From Cokeromyces recurvatus (lineage: Eukaryota > Mucoromycota > Mucoromycetes > Mucorales > Mucoraceae): a stretch of 64,000 nucleotides of DNA. Location: contig NW_026251417.1 in the NCBI RefSeq assembly GCF_025118155.1, forward strand, positions 1 to 64,000. Reading direction: 5' to 3'. Positions 1-64,000 of the stretch are shown here, piece after piece; position 1 is the first letter of the stretch; the number at the start of each line of letters is the position of its first letter. Made by a program: the position numbers and the translations under genes. The notes under the pieces were generated by a model. That model worked only from the letters and a program-made list of their open reading frames with translations. It was not told the DNA's origin and ran no database searches.

Positions 1-887
1 CTATATTAAATATTCTTCTTTGGTATATTTGTGATATTTGAAAAAAAAAGATAAACTAATTAAATCTAATTATCATTTATTGTTTAAGCCAAGATTAATA
101 GAAGATATAGAAAAATGACAACACCTGTAAAAATGGATTTTAATATATTTGATACACACACCCTTAAGATTAGTACTTTTCAAGAAAGCTACATATCTTA
201 ATATAATGTCATATGTTATTCAGTCGCAATTAAATATCTTCTAGTATTAAAATTTTGTCTTAATCCTTCAAATTTTTACATAATTATTTCTTGAATAAAA
301 TAACCCATCTTTAAAACTATTGTTCTTCTGCCTTGTTGATCTTCACTTGTTTCAACTTTGAAAGGGATTTTATTCAATTATAATTATTATTTCGTATTCT
401 TAAGAAGGATAATAAACTTTGGGCCATTAGGGCTGTATTAAGTTTTGTAAATCTATAGTAAATGTAAATATATCTTTCTTTATAGAGTATATACGTCTTC
501 TTACTACCCTTTTAGAGTTCAATATATATATATATATATATATATGCGTATGTATTTATAACAATAGCACCGCATTAGTTAAGAGAAAGTTTAAAATGAC
601 ATCTTACTCCTTTTTCTTTATAAATATAATTCCTCTTATTTTAAGCTTGCTGAATGAAAGGATATAAATTTGTTTGATCTCTTTTTAAATTTTCTTTCCT
701 AGAATACTTAAAAAAAATTTAACTAATAATCCCAAACAGGTCAATGATGTTTATAAAAGTTTTAATAAATAAGTATATCGGTCTATCCATCAACTTTTAT
801 GATTGAATTTGAGCAAATTTTAAGAAAATAAATTTAGATTGAAAACCACTGTATAATTATGACAAGTTTTTATTCTTTTTAAAATGG

Positions 888-925
<38 letters not shown>

Positions 926-956
926 GTAATATGTAATTTTATATTTATATTGATAT
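1..956. other. AT-rich intergenic DNA, no gene seen
   Basis: I see no supported coding region. It holds a (TA)n run near 523-545 and a 36-nt T run at 889-924, just beyond the stop codon of the transportin gene. Short open frames here are made of homopolymer translation or are antisense to the last transportin exon. Confidence 0.6.
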
Positions 957-1490
957 TTAAATACCATAACGCTCTTGTAAAGGAATTCTTACTTCTTGTG
1001 GCATCGATGATAATCCTTGTTGCCATTGAGTTTCACCAAACATATTTTTATATCCATTTAAAATCTAACAATAGAGCAAATAAATAATACGTTTTTTTAC
1101 GATATATAATCTAATAAAACTTACATTTGCAAAAGATTCATGCAAATCTTGTGGGACATTTTGATAATTAACAACAGCGGAACAGAAAGAATAGAACTCT
1201 TTAACAGCAGCTTGAGGATTGACCTTGATCATTTCACATAAACCACTAAAAGCAGAGTATTTTTCTTCATTATCACGAATAGGTGTGAGTGCCATTAGCC
1301 ATGGTTGAATAAATCCTTCAAGATGAGGAGCAACCAAATTAGGACAAACGAGACCAAGACGACCAATTGTAATAGCAACGTTTTCTAAAAGTGTACGTTG
1401 AGTTTGAGTATTCATCATAAGAGGGAACAAGCGTTGTAATAGAGGATCGACATAAGGTCTGATTTCTGCACCTGAAAAGATTGAAATTTT

Positions 1491-1530
<40 letters not shown>

Positions 1531-4229
1531 GAATATATCACTTACCCCATTTTAAGGCAATTTCACCAGCAGCCCATGTAGCATTATTGCAAACAGACAC
1601 ATGCTCAGCTACAGGGTCAATTTGTTGAAGAAGTAAAGGCATAAATTGAGGTACAACAGCACGAATGTGTTCAAAACATGATATAGCAAGATCACCAAGC
1701 AAAGCATATGTGGATTGACGAACTTCAGCAACTTCATCCTAATCATATTCAAATAAAAAAATAAATAAAATAAAATAAACATCACAACAAAATATATCCT
1801 CATTGATATTTACCTGGATACAGAGTGATAAAAGCTGTACAATAGGTGGGTTAGTATTGGCAACCAAAGGCTCAGCATCCTTATTGAGGGCCTGAACAAT
1901 ACCAGAAAGTAAATCTAAAGCAACAATCATAAAATCTTTATCAGGCTCTTCTAATGAAGGATCCATAGAACATAAACGACATTCTTCCAATGTCTTGCAG
2001 ACAAGAACAACACAACGATTATACACGGGCTCAGCAAAAGGTTTAAAACCTTGGCCCAAAGCAGTTGTAACAGAAGAAAGACACTAATTCCAAATTACAT
2101 AGTTTAGTTATCTTACTTTAAAGTCTGGAATTATATACAAACCTCTAATAAGGGGAACAAGTCGGTACTATCATCAGCAATTTCTTGCCATTTATTAATA
2201 AGAGGAGGCATAAGAGCATCAATATATTGAGGATTATTTAATGCTTCACCAACAACATCAGCTAAAGTACCAATGGTATCATAAAGAAGTAACAAGTTTC
2301 TTTTTTGGTATTTAGTAAATGCACTACAGAGAGTTGTAAGAATAGGTTGAAGGTAAGGGACTAAATCAACACCAGCTTCTTCTTCAAGTAAAGAAAAGGA
2401 AGAACAAGCAGCTTCTTGAACTCGCTTATTATTATCTAAAATACGCTGTAAAAGAATTTGAATGAGTGGTTCAAAATAATGTTGACGGGCATCGGGAGTT
2501 TGTCTAGCGCTTTCAACAATCCAACTGCAATATCTACCAAGAGTCCAACATGTGATAGATCTAACAAGTGGCTATATTAAGTTGAAAAAAAAAGAGATTT
2601 ATTATTATTTCTGTTATCAGGAGTCACTATGTTATATTCTAAACTTACCTTGGGGTCATTCAGGTGATTAAGTAAGTAAGGCACAAGATCAGGAAGATGA
2701 GGTGCAATTTCTTGCATACCGCCTTCAGCAGCAGCACCAAGTGCCAAAATACCACATTCCCGATGAAGCCAGTCTTCACTTTCTAACTCACCCTTTAAGA
2801 GAGGAATTAAGATACGAATAACATCTGCTTCAAAAGAAGTACATAAAACGTCAAGAGTAGCAGCACTACACTTTCTCAAGTTCCATTCACCGTAAAATTC
2901 ATCATCCTCAAAATCATCATAATCATCCTCATCCTCATCCTCATCATCCAAATCAGAATCTTCATCACCAAGTAAGCCTGTCTTTCTCTTTTCAGCATTA
3001 TTAGCTTCGTCATCCTTATTTGTACCATCAGTTTCAACAACATTAGCTTTGTGGAAACGTGGCTTGATATCCTGCTCACTATCAGCAATATGTGCATCAT
3101 CTTCATCACCACCAAGAGTCATCAAATCAATTTCAGAATAAACCATACCTTTAAGTAATACAGGAACAATCTTTTGAAGATAAGGATGAAGATGTTCGCG
3201 TAAATCGTCTTGTTCAGCAAAAACTAACCAAAATTCACAAGCTTCAAGAGCAAGATCACTATCATCTGATTGAGTACAGAAAAGCATGTATTCAACTAAA
3301 TCAGGTAAATGAGGCAAAAGAACTTCAGGACAAATTTCAAGAAGACTAACAAGAGATTGGCAAACAGCTTTGCGAACGTCAATATTATCATCAGTAGCTC
3401 TCTTAAATAAGGCGTTTAAAAATTCGTTGATTCTAGTCATCAAAGGTGTCGAACGAAGCATAATGAATTGAGAAACACATGAAATTGCACTTAAGCGGAT
3501 CTTATAATCAGGATGATCAAAGAAAGCAATAAATTTAGGTATCATAAATTCTAAAGGTTTGACACCACCAATTCCAGTATCGAGATCACGGGAAGAGTCC
3601 TCACAAATTTTTTGAAAAGTACTAAACGCGTTCTATTAAATGTACATAAATGAGTATACATGTAGAAGAAAGCTTTATAATTACGAAATCCTCTCTCTGT
3701 CTCTCACTCTTTTTTTTTCTTTTCTTTTCTTTTTTTTTTTTTACCTCAACCATAACTGGATTAGGATCATCTAATTTTTCTAATAAAACTTGAAGTACTT
3801 GAGGCCATTGTTGAATACCACCACGAGAAACAATAGATGCTATAACCATGCTGACAGGTTTGCCAACACTAGCATCACCAATGTTTCGAAGACAACAATC
3901 TTTGATATATTCAACTACTTCAGGGGAAATAGTAGGGAAATAGGATCGAATGTTATTCTTAAGTGTTAAACCTGCAACAGAACGAATATATTGATCCTCC
4001 TGAGGCATTTGTGTTAAAATGTAAACTAAATAGTTGTTGTAGTCAGGAATTTTATTAAAATATTCGAGTCTCTATAACAAAAGAATGGTTAATAAATAAT
4101 GAAAGAATGGCTTTAATTTCATTTATATTTTACTTCTTGAACATTATGACCATCAGTAGGATTAATAGCTTCTCGCAAAAGTTGTAAAAGATCTGTAAGA
4201 CCTTGAGCAGATGGTTGCCAAGCACTCAT
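957..4229 (-). CDS. kap104: Transportin (importin beta-2 / Kap104-type karyopherin)
   Basis: Nuclear import receptor of the karyopherin-beta family; the family carries PY-NLS cargoes such as hnRNP-like RNA-binding proteins into the nucleus and releases them on RanGTP. The model has eight exons: 4134-4229, 3745-4071, 2649-3632, 2143-2571, 1814-2083, 1546-1738, 1125-1471 and 957-1064. They join in frame to 917 residues, close to the family's roughly 890-920. The N-terminus MSAWQP and the C-terminal block after the last intron ([10 protein letters not shown], ending QERYGI) match transportins. HEAT repeats run throughout. The long acidic insert near residue 350 ([15 protein letters not shown] followed by [19 protein letters not shown]) is the acidic loop that in the family couples Ran binding to cargo release. 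The intron between 1471 and 1546 contains a 35-nt T run on the + strand. The closest alternative is another importin-beta, but the acidic loop and the two ends favour transportin. Confidence 0.95.
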
Positions 4230-4587
4230 TTTTTAATTAAATATTCCTTTAGGTTATAAAAAAGAATAGCTAAGCAAATGAACATGGTTTTTTATTCAAC
4301 ATTTGTTTTAACTTACTACTTTTGATCTTAAAGTTTTTTAATTTTACTTCTAAAGATGAAAAAAACTCTCTTCTTTTGTTGAATGCTTTTTTTATAACAA
4401 AAGAGAAAGGTATAAATAAAAGAAAGAAAAAAAAAACTATATTTTATACAGAAAATAAAAAGATGGTTAGCTTTTTATATTTTTGAAATACTTGCTCAAT
4501 TTTAAATTACAATTTTTAAATCTTTATAATAACTAATTATCCGTGTGTACACGCAATAAGAAAAAAAAAAAAAAGCAATATAATAGA

Positions 4588-4623
<36 letters not shown>

Positions 4624-5832
4624 CAGTTAGTGGTTAAATTACCTGCTTAAATTTAATTTTATGGTTTTATTCGTTGTGACGTCGTCTGCTTTTTTTTGTG
4701 GCTGAGTAAATTTGGCTTAGAAAGCTAATTTACGTTCCAGCAATTAAAACTCTTTTTCTACTTATGAAAAGGATAACAAAAGACTGCACGAAGATATATT
4801 TTATATCTTTGTTAATAAAATAAACTTACTTTTATACTCACGCATTGTGTATAATTAGTTTTAATTATCATTTTAGTTTAATAAATTTATTTCTGAAAGA
4901 TTATTTTTACATTTATATTGAATGTCTAATTATCTTTATCCTTCATTTACTTACTAAATGGATACTAAGTAGTTAAATTATTAGCTAAGATAATGTTTAT
5001 CTTTTCTGTATCACTTGGAATGTTTAAAGCTTAACATTGTAAAGTTTATTATATGTTTTACTGACAACTATAAATCTCATCTTCCTAAAACTGTTAATAA
5101 AGTTATTGGTTTTTTTTTAATCAGCTTAATCAAATCAGCAAGTATATTTACATATTTTTTACTTTCATACACAAGTTATTAAAGAATTATTCAAATAGCT
5201 TAATAGAGTTTAAATCAATTTGAGGAGAACAATGTTCAAAAGCTTTAATTTAGTATGTGTAGTTTCCTCATTAAACGTAATCTCTTGCTAAATATTTTAT
5301 CATATCTTCTTTTAGGAAATAAAGTTGTTCAGCTCGTCTTTCATAAGATTTACTAACTAGGTGTATAATTTCTTGACCAAGGAGTTGATATTTGTCTTGG
5401 CTCAATGCATTTAACAATATTCAAAGGTTCGAATCTCGACTCAAAAAAAAAAGAAAAATTGTAATGCAAGTCTGAAATGGGATCAACAATAATGTACCCA
5501 GATTTGATCTCCGATATTTTGCGTCATTCTCTAACTATACCTTTTTTGTTTTCAATTTCGCCCTGGACTCAATCCACCCGGTTTGAAAAAAAAATGTGGA
5601 GAACTAGTGAAGAAAGTCATTTAATTGTTCCCCATATTCATACATATTTTTTTTTAAATAAAAAAGGTAACATTGAAGATAAATCAAATTAATAGTTAAA
5701 AAAAAAAACTAATTTTACTTCAATAAACAATTGTTTCCTTTATCACTTTAACGATCAAAAGTTCATTAATCGATTTTTTTTTTCTTCTTTCAACTCCCCG
5801 CTCTTTCTCTATTTATTTAATTAATATACAAC
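4230..5832. other. Intergenic region between two divergent genes
   Basis: This holds the 5' regions of transportin (-) and NDUFS2 (+). It is AT-rich, with a 34-nt T run near 4590-4623 and a pyrimidine-rich stretch at about 5777-5815 just before the NDUFS2 start. A degenerate tRNA-like segment followed by an A run lies at 5391-5455 (see rejected list). No gene was recognised; the open frame at 5477-5692 has no visible family features. Confidence 0.5.
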
Positions 5833-7316
5833 ATGTCTTTTACTACGAGAATGTGGGCACGTAGACTTGTCAACCCCATTTCAAATACAAATATATGCAC
5901 ATCACTTTTTAAATCTCGTACCATGCCATTAAAGGCATTTAAGCCACTACGTACATTTGCAACTGCTGTTCACCACAAAGAAACTATAGGCGAGATTCCC
6001 ATTACTACTATTACAGAAGATAACGAGTCTAGAAGTAAGACTATTTTGAATATTACTCATAACAAAAAAAAATTAGAACGGAAATTTTCTAAATTGAGTG
6101 TTTTATTTTATGTGATTTATGAATAGCTATGAGTGAAGAGGAAGAAAGTAGAATGCGTAATTTCACCGTCAATTTCGGTCCTCAACATCCTGCCGCTCAC
6201 GGTGTACTTCGTCTTATTCTTGAATTAGAAGGTGAAGAAATTGTACGTGCAGATCCTCATATTGGTTTATTGCATCGAGGCACTGAAAAGTTGATTGAAT
6301 ATAAGACTTACCTTCAAGCTTTACCTTATTTTGATCGACTTGACTACGTCTCTATCATGACAAATGAACAAGCCTATTCTTTAGCAGTAGAGAAATTGTT
6401 GAATATTGAAGTTCCTGAGCGTGCAAAATACATTCGTACTATGTTTGGTGAAATCACTCGTATTTTAAATCATATCATGGCTGTCATGTCTCACGCTATG
6501 GATGTGGGTGCCTTAACACCTTTACTTTGGATGTTTGAAGAACGTGAGAAATTAATGGAGTTCTATGAACGTTGTTCTGGAGCTCGTCTTCATGCTAATT
6601 ATGTTCGTCCCGGTGGTGTTGCAATTGATATTCCTATTGGTCTTTTATCTGATATTCATGAATGGGCAGAACAATTTGGTGATCGTGTTGATGAGATTGA
6701 AGAACTCTTAACCGGTAATCGTATCTGGCATATTCGTACACGTGATGTAGGTATTGTAACAGCTCAAGAAGCTATGGATTGGGGTTTCTCTGGTGTCCTT
6801 TGTCGTGGTTCAGGTATTAAGTGGGATATTCGTAAGGTTGCTCCTTATGATGCTTATGACAAAGTAGAATTTGATGTTCCTGTTGGTCAAAATGGGGATT
6901 GTTTTGATCGTTATCTCTGCCGTATGGAAGAAATGCGTCAATCACTTCGTATCATCAATCAATGCATCAATCAAATGCCTGAAGGCCCTGTCAAAACAGA
7001 TGATTGGAAAGTAACTCCTCCTCCTCGTGCTGCAATGAAGCAGGATATGGAAGCATTGATTCACCACTTTAAGATCTTTTCCGAGGGCTACTCTGTTCCA
7101 GCTGGTGAAACTTATACTGTTATTGAAGCTCCCAAGGGTGAATTTGGTGTTTTCTTGATTTCTGATGGTTCTAATAAACCTTATAGATGTAAAATCAGAG
7201 CTCCTGGTTTCTCACATCTTCAAGGTTCTGATTTTATGTCTCGAGGTCACTTACTTCCTGATATGGTCACTATCATTGGTACTATGGATATTGTGTTTGG
7301 TGAAGTTGATCGATAA
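5833..7316 (+). CDS. NDUFS2: NADH:ubiquinone oxidoreductase 49 kDa subunit (NDUFS2)
   Basis: Core subunit of mitochondrial complex I that helps form the ubiquinone-reduction site in the peripheral arm. Two exons, 5833-6034 and 6127-7316, join as AGA A|CT ATG to give 463 residues, the usual length. The first about 60 residues are basic and hydroxylated without acidic residues at the start ([17 protein letters not shown]), as expected for a mitochondrial targeting sequence. The mature part opens with the hallmark [15 protein letters not shown] and contains [16 protein letters not shown], which includes the family's quinone-site Tyr region, then [13 protein letters not shown] and, near the end, [19 protein letters not shown]. 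The second exon could also be read from its own ATG at 6129, but that would remove the targeting peptide, so the spliced start is preferred. It converges with SF3B1 across about 225 bp. Confidence 0.97.
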
Positions 7317-7540
7317 AGTATAGAAAAACTCATTTAAATCCCCCACCCCCTTTTTTTTACTCTGTTATATACACATATATATTTTTTTTGTAAAAAAACA
7401 AAAACAAATAAATTAAATGAAAATATAAATATAATGCATTTATTCAACATTTGTAAGAAATAGTAATAATAATGATAAAAAAAAACACAAATAAAAGATA
7501 ACTAAAAAAAAAAAAAGAAAGGGTTTAAAGAAGGGCATTT

Positions 7541-10500
7541 TTAGAGGACATAATCTAACTCATTTCGAATATAATGGTTGCGTTCGTCGTTTTCCAATCT
7601 TGGATAGTAAGGCACTAACGAATCTTGACTTCCAATATACAAAGTATTATAAATCTTCCAATACACTTCACGAACTTTTCTTGCAGGATGGAAAAGACCT
7701 TGTAATGTATACTGAAGAATAGTAGCTGGACCAAGTGCAACACGAAGACCTTCAATAGCTTCCATGACTGCATTGATAACATGTGGACTATTTTTTATTT
7801 TATTTTATTTTATTTTTTTAAAAAAGAAAAGAAAAAAATTAAATATTAAATAAATGTACACACATATTATCTATCTTACCTTGTTTCAAATATATTTGGC
7901 CAAATATAATTTAGTAAATGACGAAGAGAATCTTCACATCCAAGACCAACAACACCAAGAGCCATATGTTTAATGGTGGTACAAGCAGTTTGTCTATGAA
8001 CAAGATCACGATCCATCAACGCATCTTCTAGCAAAGGAGCTACAGCATTAATATAATCTTTACCCATTTCACCTACATATTCAAAAATAAATGAAAGTGA
8101 CTTCAATACACCATTCTGTACATTAAGTTCAGGTACTCTATATTCGTTCATTAAAGCAGGGAGTACAGTGAAGGGAGCACATGTTTCAGCTACAATAGCA
8201 ATAGCTACAGTTGTACATACACGGTTTTGACGTTCCTGGACCTTTAAGTTATTTAATAAAGTAGCTAAAACATCTTGAGGACCAATGGCTTTAGCAATAT
8301 AACCAAAGGTATTAACGGAGGCACGACGGATACCTTTCTTGTGTGCCTTTAAGAGGTCAAGCAATTCGAAGCAAACTCGCATCCATTCACGAGCAGAGAC
8401 ATATTCAGCACCACGATCTGCAATACGACCAACAAGATCAATACAATTTTCTTGTACCTTTTCATGACGATTACGTAAAATTGGAGTTAAACGAGGTAAA
8501 AGATCCTTAATGGGAGGGGTCATGCTTGCCATACCAATTACATTTACAATAGATTTGAGGGCTCCCAAGATGGAACCCAAGACCTCTGGATATTCTTCAC
8601 CTAAATATTCATAAAGAATTTGGCCTAATTGACTCATCAATTTCTCTTCTCCACAACTCTTCATAACAACAGCGATACGTGAGATTAAATCAGCGGCCTG
8701 TTGACGGACCTTGGCAGATTTGTTATTTAAACGCCATAAGATGGTATAACAGATTTGTTGAAGATAAGGTTTAATACGCATGCCTAAAGCATTAACAACA
8801 GTACCAAAACCGTTCAACATGATAATATCTTCAACTGTCTGTTCTTGGAATGCATAAAGAATACCATCAATCAATAGTTCTTCAAGACGAGGATCAATAT
8901 CAGCTGCACCCAAGTTGGATACAATTTTTTCAATTGTTTCCATTACCATTTTACGATAGGGCTCACTTTCATCCTTTAAATCATTGACAATACGACTCAC
9001 AATTTCAGAAACGCCTACTTTATTAGCTAATTCAACTGTTGTCTCAACTACTTGTTTGTAGTTACGACGATCAAGGGCCATACGACGAACCCAGAAATGC
9101 TTAAAGAATTCAGGTAAAATCTCTTCCTTAATATAAGCAGGCATAACACCATCTGTAGCAGCACATTGTTTTACAACTTTCAATACAATTTTCTTCATTT
9201 CTTCATCAGGGGATTGGAATTCACGAATCAAAATGACCATAACCTCCTTTGTATAATAATTGGCATATTCATCGTCCATCAAAGGAATAATGTAACCAAT
9301 AGCTTTCAAGAAGGCGGCAAGACCTTTACCACGATGTTTACGAATACCCAACCATAAGGGTTTAAGGACAGAATCAAAAGATTCTATACCATATGGAGCA
9401 GCTGCTTCGGCTAAGGCAGCAATAGCTAAAGCAGTAATCGTACGTACCTTTTGTTGATCGTCTTCAAGACCATGTCCAATTGCTTCAACTAAATTTTTAA
9501 GATGAGGCAAAACAGCACAGCCCATAAGAATAGCAACTTGTTGAACAATCTTGATACCTGTATGGCGTGCCTGCCATGATTTCTTTGAACGACAAACAGC
9601 TTTCAAGAAAGGTAAAAGAGCAGGAATACCTAAGGCAGAGGCAACAACTGAAAACGCACGAGCTGTTGTATTACGAACATACTCATCAGGATGGTCAATA
9701 TCTGGACGCATTGTAGTAATCATGGTAGGAAGACCAGCTGCCTTTGATAAATTTGAGATAATTTCACGACCCTCAACACGAGCATAGTAGTCTTCATCAA
9801 TTAAAAGAGGTTCAATAACGACCAAAATCTTGTGTACAAAAGGACGAACTAAATCATCTAACTTATAAAGAATACGATCAATAACTTTGACCAATAAGTG
9901 ACGTTCTTGATCTTCTAAAGTGGGAGACATAAGCAAAGGTAAAATTTGGTTGAACAAAGGACCAGGCCCAAAATCACGAGCCTTATCTGTAATATGACGC
10001 AGTGCACCTTTACGCATAGGTGGTGTACCATTTTTAATCTTTAATAACAAACGCATAATTTTACGTTCCTTAAGCTCATCAACCGACATTGTGCTCTCAT
10101 CCTTTTCGTCCAGTAATTTACCGAAATGTTGCATATCCTCTTCCTTGAAAAATGGTAAAGCACCAACACCAGGAATTTCCTGAGGAAGTTCAGGTACAAT
10201 TATTTGTCTTTGTTCTTCTTGCATAACGAAGCCTGTATCACCCATTGGTGTAGGTGTTGCTGTTAACTTACGAGCAGGTGTACGAATAGGTTCATAACCA
10301 GCAGGAGGCTCAAGGATTTTATAACCAGTGGTAGGAAACATAGCATCTAATTCTTCATCAGATAAAGGACGATTACGAGCATCTAATTCACGTTCCCAAC
10401 GTAAAGCATTTGCAGCTTCAGGTGTTATATATGATGCTTGTCCAGGTAAAGGCGTCATCATGCCTGTACCGCCTACAGGTGTTGCTGCGACCAAATCAGC

Positions 10501-11334
10501 AGCTACAGGAGTGGCATCCCAACGAGAACGCTTAGGGGTAGCGCGAGGAGTAGCATCTACATCCCATTCAGAAGGTCTTACAGGGGTAGCATCCCAACGA
10601 GATCGTTTAGTACTAGCTACGGGTGTTGCTTCTACATTTTGAGTAACAGGTGTGGCTACATCCCATCTTCTCTTTTTACGTGTAGTAGGTGTTTCTTCAA
10701 CATTTGTTTGTGCTTGTTGTTGTTGTTGTTGAGCACTGGTACCATTTTGTGCTTCTTCCTTTTTCTTTTGTGCAATAATCGATAAAACTCTTTGTTCTTC
10801 TTTTTCCAATTCAGCTTCACGAGCTACTTCAGAATAAGATCGAGATTCATTATCTCCTTGATCTTCTCCAAATGCGTCTTTTCTACTAGGTGATAACATA
10901 CGATTAAAACGACGTTGTTGGTATTCATTTTGTTTTCCAGCAACAGTACGTTCACGCATTGTGTCAGCAAAAGGATCATAAGCATCTGCGCCTTCTCTAG
11001 ATTCATCGATAATATCTTTAGAAGCTGTATATGAATTTAATTTACGTTTTGTTTCTTGATAAACTTCATCCTCTTCCTCTTCTTCTTCATCGACAGGTAA
11101 AGAGGTAGAATAACCTGCAAATTTATCAGTTGTGTAAAGATCAGTATCATAAGAAACACCAGCCATACTGGCATGCTTCTCATTATTTAAAACTGCTTTG
11201 CTAATGTCTTCTTCAGTAATTAAAGCACGTTTTGCTTGTGTGGCTTTAATTTCTTTTTCAATGTCTAGAAGTATATATAAAATTAGATTTATTCTATTTA
11301 TTTCATTTTAACATTAAGCTTTACCGTCACTCAT
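7541..11334 (-). CDS. SF3B1: U2 snRNP splicing factor 3B subunit 1 (SF3B1 / Prp10-type)
   Basis: Core of the SF3b complex in U2 snRNP; the family clamps the U2-branch-site helix in the spliceosome. Three exons, 11325-11334, 7880-11264 and 7541-7787, give 1213 residues (human about 1300). The first coding exon is only 10 nt (ATG AGT GAC G), followed by a 60-bp intron. The N-terminal region is disordered and has several RWD-x-TP-like motifs ([10 protein letters not shown], then three SRWDATP or EWDVDATP copies at about residues 195-255), which in the family are U2AF-ligand motifs and phosphorylated TP sites. From about residue 380 to the end are HEAT repeats, closing with [16 protein letters not shown] and IRNELDYVL, nearly identical to other SF3B1 proteins. 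A short poly-Gln tract lies near residue 180. Confidence 0.97.
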
Positions 11335-11647
11335 GATTTGATTTTACTGCCTTTATATGTGTATATAAAAAAAAAAAAAAATGAATGTTTTATAATTTAC
11401 ACAGAAAGAGAAAAAAAAAAAAATCGTAGGAGTTTAAATTAATTTGTGACGCACTCATTGGAAAAGATGTGTGTTGAATGCTAACAGTAAAATGAAGCGA
11501 GGGGTTCAATTTGATTTAAGAGTAATAATTATTAGTTTAATTGACCCCGCCTTTTTTTTTTTTTAAATAAAATAATAAAAAAAAACAAAATCCTTATTCA
11601 TATATATTTTTTTGTTATCTTTTTGAGCTTACATTAATTAGAGGACA
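11335..11647. promoter_or_regulatory. Shared upstream region of SF3B1 and NDUFA11-like gene
   Basis: About 313 bp separate two divergent start codons. It is AT-rich with A and T runs (11369-11381, 11411-11423, 11552-11564) and a slightly GC-richer stretch around 11430-11510. I see no recognisable factor-binding palindrome. The promoter role is inferred from position only. Confidence 0.5.
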
Positions 11648-12251
11648 ATGACAGAAACTAAGGATTGCATTGCTGAAGCGGGAAAAACTGCTGCTATCGC
11701 TGGTGGTGTAGGTTTTTTTGTGTCAGCCATTCAAAACATAGTACAAAAGCATACTACAGGTGCTAGAGGTGTCATTACCAGAACAGGTGGCACTGTTGCT
11801 TTCTTCGGTAAATATATGTATATATATAAATATATAGAGCTACAAAAACTTTGTTAGTAGATCCGAAAACTTAGACTTTCTATTTTAGCTGCAATGGGTG
11901 GTATTTTTACTCTTGGTGAATGTACAGCAAAAGATATTCGTGGAAAAGACGACGCTATCAATGCTGCTATTGGTGGTTGTGCAGCTGGTATGTTGGCCGG
12001 TATTAAGAGTAAGTATAAAAAGGTTAAAATGAACAATATCTAAAAGCAATTTGAATATATTGATATACATATATATAATAGGTCATTCATTTGCAAAGAT
12101 GGGTGCTGGTTGTGCAGCTGTTGGAGCCACTATGTATGCATATGAAGCTTCCGGCGAATTAAAGGGAATTTATGCTAATAAAACAAGAGAGGAAAGAAAA
12201 CAGCATGAAAAGGAATTCTTTAAACAGCAAACCAAAAACGAGGAAGCTTAA
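11648..12251 (+). CDS. NDUFA11: Tim17-family complex I accessory subunit (NDUFA11 / B14.7-like)
   Basis: Small inner-membrane protein. Three exons, 11648-11807, 11889-12008 and 12082-12251, give 149 residues. Four glycine-rich hydrophobic segments are visible: AAIAGGVGFFVSAIQNIV, GTVAFFAAMGGIFTLGEC, INAAIGGCAAGMLAGIKS and MGAGCAAVGATMYAYEAS. This is the pattern of the Tim17/Tim22/Tim23 superfamily. The short N-terminus and the charged C-terminal tail (KTREERKQHEKEFFKQQ) fit the complex I subunit B14.7 better than the Tim translocases, which are longer at the N-terminus. Another mitochondrial Tim17-family member remains possible. The gene is divergent from SF3B1 and converges with PSF1. Confidence 0.75.
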
Positions 12252-12502
12252 ATATAATAAAATATTTGGACATATTTACATGTATGTATTATATTACACT
12301 TACAACACCACCAATCCTTATATACGACTTAGTATTCATATATACAAGCGCACCTGAACAATGATTTTTTTTTTATTTAAATACAAAGACTTTGCTTAAT
12401 AAATATATAGGCAGCAGAAAAAAAAAAGGATGTATAATAATAGTAATAATAATAATAATAATAATAACTTTACAAATACCTTTTTTTTTTTATTATTATT
12501 TC
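12252..12502. other. Convergent 3' spacer with AATAAT repeat
   Basis: A short convergent spacer with a (TAA/AAT)n repeat near 12436-12470 and a T run at 12481-12490. It contains AATAAA-like words on both strands, suitable as polyadenylation signals for both genes. Confidence 0.4.
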
Positions 12503-13117
12503 CTACACATGAATAAGATATCCAGCTTTAATCAATGACTCAACATCCGTTCTTTTTACATAAAATTGATTCCCCTTTGAGAGATTTAAAGAGCCGTACT
12601 CAGTATTAATTTCTCCTGCATCACGTATGACTCGTACTTCAATAAATAAATCCATAGGCGGTTCTAAGCCTGCACCTCCAGGACCACCTAAATCAACTTC
12701 TAAAAAGCTTTGTTTATATGTGTTGACCATTTCTCCATATTCTTCTAAAAACTGTTGTTCTGTCGGGCCTAAACTAGCCAGAATCTGTCTTTTATATTTT
12801 GAATATAAACCAACATTCCATAAAATATCTTTTAGTTTACTTGTTCGATATCGATTATAAGCGAATAGCACACGTTTATTACGCTTCACTGCTAAATGAT
12901 ATAGCATGACTTGTGATATATTACTTGGATCTTGCATGGCTTGTCTTGTAGGATCTTCTTTCATTGCATTCACTGTTTCTTTTGCTTTGTTGTGTAAAAA
13001 GCGAATTTCTCTGCAAATGTTTTGCACAAGATCATCATTATAAGGTGAAATGAAAAGATCAGATGTACGTTTTATTTCTTTAGCTAATTTATATGCTAAG
13101 TCTCCTGATAGTGCCAT
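12503..13117 (-). CDS. PSF1: GINS complex subunit PSF1
   Basis: Subunit of the GINS tetramer, which with Cdc45 and Mcm2-7 forms the replicative CMG helicase in the nucleus. A single exon encodes 204 residues, the family's normal size (about 196-210). The N-terminal helical A-domain includes the conserved arginine-rich NKRVLFAYNRYRTSKL segment, equivalent to the RNRRCTVAYLYDRL region of the human protein. The C-terminal B-domain starts near residue 155 at LFIEVRVIRDAGEI and ends in VKRTDVESLIKAGYLIHV. No introns are seen, unusual among neighbours. Confidence 0.93.
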   Translation of the reverse strand: MALSGDLAYKLAKEIKRTSDLFISPYNDDLVQNICREIRFLHNKAKETVNAMKEDPTRQAMQDPSNISQVMLYHLAVKRNKRVLFAYNRYRTSKLKDILWNVGLYSKYKRQILASLGPTEQQFLEEYGEMVNTYKQSFLEVDLGGPGGAGLEPPMDLFIEVRVIRDAGEINTEYGSLNLSKGNQFYVKRTDVESLIKAGYLIHV

Positions 13118-15239
13118 TTTATATTAAGTTTTCATTGAAAATTATTAAAAAAAAAAAATAGAATTGAATAAAACAATAAAATAGTTTTTCATAAAAAAAA
13201 AGAGGTCACGATAATCAATTAACTTGTTGTGAAAAAGGAATATATGCTACACGTATAGTTCTTCTATAACTATAAAAGCTATATATCAAATACTAGTTTG
13301 AAAACAAAATAAATGTTTATTTTATCTAGATACCTTCATTTTTTTTTTTTTTTTTTTTATAAATATATACTAGAACAATAATTTGTCTGTCTATAGGCAA
13401 TTGATTAGGTAATATAAGATTTTACTTAAAAATTTTAAAAATTAAAAAAAAAAAATCAAATAAATAAATATGTATATAAAAAAAGGAAAACGTCAAAATA
13501 ATAGTGAAATCAGAAACAGTAACTGAGGTACCAACAGCCCTACAAAGATAGTTAGTTAGGTGCCAGGATCTTGATGAGAATGATAGATATGATAATCCAT
13601 TTCCTATAGGGTTATAGTACAGACAGCTGGTTAATGGACAGACCAAGTAGAGGTCTCTAGTGAAAGCCAAAGCTTTTGGAAAGGTAACAGATTCAAAATG
13701 AAGAATAGGGTCTTCAACAGAGAACAGAGGTTACAATCGACTATATACATGACGACCCTTGATGAAATAAGCAAGAGTAAAGCCAGAGTGAGAGTAGTAT
13801 GCGCAAAGTTTTGGTTTACCATCTCAAAGCCAACAAGCAGCATGACTACATTCAATATAGGTCATTGTTAAGCAAAGAATTGGATTAAGGCGGCAAATAA
13901 CGAGCAACGTAAAAGTAGGATATTTACGGATATGAATAAGGCTATTGTAAAGAAAATGTAGACAGTTTACCTGAAGTTGTTGACGATCAAGATTATCCAA
14001 AGATGGATCACAGAGTTGCCAGAAAGGACACTTTAAAAGCTGATACTATTAATAACTATTAGCAGATACCCATAGATAGAGCAGCAGTGTAGATAGTAAA
14101 GTGTTTTTAAGTAAGTTCAAAAACCGTATCATATGATTAAGTTTTTTATTGATAGTTTTTTTTTAGTTGCGTCTTCTAACTTATTTCAAATGTATTACTT
14201 CTTGAACGAAAACATGCATACTCAATTTTAAAAAATGTAGAATTTTTTTCTTAAAAAAAATAAAGAGGTGGAGGGGGAGGTGGAGGGATATTACTAACTG
14301 CATATGTTTTTATGATCGAGCAGATATTAGGATTGATGAAAAGCTGAAGAAGGAAAGGAGTTATTCTAAATATGGAAGCATATGTATTATATTTTATCAT
14401 GCATTCTATAGGATGGTATTATGGATGTTAAAGATAGTTGTGAAGCTATTGGATTCTATCTTGTAGCAATCTATATTCACAAAATAGAGGGTTAGAAATA
14501 TTTTATGGCTTCAATCATAATATATGGTAACTTTACCCTCATTATTATATTCATGATTAAGTTACATACTACTTTACCAGCTATATGTACTGTTACCGAA
14601 TTAGCTGATCGCATACCTGATAGTTCCAAGTTTGCATGATAATATTTACATCACCCTGATGCTTCAAGAAGCCCTGTGTTTCAAATTCAGGTCCACAAAA
14701 CTTGCAAAAGAACCTATTTAATTGAAGAACTAAAACACAAATGCTCCGTAACTGACTGGTTGCTTATTATACATTACACTTTATAAAACAAAGAACGAAA
14801 ATAAAACGGCAATGATGAATTGTATACAAATACATTAACCATAACCCTCATTTACAGTCTTCTCCATCTGAGCAAAAATTATCTATTTAGTGATTATCAA
14901 AATATTTAAGTGTTAACTCTAATTATCCTTTCATTTTATTGTTAAAGAGAACTTGTATAAAATTTAAATATCATTATTTATTAGAGTGCTATTATTCTTT
15001 TTTATATGTGCATATCTAAGTGTTTTTTTTTCTTATTAAAAATGCAATAAATGATTTTTTTTTTTTAAAAATTGTAATAGTAGAGGTAAAATGGAATAGA
15101 GGAAAAATATAAACGAAAGTAAGATATAAAAGAAAAGAAATGAACAAAATTAAAGAACCAAAGAAGTATTCTTATTCTATTCAAGCATGTTATCTTGAAG
15201 CTAGCTAAGAGATATTTCTATCGTAGTTGATAATTACAG
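13118..15239. other. Gene-poor DNA with decayed coding-like sequence
   Basis: No intact gene is seen. On the minus strand between about 13420 and 14130, stop-interrupted frames read like eroded protein (for example LAFTRDLYLVCPLTSCLYY). The base composition there is less AT-rich than the surroundings. I could not assign a family. Position and strand, downstream of the LINE RT relic at 15.2-16.5 kb, would fit the 3' part of the same element, but that is inference. Confidence 0.35.
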
Positions 15240-16480
15240 TCAAGCTAAAGCAGAGTTGATGGATCAATGTTCTCTAGTGGTAATATAATGCCATTATCAG
15301 GTGTTGGACGTCGAGGTAAACAATCCGGTTGATACGGATTTATTAAACTTGATAGCACTATATTGAATCTATTAGCTGATCGCTTAGTAAATATTTTAGC
15401 ATCTATAATGATAAATGACAGAGGGTGCCAATTGTTAAGTAACGAAAGATTCCGCTTTTTATATAATAGAACTATTCTGGTCTGTGCCTAAGAAAGTGGT
15501 ATAGCACCGTGGCAAGCATCTATCAATAACTGTAATAAAAGTTCTCTTGCTGTAGAAAAGTTATAAAAAAAATACTTATACACTTTAAAAGGTGTTCCAT
15601 TCAAACCAGGGCTCCGTAGAGTAAGAGAGTCTGTAACAACAGACATTAATTCAGCTGCAGTAGGATCAGTTTTCAATGCAGTAAACTAATCATTCGTGAG
15701 TTTTGTATCTTCAGAAATGTTGCCTAATAAAGACTTAATTACAGTTTCATCTTTAGCATCAGGGGTATATAGATTACTATAAAGCCGATAGGTTTCTTTA
15801 AGTATATATCAATAGTAGATTCCAACAGTTTACCATTGTCACTTGACCTTATCGCTTGAATAGTTTTCTTAGCTTGCCAGGTTTTGATCACCTTTTAGAA
15901 ACGCTTAGTGTTCCGCTTATTATCCTCATGCCATTAAGTAGCCGAACGAAGAAGCATCTGCTGCATTTCAGTCTATACTTTGTTTTTCAAGTAGCTCAGT
16001 TAATCGCTTTGAAATGAATTAACCTTTGTGATTGAATGTTATCGGTGACACCGGAAAAGAAATATTTAAGGATTGATAGTTATGTTGTAGCTTTTATATT
16101 TGGCCCTGTTGCTTTGGTTTATAGCCTGTGGAAAAGATCTAACAGGCGTCTCGAAGTGTTCTTTTAAATAATACCTATAAATTCTGCGTGAATTTATTGG
16201 AAGATTCCAATTTAAAAGAAAAATAACAGCTTTGTCAAATAAAGCTACAAAAAAATTATTGTGCAGAAGGAAAGCGTTGAAGCGTCAAAAACCAGGTTCA
16301 CTATCTTCCTTAATTGACAGAAAATCAAAATAAAGTGACTGATGATCTGCCTATGAGGTAGGTAAAAGCAATTACTGTCTATTGCTAACACGAGTCATAT
16401 CCGATGCTTTGCAGAAAATGTAATCAATTGTGACGGTGTTTGTGTCCCCGCTGAAAAGTAGGATGACCATCCGAGAAACA
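15240..16480 (-). pseudogene. Decayed non-LTR (LINE) retrotransposon ORF2: endonuclease and RT parts
   Basis: Minus-strand frames with many stops and shifts still show LINE ORF2 landmarks in the right order. At about 16350-16420 is an AP-endonuclease-like piece (NDYIFCKASDMTRVSNRQ, then a DHQSLYF remnant of the SDH motif). At about 15690-15770 a linker-like piece reads NLYTPDAKDETVIKSLLGN. At about 15570-15640 is SPGLNGTPFKVYK, equivalent to the RT SPGxDGxPxExY motif. At about 15290-15460 is LLNNWHPLSFIIIDAKIFTK followed by a DNG remnant, equivalent to the NWRPLSLxNxDxK block. The YADD region is not found. Wording differs clearly from the intact LINE at 38-43.7 kb, so this is a different and much older family. 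Confidence 0.75.
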
Positions 16481-16578
16481 ATTGAAAAAAATTAGACATA
16501 AGTCAAACATACGAGTGGAGAAATCTTTGGTTTGTAGAAGAGTCAGGAAGATTTTTTTTTTTAAGTTGAAGATTAAAG

Positions 16579-16631
<53 letters not shown>

Positions 16632-19600
16632 CAGAAGTAGATCTTCATCAACTAGTTGAATGAAAGGTGAGGTCATGAAAGAGTCCAAAAAAAGGGATTC
16701 TATTTTGTAACTGAGCTGGACCATAAATATTAATAATTAAACAAATGATTTAGTTGATAATAGTATCCGTAACGGACAAACTAATACGATACACCTGAAA
16801 AATCAGAAAACAAATAGAAGTGAAATTATTGACATTGTTCATCAGTCAGATAGTCCTATTGATGAAAGGCCGAAACTTATTGTAAACACAAGATATCCAG
16901 AGACAAAGAAGAGGATTTTGGATAAGATAAAAACAACCTCTGGGTGTTTTTGTCAGCGCCTTTGGAAATGATACGAGCATTTAAAGATGCAATACGAATA
17001 GCTTTAATACTCATAACCCTTACGGGCAAAAAGCATTACAGTAGACTGTCAAAACGACAATAATTGATCCGAAACGATTGAGGAAGATAGAATATTAGCA
17101 TTGTTATAGAACAAGCTCTGGATATAAGCACAAGTAATATTATAAAAGATGAATTACATAATAAAGGATAAACCATAAGCCTGGATATGAAATAAAACTC
17201 TGTATATAACATCTTGTAAATAATATAAAACTTATTGACATCCAATCGTCTAGATGTATCAACTAAATAAGACATTGTATCATTTCTACATATTTATTTT
17301 TATGACCTTGACAAAGGATTCAGGTTATCTTTGATCCAATAAAATAGAATATAAAAGATATCAGGAACATACACTCAGATCATTATAACACTCAATAAAT
17401 AATCCATAAATCAGTCTCTTGAATCAACACAATGTATATCTGAATACTAACACTGTTTCATGACTCATGTTCTTTGACAGCTATTTTTACTTCTTTGATT
17501 CAGGATTCATTAGTATAAATACAAGCATTTGTATAGACACAAAATAATCTTTAACTTTCCTTCAACTTTCAATGCTTATTCTTTTCTTTTCATTGAATAA
17601 ACACAGTCTCAAACTATACTTCCTTTCGTTCTCTTTCTCTTTTTATTTTACTTTTTATTTCTATTTTTATTTTTATTGTATTACGTACCATCACAGTAGT
17701 TATGCTTCTTTGTGAAAGATAGAAGAAAACAGTAACAATCTTCTTGTCTGTGCGTGTAGAGATAGAAAAGCGACGATTATTATGTAAAAATAACAAAAGT
17801 AAGTATCAGCCAAAAACAATCAAAGTAAGTCTTTATGGAATATTTTTTTGGGCTTTATTTATCATATCATTTTAACATTATGCATCTTTTGAACATAAAA
17901 CTTTGGATTATTCGTATTTTTAAGGGGGTTTTATATATATATATATATATTAAACCAACAGCTTGAAAGAAGATTGCCCGTTATGAGTTTGGGTAAAGTG
18001 CTATAGATATCCCATATAAAAAGCAATCAATATTATTTTAGAATAAAAAATTATTTGATCTACTGCAGTAATAAACTATAAAGAATTACCTACTATGGAT
18101 TTATTGTTTAAATTGATTATATATAATCCAAGCACAGTCTGTCCACTCATTCGCAAAGGTTACTCGGTTTCTCCTGCAATTAGAAAACTATATGATAAAG
18201 CACCCTGTTTTGTATGTTTAATAAAGGATAGATCTTTTCTTATCGTCAGCTAGTCTGATCACTCATTCGTTTTACTTTATCATCTTTTTTTTTTTTTTTT
18301 TTTTTTTTTCGTATTTGATATCACAAGGACAATCTCTGTGAGTAGTGTTTCCATTCTATTTCCGAATGATAGCTTGCAAACTAAGAAATATTGTCTATCC
18401 ATAGTTTCTCATAAGTAACAATAACTCTACTTGAAATTTTTGTTGTCAAATAGTTCTTCGCTTTAAGTTCTCTTTACCTTACTTTATATAGATTTATTAT
18501 GTTAAAAGAGACAAACCCACCGGTTAAGACCATAATCGAGCGTAGCACGATAGAACAGCTAATTTAATTATGAATAAATCAATATGCATTATTTTAAAAG
18601 TATAAATACCCTTCCTAATTTTAATACGAGATCTTATTTTTTTTTTTAATCAAAATATTAGACAAACAGCCAAAAATAATCTTAACTGGAGACAAATTTT
18701 TTTTTTCAAAAGTAGATAAATATTTTTGACTTGAGGCCAATTATTTTTGAGAAAACGCCAATTTCTATAAGCCTGACTGTAGCTTTATATTGAATGCTGT
18801 CAATAGTTAGGCCACCGTTAATTGCCCGCCTGAGTGGCCATCTTCTTCATGAAAATTTATGTAGAAAGCCAAGTCACTTGTAGATCGAGGGCAGATAAAA
18901 AAGCTTCCCTCAGTAGGGTGAAGTTAATCAAGCACTAATTGATAAGCTTCAGTCTGGCAAGTGAAAAAGCTTTTGAAGAATTGAGAAAATGTGCAGCACT
19001 GGGATCAATTGCTGAGTCTATGATTGACAAAGCTCGTTGATATCGAAGAAATTCAGAGATCTTTGAACAACTAGGTAAGTAGGAATAACATAAAATAAAA
19101 GATAACTTATGTGGATATGATAGTATCATGTAGAACATGTCCTACTACTTACTATATTATAGATAGTAGTAGTAATGATATCACTCTTAAATCATTATAT
19201 TCCATTGGGAATTATTTACATAAATCAATAATTTATGCAATATATATATATATATATGTATATAAAAGGAGAAAGGATAAGCAAATGACCATCGAGTATA
19301 CTGTGTAGTTGTATAAACTTTCTTTGACAAATCAAAAATGAAACATGAAGGTAAGTTAAATACAGTATTCAAGTCTTATGTAATCCTAAAATAAAGTTTT
19401 GTGAAATGAGAAAGTTGATAAATTCAAGTAAAAGAAAAAGCGGATAAAGATCCATTATTAAAAGTTTTACCTTATAATAGCATAAAATTTATGAAGCAAA
19501 AGAAAAAAAGGTTCAAATCATTTCTAAATGTGAAAAAAAAAATTGTTTAATTAATAGTAAAATAAGTTAAAAACGACCTGTAAAATAAATAAGAATTTAT

Positions 19601-19891
19601 GCATAAAATAAACAGTTTCTTATGACTAGTTGAGATAATAATAAGGAAAAAAAATATTCCCATTTTTAATAAAAGTGTTTCCAACGTCATAAAAATAATA
19701 ACAATAATAATAATAATAATAAAAAAAAAAAAAAGACCGGGAATGATGCGTAACATACAGGTTAAGAGGTCATCTTCCAAAAATAAAAATACATTTAAAT
19801 ATTCAGATAAAATTCATTTTCTTTTTCTTTTTTTTTTTTTTTTTTATTCTTTTTTTTTCATCTTCTTCTTTTTATATATACTTGAATCAAT
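16481..19891. other. Gene-poor AT-rich DNA with relic fragments
   Basis: No intact gene is recognised. It contains a T37A14 tract at 16581-16631, (TA)n near 17935-17950 and 19240-19258, and T runs near 18283-18309. Coding-like scraps lie on the + strand at about 18127-18250 (reads CPLIRKGYSVSPAIRKLYDK) and at about 18948-19078 (SEKAFEELRKCAALGSIAES, then a stop, then YRRNSEIFEQLG). Neither scrap could be assigned. The T-rich segment at 19817-19870 precedes the small secreted peptide gene. Confidence 0.4.
16581..16631. repeat. T37A14 tract
   Basis: A T37 run is directly followed by A14, giving a self-complementary sequence able to form a hairpin. It lies within decayed DNA beside the old LINE relic. 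Similar T-then-A junctions occur at 45177-45207 (T14A17) and 56643-56695 (T41A12). Confidence 0.7.
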
Positions 19892-20074
19892 ATGAATATT
19901 CTTTGTCTCTTTTCATTATTAATCTCATTCTTATTTATCAATTCAAATCAAGCTTTGCCTGTATTTGATGCTGAATTAGTTGCAAGTCCGTTAATACACG
20001 ATGCTCGAATTACTTATCGTGGAGGAAGGAGTCTTCCAGCTTACGATAATAAAAACTCTGCTGTAAAAATGTAA
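19892..20074 (+). CDS. Small secreted peptide, unknown function
   Basis: A 60-residue open frame begins with a clear signal peptide: hydrophobic core from about residue 3 to 17 (ILCLFSLLISFLFIN), then a polar NSNQA site where cleavage is likely before LPVF. The predicted mature part is about 37 residues, has no cysteines and carries a basic YRGGRSLPAYDNK segment. A pyrimidine-rich leader lies immediately upstream (19817-19870) and AATAAA occurs about 190 bp after the stop (20261), which support a real transcription unit. I do not recognise the family. A secreted signalling or effector-like peptide is possible but not shown. No intron is needed. Confidence 0.55.
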   Translation: MNILCLFSLLISFLFINSNQALPVFDAELVASPLIHDARITYRGGRSLPAYDNKNSAVKM

Positions 20075-22328
20075 AATTATCTACTTGTTTCATCCTCTTT
20101 TTGTCTCACAATGCACAATAACTACATCCTTCCAATTTTATACTGTAAATAATAACAACAGAATATATAGTAGCAGCTATTATTAACAATCGTTTATGTA
20201 CATGTATACAATATCTATATTGTAATATATCTATTTCTCTTATTTATATGAATATATATAATAAAGTTGATCTTTTTTTTTTTTTTTTTTTTTTTTTTTC
20301 CTCTTATATTATATTATATTAACTGAATTTAAAACTATTCATAACAGCAGCAGCAACAGGATTTTGGCCTGTCATTTAGTATTAATGATAAAAACAACTG
20401 TAATAGTAATATAAATAATGCATACATTTATCATATGCGCATGCGTCACACATACAGTCTTTATCAATTGAATAGCTTTAATGATTATGCTTGCAAAGTT
20501 ATTTTTTGTCTGGTCTATTTTTCAATTATTCATGTAAATTAAGTGGTGACTTGTATTTACTGGTTGAAACAACTAAAGTTTAATTAATCTTATTTAACTG
20601 TCTTCAATATGTATTTTTAAATAACAAGCTGTCCAAATAAGAAAAGGATTAAAATAGTAATAACATAAAATAAAAAAAGCTAATTTGTTACTACGCTACG
20701 TTTACTTTAGAATTATTATAATCTAATTATTCCATTAAGAATGATAAAATCAAATAAACTTGAGAGAAGTGATAAATGGGAATAAATTATATAGTATCGT
20801 GTCTGGTTGTGATAAATAGTTTACTACTATTATATATAATTTACGTATATTATAATGAACTCTATTCTTGTTCTGTAATTGAGGCCGTCGTCGTATTCTT
20901 CACACTAAATAAGCTAAACGAAAATATAATTAAAACTCAGTAACAGTAGGTAGGTAATTGAGACATTTTATTAAAACTATAACAGCAAATAAGAAGCCAA
21001 GAAATATTATAACTATTAATATGCGAAAATATAAAATTAAGCGTTTGGTAATAATTGTCATGAATATATTAAGCAGACATAAATTTAGAATGAAACTAAT
21101 CTAATATGAACAGTAAGTATTAGGAAAGAAGTGACACATAAGAAATAGAATAAAAGATTAGATAGTTATATAACGCCTTATATAAAAAGGGTGGGAGCAG
21201 TAAGAGGAAATATCAAAAAGTAATAGCAACAAATGAACAAAGAAAGAAAGCACAATAATAGTCTTCATTTAGACAATGTTGCATTTTTTTAAACATATTT
21301 CTTAGGTTATCTGTATAAATGTAAGGTATACACATATATAGCGAGCAACCAGTTTATTATGCCTATAATATTTTATTGTAGAGGCATGTAACCCAGTTTT
21401 TTTTTTCTTCAAGCTTATTGTCTTTTAGACAACCGTAAAAGTCTTGAATTAAGGCAAAATTATACTATAATGTAATTGATAGGATTTACTTTCCCGTTAT
21501 AGTGCTATTAGAAGGCGTACATTTTTTAGTTTTAAGGATATGGTGGCGTTATTTGTTGACCAAATGGTAGTTATGATCCATTGAATTCTAGACTCACATT
21601 TTAAGTCTGGAAAAAAAAAGTAAATCAGTTAGATGTATACCTCTACTTACCAGAAAAAAAAATTCAACCTGAATACATATGCTACCCATCTAATTCCTAC
21701 TTTTTTTTTCAATATCAAACTTAATTTAGTGTGTTAGTAGTTTAGATTTCTGGTATGATAAGTCTATTACCTGTAGTTGCACAGTAATTATTCATCAACA
21801 CAATGACTATTTCTTTTATAAAAGTTAAGATTTTATCAACTAGAATTAATAATATATATAGTGTTTTGACTAAACCTTATAGAGCGTTCTTAATAAGATT
21901 ATGGATGAAATAGTAAAATAATCTTTAGTAACAGTTTTGTAAAAAGCTTACATAATAAATAAATAAAAAGCGACTAAACTGATTTAGACGTACAGTCTCT
22001 AAATGCTACTTATTAGCTTCACTAAACACCTTTACTATAAACTAAATCGTAATTTACCGATTACCTCATTGTTTAACTTTTTTATTTTATAGATAAATAG
22101 CTTTCTTTTGTAGAACTCAAAATTCCCGCAAGTTTTCAATCTAAAAATGTACTTTAGTGTTTGTAAATCCAAAGCAATACAAACTATAAAAACCCTCAGT
22201 CGTAATAAAAGGAAAAAAAAAAAGGATAATAAATATTAATTTTAGATACTATGGCTCTATATACAATAAATATGTATATAATTTTAATCAGTGTTTTCTT
22301 TTCGTTTTTTTTTTTCTTGTTTTAAATA
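20075..22328. other. Intergenic, no gene seen
   Basis: AT-rich sequence with a T run at about 20273-20299 after the polyadenylation-like AATAAA at 20261, and no open frame of note. The last 50 bp (22291-22325) are T-rich, like the leaders of other genes in the window, and precede the zinc-finger/membrane gene. Confidence 0.5.
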
Positions 22329-23003
22329 ATGGACATCAAGAGAAATCAATGTCAAGGTTGTTATGGCATATTTAAAAATGAGAAGGGCTTAGCCTTGCAC
22401 AAGATGAGATCAACAGCATGTCCTTCTTCATTATACTATAAGAGACCACAGAATATAAGACTCACTCATCAAAATTCTACATCATCATCTCATAATAAAA
22501 GATTAACAAGATCTACTTCAAGGCATGACTCTTTGCTTCAACCCTTAGAGTTTTATTCACAGCATTCTTTAAGCCGCTTAAGCTCTCGATTGAACTCAAA
22601 CATGAATATAAATCCTTCTAATTCAAGTCATCAGAGTCATATCAGCTTAAATCCAGACAACACAAGTTCATTATCTGATTCGCAAGAGATTTTTGAAAAT
22701 GCTTTACCTTCTTTTACAAAGGAAAACACCGAAATAACCTTTGGACATACCTTTTGCAAGTGTATAGAGAGTATTTTTGATATCATTACTTTTATTATCA
22801 TTTGGTGGTTTGAAACAATTAGTTTAAATAACGATGCTATTGTATTTTCTTTTATGCAGAAAAACCCATACGTTATGTTTATATTGAAGCTTATATTTAT
22901 GGCTTCTCAAGTTTTATTTATCATTTTAACTGGATGGTGTTATTGTGTTTATTTGGATGGAGGAGCGCTTGATACAATTGAATATTACATACTTAAAAAA
23001 TAA
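22329..23003 (+). CDS. Orphan protein: N-terminal zinc-finger-like motif plus C-terminal membrane segments
   Basis: A single-exon frame of 224 residues. Residues 8-31 read CQGCYGIFKNEKGLALHK with a further Cys at 31, a CxxC...H...C arrangement like a degenerate C2H2/C2HC finger. Residues about 35-125 are Ser/Asn-rich and low complexity. The C-terminal third has two hydrophobic stretches, about residues 145-168 (IESIFDIITFIIIWWFE) and 180-210 (VMFILKLIFMASQVLFIILT). A zinc finger tied to membrane segments is an odd combination. The start has a T-rich leader and AATAAA overlaps the stop. I recognise no family. It could be a lineage-specific gene or a remnant of mobile DNA. Confidence 0.5.
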   Translation: MDIKRNQCQGCYGIFKNEKGLALHKMRSTACPSSLYYKRPQNIRLTHQNSTSSSHNKRLTRSTSRHDSLLQPLEFYSQHSLSRLSSRLNSNMNINPSNSSHQSHISLNPDNTSSLSDSQEIFENALPSFTKENTEITFGHTFCKCIESIFDIITFIIIWWFETISLNNDAIVFSFMQKNPYVMFILKLIFMASQVLFIILTGWCYCVYLDGGALDTIEYYILKK

Positions 23004-24288
23004 AGAATAACTCCTTTTAATGCATACATACAACAAAGCTTTAGCCAGAGGATAGTGTTTATATATATCTATATATAAGCTAATGATACATAATTCCTAT
23101 ATTGTCAACTTGATTTGTATGCGTATTCTTAAACATATTCGAAGCGGCTTTCTAAACACAAATATCTTTGTAGATAATCGGTCTTTATTGAAGAAAGGCT
23201 GGAAATGACTGTTTGTGAAACCAACATTAGCTATTTTGTTTGATATACAAAATAGATGTTAATTAGAATGTTTCCTAACAACTATTGTATTCCAGCTACT
23301 GTACTAATTTTAATTACAATATTAGATATTATAAATATGTTTATGTAATCTAGTCTTTATTACTTAGACATTTGCATCAATAAATAGACGTAGCAATGTT
23401 CTTTACATAATCATCACTAGTTGCACAAGTACTACCGAATCAATAATGACTGTTGGAGAAAGTATATTTAACTGGATCAAGCTATATATTTGAACATCTT
23501 TAATTGACAGAAGAAAAACAATAATTTATACAAGTATGTATTGGTATTATTGGATAGATATTGTCTATACCAGAAACTAACCTTTTGGTTCGTGCTCTTC
23601 ATTTTTAATAATTAGTCTTTTGAACAGCCAGTATTTATCGAGATTAGATTCAAAAAGAAAATGGATTTGACCAAAAGCGGATTCTCAAATACACAATCAT
23701 TGCCTGCATAGTGAATGAATTTTTTTTTCCCTTTGTATTTAGGTCTATCATGAAAGTAGATGTCAAAACTAACTACAGCATCTGATCTAAAGCGATACAA
23801 TTTCCAAAGAAACTAATAGGGTCATTTCTATCTTTCGATAACGCTTTAGTTGTGAAAGAAGCTATGATTATCTTTCTCTTCTAATTAACTTATCTATTAA
23901 AGAAGAGACAATACGTATAAGAAGAGTGTGAGGGAAACATTTCAGTTTCTTTTGCTTAGTTTTAGTGGCTTTCAATATAAGTCTTTAATATAATGTTAAT
24001 GCTAAAGAAATCAACTCTTCTAGAATACTCAAACATATATATAAATATATACATTAAATCTAGCTAAATCGACTGATATATGTTCCCCTATAAAAATGTC
24101 TAAACAAGATATAATTGACCCTATTTATTTTATTGCAAAGTTTCAAAATAGGTGAATAAACTCAAATTGCATATCCCATTTATGCAAATGCGTTGGATAT
24201 TCGTGTTTATATAACATGTATTAAAAGACAAAAATTTTATAAGAATAGTTTATGAATAATATATTCTTTATGTTTACTTGTAATCAAT
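23004..24288. other. Intergenic, no gene seen
   Basis: AT-rich; the only open frame (23612-23800, minus) shows no family features. Contains the presumed 3' region of the MMS2 gene near 24200-24288. Confidence 0.5.
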
Positions 24289-25200
24289 TTAAAAAGTGGT
24301 GCCTTCAGGGGGTTGAGGTAATTTACGTCCAATAGTAGCCATTTCCCTTTTTTTTTTTAATTGAAAGAATTATCATTATTTAGAAACGTATCTATTATTA
24401 TCTGTCTGTTCATGTGTATTTACCTTCTTAATTCAGTTAATACAGTCTCAAGTGTATAATTGCTTCTCCAATATGTAAGGCAAGGTAAGCGACTGGGTTC
24501 AACCTAGCACATAATTCATTAATAATAGTCAATCGCTTGAATACAATATAAATAAACAACAAACCTTTCCAGTTTGTGGATTAACACTGGGTAAATTAAT
24601 CTTTGATACAAAATGAAGTGTAGGAGGTTGATTAGGGTATTGGTCACTGCAGAAAATTTTTAAACTATAAATACGATTTTCATGAACTGACTATTTAAAA
24701 TATGAATTTAGAATAAATACAAATATGTGTGCATATAATATAAAATAACATACATGAGGTGCACCGAGAATAGTTGCATGCCAATTATGCATTAAAAGAT
24801 CATCATCAGCTAAACCATAACTACATGCTCCGTCTCCAAGTCCTTTTTCTCCTTTCTCTAATTCTTCCAATAAACGGAAATTACGAGGAACTAAAAAAGG
24901 GAGAAACGATTAAACGCGTATTGTGTTAGTTTCATTACTATTACATCTCTGTCCATGTCCATGTTCATAATGAGTAATATGAAAATAGCATATCCTTCTC
25001 TCTCTCTCTCTCTTTCTTTCTCTTTTTCTCTCCCCCTTTTCAAATTCTCATGTAGTAATCCGCTTTGTAATAATGATATAACATTATTCTTTCTTTCAAT
25101 TAACCAAAACATTCCCTTCTCTTTTTCACACTTTTTTTTTAAAACATGAAGTACACATTTCTTTTCTTTTATATATGTATTTCAAATTACCTTGTGCCAT
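24289..25200 (-). CDS. MMS2: Ubiquitin-conjugating enzyme variant MMS2 (UEV)
   Basis: Catalytically inactive E2 variant. In the family it pairs with Ubc13 to build K63-linked ubiquitin chains, for example on PCNA in error-free postreplication repair. Five exons, 25191-25200, 24754-24890, 24565-24690, 24424-24503 and 24289-24346, give 136 residues (yeast Mms2 is 137). The first coding exon is 10 nt (ATG GCA CAA G). Diagnostic segments are [17 protein letters not shown] at the N-terminus, [19 protein letters not shown] in the middle and the UEV-specific end LRREMA...[11 protein letters not shown]. The HPN-Cys active-site block of true E2s is absent (KINLPSVN at that place), as expected for a UEV. 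A (CT)n run lies in the first intron near 24995-25030. Confidence 0.95.
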
Positions 25201-25244
25201 AATTATGAATTACTTTGTATTGTTATATTTGTTGAATATTTAAG

Positions 25245-25285
<41 letters not shown>

Positions 25286-28020
25286 TTTTATAGCTGTTTC
25301 TTAATTTGAATTTTTTTTTTTTTTTTCTTTAGCGGATAGACAAAAATAAAAGCATATTATGAAATTGAGAAGAATTCTTTATGCTATATGAACAAACTAA
25401 TAAGTTTTATATTGTAGCTATCAACTACATAATAATGCTATCTGCTATAAAAATAGTGGGTTATGACTTGATAATAATAAAATAAAAAAAGGAGTCCCGC
25501 TATCATGATTTGAAATAATTGACGTTTACCTTTGTGTTATTTAGTACTGCATAAAATGTTGTCTTATCATACAGAGTAATTTTCATTTCAGGGGACAAAT
25601 AATAAGGGATTTAGAATGATTAAGTCTATAATCTTATGTAAATAAATAAATAAAAAGTAAAAGTCATCAAAATAAAGATAATATTATCAGTTTGAACAAT
25701 ATACAATCTGCATTCATGTTAAGATACAAGTGTGAAATGTTTGTCTTGTAAAAGCAGAGTTTACTAGAAAAAGTAATATAAAGAACTATATTGCTTAAAT
25801 ATGTCAGTTTTAGTTTCTTGGAAGCAAATAGTATCCTTAAACTGTCTACACTTACAGATGACTTTCGGAAAACATGTTTAGAATAGAATTGACGATATTT
25901 GTATCTTAGAAGGCTTGCTTTCTCTTTCTCTTTATTTCCATGTAAACTATCTGTAGAAGATGTCAAAGTTTGATTGAATTACATTAGATAAGTTCAAGTC
26001 TTGGAACACTTGGAATTATTAGACTTGTGAACACTTTGTATATTATCTAAATTCTATTCAAGCTATAAAAGAATTTGCAAACATTGAGTGCCATTTGAAG
26101 AGTGAATAAAAGCTGTATATCCTGATTTTTTTTTTTTTTTACTTGGTTAGTATATCATGAATCATTGAATTTGGGAAATATACATCAAAGCTATTTGTAT
26201 TGATAAAGTTATAGTTAAATATTAAGAGTCATAGTTTCATCATTATCAAAGAATTATACCTTAAGCAAACAAATCTGGCTTATGTTTTTGCAATATGTTT
26301 GTTTAACAATAAATGCTTCTTATCGATCATATTCAAAACTGCCAAATCATCCAAATAATATATCTGATATAAGGCTCCAATGTATATAATATATACCATG
26401 AGAATGCATATCTGATTTCTTTAACTAAGGACTTGATATACACATACTTATTTATGCAATTATTTCTAGTGAATAAAATACACAAAAGAGAGAGAAGAAA
26501 AAAAAAAAGATGAAGATATTTATTATTTTTGGACGTAGCCACGATTGCTAGATACCATGCCCTCTATTATAGAGTATCAAACAGATGCATTATATCTATT
26601 TAAGGAACTATCATTTCATCTTGTAGAAACTTGGTGACTTGTTTTAGTGTAAAATACTAAATTATCCTATAGCTCTTGATATTAGCTTAAAGTCAAGAAA
26701 GACAGTATGGGTCGTTTAGAAGATGATTCTATAAAAATATCAATGATTGTGTTATATTATTTTTGGAAGAATTTGAGACAAATGATTAATTAATTTAGAA
26801 TAAAATTGGCACATGAAATGTTTACCTCCACAAGTTTCATAGAAGGAAAAAAAAAAAAAAAAAAAACTTCTTATATGCAACAATATTATCGCTCTTGACG
26901 AAAGAAAGTAAAAAAGATAAATTCAAACAGTTAGTGTCTTGTACGAGATGGATGAATATTTTCGGCAGTATTGGAATCATGCCCATAGTTTTTGATGAAC
27001 TTGCTAAAAGGCTAGGGTAGTTTATGATTGTAAGATTTAATTTCTTTTCAGGATATAGCTAATATGACTGATCTATATATAAAAATATGTGTATGTATAT
27101 ATCAAGTTATTACTAACAAGATAGCAATCATTTATTAAGTTAGAAGTTATCAACAATAGTTACGCTACAGTCAAATGGCTGCATTTTCTGTTTAATCAGC
27201 CATGTTCTCCACAGTCTATTCATGACTTCTGCTTGGATTCCTTTCAATTTTTCAGTGTCTTTATTGAGTGTACCATTCCAAGACTATTTTTTTCTTATCT
27301 TGACAAAACTTGTTTGTTGTCTAACATGCATTCTGTTATCACTTATAAAATGCTTGTATTATATAAATAAATAATTTTTTTTTCATCACGTGTACAAGCT
27401 TCTGATCTTGTTTATTGTTCATGTTATCTTTCTTTTTTTTTATATTAGTGTTATTAGCAATAGCTTCAAAGCTTTACCCTAAAGAAAGATAAGAAATAGG
27501 CCCTATAATTACGCCATCCAAAAGTTGAGTTGTAAATTGTTTATATATCTTTATTAGCATGGTTTCTATAGAACTACTAATTTTATTGACTTGATCATTC
27601 TAAAGCCCTTATTATTTGTTCCCTGAAGCAAAAGTTACTTTGTATGATGAGTCAACAAAGATAATAAGAAGAAAGTGTTTTATACTGATTAAATAACAAC
27701 ACAAAGAAGAATATCCATTATTTCAATTATAACAGCGAGGTTACTTTTTTTTTTTTTTTTGGTACAAAATAGCTCTTAGCATATTAATCATATCTATCAA
27801 TGAATATTAACAGAAGACAATCAGATTTCATCTACAGCCAATTATCTATTGATTTTTTCATTTCGGATGATTTATTGTTTTTATCTCTATGGCAACAACA
27901 ATAAGGTTATCATATCGATAAAATAGTCCTTTTTATATGTTATATTAAATACCTTTAATGAACTTATCTTTGATATTTTTCTTATATAATCTATGTATAA
28001 TATGATAATATATAACTTTA

Positions 28021-28052
<32 letters not shown>

Positions 28053-28247
28053 GTACTTATGAAGAAGGTCTTTCTACGAAGTAGTAATAATAGTAGTATT
28101 ATCCGGGAAAAAAAAAATTAATTTCTCAGCTGATTCGATATAGAGATTAAATTTGAAATGGGGGTTTCATATTTGCACTTTTTTTTTTTTTTTTTTTTTT
28201 TTTCTTTTCCATTTTATATAAAAATATCTTCATATATTTTTGACAGG
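25201..28247. other. Long intergenic region, no intact gene
   Basis: AT-rich. It contains an A39 run (25245-25283) just upstream of MMS2, T/A runs near 26127-26140, 26847-26865 and 27744-27759, and an (ACT)n repeat at about 28022-28050. An open frame at 25667-25966 (minus, 99 residues) has no recognisable features. A minus-strand scrap at about 27160-27260 reads LKGIQAEVMNRLWRTWLIK and looks like eroded coding sequence of unknown origin. Confidence 0.4.
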
Positions 28248-29568
28248 ATGAATAAAGAAAATAGGGTGTCCACGACAATAATATCCACATCTTATGACTT
28301 GTCACCACTTTCCTTCGAGACCCCTTATAAATTCCCTCGCCATTTCTTACCTACTGTCATGAAAGGTAACCAAAAAAAAAAAAACGTGTGTGTAAAATAT
28401 ACCATTAATCTAAATTCTAAATTCTCTTCATGTACGTGTACATTTTATTGTTATATATATATAAATGTATATATGTATATAGACGAGAGTAAGATCCCCT
28501 TAGTTTTGGTTGCTTGTGGTTCTTTTTCACCTGTAACTTATCTTCATTTGAGAATGTTTGGTAAATAAATATACATGTAATAAAACATGGACAAACTTAC
28601 ATGTATTTTTTTGTGATTTATAGAAATGGCTCAAGATCATTTTAAAGAACGAAATGAATTTGAATTATTAACAGGATATTATTCACCTGTATCTGATTAT
28701 TATATGAAAGAAGGATTAGCAAAGGCAGAACATCGTGTCAAGATGTGCCAATTGGCAGTTGAAACAACATCTAACTGGTTAATGGTGGATTCTTGGGAAG
28801 CACGTCAAACAACTTATCAACGTACAGCGGTTGTTCTTGATCATTTTGATCATGAGTTGAATACAATAGGTGGTGGCATTTCGACAAAATCAGGCATGTT
28901 AAAGGAAAAAAAAAAATTGAAAATTTATAAAAAAAAAAAGGTATCAGCATATTCATTTTTTGTTTTAATAGGAAAAAGACGTAAAATTCGTATTATGTTA
29001 CTAGCTGGTGGTGATTTAATTGCCTCCTTTGGACATCCTGGTGTTTGGGCACCTAATGATGTGAGTTTACACTTTCTTTGTTATTATTATGTAATACGTG
29101 AATTAAAACAAACCTTCTCGCTAGTTACATCATATTGTGGGCCATTATGGTTGTGTCATTATTGAAAGAACAGGCACTGATGTATATGGATTTTTGCTAT
29201 CACACGATATCCTTTATCAGCATAGAGTAAATATTTGAAAAAAAAAGGGGGGGAGGAGGAGGAGATTCAGGTTATGTTATTAATTATATCTTATACATAT
29301 TAGATGAACGTTACAGTAATTAAACAATTGATCCATAATGATATTAGCTCTACAAAAATAAGGTAATTTATACGTGTATTTTTGTTATTACGTAATGATT
29401 ATAAATTAATAGTAAAAATTAAATAGACTTTTTGTGAAAAGAGGCATGTCAATTAAGTATTTACTACCTAATCCAGTCATTGATTACATTCACAATCATG
29501 GCCTTTACTTACCTTTACCACCAGCAGAACAGGAGATACAAAAGCCTGTGTTCATTGATCAAGATTAA
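28248..29568 (+). CDS. NMA1: Nicotinamide mononucleotide adenylyltransferase (NMNAT)
   Basis: Joins NMN (or nicotinate mononucleotide) and ATP to make NAD (or deamido-NAD), the common last step of NAD synthesis and salvage. Seven exons, 28248-28365, 28483-28560, 28624-28893, 28972-29060, 29125-29226, 29304-29362 and 29427-29568, give 285 residues. The nucleotidyltransferase signature GSFSPVTYLHLRMFE is split by intron 2. Others are KIRIMLLAGGDLIASFG, CVIIERTGTDVYGFLLS and the SxTxxR motif ISSTKIR. The third intron starts with GC (GCATGT) instead of GT. It is 78 nt without an in-frame stop, so retention would insert 26 residues, including a lysine-rich stretch. An ATG 90 nt upstream gives only poly-Phe and was rejected. 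The first about 40 residues are variable, as in yeast NMNATs. Confidence 0.95.
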
Positions 29569-30019
29569 AATTATATATACATAATACCATATATATTTAT
29601 ATATATGTATGCAATAATAATAATAATATATGCATTAGAGAGTATATATCATATTACGGTACTATCTATGCATACAAGACATGTATAATAATAATAATAG
29701 TAATAATAATAATAATACTTATAGAAGATATTCTTTAGATATCCATATAAACTATTTGTCTAGATGCGTGTAACCCAAATAATAATAATGTGTTGGTTTA
29801 TTTTTTTGGTTGCAACATAGATCAGACCTTCTTGGCAAACAAAGGGCTTTTGAACCCATATTACGTGTATTTGATTGGCTATCAAAAAATTCAAGAGGAG
29901 AGCTAACGAGTAAAAATGTTACACATATCCACAAAAAAAAAATTAATATTTTTCGTGTTTTTTTTTTTTTCTCCTTTTTTTGTTTATTTATTTCTTTATT
30001 ATTATTATTATAAGAAAAG
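29569..30019. other. Spacer with AAT/TAT repeats and T-rich leader
   Basis: Contains two (AAT)n tracts (29614-29630 and 29689-29716) and a T/C-rich leader at 29958-30010 before the next start codon. A short divergent frame at 29752-29934 shows no family features. Confidence 0.4.
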
Positions 30020-31011
30020 ATGGATTTTGTTGATTATTTGAGATTAGCAGGATGGATATTAGTCTTTTTATTCCCATTATTTGTTGTTTATAAAACAGGT
30101 GGACCTAATGCTGAACCATTGCTGGATGATTATGAATATGAAAGACAAAAGCGTTTAAAACAGCAACAGCAATCCAAGATAGAAGCAAAGAAACGTTTAG
30201 CACTGGAGACAGAGAATACAAATACTAGTAAAAAAAATAAAAAGAAGAGTAATGAAAATAATAACAAAAAGAAACAGGACGAGAAGAAAAAGTCCCAGAA
30301 AAAAAAGACAGAAACTGATAATAAGACACAAGTAGCAAAGAAGAAGGAAGAAAAGAGAATTGAAAAGAAGGTAGAACCTCAAGAAGAAAAGAAGTCAGAA
30401 CCTCAAGAAGAAAAGGTCGTTGAGGAGGAAAAAGTGAGTGAAATTGATGAGCACATGGATCCTACAGCTCACTATGCACGTGTGATGCGTATCAAGCCTG
30501 AACAGAAAGAAGAAGAATGGGAATCTGTACCTTATGAAGAAGGCTGGAGTCAAGTTAAAAGTAAAGAAATTAAAAAAAAAAATGAAAGCAATGAAAGCAA
30601 TAAAAAAATAATAACTGTATATTGCTTTTGCTTTTAGGTCGTCGATCTCATAATAGTAATACTCCTAAAATGGCTTCCGTCACTACCACTACTTCTCACT
30701 ATATTGATAATAATGCAGCTACAACAACTGAAAATAATGAGAGATATATTCCCGGACTGAGTAAAAAGCAACGCGAAAATAAAGCTCGACAAATGAAAAA
30801 GAAGGAACAAAAGATGGCAGCAGAAGAAGTACAGGCACAAAGACTACGTCAACATCAAAAACAATTAGAAAAGCTCAAGATACAAGAATTTTATTCAACC
30901 GGTCAAGGAAAGAATACACCTTGGGGTAAAAACGGGAAACGTGTTTCATCCTCTAAGGTACCCACTTCAACTGCAAGTGTAAATGAGCACGGACAATTAA
31001 TTTGGGATTAA
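30020..31011 (+). CDS. Membrane-anchored, Lys/Glu-rich coiled-coil protein, unknown function
   Basis: Two exons, 30020-30560 and 30638-31011, join as A|GT into 304 residues. Residues about 5-27 (DYLRLAGWILVFLFPLFVVY) form one strong membrane segment at the N-terminus without a cleavage site, so it is probably a signal anchor with the rest in the cytosol. Residues 40-145 are almost only K, E, Q and N, a likely long helix, with a repeated PQEEKKSE unit. A tryptophan-bearing block (EWESVPYEEGWSQVK) precedes the intron. The second exon carries YIPGLSKKQRENKARQMKKK and further coiled coil, and ends HGQLIWD. The overall plan is reminiscent of ER-membrane coiled-coil proteins that bind ribosomes or mRNA, but this is only an analogy. 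Confidence 0.8.
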
Positions 31012-31426
31012 TGTATAAACATATACTACTGCAATACATACTAATAATAGTGACAATAATATACATATACACCTTATATCTAGAATAAATAAACCTTCTC
31101 TCTCTCCCTCTCCCTCTTATTTTTATGAATTTATTTAATAGCATTAAACAAGCAAAGACGCTCTGCTGATTATGTTGAGTCTATCCTATCAACGACTATT
31201 GATGTATAAATTCTATTTTTAAATATGTTATACAAAATGGGACAAAATTTATTTATTTTTTATATAAATATGTATACAGTTTGGAAAAAGGAAGAAGAGG
31301 AAAGAAATAGGGTAGATGAGAGTATAGGTAGGAGGGAAGAGGAGGTGGGAGGGAGGGAAAGGACAATATCATCATATTTACGAATACCCTCCCCTCCCCT
31401 TTTTATTTTTATTTTTATTATTATTA
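31012..31426. other. Convergent 3' spacer, purine/pyrimidine-biased
   Basis: Lies between two convergent genes. It contains (CT)n-type sequence near 31096-31118 and a G/A-rich strand segment at about 31290-31360 (many GGA/GAG steps). AATAAA occurs at 31085. No gene is seen. Confidence 0.4.
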
Positions 31427-32255
31427 TTAGTTAACATAGAAAGGATGAGAGAAGAAATCACAAGATTCACCATGTTGAGTAGTACCAGACAATTTGTAAT
31501 AGAAAGCAGAGTTAGGTACCTTAGCAGAGGTAGGAATGGTATTTTTGATGCTCATGAGGTTAGTGATCATTTCACTACCAGACCAGGAATCTTGAATCTT
31601 TGTTGATTCACGGGAATCCAAGTTAACACGATAAAGTTCTAACTTGGTAACAGTGTCTGTATGAGCAGCAGAATCACGATTAATATGAACATTAAATGGT
31701 TGACCAGCAATAACCTCACCACCCAAACCAGGAGAGACTAATTCAACACCGAAACAGCCACGGTCAATATTTTCATTGAGTTGTTGGTATTCAGCTTCTT
31801 CAGCAGCGTTATTATGGGAGGAGGATTTGACCTTGAAGACCTTAGACATTAAGGTACAATCGGGACCCCTCTCATTGTGAACCCAGACACTGTTTCAAAT
31901 AAAAATGAGTTATATGTTTTTTTTTGTAGAAAAAGGATAATTTACCGGAATTCAAATTGTCCAGGGAATTTGACCTGTGCTTTCTCTAAATTAACACTAT
32001 ATATTTATAGAATTAATAAAATCTTGAAACATAATAGTTTATAACTACTCATATTTCTTACGTTAAAGAGGCCTTCTTATGTAATTTGTAACTACCCTTC
32101 CAAACTGTACGAAGATATTGTGCTTGTCCTTTACTGTTGATAGAATAAGCCTAATGCAAAGAAAAAAAAACATGAGTACACGCAAAACATAAAGAAATTA
32201 TAAAAATATTTACATCAACTGCAGAAATAACTTTTTGTTCGGAATTAGGTTTTCT

Positions 32256-32333
<78 letters not shown>

Positions 32334-32640
32334 ATTAGTTGTTAAGTTCAACAAATTTTTATAAACCAAAATTTTTTTTAAAAGATATTTACTGACTGTA
32401 ATCTTGATTTTCTTTGGATTAGAAAATGTGTGACCCTTCTTGGGTTCAGGAAGTTCAAGACCTTTTATCGAAAAATAAAAAAGATGAATAAGTTTATATT
32501 CATGCTAAATGCTTGTCCTCAATTTATAAATATATTTTACCACCACAAAATTTCTTTAAAGCGTCATCCATGCTACTAGCTTGAACACATGAAATAGTAA
32601 TGACAGCTAGAAGACAAGCTAAGAGTGCAGTCAACTTCAT
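31427..32640 (-). CDS. Secreted protein of unknown function, likely beta-sandwich
   Basis: Six exons, 32541-32640, 32393-32461, 32214-32257, 32062-32150, 31946-31996 and 31427-31889, give 271 residues in one frame. It begins with a typical signal peptide (MKLTALLACLLAVITISCVQA, cleavage likely after QA). The body alternates short hydrophobic strands and turns with few helical features (SINSKGQAQYLRTVWKG; VKFPGQFEFRVWVHNERGPD; ELVSPGLGGEVIAGQPFNVHI; SAFYYKLSGTTQHGESC), suggesting an immunoglobulin-like or similar fold. It ends in HPFYVN with no GPI-anchor signal. The third intron contains a 72-nt homopolymer directly before its acceptor. I do not recognise the family. Confidence 0.8.
32260..32331. 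repeat. 72-nt poly(A) run (poly(T) on the gene strand)
   Basis: An uninterrupted A72 on the + strand, the longest homopolymer in the window. In the minus-strand secreted-protein gene it is a T72 run that ends directly at the 3' splice site (TAG at 32258-32260), so it acts as an extreme polypyrimidine tract. Its real length is uncertain because such runs are easily mis-sequenced. Confidence 0.8.
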
Positions 32641-35600
32641 TTTATATATATGAATACAATAACACACACACGGGGAAAAAAAAGAGAAAGAGAGAGTAAA
32701 AAAAGAAGTTTATAAAAAAGAGAAAAAAAGGTAAGAAAAAGAAAAGAAAAAGAAAAGAAAAAGCAACTTAAAAATGTGCTAGGTTGTTCTGGATTTATTA
32801 ATAAACTAATAATTTGTGCGCTGTATTACATGTAAATTAGACTTTATAAATTTCTATTTAAAGGTGAACAATTAAACAGTAATAAAATTTTAAATGGCCG
32901 GTTGTTAGTGGGCACATAACGTTGTAATCATTATCTTAAAAGAGAGAAAAAAAGAAGCTTGAAATTCTTTTTTGGACAATAGAAGATAAAAGGATGTGTT
33001 AGCGTATTGCTACTGTTTTTAGTCCAAAATAAGACAATCAGTTTTAATTATTATTATCTTTATTATTTTGAGAGAATCTGGGGTTTAAATCTAAATACCC
33101 ATTTAATTGATGAGCAAAAAATAAAAAATGTTTTGCTTTTAGTAATTAACAAAAAGTATATGAAAAAATGGTATTCTTCGGATTCAATGCTTTATTACTA
33201 TCATAAAAGAAAAAAAATTTTTTTTTTTTTTGTAACAGCTCAATGTTGCTGCTGAAGAAGCATTGTGTATAGGTTTCCATATAATAACACTCTCTATACG
33301 AGCTTCTGGTTGAAGAGTACAACAATTGTACCTGTATTATTTTGTTTAGAAACAGAGCTAAAGGGTGAAATCGAGATATGCCCCTAAAACTCTTTGCTAA
33401 GCATGCTAGCTATTTTTTTTTTTTTTAATAAATAGATTAGCTAAGATGAAGACTAATTAATCTAGTTTCCTGATTAGATAGTTTTTACTTCCCGCATTGC
33501 AGAAAAAAACCTTACCGAAAATTGTTTTCTTTCTGTTGAAGAAACAGCAATGGACATTCAAACATAATACAGGTAGCAGGATAATCCGTCTCCGCCGCAA
33601 AATTGTTTCGAAATGAGTAATGTATTTTTAGATAAATCGGGGACGCAACTTTTAAATCTTTATATAAAAATATACACATTTGACTAGAGGTTATATTTAA
33701 TAAAAAATAAAAAAAAAAAACTGAGGAAACTTTCTAATACAAATGTTAGTTTCTTAAACTGTTTAAGGGGGAGAATGTACTGATAATAAAGAGATTTATG
33801 TAAACTATACTCCATATTTTATTTATCGTTTGAACTTTTCTGTGCGTCTTGGTCTACAAAATTAATTCTTGAGTTTACAAAAAAAGAAAAAAGTTATCAA
33901 GGATTTTCAATATGGATAGTTTATTTTTGGAGAAAAACTTACCAATATATCCAAAAATAACGGGAATGTCTTCTAGTATAGACCAAATATCTATTGTAAT
34001 AAAGATAGGCATATTATAGTTTTTCAATAGAATTTGATTGGTCTCAAAGTATATAGTATAAATATAAATAAATGTATGTATGTATAAGAAAAAATATATT
34101 GAAAGAATAAATAAATATTTTACATTATTTATTAAGCAGTAAATGTAAAAAGAAACAAAGTCAGTGTTACTTTTTATAACATTCTTTTTTTATGTCTTTA
34201 TTCTTTAATACTAAAAAAAGTATATAATAATTAAAAGGAACCGAGAAAGCCACTGAAGATTGTAAAAAATAAATAAAGTATGACCTGACATAATTAATTG
34301 CAGTGCTAAATGAGGATTTAAAGTGTCAAATACAAATATCAGTTTATTATGTAATAATTCACTTCGCGCTTTGTAAACATAAACATACTACAAAATATTT
34401 TCAAATTCATAGTATATAAATGCTCTTTTAAAATCTGTCATTTTCTTTTTAATATGTTTCGACAAGTGAGCCTTTGTATAAAAGGTTTTCATACTAAAGG
34501 TATATGCACACAATTAAAAGAAAAAATAGTCATTATAACATTTTTTTTTTTTTTTGCTCACCAAATAAGCTTCCCTATTCTACATATAATACATATATAA
34601 ATATTTATAAACATATTAACTTTTATAAATTATTCAACTCTTCATAGAAAGTGGAGTTTAGAACTAATATACTTTTATAGTATGCCTAGGTGAAACAGAA
34701 GGTAATAATAGCTATTTGTATCTTTCTATGGATTATTAATAACCCTCTCTCTATTTATATAAATATATATTTATATGCTTTACTTTTTACTTTAAATAGA
34801 TAAATAATAATAAAAATTAATATTATGATAATTGCACTTAAATAGTTCAGTAGCTTCATAAGAATTAAGTATAAAGGCATTGATGCCTCATCACATAGGA
34901 TCATAAAGCGGCCCCTCCCTCTCTTTATCTCGTTTAACAAATGAAGCTCAAGAGTACAGTCTTTCATATCATTCTATGTTTATTGAGTCTAATTAACTAC
35001 AGTTTCTATATACACTGAAACTATGAATAGTACAAGTACGAAAATTAGATAATATTAAACTTCTTTCTAAAGCATACAGAATATTGAGAGAACATATTAT
35101 TTATAGCCTAACAGAATTTAGTTATGCTTAAAATTTTAATCAATAATATCCATAGATTTATATAATATACCACAAACGTATTAAGTATCATACATAATAT
35201 GGTTTTTTTGAGTTGGAGTTTCCTCACATGCATTTATAATTCATAAAGAAAGGATGTCATAATTTTTAAACTGATAATACTTGATTTTTTTTTTCATTTA
35301 GCTTGTGCCTAAAATCATTCGAATTTATCTAATTTTGTTAGTATTAATGTGGTAAATCGCCTTGAGCGCCAAGGTAAATGTATAATGTATTATATGTAAT
35401 ACTTATTATATATGGATCAAAAATTTATCTTTAGGTATCTTTCTATTTTTAACATTATAATGTTCTCTTACACAGATATTCATAATTCACAGCTAAAGAA
35501 GCCGGGCTAAGAATAGCACATTCATTCAACAGGAGCAGTTTTTTTTTTCTTTTTTTTTTTTCTTCTTTGCATGATTTGCTAATACTAAATGAGAATAGCA

Positions 35601-35656
35601 ATAAAAGTATGCATTTGGCTTCTTTTTTTTTATTGGTTATAATTGGCTTTAATCCT
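32641..35656. other. Long intergenic region, no gene seen
   Basis: AT-rich. The part next to the secreted-protein gene (32641-32765) is purine-rich on the + strand, with AAAAG repeats at about 32735-32763. Open frames at 33007-33255 and 34755-34967 show no family features. There are T runs near 34543-34555 and 35539-35561. Confidence 0.5.
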
Positions 35657-36832
35657 CTATTTACATGTATCCTTATATTCTTTAATTTTAGATTTATAAA
35701 AAGAATGATATAAATGATCAGGATGTATGAAACCAAACTTGGGATCATGGTTTTTTCTTTCCTTTAATCGTTTTTCTAGTTCAGCACCGTTGCTTGATTT
35801 TGCGATATATTTTGCAGTTTTATCAATTATTTGCTGGGTTTCGAGTGATGGGATATTTATCCCCTTATCTTCTTCTTCTTCTTCACTGTCACTGCTATAA
35901 TAATTGCCTAATCGATTTAACCACTGTACGTGTTTATAAAATGAATAAAGTGGATCTTGCTTATTTAAGAAAGAGTATAAGCTATTTGTTGAATTTTTTA
36001 CTTGCACCTGAATCTCAAATAAATTAGAATCTTTTGCTGAATTAGCATGTTTTGCTACTTGTTCTATAATAGACATTTGCTCCTCTGTTGCAGGCTTAAT
36101 AAATATAATATTAATAATTATCATTAAACACATGAATCACGCATGTATTATATTTACAATAATCATTGATGAAGGTGTTTTATATTTTGTAAGTATTGTT
36201 CGTTGTATTTCATTATAAGAATTTTCGTCGTATTTGTATGGTATAGCTGCAGTATTTTTGCTCTTTTTAATAGGAGGCTCTGATATTAAATAGCATGATT
36301 TCTTTTTTGGTTAATAATAAGAAAGAAAGAAAGAAAGAAAGAATACCTTCTTCTGTATTTTGTTGATAAAGATCAGCATATCGTTCAAGGTCCAACATTT
36401 GTTCAAAATTTTTATTTGGTAATTCAGCAATGTCACAAAGATCATCAAGATTATCAATCAAATGACGCACATCAAATCTGTCCATCAATAACGATGCTTG
36501 TTCATCGTGATTTTTCCAAGGAATTAAGGATTCGCCATTATGGATCTTGAGTGCTGTGTTCTCATCATTATATAATTTACATTCATATCCAAAAGTTAAA
36601 ATCTCATTTTCTCGTTCATCAATCAGTTTTTGGTCGGCCTCATGGAAATTTTTACGTTTATTGTTACTGTCTGTTGATGAAGGATCAGGAAATAGTTGTT
36701 GACTGTAAGATCTAATTACCAGTAATTTAAAATATTAATCTTTGGTTTTTTCTATTCTTTTTATTATTATTATTTATAGTGAGAAGAATATTCAATTCAC
36801 TTAGTTTATTACTTGTAATTAGAAGAACTCAT
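35657..36832 (-). CDS. SFSWAP: SURP-domain splicing regulator (SFSWAP / suppressor-of-white-apricot type)
   Basis: Likely nuclear RNA-processing factor. Four exons, 36813-36832, 36347-36711, 36158-36279 and 35657-36094, give 314 residues. The N-terminal part matches the domain that opens SFSWAP proteins: TFGYECKLYNDENTA, LIPWKNHDEQASLLMDRFDVRHLIDNL, then a DLERYADLY segment. Two SURP modules follow: the first at about residues 170-220 (IIEQVAKHANSAKDSNLFE...YSFLNKQDPLYSFYKHV), the second at about 260-310 (IIDKTAKYIAKSSNGAELE...FGFIHPDHLYHSFYKSKI), with a DSEEEEEDKG linker between. The protein stops right after the second SURP and has no C-terminal RS domain, unlike the animal proteins (about 950 residues). 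The first coding exon is 20 nt. Confidence 0.9.
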
Positions 36833-36961
36833 TTTCAAATGACAGATAACAAAATGATACCTTGAAATATAAAAATCCAAGCTTATAAGTATGTCATTAT
36901 CTGTTCGGCTCGGGAAAGTCAATAAAAAACATATAAATATTTATACATATTTTTTTTAATG

Positions 36962-37013
<52 letters not shown>

Positions 37014-37607
37014 ATCTGACTATTTATACTTTTTTTGTAGCAATAGATAATATGCTTTATTTCATTGATGTCATGTTATTAGATATTGATCTCTTCACGA
37101 TATTATTAGCAATTATGTTACAGATCGTAATCTGGTATTGTATTCAACAGATTGCTAATTCCATAAGAGTTTTATTTGGAGATTTTACAATTAATAATTA
37201 CAAAAATTTATGTTCGACGTAATAATATTGTTTATACAACATTATTGAGTGATGAATATTCAACATTTATGTTTTATTATATCCAGATTGTGTACAAATA
37301 CAACAAATATTAAGTATTTATGCGCTACTATTATTATCATCCTCTGAGATATTATTACATAGCAATATTAAATATTATAAATGCATATATAATATGTATG
37401 ACTTGTATAAATAATTATGTAATTGCATAATCCTATTGAATTCCTATTATTACATAATATGATGTATATAATTATTTTTTTAATGCTCAAATACTCTAAC
37501 AATGACTATTATTAAAACTGAATGTAGAATAAATATGATGCTGTAAAGTACAATATACTGGATTTATTTGAATAACCTCTTTATTATTTAAATAAATGAT
37601 GGTTTAT
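36833..37607. other. Spacer with A50 run and a possible small membrane ORF
   Basis: Contains a 50-nt A run (36962-37011). Downstream, from an ATG at 37052, a + strand frame of 56 codons encodes a strongly hydrophobic stretch (IDLFTILLAIMLQIVIWYC). The longer frame starting at 36959 only adds poly-Lys from the A run. I cannot support it as a gene beyond its hydrophobicity. Confidence 0.3.
36962..37011. repeat. 50-nt poly(A) run
   Basis: An uninterrupted A50 on the + strand in the spacer upstream of the SFSWAP-type gene. It creates a spurious poly-Lys open frame. It could be the tail of a retroposed sequence, but no recognisable body precedes it. Confidence 0.7.
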
Positions 37608-37817
37608 TTATATTAACTTAGTTGTAAAGACGACTGCAATCATAACATACGGAATAACAAAAACTGATACGCCTACGGTGCTTATGTGTAAAAAATTAAA
37701 ATATAAAATTATTAAAAACACAAAAACCAAACGATAATCTTGATAATGATCTCGTAATTCAGGTTCTTTAATAGACAATAGAGATTCATTCTCTTTCAAA
37801 ATTGAAAGTAGTTTCAT
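37608..37817 (-). CDS. Possible small membrane protein, unknown
   Basis: A single-exon frame of 69 residues. After a polar N-terminus (ENESLLSIKEPELRDHYQDY) come one or two membrane segments (RLVFVFLIILYFNFLHIS and VSVFVIPYVMIAVVFTT). The amino-acid order looks like a real membrane protein rather than random AT-rich translation, and AATAAA-like words follow the stop on the same strand. There is no recognised family. The LINE 3' end lies about 120 bp upstream of its start, so its promoter may have been altered by that insertion. Confidence 0.4.
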   Translation of the reverse strand: MKLLSILKENESLLSIKEPELRDHYQDYRLVFVFLIILYFNFLHISTVGVSVFVIPYVMIAVVFTTKLI

Positions 37818-38047
37818 TGTAACAAGAAAAAAATAAATTTTTTTTTTTTATGGAGACCAAAATGGCTCGGATGTTTATTAGTGAAATATGAGAAAGTCAC
37901 ATTAAAGTTTATGATATGCGTTTTTTAAAAATTTTGATTTTTTTTTTTTTTTTTTTTTGTAAAGTTCAGATGGTAATAAAAAATAAGTTGTATCAAGGGA
38001 CGAGAGACCAAGATATACGACTAAATGAGGGAACAACGAGGTGGAAT

Positions 38048-41000
38048 TTAAATCGAAAAGTGAGGAATTGGAAACGGAGACTTACCTGCCGTTAACAACT
38101 GTTCACGGAACGAAGTTAGTAAAAGGGATCGAGCAACAGATACCACTGTTGTTGTAACAAAAGGTTGCTCATGGAAGATAAAATTAAAATGAGAACGCCA
38201 GATGGCAAGGAGTGTGTGGCCGATACAGACGGAAGCTGGGAGTAAGTTATCATCCCTGGAGTCAGGGAATTTCAAAGCGAAAATAGCCGTTGTTAATAGT
38301 TCTACAGAGAAAGGAGCAGTAAAGAATGAAGGCCATAATTCCTGCCAAACCATAAGCTTCAAAGGACAGGCAAAAATAAAATGAGAGCTGTCTTCGATCA
38401 CAGAGAGTGAGCAGATGGGGCAGTACGAAGATGGTACCGAGAGCGGGATAAACCTATTCAAAACCGCCCGACAGGGCAGTTTGTCATGTAGTATTCTATA
38501 CCATACATTGCGAGAAAGATGAAATACAGGAAATCGCCAAAAAGATGACCATTTCGTTGGGCTGAGGGTTACAAAGCGATTATCGGAAGCGGGGGTGCAA
38601 GCCATGCGGAAATGCTTAGTCGAAATATCCTTTCCTTGGAATGTTAGAGCACAGGAATTAAAAAACGGTTGGGTGTCGATCATGTCATGATTAACCGGGG
38701 AATACGAAGGGACACCTAAGTGAGCAAAGCGAGCTTCAATGCATGTTCGTATAAAGAATGGAGCCAGCTGGATGTGATTGTTTTGAACATCTTTCAAAAA
38801 CTTCCTAACTAAGCGAGGGCGACGCACAATTTCTCTGTTAGTAAATGGCCTAATAGTACGAGAGGTAGGTTCAATCATATACACATCACGCACGGAGAGT
38901 TTAAGAATTGATTTGCGAATAGGTTTCGTAGGCTGGTGAATCACAATGTTATCAATGGAAAGTTGCATCGATGTCTCCGGATTGATAACTACAGTGGAAA
39001 AGTCCTTAGGTAAAATATCCATCGCATGAAAAAGGAGGTATAGGGGGCTATCGCTATGGGAAACCAAAGGGGGACGAAGAGATGGAAACAAGAAACAAAG
39101 ACGATAGTCCGTCACCAAAGTATTATTAGGAACCAAACCCGAGATGGTCTCAAGAGAGTACATCAGATAGTCCGCCAATAATGGAAGCACAATAGATTTA
39201 CAGAGGTTGGGATTGGACCAAAATTCGTGTGAGAGATTAGACCGTCGAATTAAAGGAAGAAGCCAACGAAGTTGTAAGGAAGCTTGTTGTATAAAAGGAT
39301 CCAGTAAACCAAGCCCACCATTCTTTCGAGATAAGGTCATAGATTTAAAACTAATACGAGGAAAACATCGGATACTGACAAATCCCGAAACTAGAGAAAC
39401 AACAGAGGAAAGGAAATGCTTAGGCACTGAGACAACCCGTAGAATATACCATAATTTGGAAAGTATCAAATTATTAGCGATGGTCACTCGGCCACGGAAA
39501 GAAAGAGATCGATGATTATGTATATTGCATGCTGCTTCAATTTTGGTTAAAAGAGTCTGAAGAAAGGAATCGCGTTGAAGTGGTGAATGGAAGATAGGAT
39601 ATCCAAGGTAAATAATAGAATTTGGCGAATTAACATCATGCCATACAGAAATATTGTTCTGAGCCAGAGGAGCACGCCAAATACGATTATAGATAGAGCT
39701 TTTACCAGATAATGCAAAGGCCTCTGTCTTGTGATAATTGATACGAGCATTGGATGCAACAGAATATGTGTGGAGATGCCGATTTAAGATATTAAGATCA
39801 GTAGGAGAATTTAAAAAGCAAGCAATATCATCTGCATAAGCAAGTAATTTAACGCGATGTTGGATAGTTGTGGGAGCCGATAAGGACGTTGGTAAATTGT
39901 ACCCAATAAAAGTAGGGTCGTCGAGGATTCGACGGAGTAATGGTTCAAATGCCAGGTTGAAGAGGACGGGAGATAGAGGATCGCCTTGTCGTAATCCACG
40001 CAATTGAGGCACATGCTCAGAGAAAAAACCGTTAATGTTAATTTGTAAGTTAGTGCCAAAAAACAAGTTGGTGATACATTTAATTATTCCAATAGGGAAG
40101 CCGAAATGTTGTAAAACACGCGTTAAATAAACCGGATGTACTCGATCATAGGCTTTTTCCTGATCCAGCAACAGGCCAATTGCCTCAGAATCGGAGGAGC
40201 GTGCATGAGACAAGACCAGCTTCATCATTAAACCATTGTCAGCAATGAACCGGTCATGGAGAAATCCAGATTGAAGTGGAGTTATCAATTTATTAGCACA
40301 CACAACTATTCGAGCATTAAGTAAGCGAGTAAACACTTTAGCATCGGTGTTGATAAGAGATAGCGGCCTCCAGTTTTTTAAATCACTCAGGTCACCTTTT
40401 TTGGGCAGTAATGAGACACACGTTTGAAGCCACGAGTCTGGGAATACACCATGTGAAAGAGCATCATTATATACTTGGAGAACAATAGCACGGCAATCAG
40501 GATGCAAAAACACCAAACGAAGAATTTCATAAGGGATCCCATCCTTACCAGGACTACTTTGTTTCGGGCAGCGTTTAATACCAGCCAACAATTCATCCCA
40601 GGTAAATGAACTAGCTAACCAGTATTGATCTGAATTTGGGAGGGATAGAGACGATGGAAGTGAACCGAGTAATTCATTAATGGCATCATCATTTACAGGA
40701 TCAGGAGAATAAAGATCAGCATAAAAGGATTGAGCCGCATTAAGCATATCGGAGCGTGTAGTACACAAGACAGAGGATCTAGGGTGCCGAATAGCCTTAA
40801 ATAAAGTTTTTTGTTGTCGTTGGGCTACCGTCCTTTTGAGGTAGCCAGCGGACAATTCACCTTTTTCCCGCCATTGAAGACCGGAGCGCAGAGCTAGAGT
40901 ATCAACACGATGTTGTTGGATCGAGGCTAATTGATGTTCAACAGCACTTAATTGAGGGGATAGTGAGGCTTGTCTAGTAGGTTCACGTAAAAGTTGTTTA

Positions 41001-42070
41001 CGGAGAACAGAACGCTTATTTTGTAAAACCTCTTCGGCTGTCGAAAGAGAATAAGCTTGTTTACGTGAATAATTTTGTGATACCTTTTTCACCGTTGCTT
41101 TTATTGCATCCCATTTATATTGTGCACTCAGACCGAAAGGAAAATTTGCGATAGTTTTTGAAATGGCAGATGCGAGGATGCGACGAAAAGTTTTGGAAGA
41201 AGCTAATCGAGGATGAGCACGCCATAGTCCTTTTCCAGTTTGATATGATGGAGCGGACGAATTATTTGACGGAAGGGGAGGCTCCAATTGAAGTGTCAGA
41301 GACAGGAGCATGTGATCGGACCAGGCAGGTTGGATGTATAACGCCGTCGGAGGAAGACAGGAACGAGATAGATCATGGCTAACAAAAATATAATCAATAC
41401 ATGAGCTGGAGGAGCCACGGTGAAAAGTAGTCTGATGAAATTGATCAGTAGCCAGAATTGAATCTGTATAATATTTATCCAAATAATTTAACCATGATGA
41501 AGGAGCGTTCAGAAAATTATGGGAGGAAATATTAGCATTATATGAGTAGTTAAAATCTCCTAAAACAATGTGACGAGAGGGTATAGTCTCAAAAGTATTG
41601 TTAGGATTGAGCAGGATTGGGTCTAAGTACGACTGTCGTTGAGTGTAATCAGCAGGAGCGTATAAGACCGTAACAAAAAGAGGATCGAAAAGAGTCTGCG
41701 TGTGAGTGATTTTGACTGTCAGTGTTCGTTGGTCATTATCCCACATTGGGTCAGACAAGTTAAGGAGAGGTGATAGACACACCAAGCCGCAATATTGAGA
41801 CCAATAACTACTTGTTGCTAGAAATTGGTTGTGAAACAAGTCACCAATATCAGACGAGGATGCATGAGTTTCTTGTAGAGCTAAGATATCAAAGGGTAAA
41901 GTACGTAAATATCGAATGAATTGACTACTGATGGAAGGGTCAGAAGTTTTTCGTAGACCTCGGCAATTGAGGGTGCCGATTTTCAGGGTAGGAGATAAGA
42001 ATTGAGATTGAGTATTAAGCGCCGGGGAGGAATCGCTTAAGTTATAGGAAGTTGTAGATTGATTATTCAT
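38048..42070 (-). CDS. LINE ORF2: AP-endonuclease / reverse transcriptase with C-terminal zf-RVT
   Basis: 1340 residues with no internal stop. Residues about 30-260 are an exonuclease-endonuclease-phosphatase (APE-like) domain with LNCRGL, LALQETH, LGDFNY, CIDYIFVSHD and the terminal SDH (AWSDHMLLSL). These residues nick target DNA in related elements. Reverse transcriptase covers about 540-830: SPGKDGIPYEILR, LKNWRPLSLINTDAKVFTR, GLLLDQEKAYDRVHP, GLRQGDPLSPVLFNLAFEP and the catalytic YADD near residue 743 (LLAYADDIACFL). A zf-RVT-type module near 1200-1270 reads VWYRILHDKLPC...CPICSLSVIEDSSHFIFACP. There is no RNase H domain. All catalytic blocks look intact. Confidence 0.95.
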   Translation of the reverse strand: MNNQSTTSYNLSDSSPALNTQSQFLSPTLKIGTLNCRGLRKTSDPSISSQFIRYLRTLPFDILALQETHASSSDIGDLFHNQFLATSSYWSQYCGLVCLSPLLNLSDPMWDNDQRTLTVKITHTQTLFDPLFVTVLYAPADYTQRQSYLDPILLNPNNTFETIPSRHIVLGDFNYSYNANISSHNFLNAPSSWLNYLDKYYTDSILATDQFHQTTFHRGSSSSCIDYIFVSHDLSRSCLPPTALYIQPAWSDHMLLSLTLQLEPPLPSNNSSAPSYQTGKGLWRAHPRLASSKTFRRILASAISKTIANFPFGLSAQYKWDAIKATVKKVSQNYSRKQAYSLSTAEEVLQNKRSVLRKQLLREPTRQASLSPQLSAVEHQLASIQQHRVDTLALRSGLQWREKGELSAGYLKRTVAQRQQKTLFKAIRHPRSSVLCTTRSDMLNAAQSFYADLYSPDPVNDDAINELLGSLPSSLSLPNSDQYWLASSFTWDELLAGIKRCPKQSSPGKDGIPYEILRLVFLHPDCRAIVLQVYNDALSHGVFPDSWLQTCVSLLPKKGDLSDLKNWRPLSLINTDAKVFTRLLNARIVVCANKLITPLQSGFLHDRFIADNGLMMKLVLSHARSSDSEAIGLLLDQEKAYDRVHPVYLTRVLQHFGFPIGIIKCITNLFFGTNLQININGFFSEHVPQLRGLRQGDPLSPVLFNLAFEPLLRRILDDPTFIGYNLPTSLSAPTTIQHRVKLLAYADDIACFLNSPTDLNILNRHLHTYSVASNARINYHKTEAFALSGKSSIYNRIWRAPLAQNNISVWHDVNSPNSIIYLGYPIFHSPLQRDSFLQTLLTKIEAACNIHNHRSLSFRGRVTIANNLILSKLWYILRVVSVPKHFLSSVVSLVSGFVSIRCFPRISFKSMTLSRKNGGLGLLDPFIQQASLQLRWLLPLIRRSNLSHEFWSNPNLCKSIVLPLLADYLMYSLETISGLVPNNTLVTDYRLCFLFPSLRPPLVSHSDSPLYLLFHAMDILPKDFSTVVINPETSMQLSIDNIVIHQPTKPIRKSILKLSVRDVYMIEPTSRTIRPFTNREIVRRPRLVRKFLKDVQNNHIQLAPFFIRTCIEARFAHLGVPSYSPVNHDMIDTQPFFNSCALTFQGKDISTKHFRMACTPASDNRFVTLSPTKWSSFWRFPVFHLSRNVWYRILHDKLPCRAVLNRFIPLSVPSSYCPICSLSVIEDSSHFIFACPLKLMVWQELWPSFFTAPFSVELLTTAIFALKFPDSRDDNLLPASVCIGHTLLAIWRSHFNFIFHEQPFVTTTVVSVARSLLLTSFREQLLTAGKSPFPIPHFSI

Positions 42071-42165
42071 AATGTAATAAAGGTATAAGTATAGATTCAG
42101 TAAAAGGAAAGACGTTGAGTAAGTATAAGCAAGCAGTAGTGGGAAATATGTATAGAGGAAAGGGA

Positions 42166-43632
42166 TTAATCTTCCTCCATAGCATTGGAACCACCCAAAC
42201 TGTCCGATTCTACGCTAGAAGTATCTACAGGAGTGATGGCAATCAAATTCTCGTTAAGATCAATATTGTGACTATCTTGATTCTTTTTGTTAAGAGGACA
42301 CTTTTTACTGTTCGTTTTCTGATGGTCAGTACCGCCACATTTACAACGCTTCTCATTAGGAAGATTTGTCAAATAATCCGCCAGTGTAGAATTTGTACCT
42401 GCCGTTGACCGAGTAGGTCGAGGATTGAGTCTAGAAGTGTTTATCTCAGAGTTAGCATTCTCCGTTTGTGGATCGAAAAGAGGTGAAACAGTATCATCCT
42501 CAATAGTAGGACTAGTTGGTGGACTCGTTGCACCAATGGAAGAAACGATGAGAGGGACATCGTCAACGGATTCTAAGTTTTTAGAATCAGGACAGGGAGG
42601 AGATTGATCTTCTGAGGATGCATGAGGAACTATGATACTAGCAGGTCGGGTTTGAACATTGACTTCTCGACGACGCTTACTCGATGTGGTATTGTCTGTT
42701 TTAGTTCGGAAACAATTCCTTGCAATGTGACCTACGTTACCACATTGATAACAACGACGTTTTTCGGAGGGTGCTTTAGTGCAATCTTTACGGTAATGAT
42801 CGCTACCTTTACAGTATACACAGTGTTTGCCCATGTTTGTCCAGGTGCCGAGACAAAAGGTATTTTCTCCTTCAAGTGGAATGTTATAAGTCAAAACGTC
42901 ATGAGTTTTATTGGCATTACTAGGACGTTCCATGTAGACATGACCGTTACCTGTGGGCCATGATCCAGACCAATCATCCAAATAAATGACAATCTCACGG
43001 ACGATACCATATCGTGATAAATTGTTTAGAAGACTGTTGCGAAGCTTATCTAAAGTCCAGATGGGAAGTTTGGTCAAATTGATACGTAGTAGAGCTCGAT
43101 CTGGATGAACTGCAGGAGAGGCATGGAAAAACGTATCTCCAACGTTGATAGGTGAAGCAATGGCTGACTCACAATCGCCTTTTGAAGCTAAAGTAAATTC
43201 CATATTGGTGCCTGTAGAGTCTTCGGTTAAAGTTAATCCGAGACCGACTCCAAGGGGGAATTTATGGCTTAGTTCTAAGGCCAGGGCTGATCTCAAGGAT
43301 GAAAGGTGCTTAGGAATATGATAAAACACGGAATGTTCAGTAGTACCCGTAAGGTGAACAAGACGCTTGGAGGAATTGTTGGAACAATTCTCAATTTCAG
43401 TGGAGCGAAAAAGCGACAACTCTTTTCTGGGGTGAGGAGGCATGGATTTTGAGGGTTTTTTAGAATCCAAACGAGAGTCTCGAGATGAAGTTGCAGTGAC
43501 TGAAGCATAGCTACGAATAGTTGAGGGGGTGTTGTTAGTCTCAGAAAGAGGAGACAAAGAGTTAGAATTTGATAAAGTGGTAACGTTGTCTGGAGGCAAC
43601 GTCCCAGAAGTGTTTTGTAGCGGAGGAACCAT
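42166..43632 (-). CDS. LINE ORF1: zinc-knuckle RNA-binding (Gag-like) protein
   Basis: 488 residues, intact. The N-terminus is Ser/Thr/Asn-rich and low complexity. The middle (about 95-260) is a compact region that probably binds RNA. Two adjacent CCHC knuckles follow near residues 270-305: CVYCKGSDHYRKDC and CYQCGNVGHIARNC. A third cysteine cluster near 430 (CKCGGTDHQKTNSKKC) resembles another knuckle. The family role is packaging element RNA with ORF2 protein. ORF1 starts about 120 bp from the tRNA-Asn gene and ends 95 bp before ORF2 on the same strand. Confidence 0.9.
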   Translation of the reverse strand: MVPPLQNTSGTLPPDNVTTLSNSNSLSPLSETNNTPSTIRSYASVTATSSRDSRLDSKKPSKSMPPHPRKELSLFRSTEIENCSNNSSKRLVHLTGTTEHSVFYHIPKHLSSLRSALALELSHKFPLGVGLGLTLTEDSTGTNMEFTLASKGDCESAIASPINVGDTFFHASPAVHPDRALLRINLTKLPIWTLDKLRNSLLNNLSRYGIVREIVIYLDDWSGSWPTGNGHVYMERPSNANKTHDVLTYNIPLEGENTFCLGTWTNMGKHCVYCKGSDHYRKDCTKAPSEKRRCYQCGNVGHIARNCFRTKTDNTTSSKRRREVNVQTRPASIIVPHASSEDQSPPCPDSKNLESVDDVPLIVSSIGATSPPTSPTIEDDTVSPLFDPQTENANSEINTSRLNPRPTRSTAGTNSTLADYLTNLPNEKRCKCGGTDHQKTNSKKCPLNKKNQDSHNIDLNENLIAITPVDTSSVESDSLGGSNAMEED

Positions 43633-43753
43633 GAAGAAAAAAAATAAAGAAAAATAATAGAAATATTTAAGCGACCTAAGGGTGACGTCATCTGTGACTG
43701 CTAATTTTTAAAATATAGCTTACCTATGATTTTCTGATGCAAATAAACAACTA
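43633..43753 (-). promoter_or_regulatory. LINE 5' end / tRNA 5' flank, with CRE-type palindrome
   Basis: These 121 bp hold both the 5' UTR of the LINE and the upstream flank of the tRNA-Asn gene. The perfect palindrome TGACGTCA (43683-43690) is the consensus for CREB/ATF-type bZIP factors. Whether it belongs to the element or to the host flank is unknown, since the exact LINE 5' boundary is not resolved. Confidence 0.4.
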
Positions 43754-43827
43754 GCTTCTATGGCGCAATTGGCTAGCGCGTCTGACTGTTAATCAGGAGG
43801 TTGGTGGTTCGAGCCCACCTAGGAGCG
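43754..43827 (+). tRNA. tRNA-Asn (anticodon GTT)
   Basis: 74-nt cloverleaf without intron. Acceptor stem GCTTCTA (43754-43760) pairs with TAGGAGC (43820-43826) with one G-T wobble, and G at 43827 is the discriminator. The anticodon stem TCTGA/TCAGG encloses the loop CTGTTAA with anticodon GTT at 43788-43790. The B box GGTTCGAGCCC is intact and the A-box region (GGCGCAATTGGCTAGC) is standard. A T-rich terminator-like stretch follows (43828-43842). Confidence 0.96.
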
Positions 43828-43952
43828 TTTCATTTTTTTCTTTTGTCGTGAGGATTTTATTACTTTTGTTAATTTGATTAATTCTAATGTTATACAACGT
43901 TTCTTAAGTTAGAAATAGAGTATAGTATCCGAAGACGCAGAACAGCCATGTT

Positions 43953-45176
43953 CTATGTGGTGCGTTGTCTGTTTTGACGTGTAAAAACAACTGGTCGTTC
44001 CATATTAGCCCAGATCTGACATGCGATGAACATCATATTTTTTTTTGCAGCGAGGATATCTCTATTCCATAAAATATTACAAACGTTGCAGATCAATATA
44101 TTAAAGAAAGATTTGTCGTCAACTCTATGAGTTCTAAGCTTCATTTCTTTGCAATTTGGACAGACCTATTTTATAAAAGGATAATTAGTTGACTTAATAA
44201 GCGTTTACTTGTATTGTAATGACTTACAGAAGAGGTCCGGAATTCATTTATATCGAGCGATAACGCCTCCTTGAGGTTTTGTCTTCTTTTTAAATTCTTA
44301 TAAATAACGTCAGAAACGCCAACTCGTCGTCCTCTGTACTTCAAATGACTACTCCTTTTTAAACCATCATCGAAAATCACCAAAGACATCTTTGCTGTGT
44401 CCCCTTCAGCGAAACGGCTTTTGTAGTTAGTTCGTCTAAAATATAAATAGATGTTAGTAAGATGATCATTTAAACTTGGAAACTAGCTTACTACTTTACT
44501 TCAATTGGTAGATTGCGAGCATTAAGACTTCGTCGGTTGGCCATCTTTTTTCTTTTCCATCTATTTAATCTCGTCTTCTTTCTTCGATTGGGGTTATATT
44601 TTTTTTCCACCATTAATCAGAATATTGCAAGCCTCTTCGAGGACACATTGTCTCCCATAATAATTGTTCTATTTATTCGAAGCTGTTCTGAAGTCATAGA
44701 AGTCAAAAAAACGACCCAAATGAGTCAGTACATATGTTAGATGGTTGATATAGGAATCAGCAGAAGAAGTTTTAGTCATCGGGATTTGAGTCTCCAGATT
44801 TTTTATGCCTTGTTCGATTTTGAAGGCATCTTGTTTTCTTGCTCGATTTACAGATCCAGAAGAGTAATAGTATTCATTCACTGTCAGAGACCTGACCCGT
44901 TCATCTCCATAATATGCTACGTATGCATTCTTACGGCCGGGATCTAGAAAACAAGGACGGAAAAAGTTTTCAACTTTATCTGCGTTGAAATCAGCGATTT
45001 CAAGATTGACTTTATCTTCTTCAAGAGTTTCTGGGACACTCCTTGCGAAAGAATTTCTACAAGTATATCCATCAGTTTATATACTGTTCAAAAGTATCCG
45101 TCTTTTCTGTCTTGGTAATTCTTGTAATTTGGTCAAACTATTGTAATAAAAATTAATAATGACCTTAATTGGGAGG

Positions 45177-45207
<31 letters not shown>

Positions 45208-46130
45208 CTTACTTTCTGATTTCCAGCTTGGTAAAATCAAAAGAATTGAAAAAACAACATGTAGCGAGTGCGAAATTTGTTTCGTTTTCTTCTTTTTGGA
45301 GCCGTGTATCAGGGAAAAGAGTTGACAAATTTTGACCATCATTTTTTATGAATTGCCATTTAAGACTAGGATTTGGAAAAAGAGAAAACAGGTGAGGCCT
45401 CTGGGATTGTCGCGTTTGTGTCTGAGGATAAACTAACTCGACAGTTTGAGCTGGTGGTTGCTCTGTTGGTTGTTCCAGTGGTTCTTCTGCTCGGGTTGGC
45501 TGTGCATTCTCCTGCAATTGTATATTGATCTACTCGTAGGATTGGAGAATATAACTCATTATCGATAGAACAATGAACGGGTTTTCGATCACTTCTTCTC
45601 TTGAAAGTGGGAGCCGATGTATTCTGTTCCTAACTGGCTGAATGATATTGTTTAAAAATGCTTGTAGATTTGGTGCACTATTAAGGCCATCTTGTGTAAT
45701 AAAACCCTCTAGCATACCTAACCTTGTGTCGTTCTTTAAGACTTCATCTAAGACATAATCGTATACAACCTTATTTACAAGTGGCATTTTAAGATCCTTA
45801 TAAATAAAAGTTTCGTAATTTTCCACGTAGAAGTTGTTGTAGGCAGTAGCTAGAGTATCACAAGCAGACGAAACAATTTGGCCATACCCTACTAGACCTT
45901 GTTTTTCAACGAAAAAATTGATATTGTCTATTTTTTTTTTTTGAAATGAAAGGTACAAGGTCCTCTTTGTCCTGTAGAAAACGAAGGATATTGTTTAAAG
46001 TAAGTCCTTTTTTTTTCTTGACCAACCTGTCCCCGGCATTCGCTCGTGCAGGCTTTTCTCGATTCCTATGGATAGTACTGAATCATCAATGGTACTGTCT
46101 GCCCATCAAGATTAGCTTCACTATTTACAA
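43953..46130 (-). pseudogene. Broken Fanzor-like (eukaryotic TnpB-related) RNA-guided nuclease gene
   Basis: Minus-strand exons, as far as I can trace: about 45213-46130, 44496-45137, 44229-44435 (boundaries by splice sites at 44495, 44435 and 44228) and 43953-44165. Landmarks in order: a RuvC-I-like block CFLDPGRKNAYVAYYG (near 44930-44975); a basic stretch; SLVIFDDGLKRSSHLKYRGR; then, across an intron, EFRTSS|VCPNCKEMKLR, a C4 zinc ribbon closed by CNVC, and the RuvC-III-like WNRDILAA. This matches the published Fanzor pattern: Asp, about 125-275 residues, TS, C4 finger, RD. Here the Asp-to-TS distance is about 215 residues. Lesions: in-frame stops at 45530-45532, 45077-45079 and 44669-44671, and a one-base length change in the T run at 44599-44606. 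The extreme N-terminus is unclear. The 3' exon is intact to its stop. Confidence 0.8.
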
Positions 46131-47268
46131 CAGTAAGTATTCAAAGAAGTAGAGAAAAGAAATAGCAACAGATGCTTCAAGAAGAGTTTTTATTAGAATA
46201 GCAAAAAAAAAAAAAGAATCCCTTCAGGTTTTCCATTTTCGCAACCGTGTCCCAATTCAATTTTAAAATGACCAAAATTTTTTCCTATCGGCCCAGCCTA
46301 GTTTCTTTGACTGTAATGAATGACGGACATTCACATATATTATGGAAATTATTGTATATATTATAAAGACATCAGTACGGTAACACTATTTATCATGATT
46401 TTATAAATTTATATCATTTTAACGAACTAGTGCATTTAGAAGTTTTATTCTTCATATAGTTGTAGTTTAATAAGTGATCCATATATCACATCATTTTGAA
46501 CATAATAACACTGCAAGCTATTTTATTAAACAAAAAAAAAATATACCTTTTTATTTGAATAAATTTATAAATGTCGCATAGCTTTATTCAGAATCACTTT
46601 TACAGTAAATAGATATAATCAATCTTCTTAACAGATAACTTGGTTATAGAATTAACTTTGATCAAATATTATTAAGACTTATTTTGATATTTATTTATGA
46701 TAATTTTCACCACCTTTATTATATAAAGAACTATATTATGAATGTTATGATATAGAGTAATGTAGAATACTTCCAATATATTATATCATGTGTTTTTATC
46801 GATAAAGTTAGATTATATATATTCTTAGAGAACCTTTAATTATTCTATAGGACATGTATCAACTAAAGAGTCTAAAAAGAGACTAATATATTATTCTAGA
46901 TACAATTACCAATGAATACCACTTTGCGCAATGTGGCAATACAACATAGTAATAGATCACAGAGTACTAGTTCATAGAAGGATTTCTGGTAATTGGTAAA
47001 TTATTAATAATAAGGAGTTGTCTACTATTTATCCTCAGTATAAAACTTGAGACTTATATTCATGAAGTGTTAAATACATTATACTCAGTAACATAAAACT
47101 TTATTTGCTAATATAGAAAAATTCATTATTATTTATAAAACTTATTAATAACACCGATACTTTATATATTTGATGTGTATGTGCATACAGTACAATTATG
47201 TTTTTTTTTAAAATTAATTCAATAAAATGAATAAAGCTACATACTTAAAAAAAAAATAATAATTTTAT
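46131..47268. other. Intergenic, no gene seen
   Basis: AT-rich with no meaningful open frame. 46190-46340 is slightly GC-richer and could be the edge of the mobile element that carried the Fanzor gene, but I could find no inverted repeat partner near 43.8-43.95 kb. Confidence 0.4.
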
Positions 47269-47959
47269 TTATTCCCATGACTCCTCAACAGTTTCCCTTA
47301 CTCGACGAACATATTCCTTTCTATTTTCACGATAAAGATTAGCTGCTTCTGCATTTGCTGGCGAATTAGGATTAGGATCATTAAAAAGAGATTGAATACT
47401 TGTCAAGATGGCTGCAACATCATATGTAGGACTCCATCTGTTTTGCAAAATATCAAGACAAAGTTCACCATTAGCATATACGTTGGGATGAAACATTTTT
47501 GATACAAATTTTACTTGAGGTGGTTTATTGGGCTACATTGAATTAATATCAAATATATTTTTACATCAATATAACTTACATAGGTCTCATCAAATTGTAA
47601 AACTAATTTAAATGTGCCATCTTCGAAAGGAGTATCCGCTATATATTATTAGTGTTATTATCAGTTAAGTTAAGGAAAAAAAAATGAAACTGCAGCATCA
47701 ATTAATATTTACCAGGACCAAAGATGACTGCATTCCACATCATAATGTTATCTGGACAAGGTGCACCTGAAATATTGAATAAGTATATAATTGACCACCC
47801 ATTATTTATTTTTGTTTTTTACCTGATACACCAGCTATTAAAAAATAATTGTTAATTTTTGCTAATTCATTTGGATGATAAATTTATAATCTAACCTGGT
47901 GGATCACTCTGTAATCTCTTGAAGTCACGCATAAGTCTTCTTCTAGTAGGCGTCGACAT
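47269..47959 (-). CDS. RAD6: Ubiquitin-conjugating enzyme E2 RAD6 (UBE2A/B type)
   Basis: E2 enzyme. In the family it ubiquitinates histone H2B (with Bre1) and PCNA (with Rad18). Five exons, 47896-47959, 47823-47834, 47713-47766, 47580-47638 and 47269-47532, give 150 residues. The second exon is only 12 nt and encodes the middle of PPAGVSGAP. Signatures: [17 protein letters not shown] at the N-terminus, [13 protein letters not shown], and the catalytic-Cys block [20 protein letters not shown]. The C-terminus [13 protein letters not shown] ends where animal UBE2A/B end and lacks the long acidic tail of S. cerevisiae Rad6. Confidence 0.97.
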
Positions 47960-49149
47960 TTTCGATTTTATAAATTTATTTAAATCTAATCTGTTTTAAT
48001 CTAGATTACAAAGAAAAAAAGAAATAAAATATGTGTATAAAAAAAAAAGCTACGTAAAATAAAGCGTTTAGATTATGAACGTGACTGCTGCTCTAGAAGT
48101 AAATATGTATACATAGTCTTCTTTTTGTTTTTTTAAACTTGATTAATAAGCCTATATTTTCAATGATTCACACTCCTTTAAATGGATATGAGTAGAACTG
48201 TATGAAACAATGAATTGATATTTAAAGAGAATTTTCATTTTATACATACACGAACATTTCATGGATGTATGCAGGACAGTATTAACATCCGAGAAAAATT
48301 ATTTAAACTTCCGCAGATTATTAATTCGAAAAGAACCAGCAGCTTATAAATAAAATGAACAGTTTATTCTTCTATTTCTTAAAACACCTATACTCTATAT
48401 TCCGTAAAATCAGATTTTTTTCCTATTTTAATTCAAACTAATAAATTTAACTTGTAACTGTTTTTTTTCTTAAAAAAAAAAAGAAAAAAAAAAGATAGTA
48501 AAGATCAATTTGTATCTGTTTTAAGTATTGTAGTGAGTAAATCCAAAATTATCTTCTTTCAGCCATTATATATTTAATATCTATAGTTCAATGTTGAATT
48601 GAGTTTGACCAACTAATCAGACGGAAGCCAATAACTACTTCCAATGTAATCGGAAAAATTGAGATAACAAAGCTACTAAAATTTATTATAATAAACTAAT
48701 GAATCTCCATAGATTCCTAAAGCTCCAAGCAATGTAATAATAAATGTGTAGCTCATATTAATATAAAATAACGGAAAATGCCCGAGAATATCATCTTGCT
48801 GAACTATTTTATCTGATACATGTATATACGTCGAGTAATTCTTTTTATGTTTACATCTCTTAATTTGAGGTAAAGTCGAATGATATAAAATTATACTTTT
48901 ATCCCTGGGATATACAACCTACTTATCTTCCTCAACCAGAGACAGTAGCCATGTTGTTCCTTATTCATTCTCTATTTTAATGCAGTCCTTTTATTCATGT
49001 ATCCTATTTCTCTATCAAGGTGAAAATGTATAATTTACGTTTAGTATAAATAAAATTTATGCTGTTAAATAATATTATACATGAATATTTATTTTATTTT
49101 ATTTTATTTTATTTTATTTATTTTTTTTTCTCTAAGCAATATAAATAAA
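47960..49149. other. Divergent upstream region of RAD6 and OCA1-like gene
   Basis: AT-rich. Contains an imperfect A/T-run segment at 48461-48495 and a (TTTTA)n repeat at about 49090-49120 just upstream of the OCA1-like start. No gene is seen. Confidence 0.45.
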
Positions 49150-49807
49150 ATGAGTTCACAACATTTTATACCACCTGTGGTAAAAGCATTAACTTTAATC
49201 GCACATTGATCTCCAAGCTAATTTTAACATTAGAATTTTGGTATGATTGAAGAAGATCTTTATCGCTCAGGCCAACCCAATGAGCTTAATTTTCCTTTTC
49301 TCGAAAAACTTGGTTTAAAAACAATAGCATGGCTTGCTCCAGAAGAGCCTAATCAACGCTTGTATGTTTAAGCTTGAATGATTTTATTATTTTGCTTATA
49401 ATTTTCTATAGTTTAGATTTCATCGATGATCAAGAAATTCAAATGCATCATTTGGGTGTTGTTTCTTCTGTCAATGCTTGGGATCCTATTACAGAAGAAG
49501 CCGTGCTTCAAGCACTAGAACTAATATTAAATCCGTCAAATTATCCAATGATGATTATGTGTAATTTAGGCAGACATAGAACAGGTATGCAATATGTAAT
49601 ATTACTTGTATTCAATTACTAATATTTACAACAGGAACTATTGTGGGCTGCATGAGAAAATTACAGCGATGGAATTTAACATCAATCTTTGAAGAATATA
49701 GAAGATATGCAGGACCTAAAGTTAGATTATTAAATGAACAATTTATTGAATTGTTTGATACAGATCTAGTGACAATACCAGTAAATAAACCAAAATGGTT
49801 CTTTTAA
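49150..49807 (+). CDS. OCA1: OCA1/SIW14-type atypical dual-specificity phosphatase
   Basis: Cysteine-based phosphatase of the plant/fungal atypical DSP group; yeast relatives act in oxidant-induced cell-cycle arrest, and Siw14 removes a phosphate from inositol pyrophosphates. Four exons, 49150-49179, 49234-49361, 49412-49584 and 49635-49807, give 167 residues. The family opening [20 protein letters not shown] is followed by [12 protein letters not shown] and the CX5R active site CNLGRHRTG, which is split by the third intron. The conserved tail reads [17 protein letters not shown] and FDTDLVTI. The spacing and the NLGRHRTG loop fit OCA1 somewhat better than SIW14. Confidence 0.9.
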
Positions 49808-50193
49808 AAGTAAATACTTTCTCTTTTTAAATTTAATGTTTCTTTACAGTATAAGGCCTTTTCTTTGCTGCTAGTAATGATATCCTTCACTATAAATATA
49901 TAAAACTATAGAAATAACATTAGACTTATTTTAATAATTGACTATAATGTGATGTTCCTCTTTGCCAAATACAATAAACGCTTTTGTAGGTGTTGTAGGT
50001 ATTCTATTCTTATATTAGTACTGAATTAACAAAGCGTTGCTTCTTCATTATCATAACATATATAATGACCTTTACCATTAATATATAGATTCTTATTGAT
50101 TGAGATAATAAAATGACTTTATTAAGTTAAATTTTTCATCATGTAGTTTAAGTATATAAGCATATACATGAACAAAAAGTTATAGTATAAAAT
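49808..50193. other. Convergent 3' spacer
   Basis: 386 bp between two convergent genes, AT-rich, with AATAAA-like words. No gene is seen. Confidence 0.45.
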
Positions 50194-53100
50194 TTAGTAG
50201 GGAGGACGATAGTAAGATGACGAGTAATTATTATTATTATTATTATTATTATTTGAATGTTGCTGTTGTGGGGGATAATATTGACCCTGTGGATAATAGT
50301 ATTGAGGAGATGGATAATACATGTTTTGCTGTACGCTAGCAGTAGGATATTGTAGCTGGGGAGGAGGATTTGTTACTGCTTGTTGTGGAGGAGGAGGAAG
50401 ATTGGATTGTGAGATTGTATGATAGGTTTGTTGCTGTTGCTGTTGCTGCTGTTGTTGTTTTGTAATAACTAACACACCCAAGAACAAATCGCTTTTTCGT
50501 TTTCTTTCTTCTACACGTACTACATACAGACAATCAGGTATTTGTTGAGTTTGGTACAAAGGAATCAAGTAAAAGTCTTTAACAATTTTCTTATTATGTC
50601 CTATAACTGCATATCTTTGTCTTGATTCTAAATATTTAATTAGCGTCTGTTCTTGTTCCTTATGATCACTTTTAGCTTCTACTTCTATTAACACAATTTC
50701 TCGACTTGTAGAGTATTGCGTTTGTGTTATATAGTTAGTAACGCGATCTGTAGGTATACGGCCTTCAATCCACATAGTAGGTGATAAAACATCTTGCCAT
50801 TCCTTTTCACTTAATAGACGCCCTCCAATTTGTCTTGCTGTTGCTTCAAATTCTGCAACTTGTGGCATATTAACACGACCATGCCAAATTGTAGGTAACC
50901 CCTTTTCTCCTTCTCCTTCTTCTTCTTCCATAATCTCCTTCTCTTCTTCCTGTATCTCTTCTTTTTCTTCGTTTTCTTCTTGGTCATTATTGTCAAGCTT
51001 AGTTGTGTCTACTTCTTCTACCATAAATGGGGTATCATCTTCTTCACCTAGTAATTCTTCTACATCCTTCGTGACTTTCCTTCTCTTCAATTCAGGATCA
51101 ACATCTTCCGTCGTACTCTCACGTTTGTTCCCTTTATTATCATCAAGATAAGTTGGAATACCAATACGTGCTAAAATATTATCCAAGGGATCCATTATTT
51201 TTGAATCAGAGGATGTATTATTAGGACTCAAACTAGATATATGGTTTTTTTTATTAGGTTCTTTTGTAGAAGGAGAAGACGGGTGGTGAGTATCGGCTGA
51301 ACTGATCCTTTCAAGTTCTTGTTTTACTTGTTGTGAATACATATCCTCGTCTTGGTTTGATTTAGGAACCATGATGATATCACCTTTATGCGTCTTTTTA
51401 ATGATTGGCATATTATCTATCGTCATTACCGAGTTTTTCAAAGCCTTTTTTCGCAGAACTTCCGACATTGACTTCAGTTCAGGATTCGCCATATCTTCAG
51501 AAGACATCTTGACTAAATCATGAGGTGATAAATCTCCAGTCACAACACGTAATTGAAATACTTTATTAGCTTTATCCTTGAGATTATACAAAAGAGATCG
51601 AAATTTACTTTTATATTTCTCTCCACAAGTACGTTGACGTCCTTTATTAAATTCACCAAGCTGCTCTAACATTGTCTTTTCAATCGATCTTGCCAATTCC
51701 TCTGCTCTTTCTTGTGGGTCTGGATTACCCTCGAACATGTCTGCATTTTCTTTAAGAGATTCATCAAAAATAGATCTTAGAACATTAGTCATGTTTTTGA
51801 TGACATTACGACGAACAGGGTTTTCTTCCTCTGTCATTAGACTTGGGGACATTGGTGTATTTGGTGTGCTACCCTCTTCATCAGTTATCATTTCTGTCTT
51901 TTCTTCAGGTTGATTTATTACATCATTATTAACATCATCTGAATTGTCTTTATTATTATTAGTAGTAGAAGAAACTGGCTTTTTGTCGATACTAATAGAT
52001 GCAACAGAAGTCCGCATCGATGATGTACGACGAGGCCTATCTTCTTTTTGTTTACGAGCACATACATCACTACAAAAAGAATCAGCACGAGTAGGATTAC
52101 TACAACCTTTATAAAGACATTTTGATTGAATACTTCGACTTGCGTTTCTAGTTTGGCGTGTTGTAATAGACTATATACAAAAAAAGATCAGTTTTTTTTT
52201 GTTTATAAATACATACATAACTTATAGAATATTACCCTTCCCACTTCTTGTTCCTTTGACTCTTGTTCCTTTGACTCTTGTTCCTTTGACTCTTGTTCCT
52301 TTGACTCTTGTTCCTTTGATTCTTGTTCCTTTGATTCTTGTTCCTTTGATTCTTGTTCTTTTGATTCCTGTTCTTTTGATTCCTGTTCTTTTGATTCCTG
52401 ATCTTTTGGCTCCTGTTCTTTTAATCCCTCTTCCTTCGATTCTTGATTATTGTCTTCTTTATTTTCAGCTTTATAATTGTATAGGAATATATAAAAGAAA
52501 GAGTTAATATACTTTGCTATTAATAATGCATACAAATACAAATATAATATTGATACACATTAAAAAGAGGAAAGGTCAAATTCAGTTACATGCTATCTTT
52601 TAATACACTTAGTTTCTTCTCCCTCAAATAATAATTATGATAATAATAACAGTAGCAATAACAATAATAACGATAATAAAATCTTACAGAGAGCAATGAA
52701 AAAAAAAAAAAAAAACCACATAATTACTGAAAGAAATAAACATTCATTTTTTTTAATGTAATAAAATAATACAATCAAGACAAATTATGTACATAAATCT
52801 TCGTCTCATACATGCATAAACTCTCCCTTTGTGATATACTGTATTTGTATGCATATGCACATTTTTAATAAGCTTACCTTCAATACAAGATTTACATATC
52901 CAATCAATATCTTCTTCATTGTCTGGATCAAATCCTACACAAGCACAATGGAACCTATTATAAGAAAAAAAGAAAGGTCAATATATGCATACATGTAAAT
53001 CATAGCCGTAATACCATTCTTGACACCTATCACACTGAACCATAGGTTTTCCATTATAAGGTTGTTTACAAATACAATAGACTTTTTTTGCACGTGTTCT

Positions 53101-53496
53101 TTTTTTCTTGGGGGTCGTAGTTGATGTTGAGATAGTAGTAGTAGGTGATGCCAAAGCAGCAACTGATTTTGAGCGCGTGATTCGTTGTTCAGGTTGCTTA
53201 ATAAGTGAATCAGGCGTAATGCAATCATTGCTTTCATTTAAAATACCACCATGTCCCATAATCTCTGTTAACCCTGGTAAACTATCGAGGCCATTTTTTA
53301 ATAATTCCCAGTCTGTATTACTATTATTACCACTGCTATTATTTAAAAAAATGTTATTGTCCATAGATGACAACATTTCATTGATGGGTGCAGCAGTAGA
53401 ATGCCATTCTTCTTCATGTCCTTGTTCAGTTGAGAGCAAGTTTGTTTCAGCTTGATCTTGTAAATCTAAAAATTCGTCAATATTATGAATGTCCAT
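50194..53496 (-). CDS. BYE1: BYE1-type transcription regulator: PHD finger, TFIIS central domain, SPOC domain
   Basis: Chromatin-linked RNA polymerase II regulator. Four exons, 53015-53496, 52878-52954, 52236-52468 and 50194-52170, give 922 residues. A PHD finger near residues 140-190 (VYCICKQPYNGKPMVQCD, CQEWFHCACVGF, ending ICKSC) is joined across two introns. Next come an ESKEQ repeat tract, a short cysteine motif (CLYKGCSNPTRADSFCSDVC), and a TFIIS central domain with its RTCGEKYKSKFRSLLYNLKD core. A SPOC domain near 700-840 (LPTIWHGRVNMPQVAEF to DCLYVVRVEERKRKSDLFLGV) and a Gln/Pro/Asn-rich tail follow. Yeast Bye1 binds Pol II through its TFIIS-like domain and H3K4me3 through its PHD. 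An upstream ATG would add a poly-Phe leader from an A run, so the start at 53496 is preferred. Confidence 0.9.
52247..52435 (-). repeat. 15-bp coding minisatellite (QESKE units)
   Basis: About nine near-perfect copies, plus diverged copies at one end, of a 15-bp unit lie inside the third exon of the BYE1-like gene (minus-strand unit approximately CAAGAATCAAAGGAA and its one-base variants). It encodes tandem ESKEQ pentapeptides, expected to form a charged helix. Copies at the high-coordinate end are more diverged (EPKDQ, EGLKEQ), so expansion appears to have occurred towards the low-coordinate end. Confidence 0.9.
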
Positions 53497-53591
53497 AGTT
53501 GTATGAAGGAAAAAAAAAAAAAAAAAAAGATAAAATATGTTTTTTTTTAAGGTCTCACTCTCATCAGCCAATTAAATTAATATATCGTCAC

Positions 53592-53632
<41 letters not shown>

Positions 53633-53816
53633 GACGAATAAAACTTATTTTTTAAAGCGAATTTAATACACGTAAATATTGAGACAACCTTAAGCCAAAC
53701 CCTTTTTGTAAGAAATGTCGTTTATCCCATCCTAAATATTCCTTAGAAGTAATGGTTATACACACTTCTCTAAAGTGAAGCACTAATTTATTTTCTTTGA
53801 GCGAGTTTCTTATATA

Positions 53817-53847
<31 letters not shown>

Positions 53848-54582
53848 GTTAACCTTAGATCAGCACTCTTTAATAGCAATTAAGAAGGATAAATATGAAG
53901 GTATAAACAATGAGTCATGACCTAATTACTTCCAAATCAAAACGATTGTAGCAGTAAATTATTATAGTTGTTTATCACAGTGAAATATCCTTTCCTTTCC
54001 TTTATCAATTATGTCCATAGTTTTAATGATATAGACCGCAATTGACGCATAATAGAATATCAAAGTCCTAATGTCTAAGGTACATCTCTTTCTAAAGTAT
54101 ATTTGCTTGCCTACTTCAATAGTCTGGCACATTTCCCCCCGAATATAAACGTAAAGACTAAAATAAAATGCATATATACATATTATATAAGCGTATTATT
54201 GTATTTCTTCTTATATGTGTGAGGATAATTGATAGATTTTTATTAACTACATGCATGATAAAGTTAATATTGCTGTTATCTTCCAGTTATTGTACTAGCT
54301 TTAACTACAGCAAAAGATAGGCCTCAATAAATACAAGTAAATTTCCAAGTATACTAATATTAAAAATCATCATTATTAATCCTACTACAGGTATTCAAAG
54401 ATCAAGATATTGATGATCATTTTCTCTAAAACATACTTTACTTGAAAAATTTGCTAACAAATACTTTATTATTTATTACCCTTTTTTTTTATACCGCCAA
54501 TTAAAAAAATTTTTATTTTTTTATTTTTTTTTTTTTTAACTGTTTATTGTTCCTTTTTTTGTTTTTGTTTTAATATATCAAG
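53497..54582. other. Divergent upstream region with two long T runs
   Basis: Between BYE1-like (-) and MRI1 (+). Contains A20 (53509-53528), T38 (53594-53631) and T27 (53820-53846) runs, and a T-rich leader (54481-54570) directly before the MRI1 start. No gene is seen. Confidence 0.45.
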
Positions 54583-55774
54583 ATGAGTGAGAATAGTAAG
54601 AGATTCTATAAAAAGAAAAAAAAACAAGAAATTGTATTAACCTTAAACTTAAATAGATAGAACCTTGGAAGCTATTAAATATACTAGAGGAGATCTTCGT
54701 ATTCTAAATCAACTCGTTCTACCTCATGAAACTATTTATGAGACAATCGCTAATGTACAAGATGGTCATGCAGCTATCAAGACAATGAAAACTCGTGGTG
54801 CTCCTGCAATTGCTATTGTAGCTGCATTATCTTTAGCTGTAGACGTTAATAATCGTTTTAAAAATGGGGAATTTACAACAGTTGATCAAGTTGTTCAATT
54901 TTTAAATCAATCACTAGAATACCTCAAGACTTCTCGCCCAACAGCTGTCAATTTGTTTGATGCTGCTGCTAAACTTTCAAAATTAATTAATACAACATCT
55001 TGTAATATTCAGGATCCTGCTATAGTCGTTGAGACTTATATTGGAGCAGCTGAACAAATGTTGATAGATGATGTTCAAGACAATAAAAACATTGGCAAAT
55101 TCGGTGCTCAGTATATTATGGAACATGCGAAAAGCAAACAAATTAGTGTTTTAACACATTGTAATACAGGATCATTAGCTACAGCTGGCTGGGGAACTGC
55201 TTTAGGTATCATTCGTGACCTTCATGCAAATCATCAACTTCAACATGCTTATTGTACTGAAACTCGACCTTACAATCAAGGTTCTCGTTTAACTGCTTAT
55301 GAACTTGTTTATGAAAATATTCCCGCTACTTTGATTTGTGATAACATGGCTTCTGCTCTCTTGAAACAGAAGCCTGATGTACAAGCCATTGTGGTAGGTG
55401 CTGATCGTGTGGCTGCTAACGGTGACACGGCTAACAAGATTGGTACATATCAATTGGCTATTACAGCCAAATATCATGGTATTTTATTTATTGTTGCTGC
55501 ACCTTCTACTTCCATTGATTTAAATACAAAGAATGGTGATGCTATCGTAATCGAACAACGTCCTCCTGAAGAATTAGTGACAGTATCTGGTGTTCGTGTG
55601 AGTGATAATGTACCTACTAGTGTTCGTACAGCAGCTGAAAATATTGGTGTTTGGAATCCTAGTTTTGATGTTACACCTGCTAGTTTGATTTCTGCTATCG
55701 TTACTGAAAAGGGAGTTGTTGTTAAAAAAGAAGGAGAAGATGAATTTGATATGACTTCATTCCTTAATAATTAG
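54583..55774 (+). CDS. MRI1: Methylthioribose-1-phosphate isomerase (MRI1 / MtnA)
   Basis: Converts 5-methylthioribose-1-phosphate to methylthioribulose-1-phosphate in the methionine salvage pathway. Two exons, 54583-54595 and 54657-55774, give 376 residues (family about 360-410). The first coding exon is 13 nt (ATG AGT GAG AAT A), and joining it restores the conserved opening TLEAIKYTRGDLRILNQL. Other signatures are MKTRGAPAIAIVAALSLAV, the catalytic-Cys loop THCNTGSLATAGWG, ETRPYNQGSRLTAYEL and the catalytic-Asp block VVGADRVAANGDTANKIGTY. The related eIF2B subunits lack this catalytic pair, so the enzyme call is firm. A frame without the first exon would have to start at TTG (54665). Confidence 0.96.
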
Positions 55775-55917
55775 ATCTAATAAATATATAAATTGTACAT
55801 TTTATAAAGTAATCAATTACAAGAAGCAAAAAAAAAAAAAAAAAGGAGCCGTATAATTTAAAATTTGGTGCACATATTTTATTCCTTTCTTGGATTGAAT
55901 AAGATAAGGTCAATGAC

Positions 55918-56470
55918 TTAACGAAGACGACGAGCTTCACGTTCAGATTCCAAAAGACAGAGAATGTCGTTTTCACGAACGGGACCCTTAACGTTACGGA
56001 TGATGGAACGGTTAGTGTCATCCATGAATTCAACACGAACTTGAGTAACGCCACCACGAGAACCAGTACGGCCGAGAACTTTTGTAACTCTAGCGAGCTT
56101 AACGGGGGTCTTGGAAGAGTCCTATTGTGAAATCAATTTAATATCTCTCCATGCAGGTTTTTTTTTTTTTTTTTTTTTTTGTAATGTGAATGATAAATCA
56201 AAGTAAAGAACAGAAAAGGACAAATCGATATTTTATTGATTAAAATTGTGTATTCGAACCATAATGTATAAATCAATTTACTATCCACACACGAACCAAA
56301 ATTTCGTTAATATTAAATGTGTCATTCTCTTTGTCATTTGCCCGTTGTGTACTGCTACATATCGATTTATCCTTTTTTTTTTTTCCTCTCATCCGCTCTC
56401 CCTATCAATCTATCCATCCATCCATTTTCTGATTTAAATAATGCTATCTTTTATGAAGAATGCTTACCAT
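55918..56470 (-). CDS. RPS28: 40S ribosomal protein S28 (eS28)
   Basis: Small-subunit ribosomal protein. Exon 1 (56468-56470) contains only the ATG. It is followed by a 346-bp intron with donor GTAAGC and acceptor TAG, then exon 2 (55918-56121). Total 68 residues. Exon 2 reads [20 protein letters not shown], then [13 protein letters not shown], and ends [11 protein letters not shown], nearly identical to eS28 across eukaryotes. The ATG-only exon is inferred because exon 2 begins exactly at the second codon and has no usable upstream ATG. The chosen ATG|GTAAGC is the only nearby fit I found. It converges with MRI1. Confidence 0.92.
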
Positions 56471-56641
56471 TATATCTTATTTTTACTATATGGATTGAAA
56501 AGGAGGGAATTTAAATTTGGCTGTATCTTACAGTAATAACTTTACTGCAAGAAGCCAACAGTAAACAAGCTGTGGCGGAAATTCAAAATATATCAGATCT
56601 GCTCGCTACTACTGTACATCATTGTTCTTTTAACATTGTTG

Positions 56642-56696
<55 letters not shown>

Positions 56697-57338
56697 GGGA
56701 CAACTTCAAGCAAAAGTGAAAAAGATAAAGGTTATTACACAAACCTGACAATTTTTTTTTCAAGAAAAAAAAGATGAGTTAGTAGTAATAGTAGTAGTAG
56801 CAGTACTTATTATATTATTAGCTACTCTATTCAAGTCTCTACTACTCCAACATATATACCACTGTGTATTTCTTTTTCTTTTTCTTTATTCTTATTACTG
56901 CAAGGAATATCATGCATTTGTAGTTATAGTTATTATCTTATACACATATTGATTGCAGTCTATTTCTTTTTAATCCCTTTTCTTCCCTTATTTTACTTTT
57001 TACCATAGCTACTAAACATATTAACACTCTTCTCTGTAGCTTCCTTTTTTTTTTCTCTCCTGGTACATTAAATGCAACAGCATCATCATGTTATAACAGA
57101 TTTGATGATAAATAGAATACTCTGTTCTTCAGTTTCATCATTTTAGAAAAATAAACGCTAATCATACTATTCTTTGTCCATTGAAGCTACTTTGCATCTC
57201 TGCCCCTTTTATTTATTTATATCCAGTTTTTTTGGTTTATTTATTAACATGAATATAAATATGTATAAATTTACACACATATACATATATTTTTTTTTTA
57301 TAAAAACGTATTATTTTTATTACAATTTATTATACATA
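56471..57338. other. Intergenic: RPS28 upstream region
   Basis: AT-rich. Contains T41 immediately followed by A12 (56643-56695), (TAG)n-like repeats near 56783-56803, and pyrimidine-rich DNA. No gene is seen. Confidence 0.45.
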
Positions 57339-60300
57339 TTAAAAGTGATCAATACTACGTTCAATATCTACCAAGTCTTCCATAATACGAGGCACTGTAG
57401 TACCAATTTGCTTTGTAGTCTCACTCTGTTGTTCTAACGATAAGCCTGCAAATTCGAAAATCAAATCACCATCTAATACAGCCTTTGTACGATTTGACGC
57501 CATTCTTTGTTTAGGTCCTTTAATCAGTCGATAAGCTCTCGGATTTAAACCAGCTACATGCTGTACATTATTGACTAACTGTCCATACAAAGTATTCAAA
57601 CGTTTAAATGTCTTTTCTGTGATTGGCGATATGACAGAAATGGATCCGCTTAATGTACCACATAAACAAAAATGTCTTCGATTGTATTCTAATCCGTTTT
57701 CGGTTTTTTCAATTTGCGGTAACCGGATCATTGTCTGCACCTGAGAGCCAGCATGAAAATCACCACGACGCATCAGTTTTTGGCCACCAAAAGATTGCAA
57801 GTTAAAAGGTGCATATTGATAAATATCTAAATTTTCATTTGTGTCACCAACAACGAAATACAATGATTTATCGTCAATAATAAAGTTAACACATCCAACT
57901 TCAAACGATTGATAGTCTTTTCCTAATAAGGATAATTTTGCAGGTTCAAGCTATTTACATCATAAATTATTAAATGTGACAAAAAAAAAAAAGACTTTTT
58001 TTAATTTACTCACTTGAAATCCTAGAAACCAAATTGACTTTTGTGCATCGCCCAATAAAATAAAATTTTTTATGGAGCTCATGCTTGTAACATAAATTTG
58101 AACGTCAATGAATGCTACACCTACAAGACTTTCATCATCTTCTAAACTCCAAACAATCACTTTTGATCCGATACAAGAGGCAAGATGTCCACTTACATTA
58201 CACATTGCAGTTACAGCACCTTTTACATCTTCTGTATGAATATGCTTAAATTTATGATTCGTTTGTGGATTATTCGGCTCAGGTACGACTTCAATGATAT
58301 CATAAATACGAATCTAAATATAATTACACATGTATACACCAAAAAAAAAAATGAATAAATATATGTTATATTATATATACATATACATATACATATGTAT
58401 ATCTATACTTACAGATCCTCTCATACTCGTATCTTCACCTTTTAAAAATCCTGTACCAACAACAATAAAATGTTTACGTCCAGTACTTGTCTGCTTGGAT
58501 TCAAGTGCTGCACAATCTAACGAAAAGACTTGCTCAAAATCTTCGAATTCAATTTTGTCTACAATCTCCCAAGTGACAGGTGAAATCATTACCATAGAAA
58601 ATTTATCTACTAGAGGTAAAAATTCACCAGGTTGTTGATCATCATGTATCTCGTTTTCGTCTTCAGTTTGTTGTACACGTACTGGATATGAGCTTGATAC
58701 GATAACACTATAGACACGCATAATAGGATGATATTCTATCTTGTGTACCGTTTGTCCTAATGGTACCTTTTGTAGCACCCAATCTAGATCATAAATGACT
58801 CCATCTGTACGTAACCGTGATAACTGAATGGTTGAATCTGTGCTAACGGTAATAAAACCATGTTTACAGTTGATATTATGAAATTGTGTAAAGCCAACAA
58901 TTTCTGTATCTGATTTCATAGGATGAACACGTACAAAACTCTTGCAGGAATTCATTAACCAGGCAGGTTGAGTACCAGCCACAAAGACACCCGTATAACC
59001 CGCAACATCGTTAAAGGGAATCAACAGCTTCTGAAGTTGCTTACTTGATTTACCTGTCAAAATTTTCTTTACTGTATCATCGTCTTCTTCTTCATCGTCT
59101 AAATCCATTCCGGGAATTTCATAGTTAACTACCGTTTCTTTCTTTTTATTCACTTTTTCGGATTCTTTAGGCTTTCGAGAGACGTATTCATGATGAACTC
59201 GTGAAAATCGAAGAGCTAAACGATCTGTTACTGTATCAGGAATATAGTTGAATGCCTTGTATATAATAATATCATTTGTTTCTGTACGTGCAATCAAATG
59301 AGGATCCTTTCTTTCTTTACCAATGTTTGTTATTAAGATTTCCTGAATAATAGAACTATTATTTCCATTGATATTCTTTTTTGCATTATTTTCTTTTTGA
59401 TGTGTTATTTGTTGCTCATCTGTAATCAAGTCAGGTGCAATATCAAATTGTGAACAAGTAAAATATTCTTTAAAATCAGGAAGACTGTAGATATGTAGAG
59501 AGCCTTTAGTTGTGTATATGACTGACCAAAAGCTGACTCGAGTCATCTCATTCAGTTCTCCACCATGTAGGCTGACGTTGTTTTCATCAAGTTTCTCTAA
59601 TTCTATATTGGCTTGATTTTTGATATTGGTTATTTTGTTTTGTACCTCATCTTCTCCATAAAGTAATTTATCGTCGTCATCGTCATCGTCGCCGCCATCA
59701 TCTACTTTTGCGTCTTCTTCATTATTATCTAAATGAATGGATATATTATGTGTGGGTTTGATTTCATTATTAATTTCATCACCATAAAGGTCCATATCAA
59801 TCTCGTCAAATTCAGCTGTCAAATTTGGTTTCTTTGATAGGTTATTATCATCATTTGTTGCTTTACGTTTCTTTTGATGCTGCTGTCTCAGATTAGATTG
59901 TTCTTTTAGAGATCGAGTAGCCTCAATAGCGGCCTTCTTTTCTGATATACTTTGAAATAGTCCAGATGAGTCTGCAAAGATACTCGCTATTGCAATAGGT
60001 GCCTTTACTATGTGAGATGGAAGTGAAACAGGAGACACTTCTTTTGTTTCTGGATTGCCTTCCAAAACATAAATTTTGTTATTATCTAATGTTAATAGAA
60101 TATAAGGATCTCGAATACTGGCATCAATAATTTTAGAGCCACGAATAGGAATAGTACGTAGTCTTTTACCCTCTGGGGTAAGTATCATAAGTCCCGTTGA
60201 ATAAACTTGTACAATTCGTGTTGCATCAAATAATGTGTTGACAGCAATAGTTGGGCCGCGTGTATAAAATCCTGTTTTCACTAACTCTTGGAGCTCATCA

Positions 60301-62406
60301 CCAGCAGATAAAACCATTGTAGACTTGGATTTACTAATAAATAAAAGTTTATCAAATGAATCATCAAGTGACTTGTCAACCTCCCATCGATGACTATTTT
60401 CAACTGAGCCGATGGAAGATTTTCGCTCTACATCGAATGATGGTTCTTTATGACATTTGATAGACCAAATATTTTGACAATCAGATTGCTTAAAAGAAAA
60501 TGAAGTTTGGGGGTAAATATGACGTTGAAAAACACAAAGTGATCCATTTTTATTGTGTCCAGAACAAGTCACTAATTCTAAATCAGGTACATTTTTATTC
60601 TGTTCATCATCTGATTTTTGATTACTTTCAACGTCTCCAATAGTCATATCTAAAATAGGTCCTGTATTTAAAAGAGTATCGCATACTTGAAATGAAAGAT
60701 TGGTATCTGATGACGTGTCTTTGCTATATTTCCATTTAATCAAAAGTGAATCACCTACACGACTTCCCAAAAAGAAGTATTCACCTTCCTTAACATTTGA
60801 AACACAAGATGGTATAGTAGCCAAAGGTGAAGTTGTAGTATCATGCACAATCTCCTTAATATCCATGCCAACAACTTTACTTCCATCTAGTTTCATTTGT
60901 ACAAATGCCCAATTGCCGTTTTGCATGAACACCCAGCAACAATCTCCACCAAATGCTAATGCTTTAGCTCCATCTAATGCTAATTCTAACTGAATATTCT
61001 TGTCTTCATAGATCATACCAGGAAATTCCGTCATTTTTTTTGTATATCCATTGACAGCAACACCGACACCAGGAGATCCTTGAGAGACATGTAATAATGA
61101 ATTTGCAGCAATAATCAAAACACCTGTTACTGGTTTAGGCATAGCAACAAGCTTAATACAATCATAAGGTAACTTATCAATCGAATAAATGATCGGATAG
61201 ATTTTGGCTGTCAAATCTAATGAAATTACGACAACTGATGTTGTATCTTTAACATTAGCTAATCGACTAAAAAGTAGGATTAATAAATAAGAAGTGAGTC
61301 GAATTTTTATATATATATATATTTTTTTTTGAATTTTTTTACCCTGTCCATGTCTGTTCTGATTGAAATAAAATGGCTAACGTTGGTTCATAATAATCTG
61401 ATAAAAAGACCATATCAATAACATTTTTAATTCGCGAATCAATTGTTTCTAAATCAATAATAAAACTAGGCATATATGGCCATTTCCTAGAATAATATTA
61501 GATTTCCAAGCATACTATTTCCTTTTTTTTTCTCCTCCTCCTCCTCCTCCTCCTCCTCTAAAACTTACTGAGTTTCTTCAGCTTCATCATCTAGCCTTTC
61601 TGATTGACGGAAAGGCAAAACAGCCAATTTTGTATCATAAAAATTTAAAACAGCACATCTTTGTTGAGGATCGATATGGATACTAGAAGGGTATGGATTC
61701 GTCAAGAATTCTTTCTATTTAAATATATTAATATTGAATTATGCTATTACACATCTTCTTTTCCCTCTCACTCTCTCTCTTTATATATATTTTTACTTTA
61801 AATTCATCTCTTTCATAATAGTGAATTGATACTGTAACAATCGAATTTGTTGCGGGTGACCATTCCAGCAGTGACATCTACAAAAAATATATATATAAAA
61901 ACCTTGAATTCTTTCACGATTTTGAAGACTTACTTTTGCATCATTAAATCCTAATAACAAGCTATCACATCCTTCATTTCCCCGAGGTGAATTTGTCTTT
62001 ACAACACCCATGGTTGCAATTGTCCCATTCAATTTGAATTGTGCAACTAATTCTAATCGACCAGAGGTTTTCCCAAATGCATTATGTAAGGGCTTTAGTT
62101 TAGGAAATACAAGTGACTAGCATACAAGTTAATAATCATAATAATAAAGAGTAAATAAGTTATTAAAGTTACCAAATCTTCATTATCATTTAAACGGTCT
62201 TTAACTAATTCTTGATCTATTAAATCAGTGTCGTCATCATTCTCTGTTTGTTGTTCTTGTATATATTCCACAAATTCGTAAATTTGTAATAATGAAGCTT
62301 TTGCAACAATTAAATTGATCGCGTCTGGGGAAGTAAAATGACTAGTCTCTACTTGCTCCACAGTTTGTGGCGGAAATAACTCTTTATATATCGTGTAGGC
62401 TGACAT
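57339..62406 (-). CDS. CFT1: Cleavage and polyadenylation factor CFT1 / CPSF1 (CPSF160)
   Basis: Large scaffold subunit of the mRNA 3'-end processing complex; with its partners it recognises AAUAAA. Eight exons, 62173-62406, 61934-62116, 61797-61877, 61569-61714, 61343-61486, 58413-61266, 58014-58313 and 57339-57950, give 1517 residues (human 1443). The N-terminus YTIYKELFPPQTVEQ, the early LKPLHNAFGKTSGRLELVAQF, and the late RIYDIIEVVPEP...SGHLASCIGSKVIVWSLEDD and GVAFIDVQIYVTSMSSIKNFILLGD match CPSF1. The C-terminus IGTTVPRIMEDLVDIERSIDHF is the family's closing helix. Beta-propeller (MMS1_N/CPSF_A type) sequence covers most of the length. Acidic, low-complexity inserts (for example DDGGDDDDDDDK near residue 745) account for the extra length. 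Intron 4 carries a (CTC)n tract at 61532-61558. Confidence 0.96.
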
Positions 62407-62447
62407 GACCGATATATATTGAGGAGGGGAAAAAAGAGAATCGAATA

Positions 62448-62481
<34 letters not shown>

Positions 62482-64000
62482 GCAGAGGAAGAAGTTGATT
62501 TTTCTTTTTTATTTATTTATTTATTAAAAAAAAAAAATGAATACATATAATACCGCTAATAGTCACAACAATTTTTAACCTGTCAGAATCTTAGTTACAT
62601 TTTTCTCTTGCATAAAGCTTTCTTTCGTTAAAGATTGCTGTTAACAAATTAACTCTATTGTTAACAATTTGATATACTACTAATCATCTCGGCAGTTTGA
62701 AGTCTTGTATTCCTTTTAACTAAACAAATATTAAAGTCAAAATTCATATATTTTCTTGGATTTAGCCTTTTCTTTCTTTCTTTCTTTCTTTAATCCTTAA
62801 GGAACATGAATATTGTTTTCCTAGGGAATCTTCATCTCATAATATAATAATGATTAGCGTTTAAAATGAGAATCATAATGAATCCAATAAATAAAAAGTA
62901 TTTAATTTAGATTTTTCTCTTTCTATGAATGCAATTAATCTACATTTATCTTGGTAAATCAAAGATAAAGATTACGCCTGTTTTGCCACTAGTTTTTTTA
63001 TTTTTATTTTTTTTTTATAATGTACCTAAAAGATTATTTAAAGGTCCATACTACACTTTATAAATGTCAGTCATCAAGTTATAAATAATATCTAATTAAC
63101 GAATGTCAAAGCTATCTACCAGCACTTTATCCTATTTTATATAGACATAATCGTATGTACATATCTCATATTTACCAAATTATCAAATAAAATAGAAACT
63201 ATTTATCTGCTTATTATTCAAATTACCCAGTAGAGATGATAAAACTAGAGGTAAAGAATGATAACATCCTCTTATCCTAAACAAAATGATTTTCCAATGG
63301 TACAAATTAAGTGACTTAAAAAATAAAATAATGGAAATACTAACAATACCATTCTACAGATTATGCAAATATATACAAATATAAAAGAGATTATCATTTT
63401 TCTACACTTTCTTTTCTTACATGGTTTCATCAGTCTTCAATTAAATAGTTTGGCAGTAACTTCTTGAAAGAAAAAAAAAACTAATATATAAAGGAACATG
63501 AATACTAGTGCTCATATAACGAATATTTGCCATAAAGTAAATGCTTATAAGCCAAATGGAAATGAACAAGTTCATATTGTTTTCATACATTTATATTTGG
63601 ATTAGAAGTTGAAAGTATATTTGTGAAGGAAAAAATTGTTCCATTTGAGCAAAAAGGATATAAAAAGACTTTGCGTATTCTTATTAGAAATGCTAAATAT
63701 AAATGATCATACCTTTTGATCGTTAATAGTAAAAGTACATAGATTGTGGAACTTTTAGCGGATATAATAAAAATGTGCTACGCATGTAAACCCTATAATC
63801 CCAAGACAGTAAATGAATAATGATAGTTATTTATGCTCTTATTATTCAATCGATATATTTGTTTGTAAAAAAAAAAAAAAAAAAAAAGTAAGATACATAA
63901 AGGAAATAAAATAACACAATTCAACTCGAAGAAAGAGAGGAAAAAAAAAAACAACTACCAAAAAGCAAAAAAGAAATTAATTCCTGTATTATTTGTAAAA
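62407..64000. other. Upstream of CFT1 and window edge, no gene seen
   Basis: Contains an (AAT)n tract at about 62446-62480 and (TTTC)n at about 62772-62792. A coding-like scrap at about 63594-63706 on the + strand reads EVESIFVKEKIVPFEQKG before a stop, but has no ATG or partner exon that I can support. The window ends in AT-rich DNA. Confidence 0.45.

Follow-up and report, generated by a model that had tools for sequence, protein, structure and literature searches.

A dead Fanzor1 transposon copy in Cokeromyces recurvatus and the possible splicing of guide RNAs in its relatives

Introduction

Fanzors are eukaryotic relatives of the CRISPR Cas12 enzymes. The first 64,000 nucleotides of contig NW_026251417.1 from Cokeromyces recurvatus, here called the window, contain a decayed gene of this kind, and the locus raises the question of how much of the element and of its guide-RNA region has survived, and of what its relatives in the same genome indicate about how the guide RNA is made. 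Here, we identify the relic with near certainty as a Fanzor1 transposon copy that is dead and has lost its 3' segment. On its own it is an ordinary dead copy. For the full reading, in which the relic is dead and its relatives would finish the guide RNA by splicing the scaffold to the flank, we estimate a probability of about 0.6 from sequence comparisons.

Results

Structure of the relic. All features of the relic were located on the minus strand, which read as four exons when compared with the proteins P0001 and P0004, bearing out the preliminary description of a Fanzor relic with introns (Table 1). The DPGRKN block was followed about 220 codons downstream by an intron-split TSS and then by CPNC...CNVC and WNRD, and the three in-frame stops and one frameshift reported earlier were all present. 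The features in the interval first assigned to the relic (43953-46130) were real, but the element itself started further upstream, at a left terminal repeat at 46313 resembling the left ends of two other copies, L009 and L012, which read TACAGTC(GAC or AAA)GAAA(C or A)TAG. The N-terminal stretch was 79% identical to the Thamnidium protein P0001 over the whole match, and compared with that protein about 11 residues were deleted in-frame near 45800 (minus strand). In a profile search the relic sequence corresponded to P0036, a 300-residue gene model (BX663DRAFT_554972 [Cokeromyces recurvatus]), and another Cokeromyces protein, P0051, was also matched. The 5' half of the relic matched C3:336246-337078 at 91-92%, and the 3' half matched copies on C33 and C1 at 85% and 83%, respectively; judged from these matches, the relic may be a chimera.

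Table 1. Positions of features in the window (a slash in a motif, here and in the text, marks a putative splice junction or a transposon end)
Feature	Positions	Strand	Remarks
Putative TA target duplication	46314-46315		flanks left end TA-CAGTCAAAGAAACTAGG
Left transposon end, type II terminal repeat CAGTCAAAGAAACTAGG...	46270..46313	-	resembles left ends of L009 and L012
Fanzor N-terminal/REC-side coding stretch	45533..45934	-	followed by in-frame stop 45532-45530
Fanzor coding stretch up to intron 1 donor	45213..45529	-	
Intron 1 (GTAAGT...AATAG)	45138..45212	-	join continues as in P0001; homology partner switches in the T14/A17 tract, 45177-45207
Exon 2, RuvC-I DPGRKN	44492..45137	-	DPGRKN 44944-44927; stops 45079-45077 and 44671-44669; frameshift ~44605-44597
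Intron 2 (GTAAGC...TTTAG)	44436..44491	-	from sequence; donor position approximate
Exon 3, ends DINEFRTSS	44228..44435	-	second catalytic acid placed by alignment to SpuFz1 LDEYKTSS
Intron 3 (GTAAGT...AATAG), splitting TSS	44166..44227	-	exon resumes at 44165
Exon 4: C4 zinc ribbon CPNC...CNVC and WNRD	43953..44165	-	stop 43955-43953; 66% identity to Mucor flavus P0004
Scaffold hairpin remnant CCAC-AUAGAAC-AUGG	43946..43960	-	one C-A mismatch; aligned with 17 relatives, first base omitted from that alignment (A1)
Last element part homologous to paralogs	43928..43952	-	truncation at 43928; blastn against C33 and C1 copies
tRNA-Asn (GTT), outside element	43754..43827	+	ARAGORN, Rfam
LINE retrotransposon	38051-43707	-	ORF1 and ORF2
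Complex I 49-kDa subunit	6123-7313		Pfam
SF3b1	7879-11307		Pfam
TFIIS_M/SPOC protein	50197-52170		Pfam
IF-2B family	54653-55771		Pfam
CPSF_A/RSE1-like protein	58374-61376		Pfam

Membership in Fanzor1. With phmmer, 16 proteins were matched at E <= 0.001, the Thamnidium protein at 2e-228, and this match together with many matches in the same genome places the relic features far beyond chance. SpuFz1 (8gkh) was the sole PDB sequence matched by the joined relic pieces at E <= 10 (E 0.015), and its E value fell to 7.3e-5 with a profile of 10 relatives and to 8.3e-7 with one of 37; no solved Fanzor2 proved closer than Fanzor1. The D...E...D order of a RuvC domain was present, in that DPGRKN, DINEF and WNRD aligned with DPNKRD, LDEY and WNRD of SpuFz1, and we take the acids in these motifs to be the catalytic ones (in part following PMC10432273). 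The window also contained the C4 zinc ribbon typical of a TNB domain; exon 4 matched the Pfam family Cas12f1-like_TNB weakly (E 0.0026, below the Pfam cut-off), and 7 of 37 relatives matched it at E <= 0.01, the best at 8.4e-9. When the structural model of one relative was used in a fold search, all seven PDB matches at E <= 0.001 were Fanzors, which points to a Fanzor fold in that relative. Inverted transposon ends with a target duplication were found in L009, the window retaining the left end only, and a structured guide-RNA scaffold at the gene's 3' end was indicated by a covarying hairpin in the relatives, of which the window holds a remnant. The profile match to a Fanzor1 agreed with the original assignment, and the lack of a Fanzor fold, which would have spoken against it, was not seen in the relative's model. 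The window exons by themselves fall under the Pfam cut-off for TNB and would permit some other zinc-ribbon or recombinase-like protein, but that alternative, already contradicted by the SpuFz1 alignment, the profile match, the TNB matches in relatives and the fold matches, has a negligible likelihood. In some divergent Fanzors of the genome (L047, L030 and their kin), the third catalytic motif reads WQRD or RQRD instead of WNRD.

The 3' flank of the relic. The flank at 43952-43828 had been thought to be well preserved, together with the guide-RNA region. This proved incorrect, since DNA homology to the nearest paralogs stopped at 43928, 25 nt past the stop codon, and the splice-site-like motif, the terminal repeat and the right transposon end were all missing. 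Beyond 43928 lay flanking DNA carrying a tRNA-Asn gene; among 52 loci scanned, a tRNA of any kind was seen solely in the three window-derived loci. A preserved guide-RNA flank in the relic is thus very improbable and already contradicted by these losses and by the adjoining tRNA gene, even though the scaffold hairpin partly remains. Because the conserved 3' segment of the relatives is absent, small-RNA reads over 43828-44000 would be uninformative on the family, and no guide splicing would be possible from the window copy. Six further places in the genome carry tRNA-Asn and share up to ~43 nt of the 3' flank of the window tRNA-Asn. The neighboring LINE encodes an ORF1 with a CCHC knuckle, whose frame opens within ~120 nt of the tRNA-Asn gene, and an ORF2, open over 1388 codons, in which the domains are those of an endonuclease and a reverse transcriptase.

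Relatives in the genome. The genome searched comprised 28.05 Mb on 64 contigs. At E <= 0.001 and with the relic locus included, the DPGRKN-region piece matched at least 106 stretches of this genome and the last-exon piece at least 90. Pieces of two divergent relatives matched at least 140 and at least 87. Many of the matched stretches were open and many contained stops. Merging by hand gave more than 100 Fanzor loci from counts that are themselves lower bounds, so that, as had been anticipated, the relic is a marker of a large family in other parts of the genome. One whole element (L009) measured 3.2 kb and read TA-CAGTCGACG...CGACTG-TA.

The sample of 3' ends consisted of the sequence after the last exon in 66 copies. 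Two loci with no last exon found (L021 and L024) and five duplicate loci were dropped, and the motif matches L077 to L079 were not counted as Fanzor ends. Six copies (L076, L080 and L096-L099) had been fetched with knowledge of a motif match and their exclusion leaves 60; the junction was set by hand in L030, L032 and L051. L101 was reached via a pair of terminal-repeat matches of type II, and L102-L116 were reached from it via protein matches. One fetched stretch, L076:1-471, contained a scaffold, the splice-site motif and a type I right end with no last Fanzor exon, and from its sequence it is possibly a "ghost" guide-RNA element.

A conserved hairpin behind the gene. Near the stop codon, most of the 66 relatives carried a hairpin whose 5-bp stem closes a 7-nt loop. 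RNAalifold, applied to a primary-sequence alignment of 63 unique sequences, returned this 5-bp stem as its sole prediction, with three of the five pairs changing on both sides (CG or TA, GC or AT, and TA or CG). In a set of 18 sequences, 94.3% of cells paired and the covariation score was reached in 0 of 500 shuffles, slid controls being lower; neither the number of covarying pairs nor the number of pair types, two of five measures in this set, exceeded shuffles. After the gene, the order was hairpin, often a second, variable hairpin, a linker and then the motif [TC]TACAG/GTA.

A donor-like motif at a fixed place. This motif was exact in 53 of 66 copies and within one mismatch in 64; on the opposite strand it was exact in none and within one mismatch in 5, and shuffled sequences gave 0.1 exact matches and 5 of 66 within one mismatch. 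We read it as a 5' splice site since it resembles the consensus CAG/GTAAG. Per-position counts, which are partly circular because the junction was placed by a fuzzy motif search that includes positions -5 and -4, were T 66, A 65, C 65, A 66 and G 61 of 66 from -5 to -1 and G 59, T 65, A 66, A 54 and G 47 from +1 to +5; fairer tests come from the new lineages and from the controls on the opposite strand and on shuffled sequences. The GT was kept in 53 of 60 copies after exclusion of the six motif-informed ones and was broken in 7 of 66. As the copies are related and the counts not independent, a better measure is provided by four extra lineages and by the clustering of the stretch after the motif, where 16 of 17 clusters had GTA. 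A consensus 5' splice site was found at this fixed place in the relatives, weakly in one further lineage. A genome-wide scan with the motif also matched two apparent exon/intron borders of host genes, judged by eye (L078 and L079), with frames that we presume to be prephenate-dehydratase-like and Ca2+/H+-antiporter-like. An A replaced the donor G at +1 in 5 of 66 copies (L018, L029, L084, L088 and L094), possibly a route by which copies lose function.

The right end. A right transposon end was recognizable in 49 of 66 copies, 30 of type I (CTAAC-ATCGTCTGAATTTGAAG/TAGAAATACTGTA) and 19 of type II (ATTGACCCAACCTAG/TTTCTTCGACTGTA), with variants of each existing, and no recognized end was present in the other 17. 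An AG was intact in 48 of these 49, a count partly circular in that the search patterns include the AG (2-3 substitutions allowed), and its distance from the transposon end was 13 nt in type I and 14 nt in type II copies; the stretch from GT to AG spanned 58-336 nt (median, 158). Type I ends contained a branch-like CTAAC; the type II subfamily with TTGGCCCAACCTAG had no clear branch-point consensus. Since both the acceptor and the branch-like sequences are part of terminal repeats with an inverted copy at the left end, their conservation may serve the transposase. In the 31 copies with both features, the mean predicted probability of a stem between UACAG and CUGUA was 0.80 in the spliced and 0.10 in the unspliced form (above 0.5 in 25 and 3 copies, respectively), a compatibility check only, because long-range pairing is always outcompeted by a short-loop hairpin and the stem is also permitted by some false AGs.

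Further lineages. Four more Fanzor lineages (16 loci) were examined; the exact motif occurred in just 2 of these out-of-sample loci, and the 5' splice sites were clear in three of the lineages but weak in the fourth. The donors were TTTACAG/GTAAGT (L101 and L116), TTACAG/GTGAGT (L108), CTTAACAG/GTACGT (L107, L109, L110, L111 and L114; damaged in L103 and L104) and GTACAGC/GTAAGTTC, after which come a T-rich stretch and AACAG (L102, L105, L106, L112 and L113; GTACAGT/GTAAGTTC in L115). Donors were scored with a matrix set by us from a donor consensus, and 638 stretches of 200 nt taken from the window served as controls. On this scale, the first three lineages reached the top 0-0.8% with their undamaged loci, L103 and L104 were at 5% and 18%, and in the L102 lineage the donor given above reached the 16-18% level only. 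Of five copies measured in the CTTAACAG lineage, four had no AG between the donor and the terminal ATACAG/TA, so the first acceptor would be the transposon end itself; the fifth (L110) had other AGs and an altered terminus. For one lineage, the predicted spliced product lacked the UACAG-CUGUA stem.

Discussion

A spliceosomal intron in the 3' untranslated region is probably present in the relatives, to judge by the conserved sites. A more specific claim, to which we give even odds, is that the host spliceosome assembles the guide RNA from a scaffold exon and a guide exon, with the 3' splice site in the transposon terminus. Under this proposal, the Fanzor transcript would extend beyond the right end of the transposon, and splicing would connect the donor behind the scaffold to a 3' splice site that lies within the right terminus or at its end, the spliceosome thereby excising the stretch with the transposase-binding terminal repeat, which, unspliced, would part scaffold and guide by up to ~330 nt. 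The predicted order in the spliced RNA is scaffold-UUACAG-(8 or 9 nt)-CUGUA-flank, the last 13-14 nt of the element ending in CUGUA, with predicted junctions of UUACAG to UAGAAAUACUGUA, UGUAAAAACUGUA or UUUCUUCGACUGUA. UACAG could then pair with CUGUA in a final stem with an 8-9-nt loop directly before the guide, and this spliced RNA would be the species bound by Fanzor. As has been suggested for Fanzor and TnpB elements, the guide supplied by the flank would target the empty donor site or its sister, and each new insertion would automatically join the scaffold to fresh host flank as guide.

The splice-site evidence is silent on which RNA Fanzor binds, and the intron might be real but ordinary, aiding the mRNA while guides come from unspliced or separate transcripts. 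The UACAG-CUGUA pairing predicted in a few unspliced copies is compatible with such an intron, but the donor sits behind the scaffold in several lineages, a spacer of 58-336 nt would separate guide from scaffold, and the TA at -5 and -4, needless for a 5' splice site and present in a search motif that includes it, complements the transposon end; we regard an ordinary intron as rather unlikely. Still less probable, in our estimation, is that no splicing occurs and that TACAG/GTAAG is a DNA- or RNA-processing motif, such as a transposase-bound repeat or a processing site for the guide-RNA 3' end. The recurrence of GGTAAG in the type I subterminal repeat and the fact that AG and CTAAC are terminal-repeat sequence argue for such a motif, but the sequence after GTA shows donor-like degeneracy (GTAAG, GTAAA, GTATG, GTATC and GTAGA), the same sequence occurs at the two apparent host gene borders, a T-rich stretch and an AACAG acceptor occur in the 3' untranslated region of one lineage, and another lineage is AG-free from donor to terminus.

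If splicing does complete the guide RNA, it would represent a new way of making guide RNA, matured by the spliceosome, and would explain how Fanzors ride transposons with long terminal repeats while contact between scaffold and guide persists. Guide production would be tied to a host process, and some Mucorales Fanzor guide-RNA boundaries could be misdrawn from genomic sequence.

In bacterial IStron TnpB elements, a self-splicing group I intron and the guide RNA occur at the transposon right end. The Cokeromyces relatives are similar in that intron and guide RNA would share the right end, but the sites here are of the spliceosome type, and IStron splicing competes with the guide RNA, whereas Cokeromyces splicing would complete it. 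Searches of openly licensed PMC papers, mostly at the level of titles and abstracts, gave no report of a spliceosome-matured guide RNA of a CRISPR-related enzyme. According to PMC10711439, some Fanzor transposons can number in the hundreds per genome, so that copy number alone is not new. In the published Fanzor1 systems, as described in PMC10432273 and PMC10711439, the terminal repeat belongs to the guide-RNA scaffold; for SpuFz1/Spu-1 of Spizellomyces punctatus, published accounts describe a conserved 75-nt region that includes the right-end repeat and transcripts that continue 14-15 nt into the flank, compared with the intron-like stretch of 58-336 nt between scaffold and transposon end in the Cokeromyces relatives. 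MCi of Mucor circinelloides and ROr of Rhizopus are likewise multicopy Mucorales Fanzor1 systems on several transposon types, with duplications of 9 bp, 6 bp or 11-12 bp rather than TA, and section 12 of PMC3627910 discusses no 3' splice sites. The Mucorales Fanzor1 PpFz1 of Parasitella parasitica uses a short guide RNA with a second stem of 4 bp, and no split guide RNA is described in the accessible text of PMC11423790; the predicted Cokeromyces spliced product would resemble this short guide RNA as presented there.
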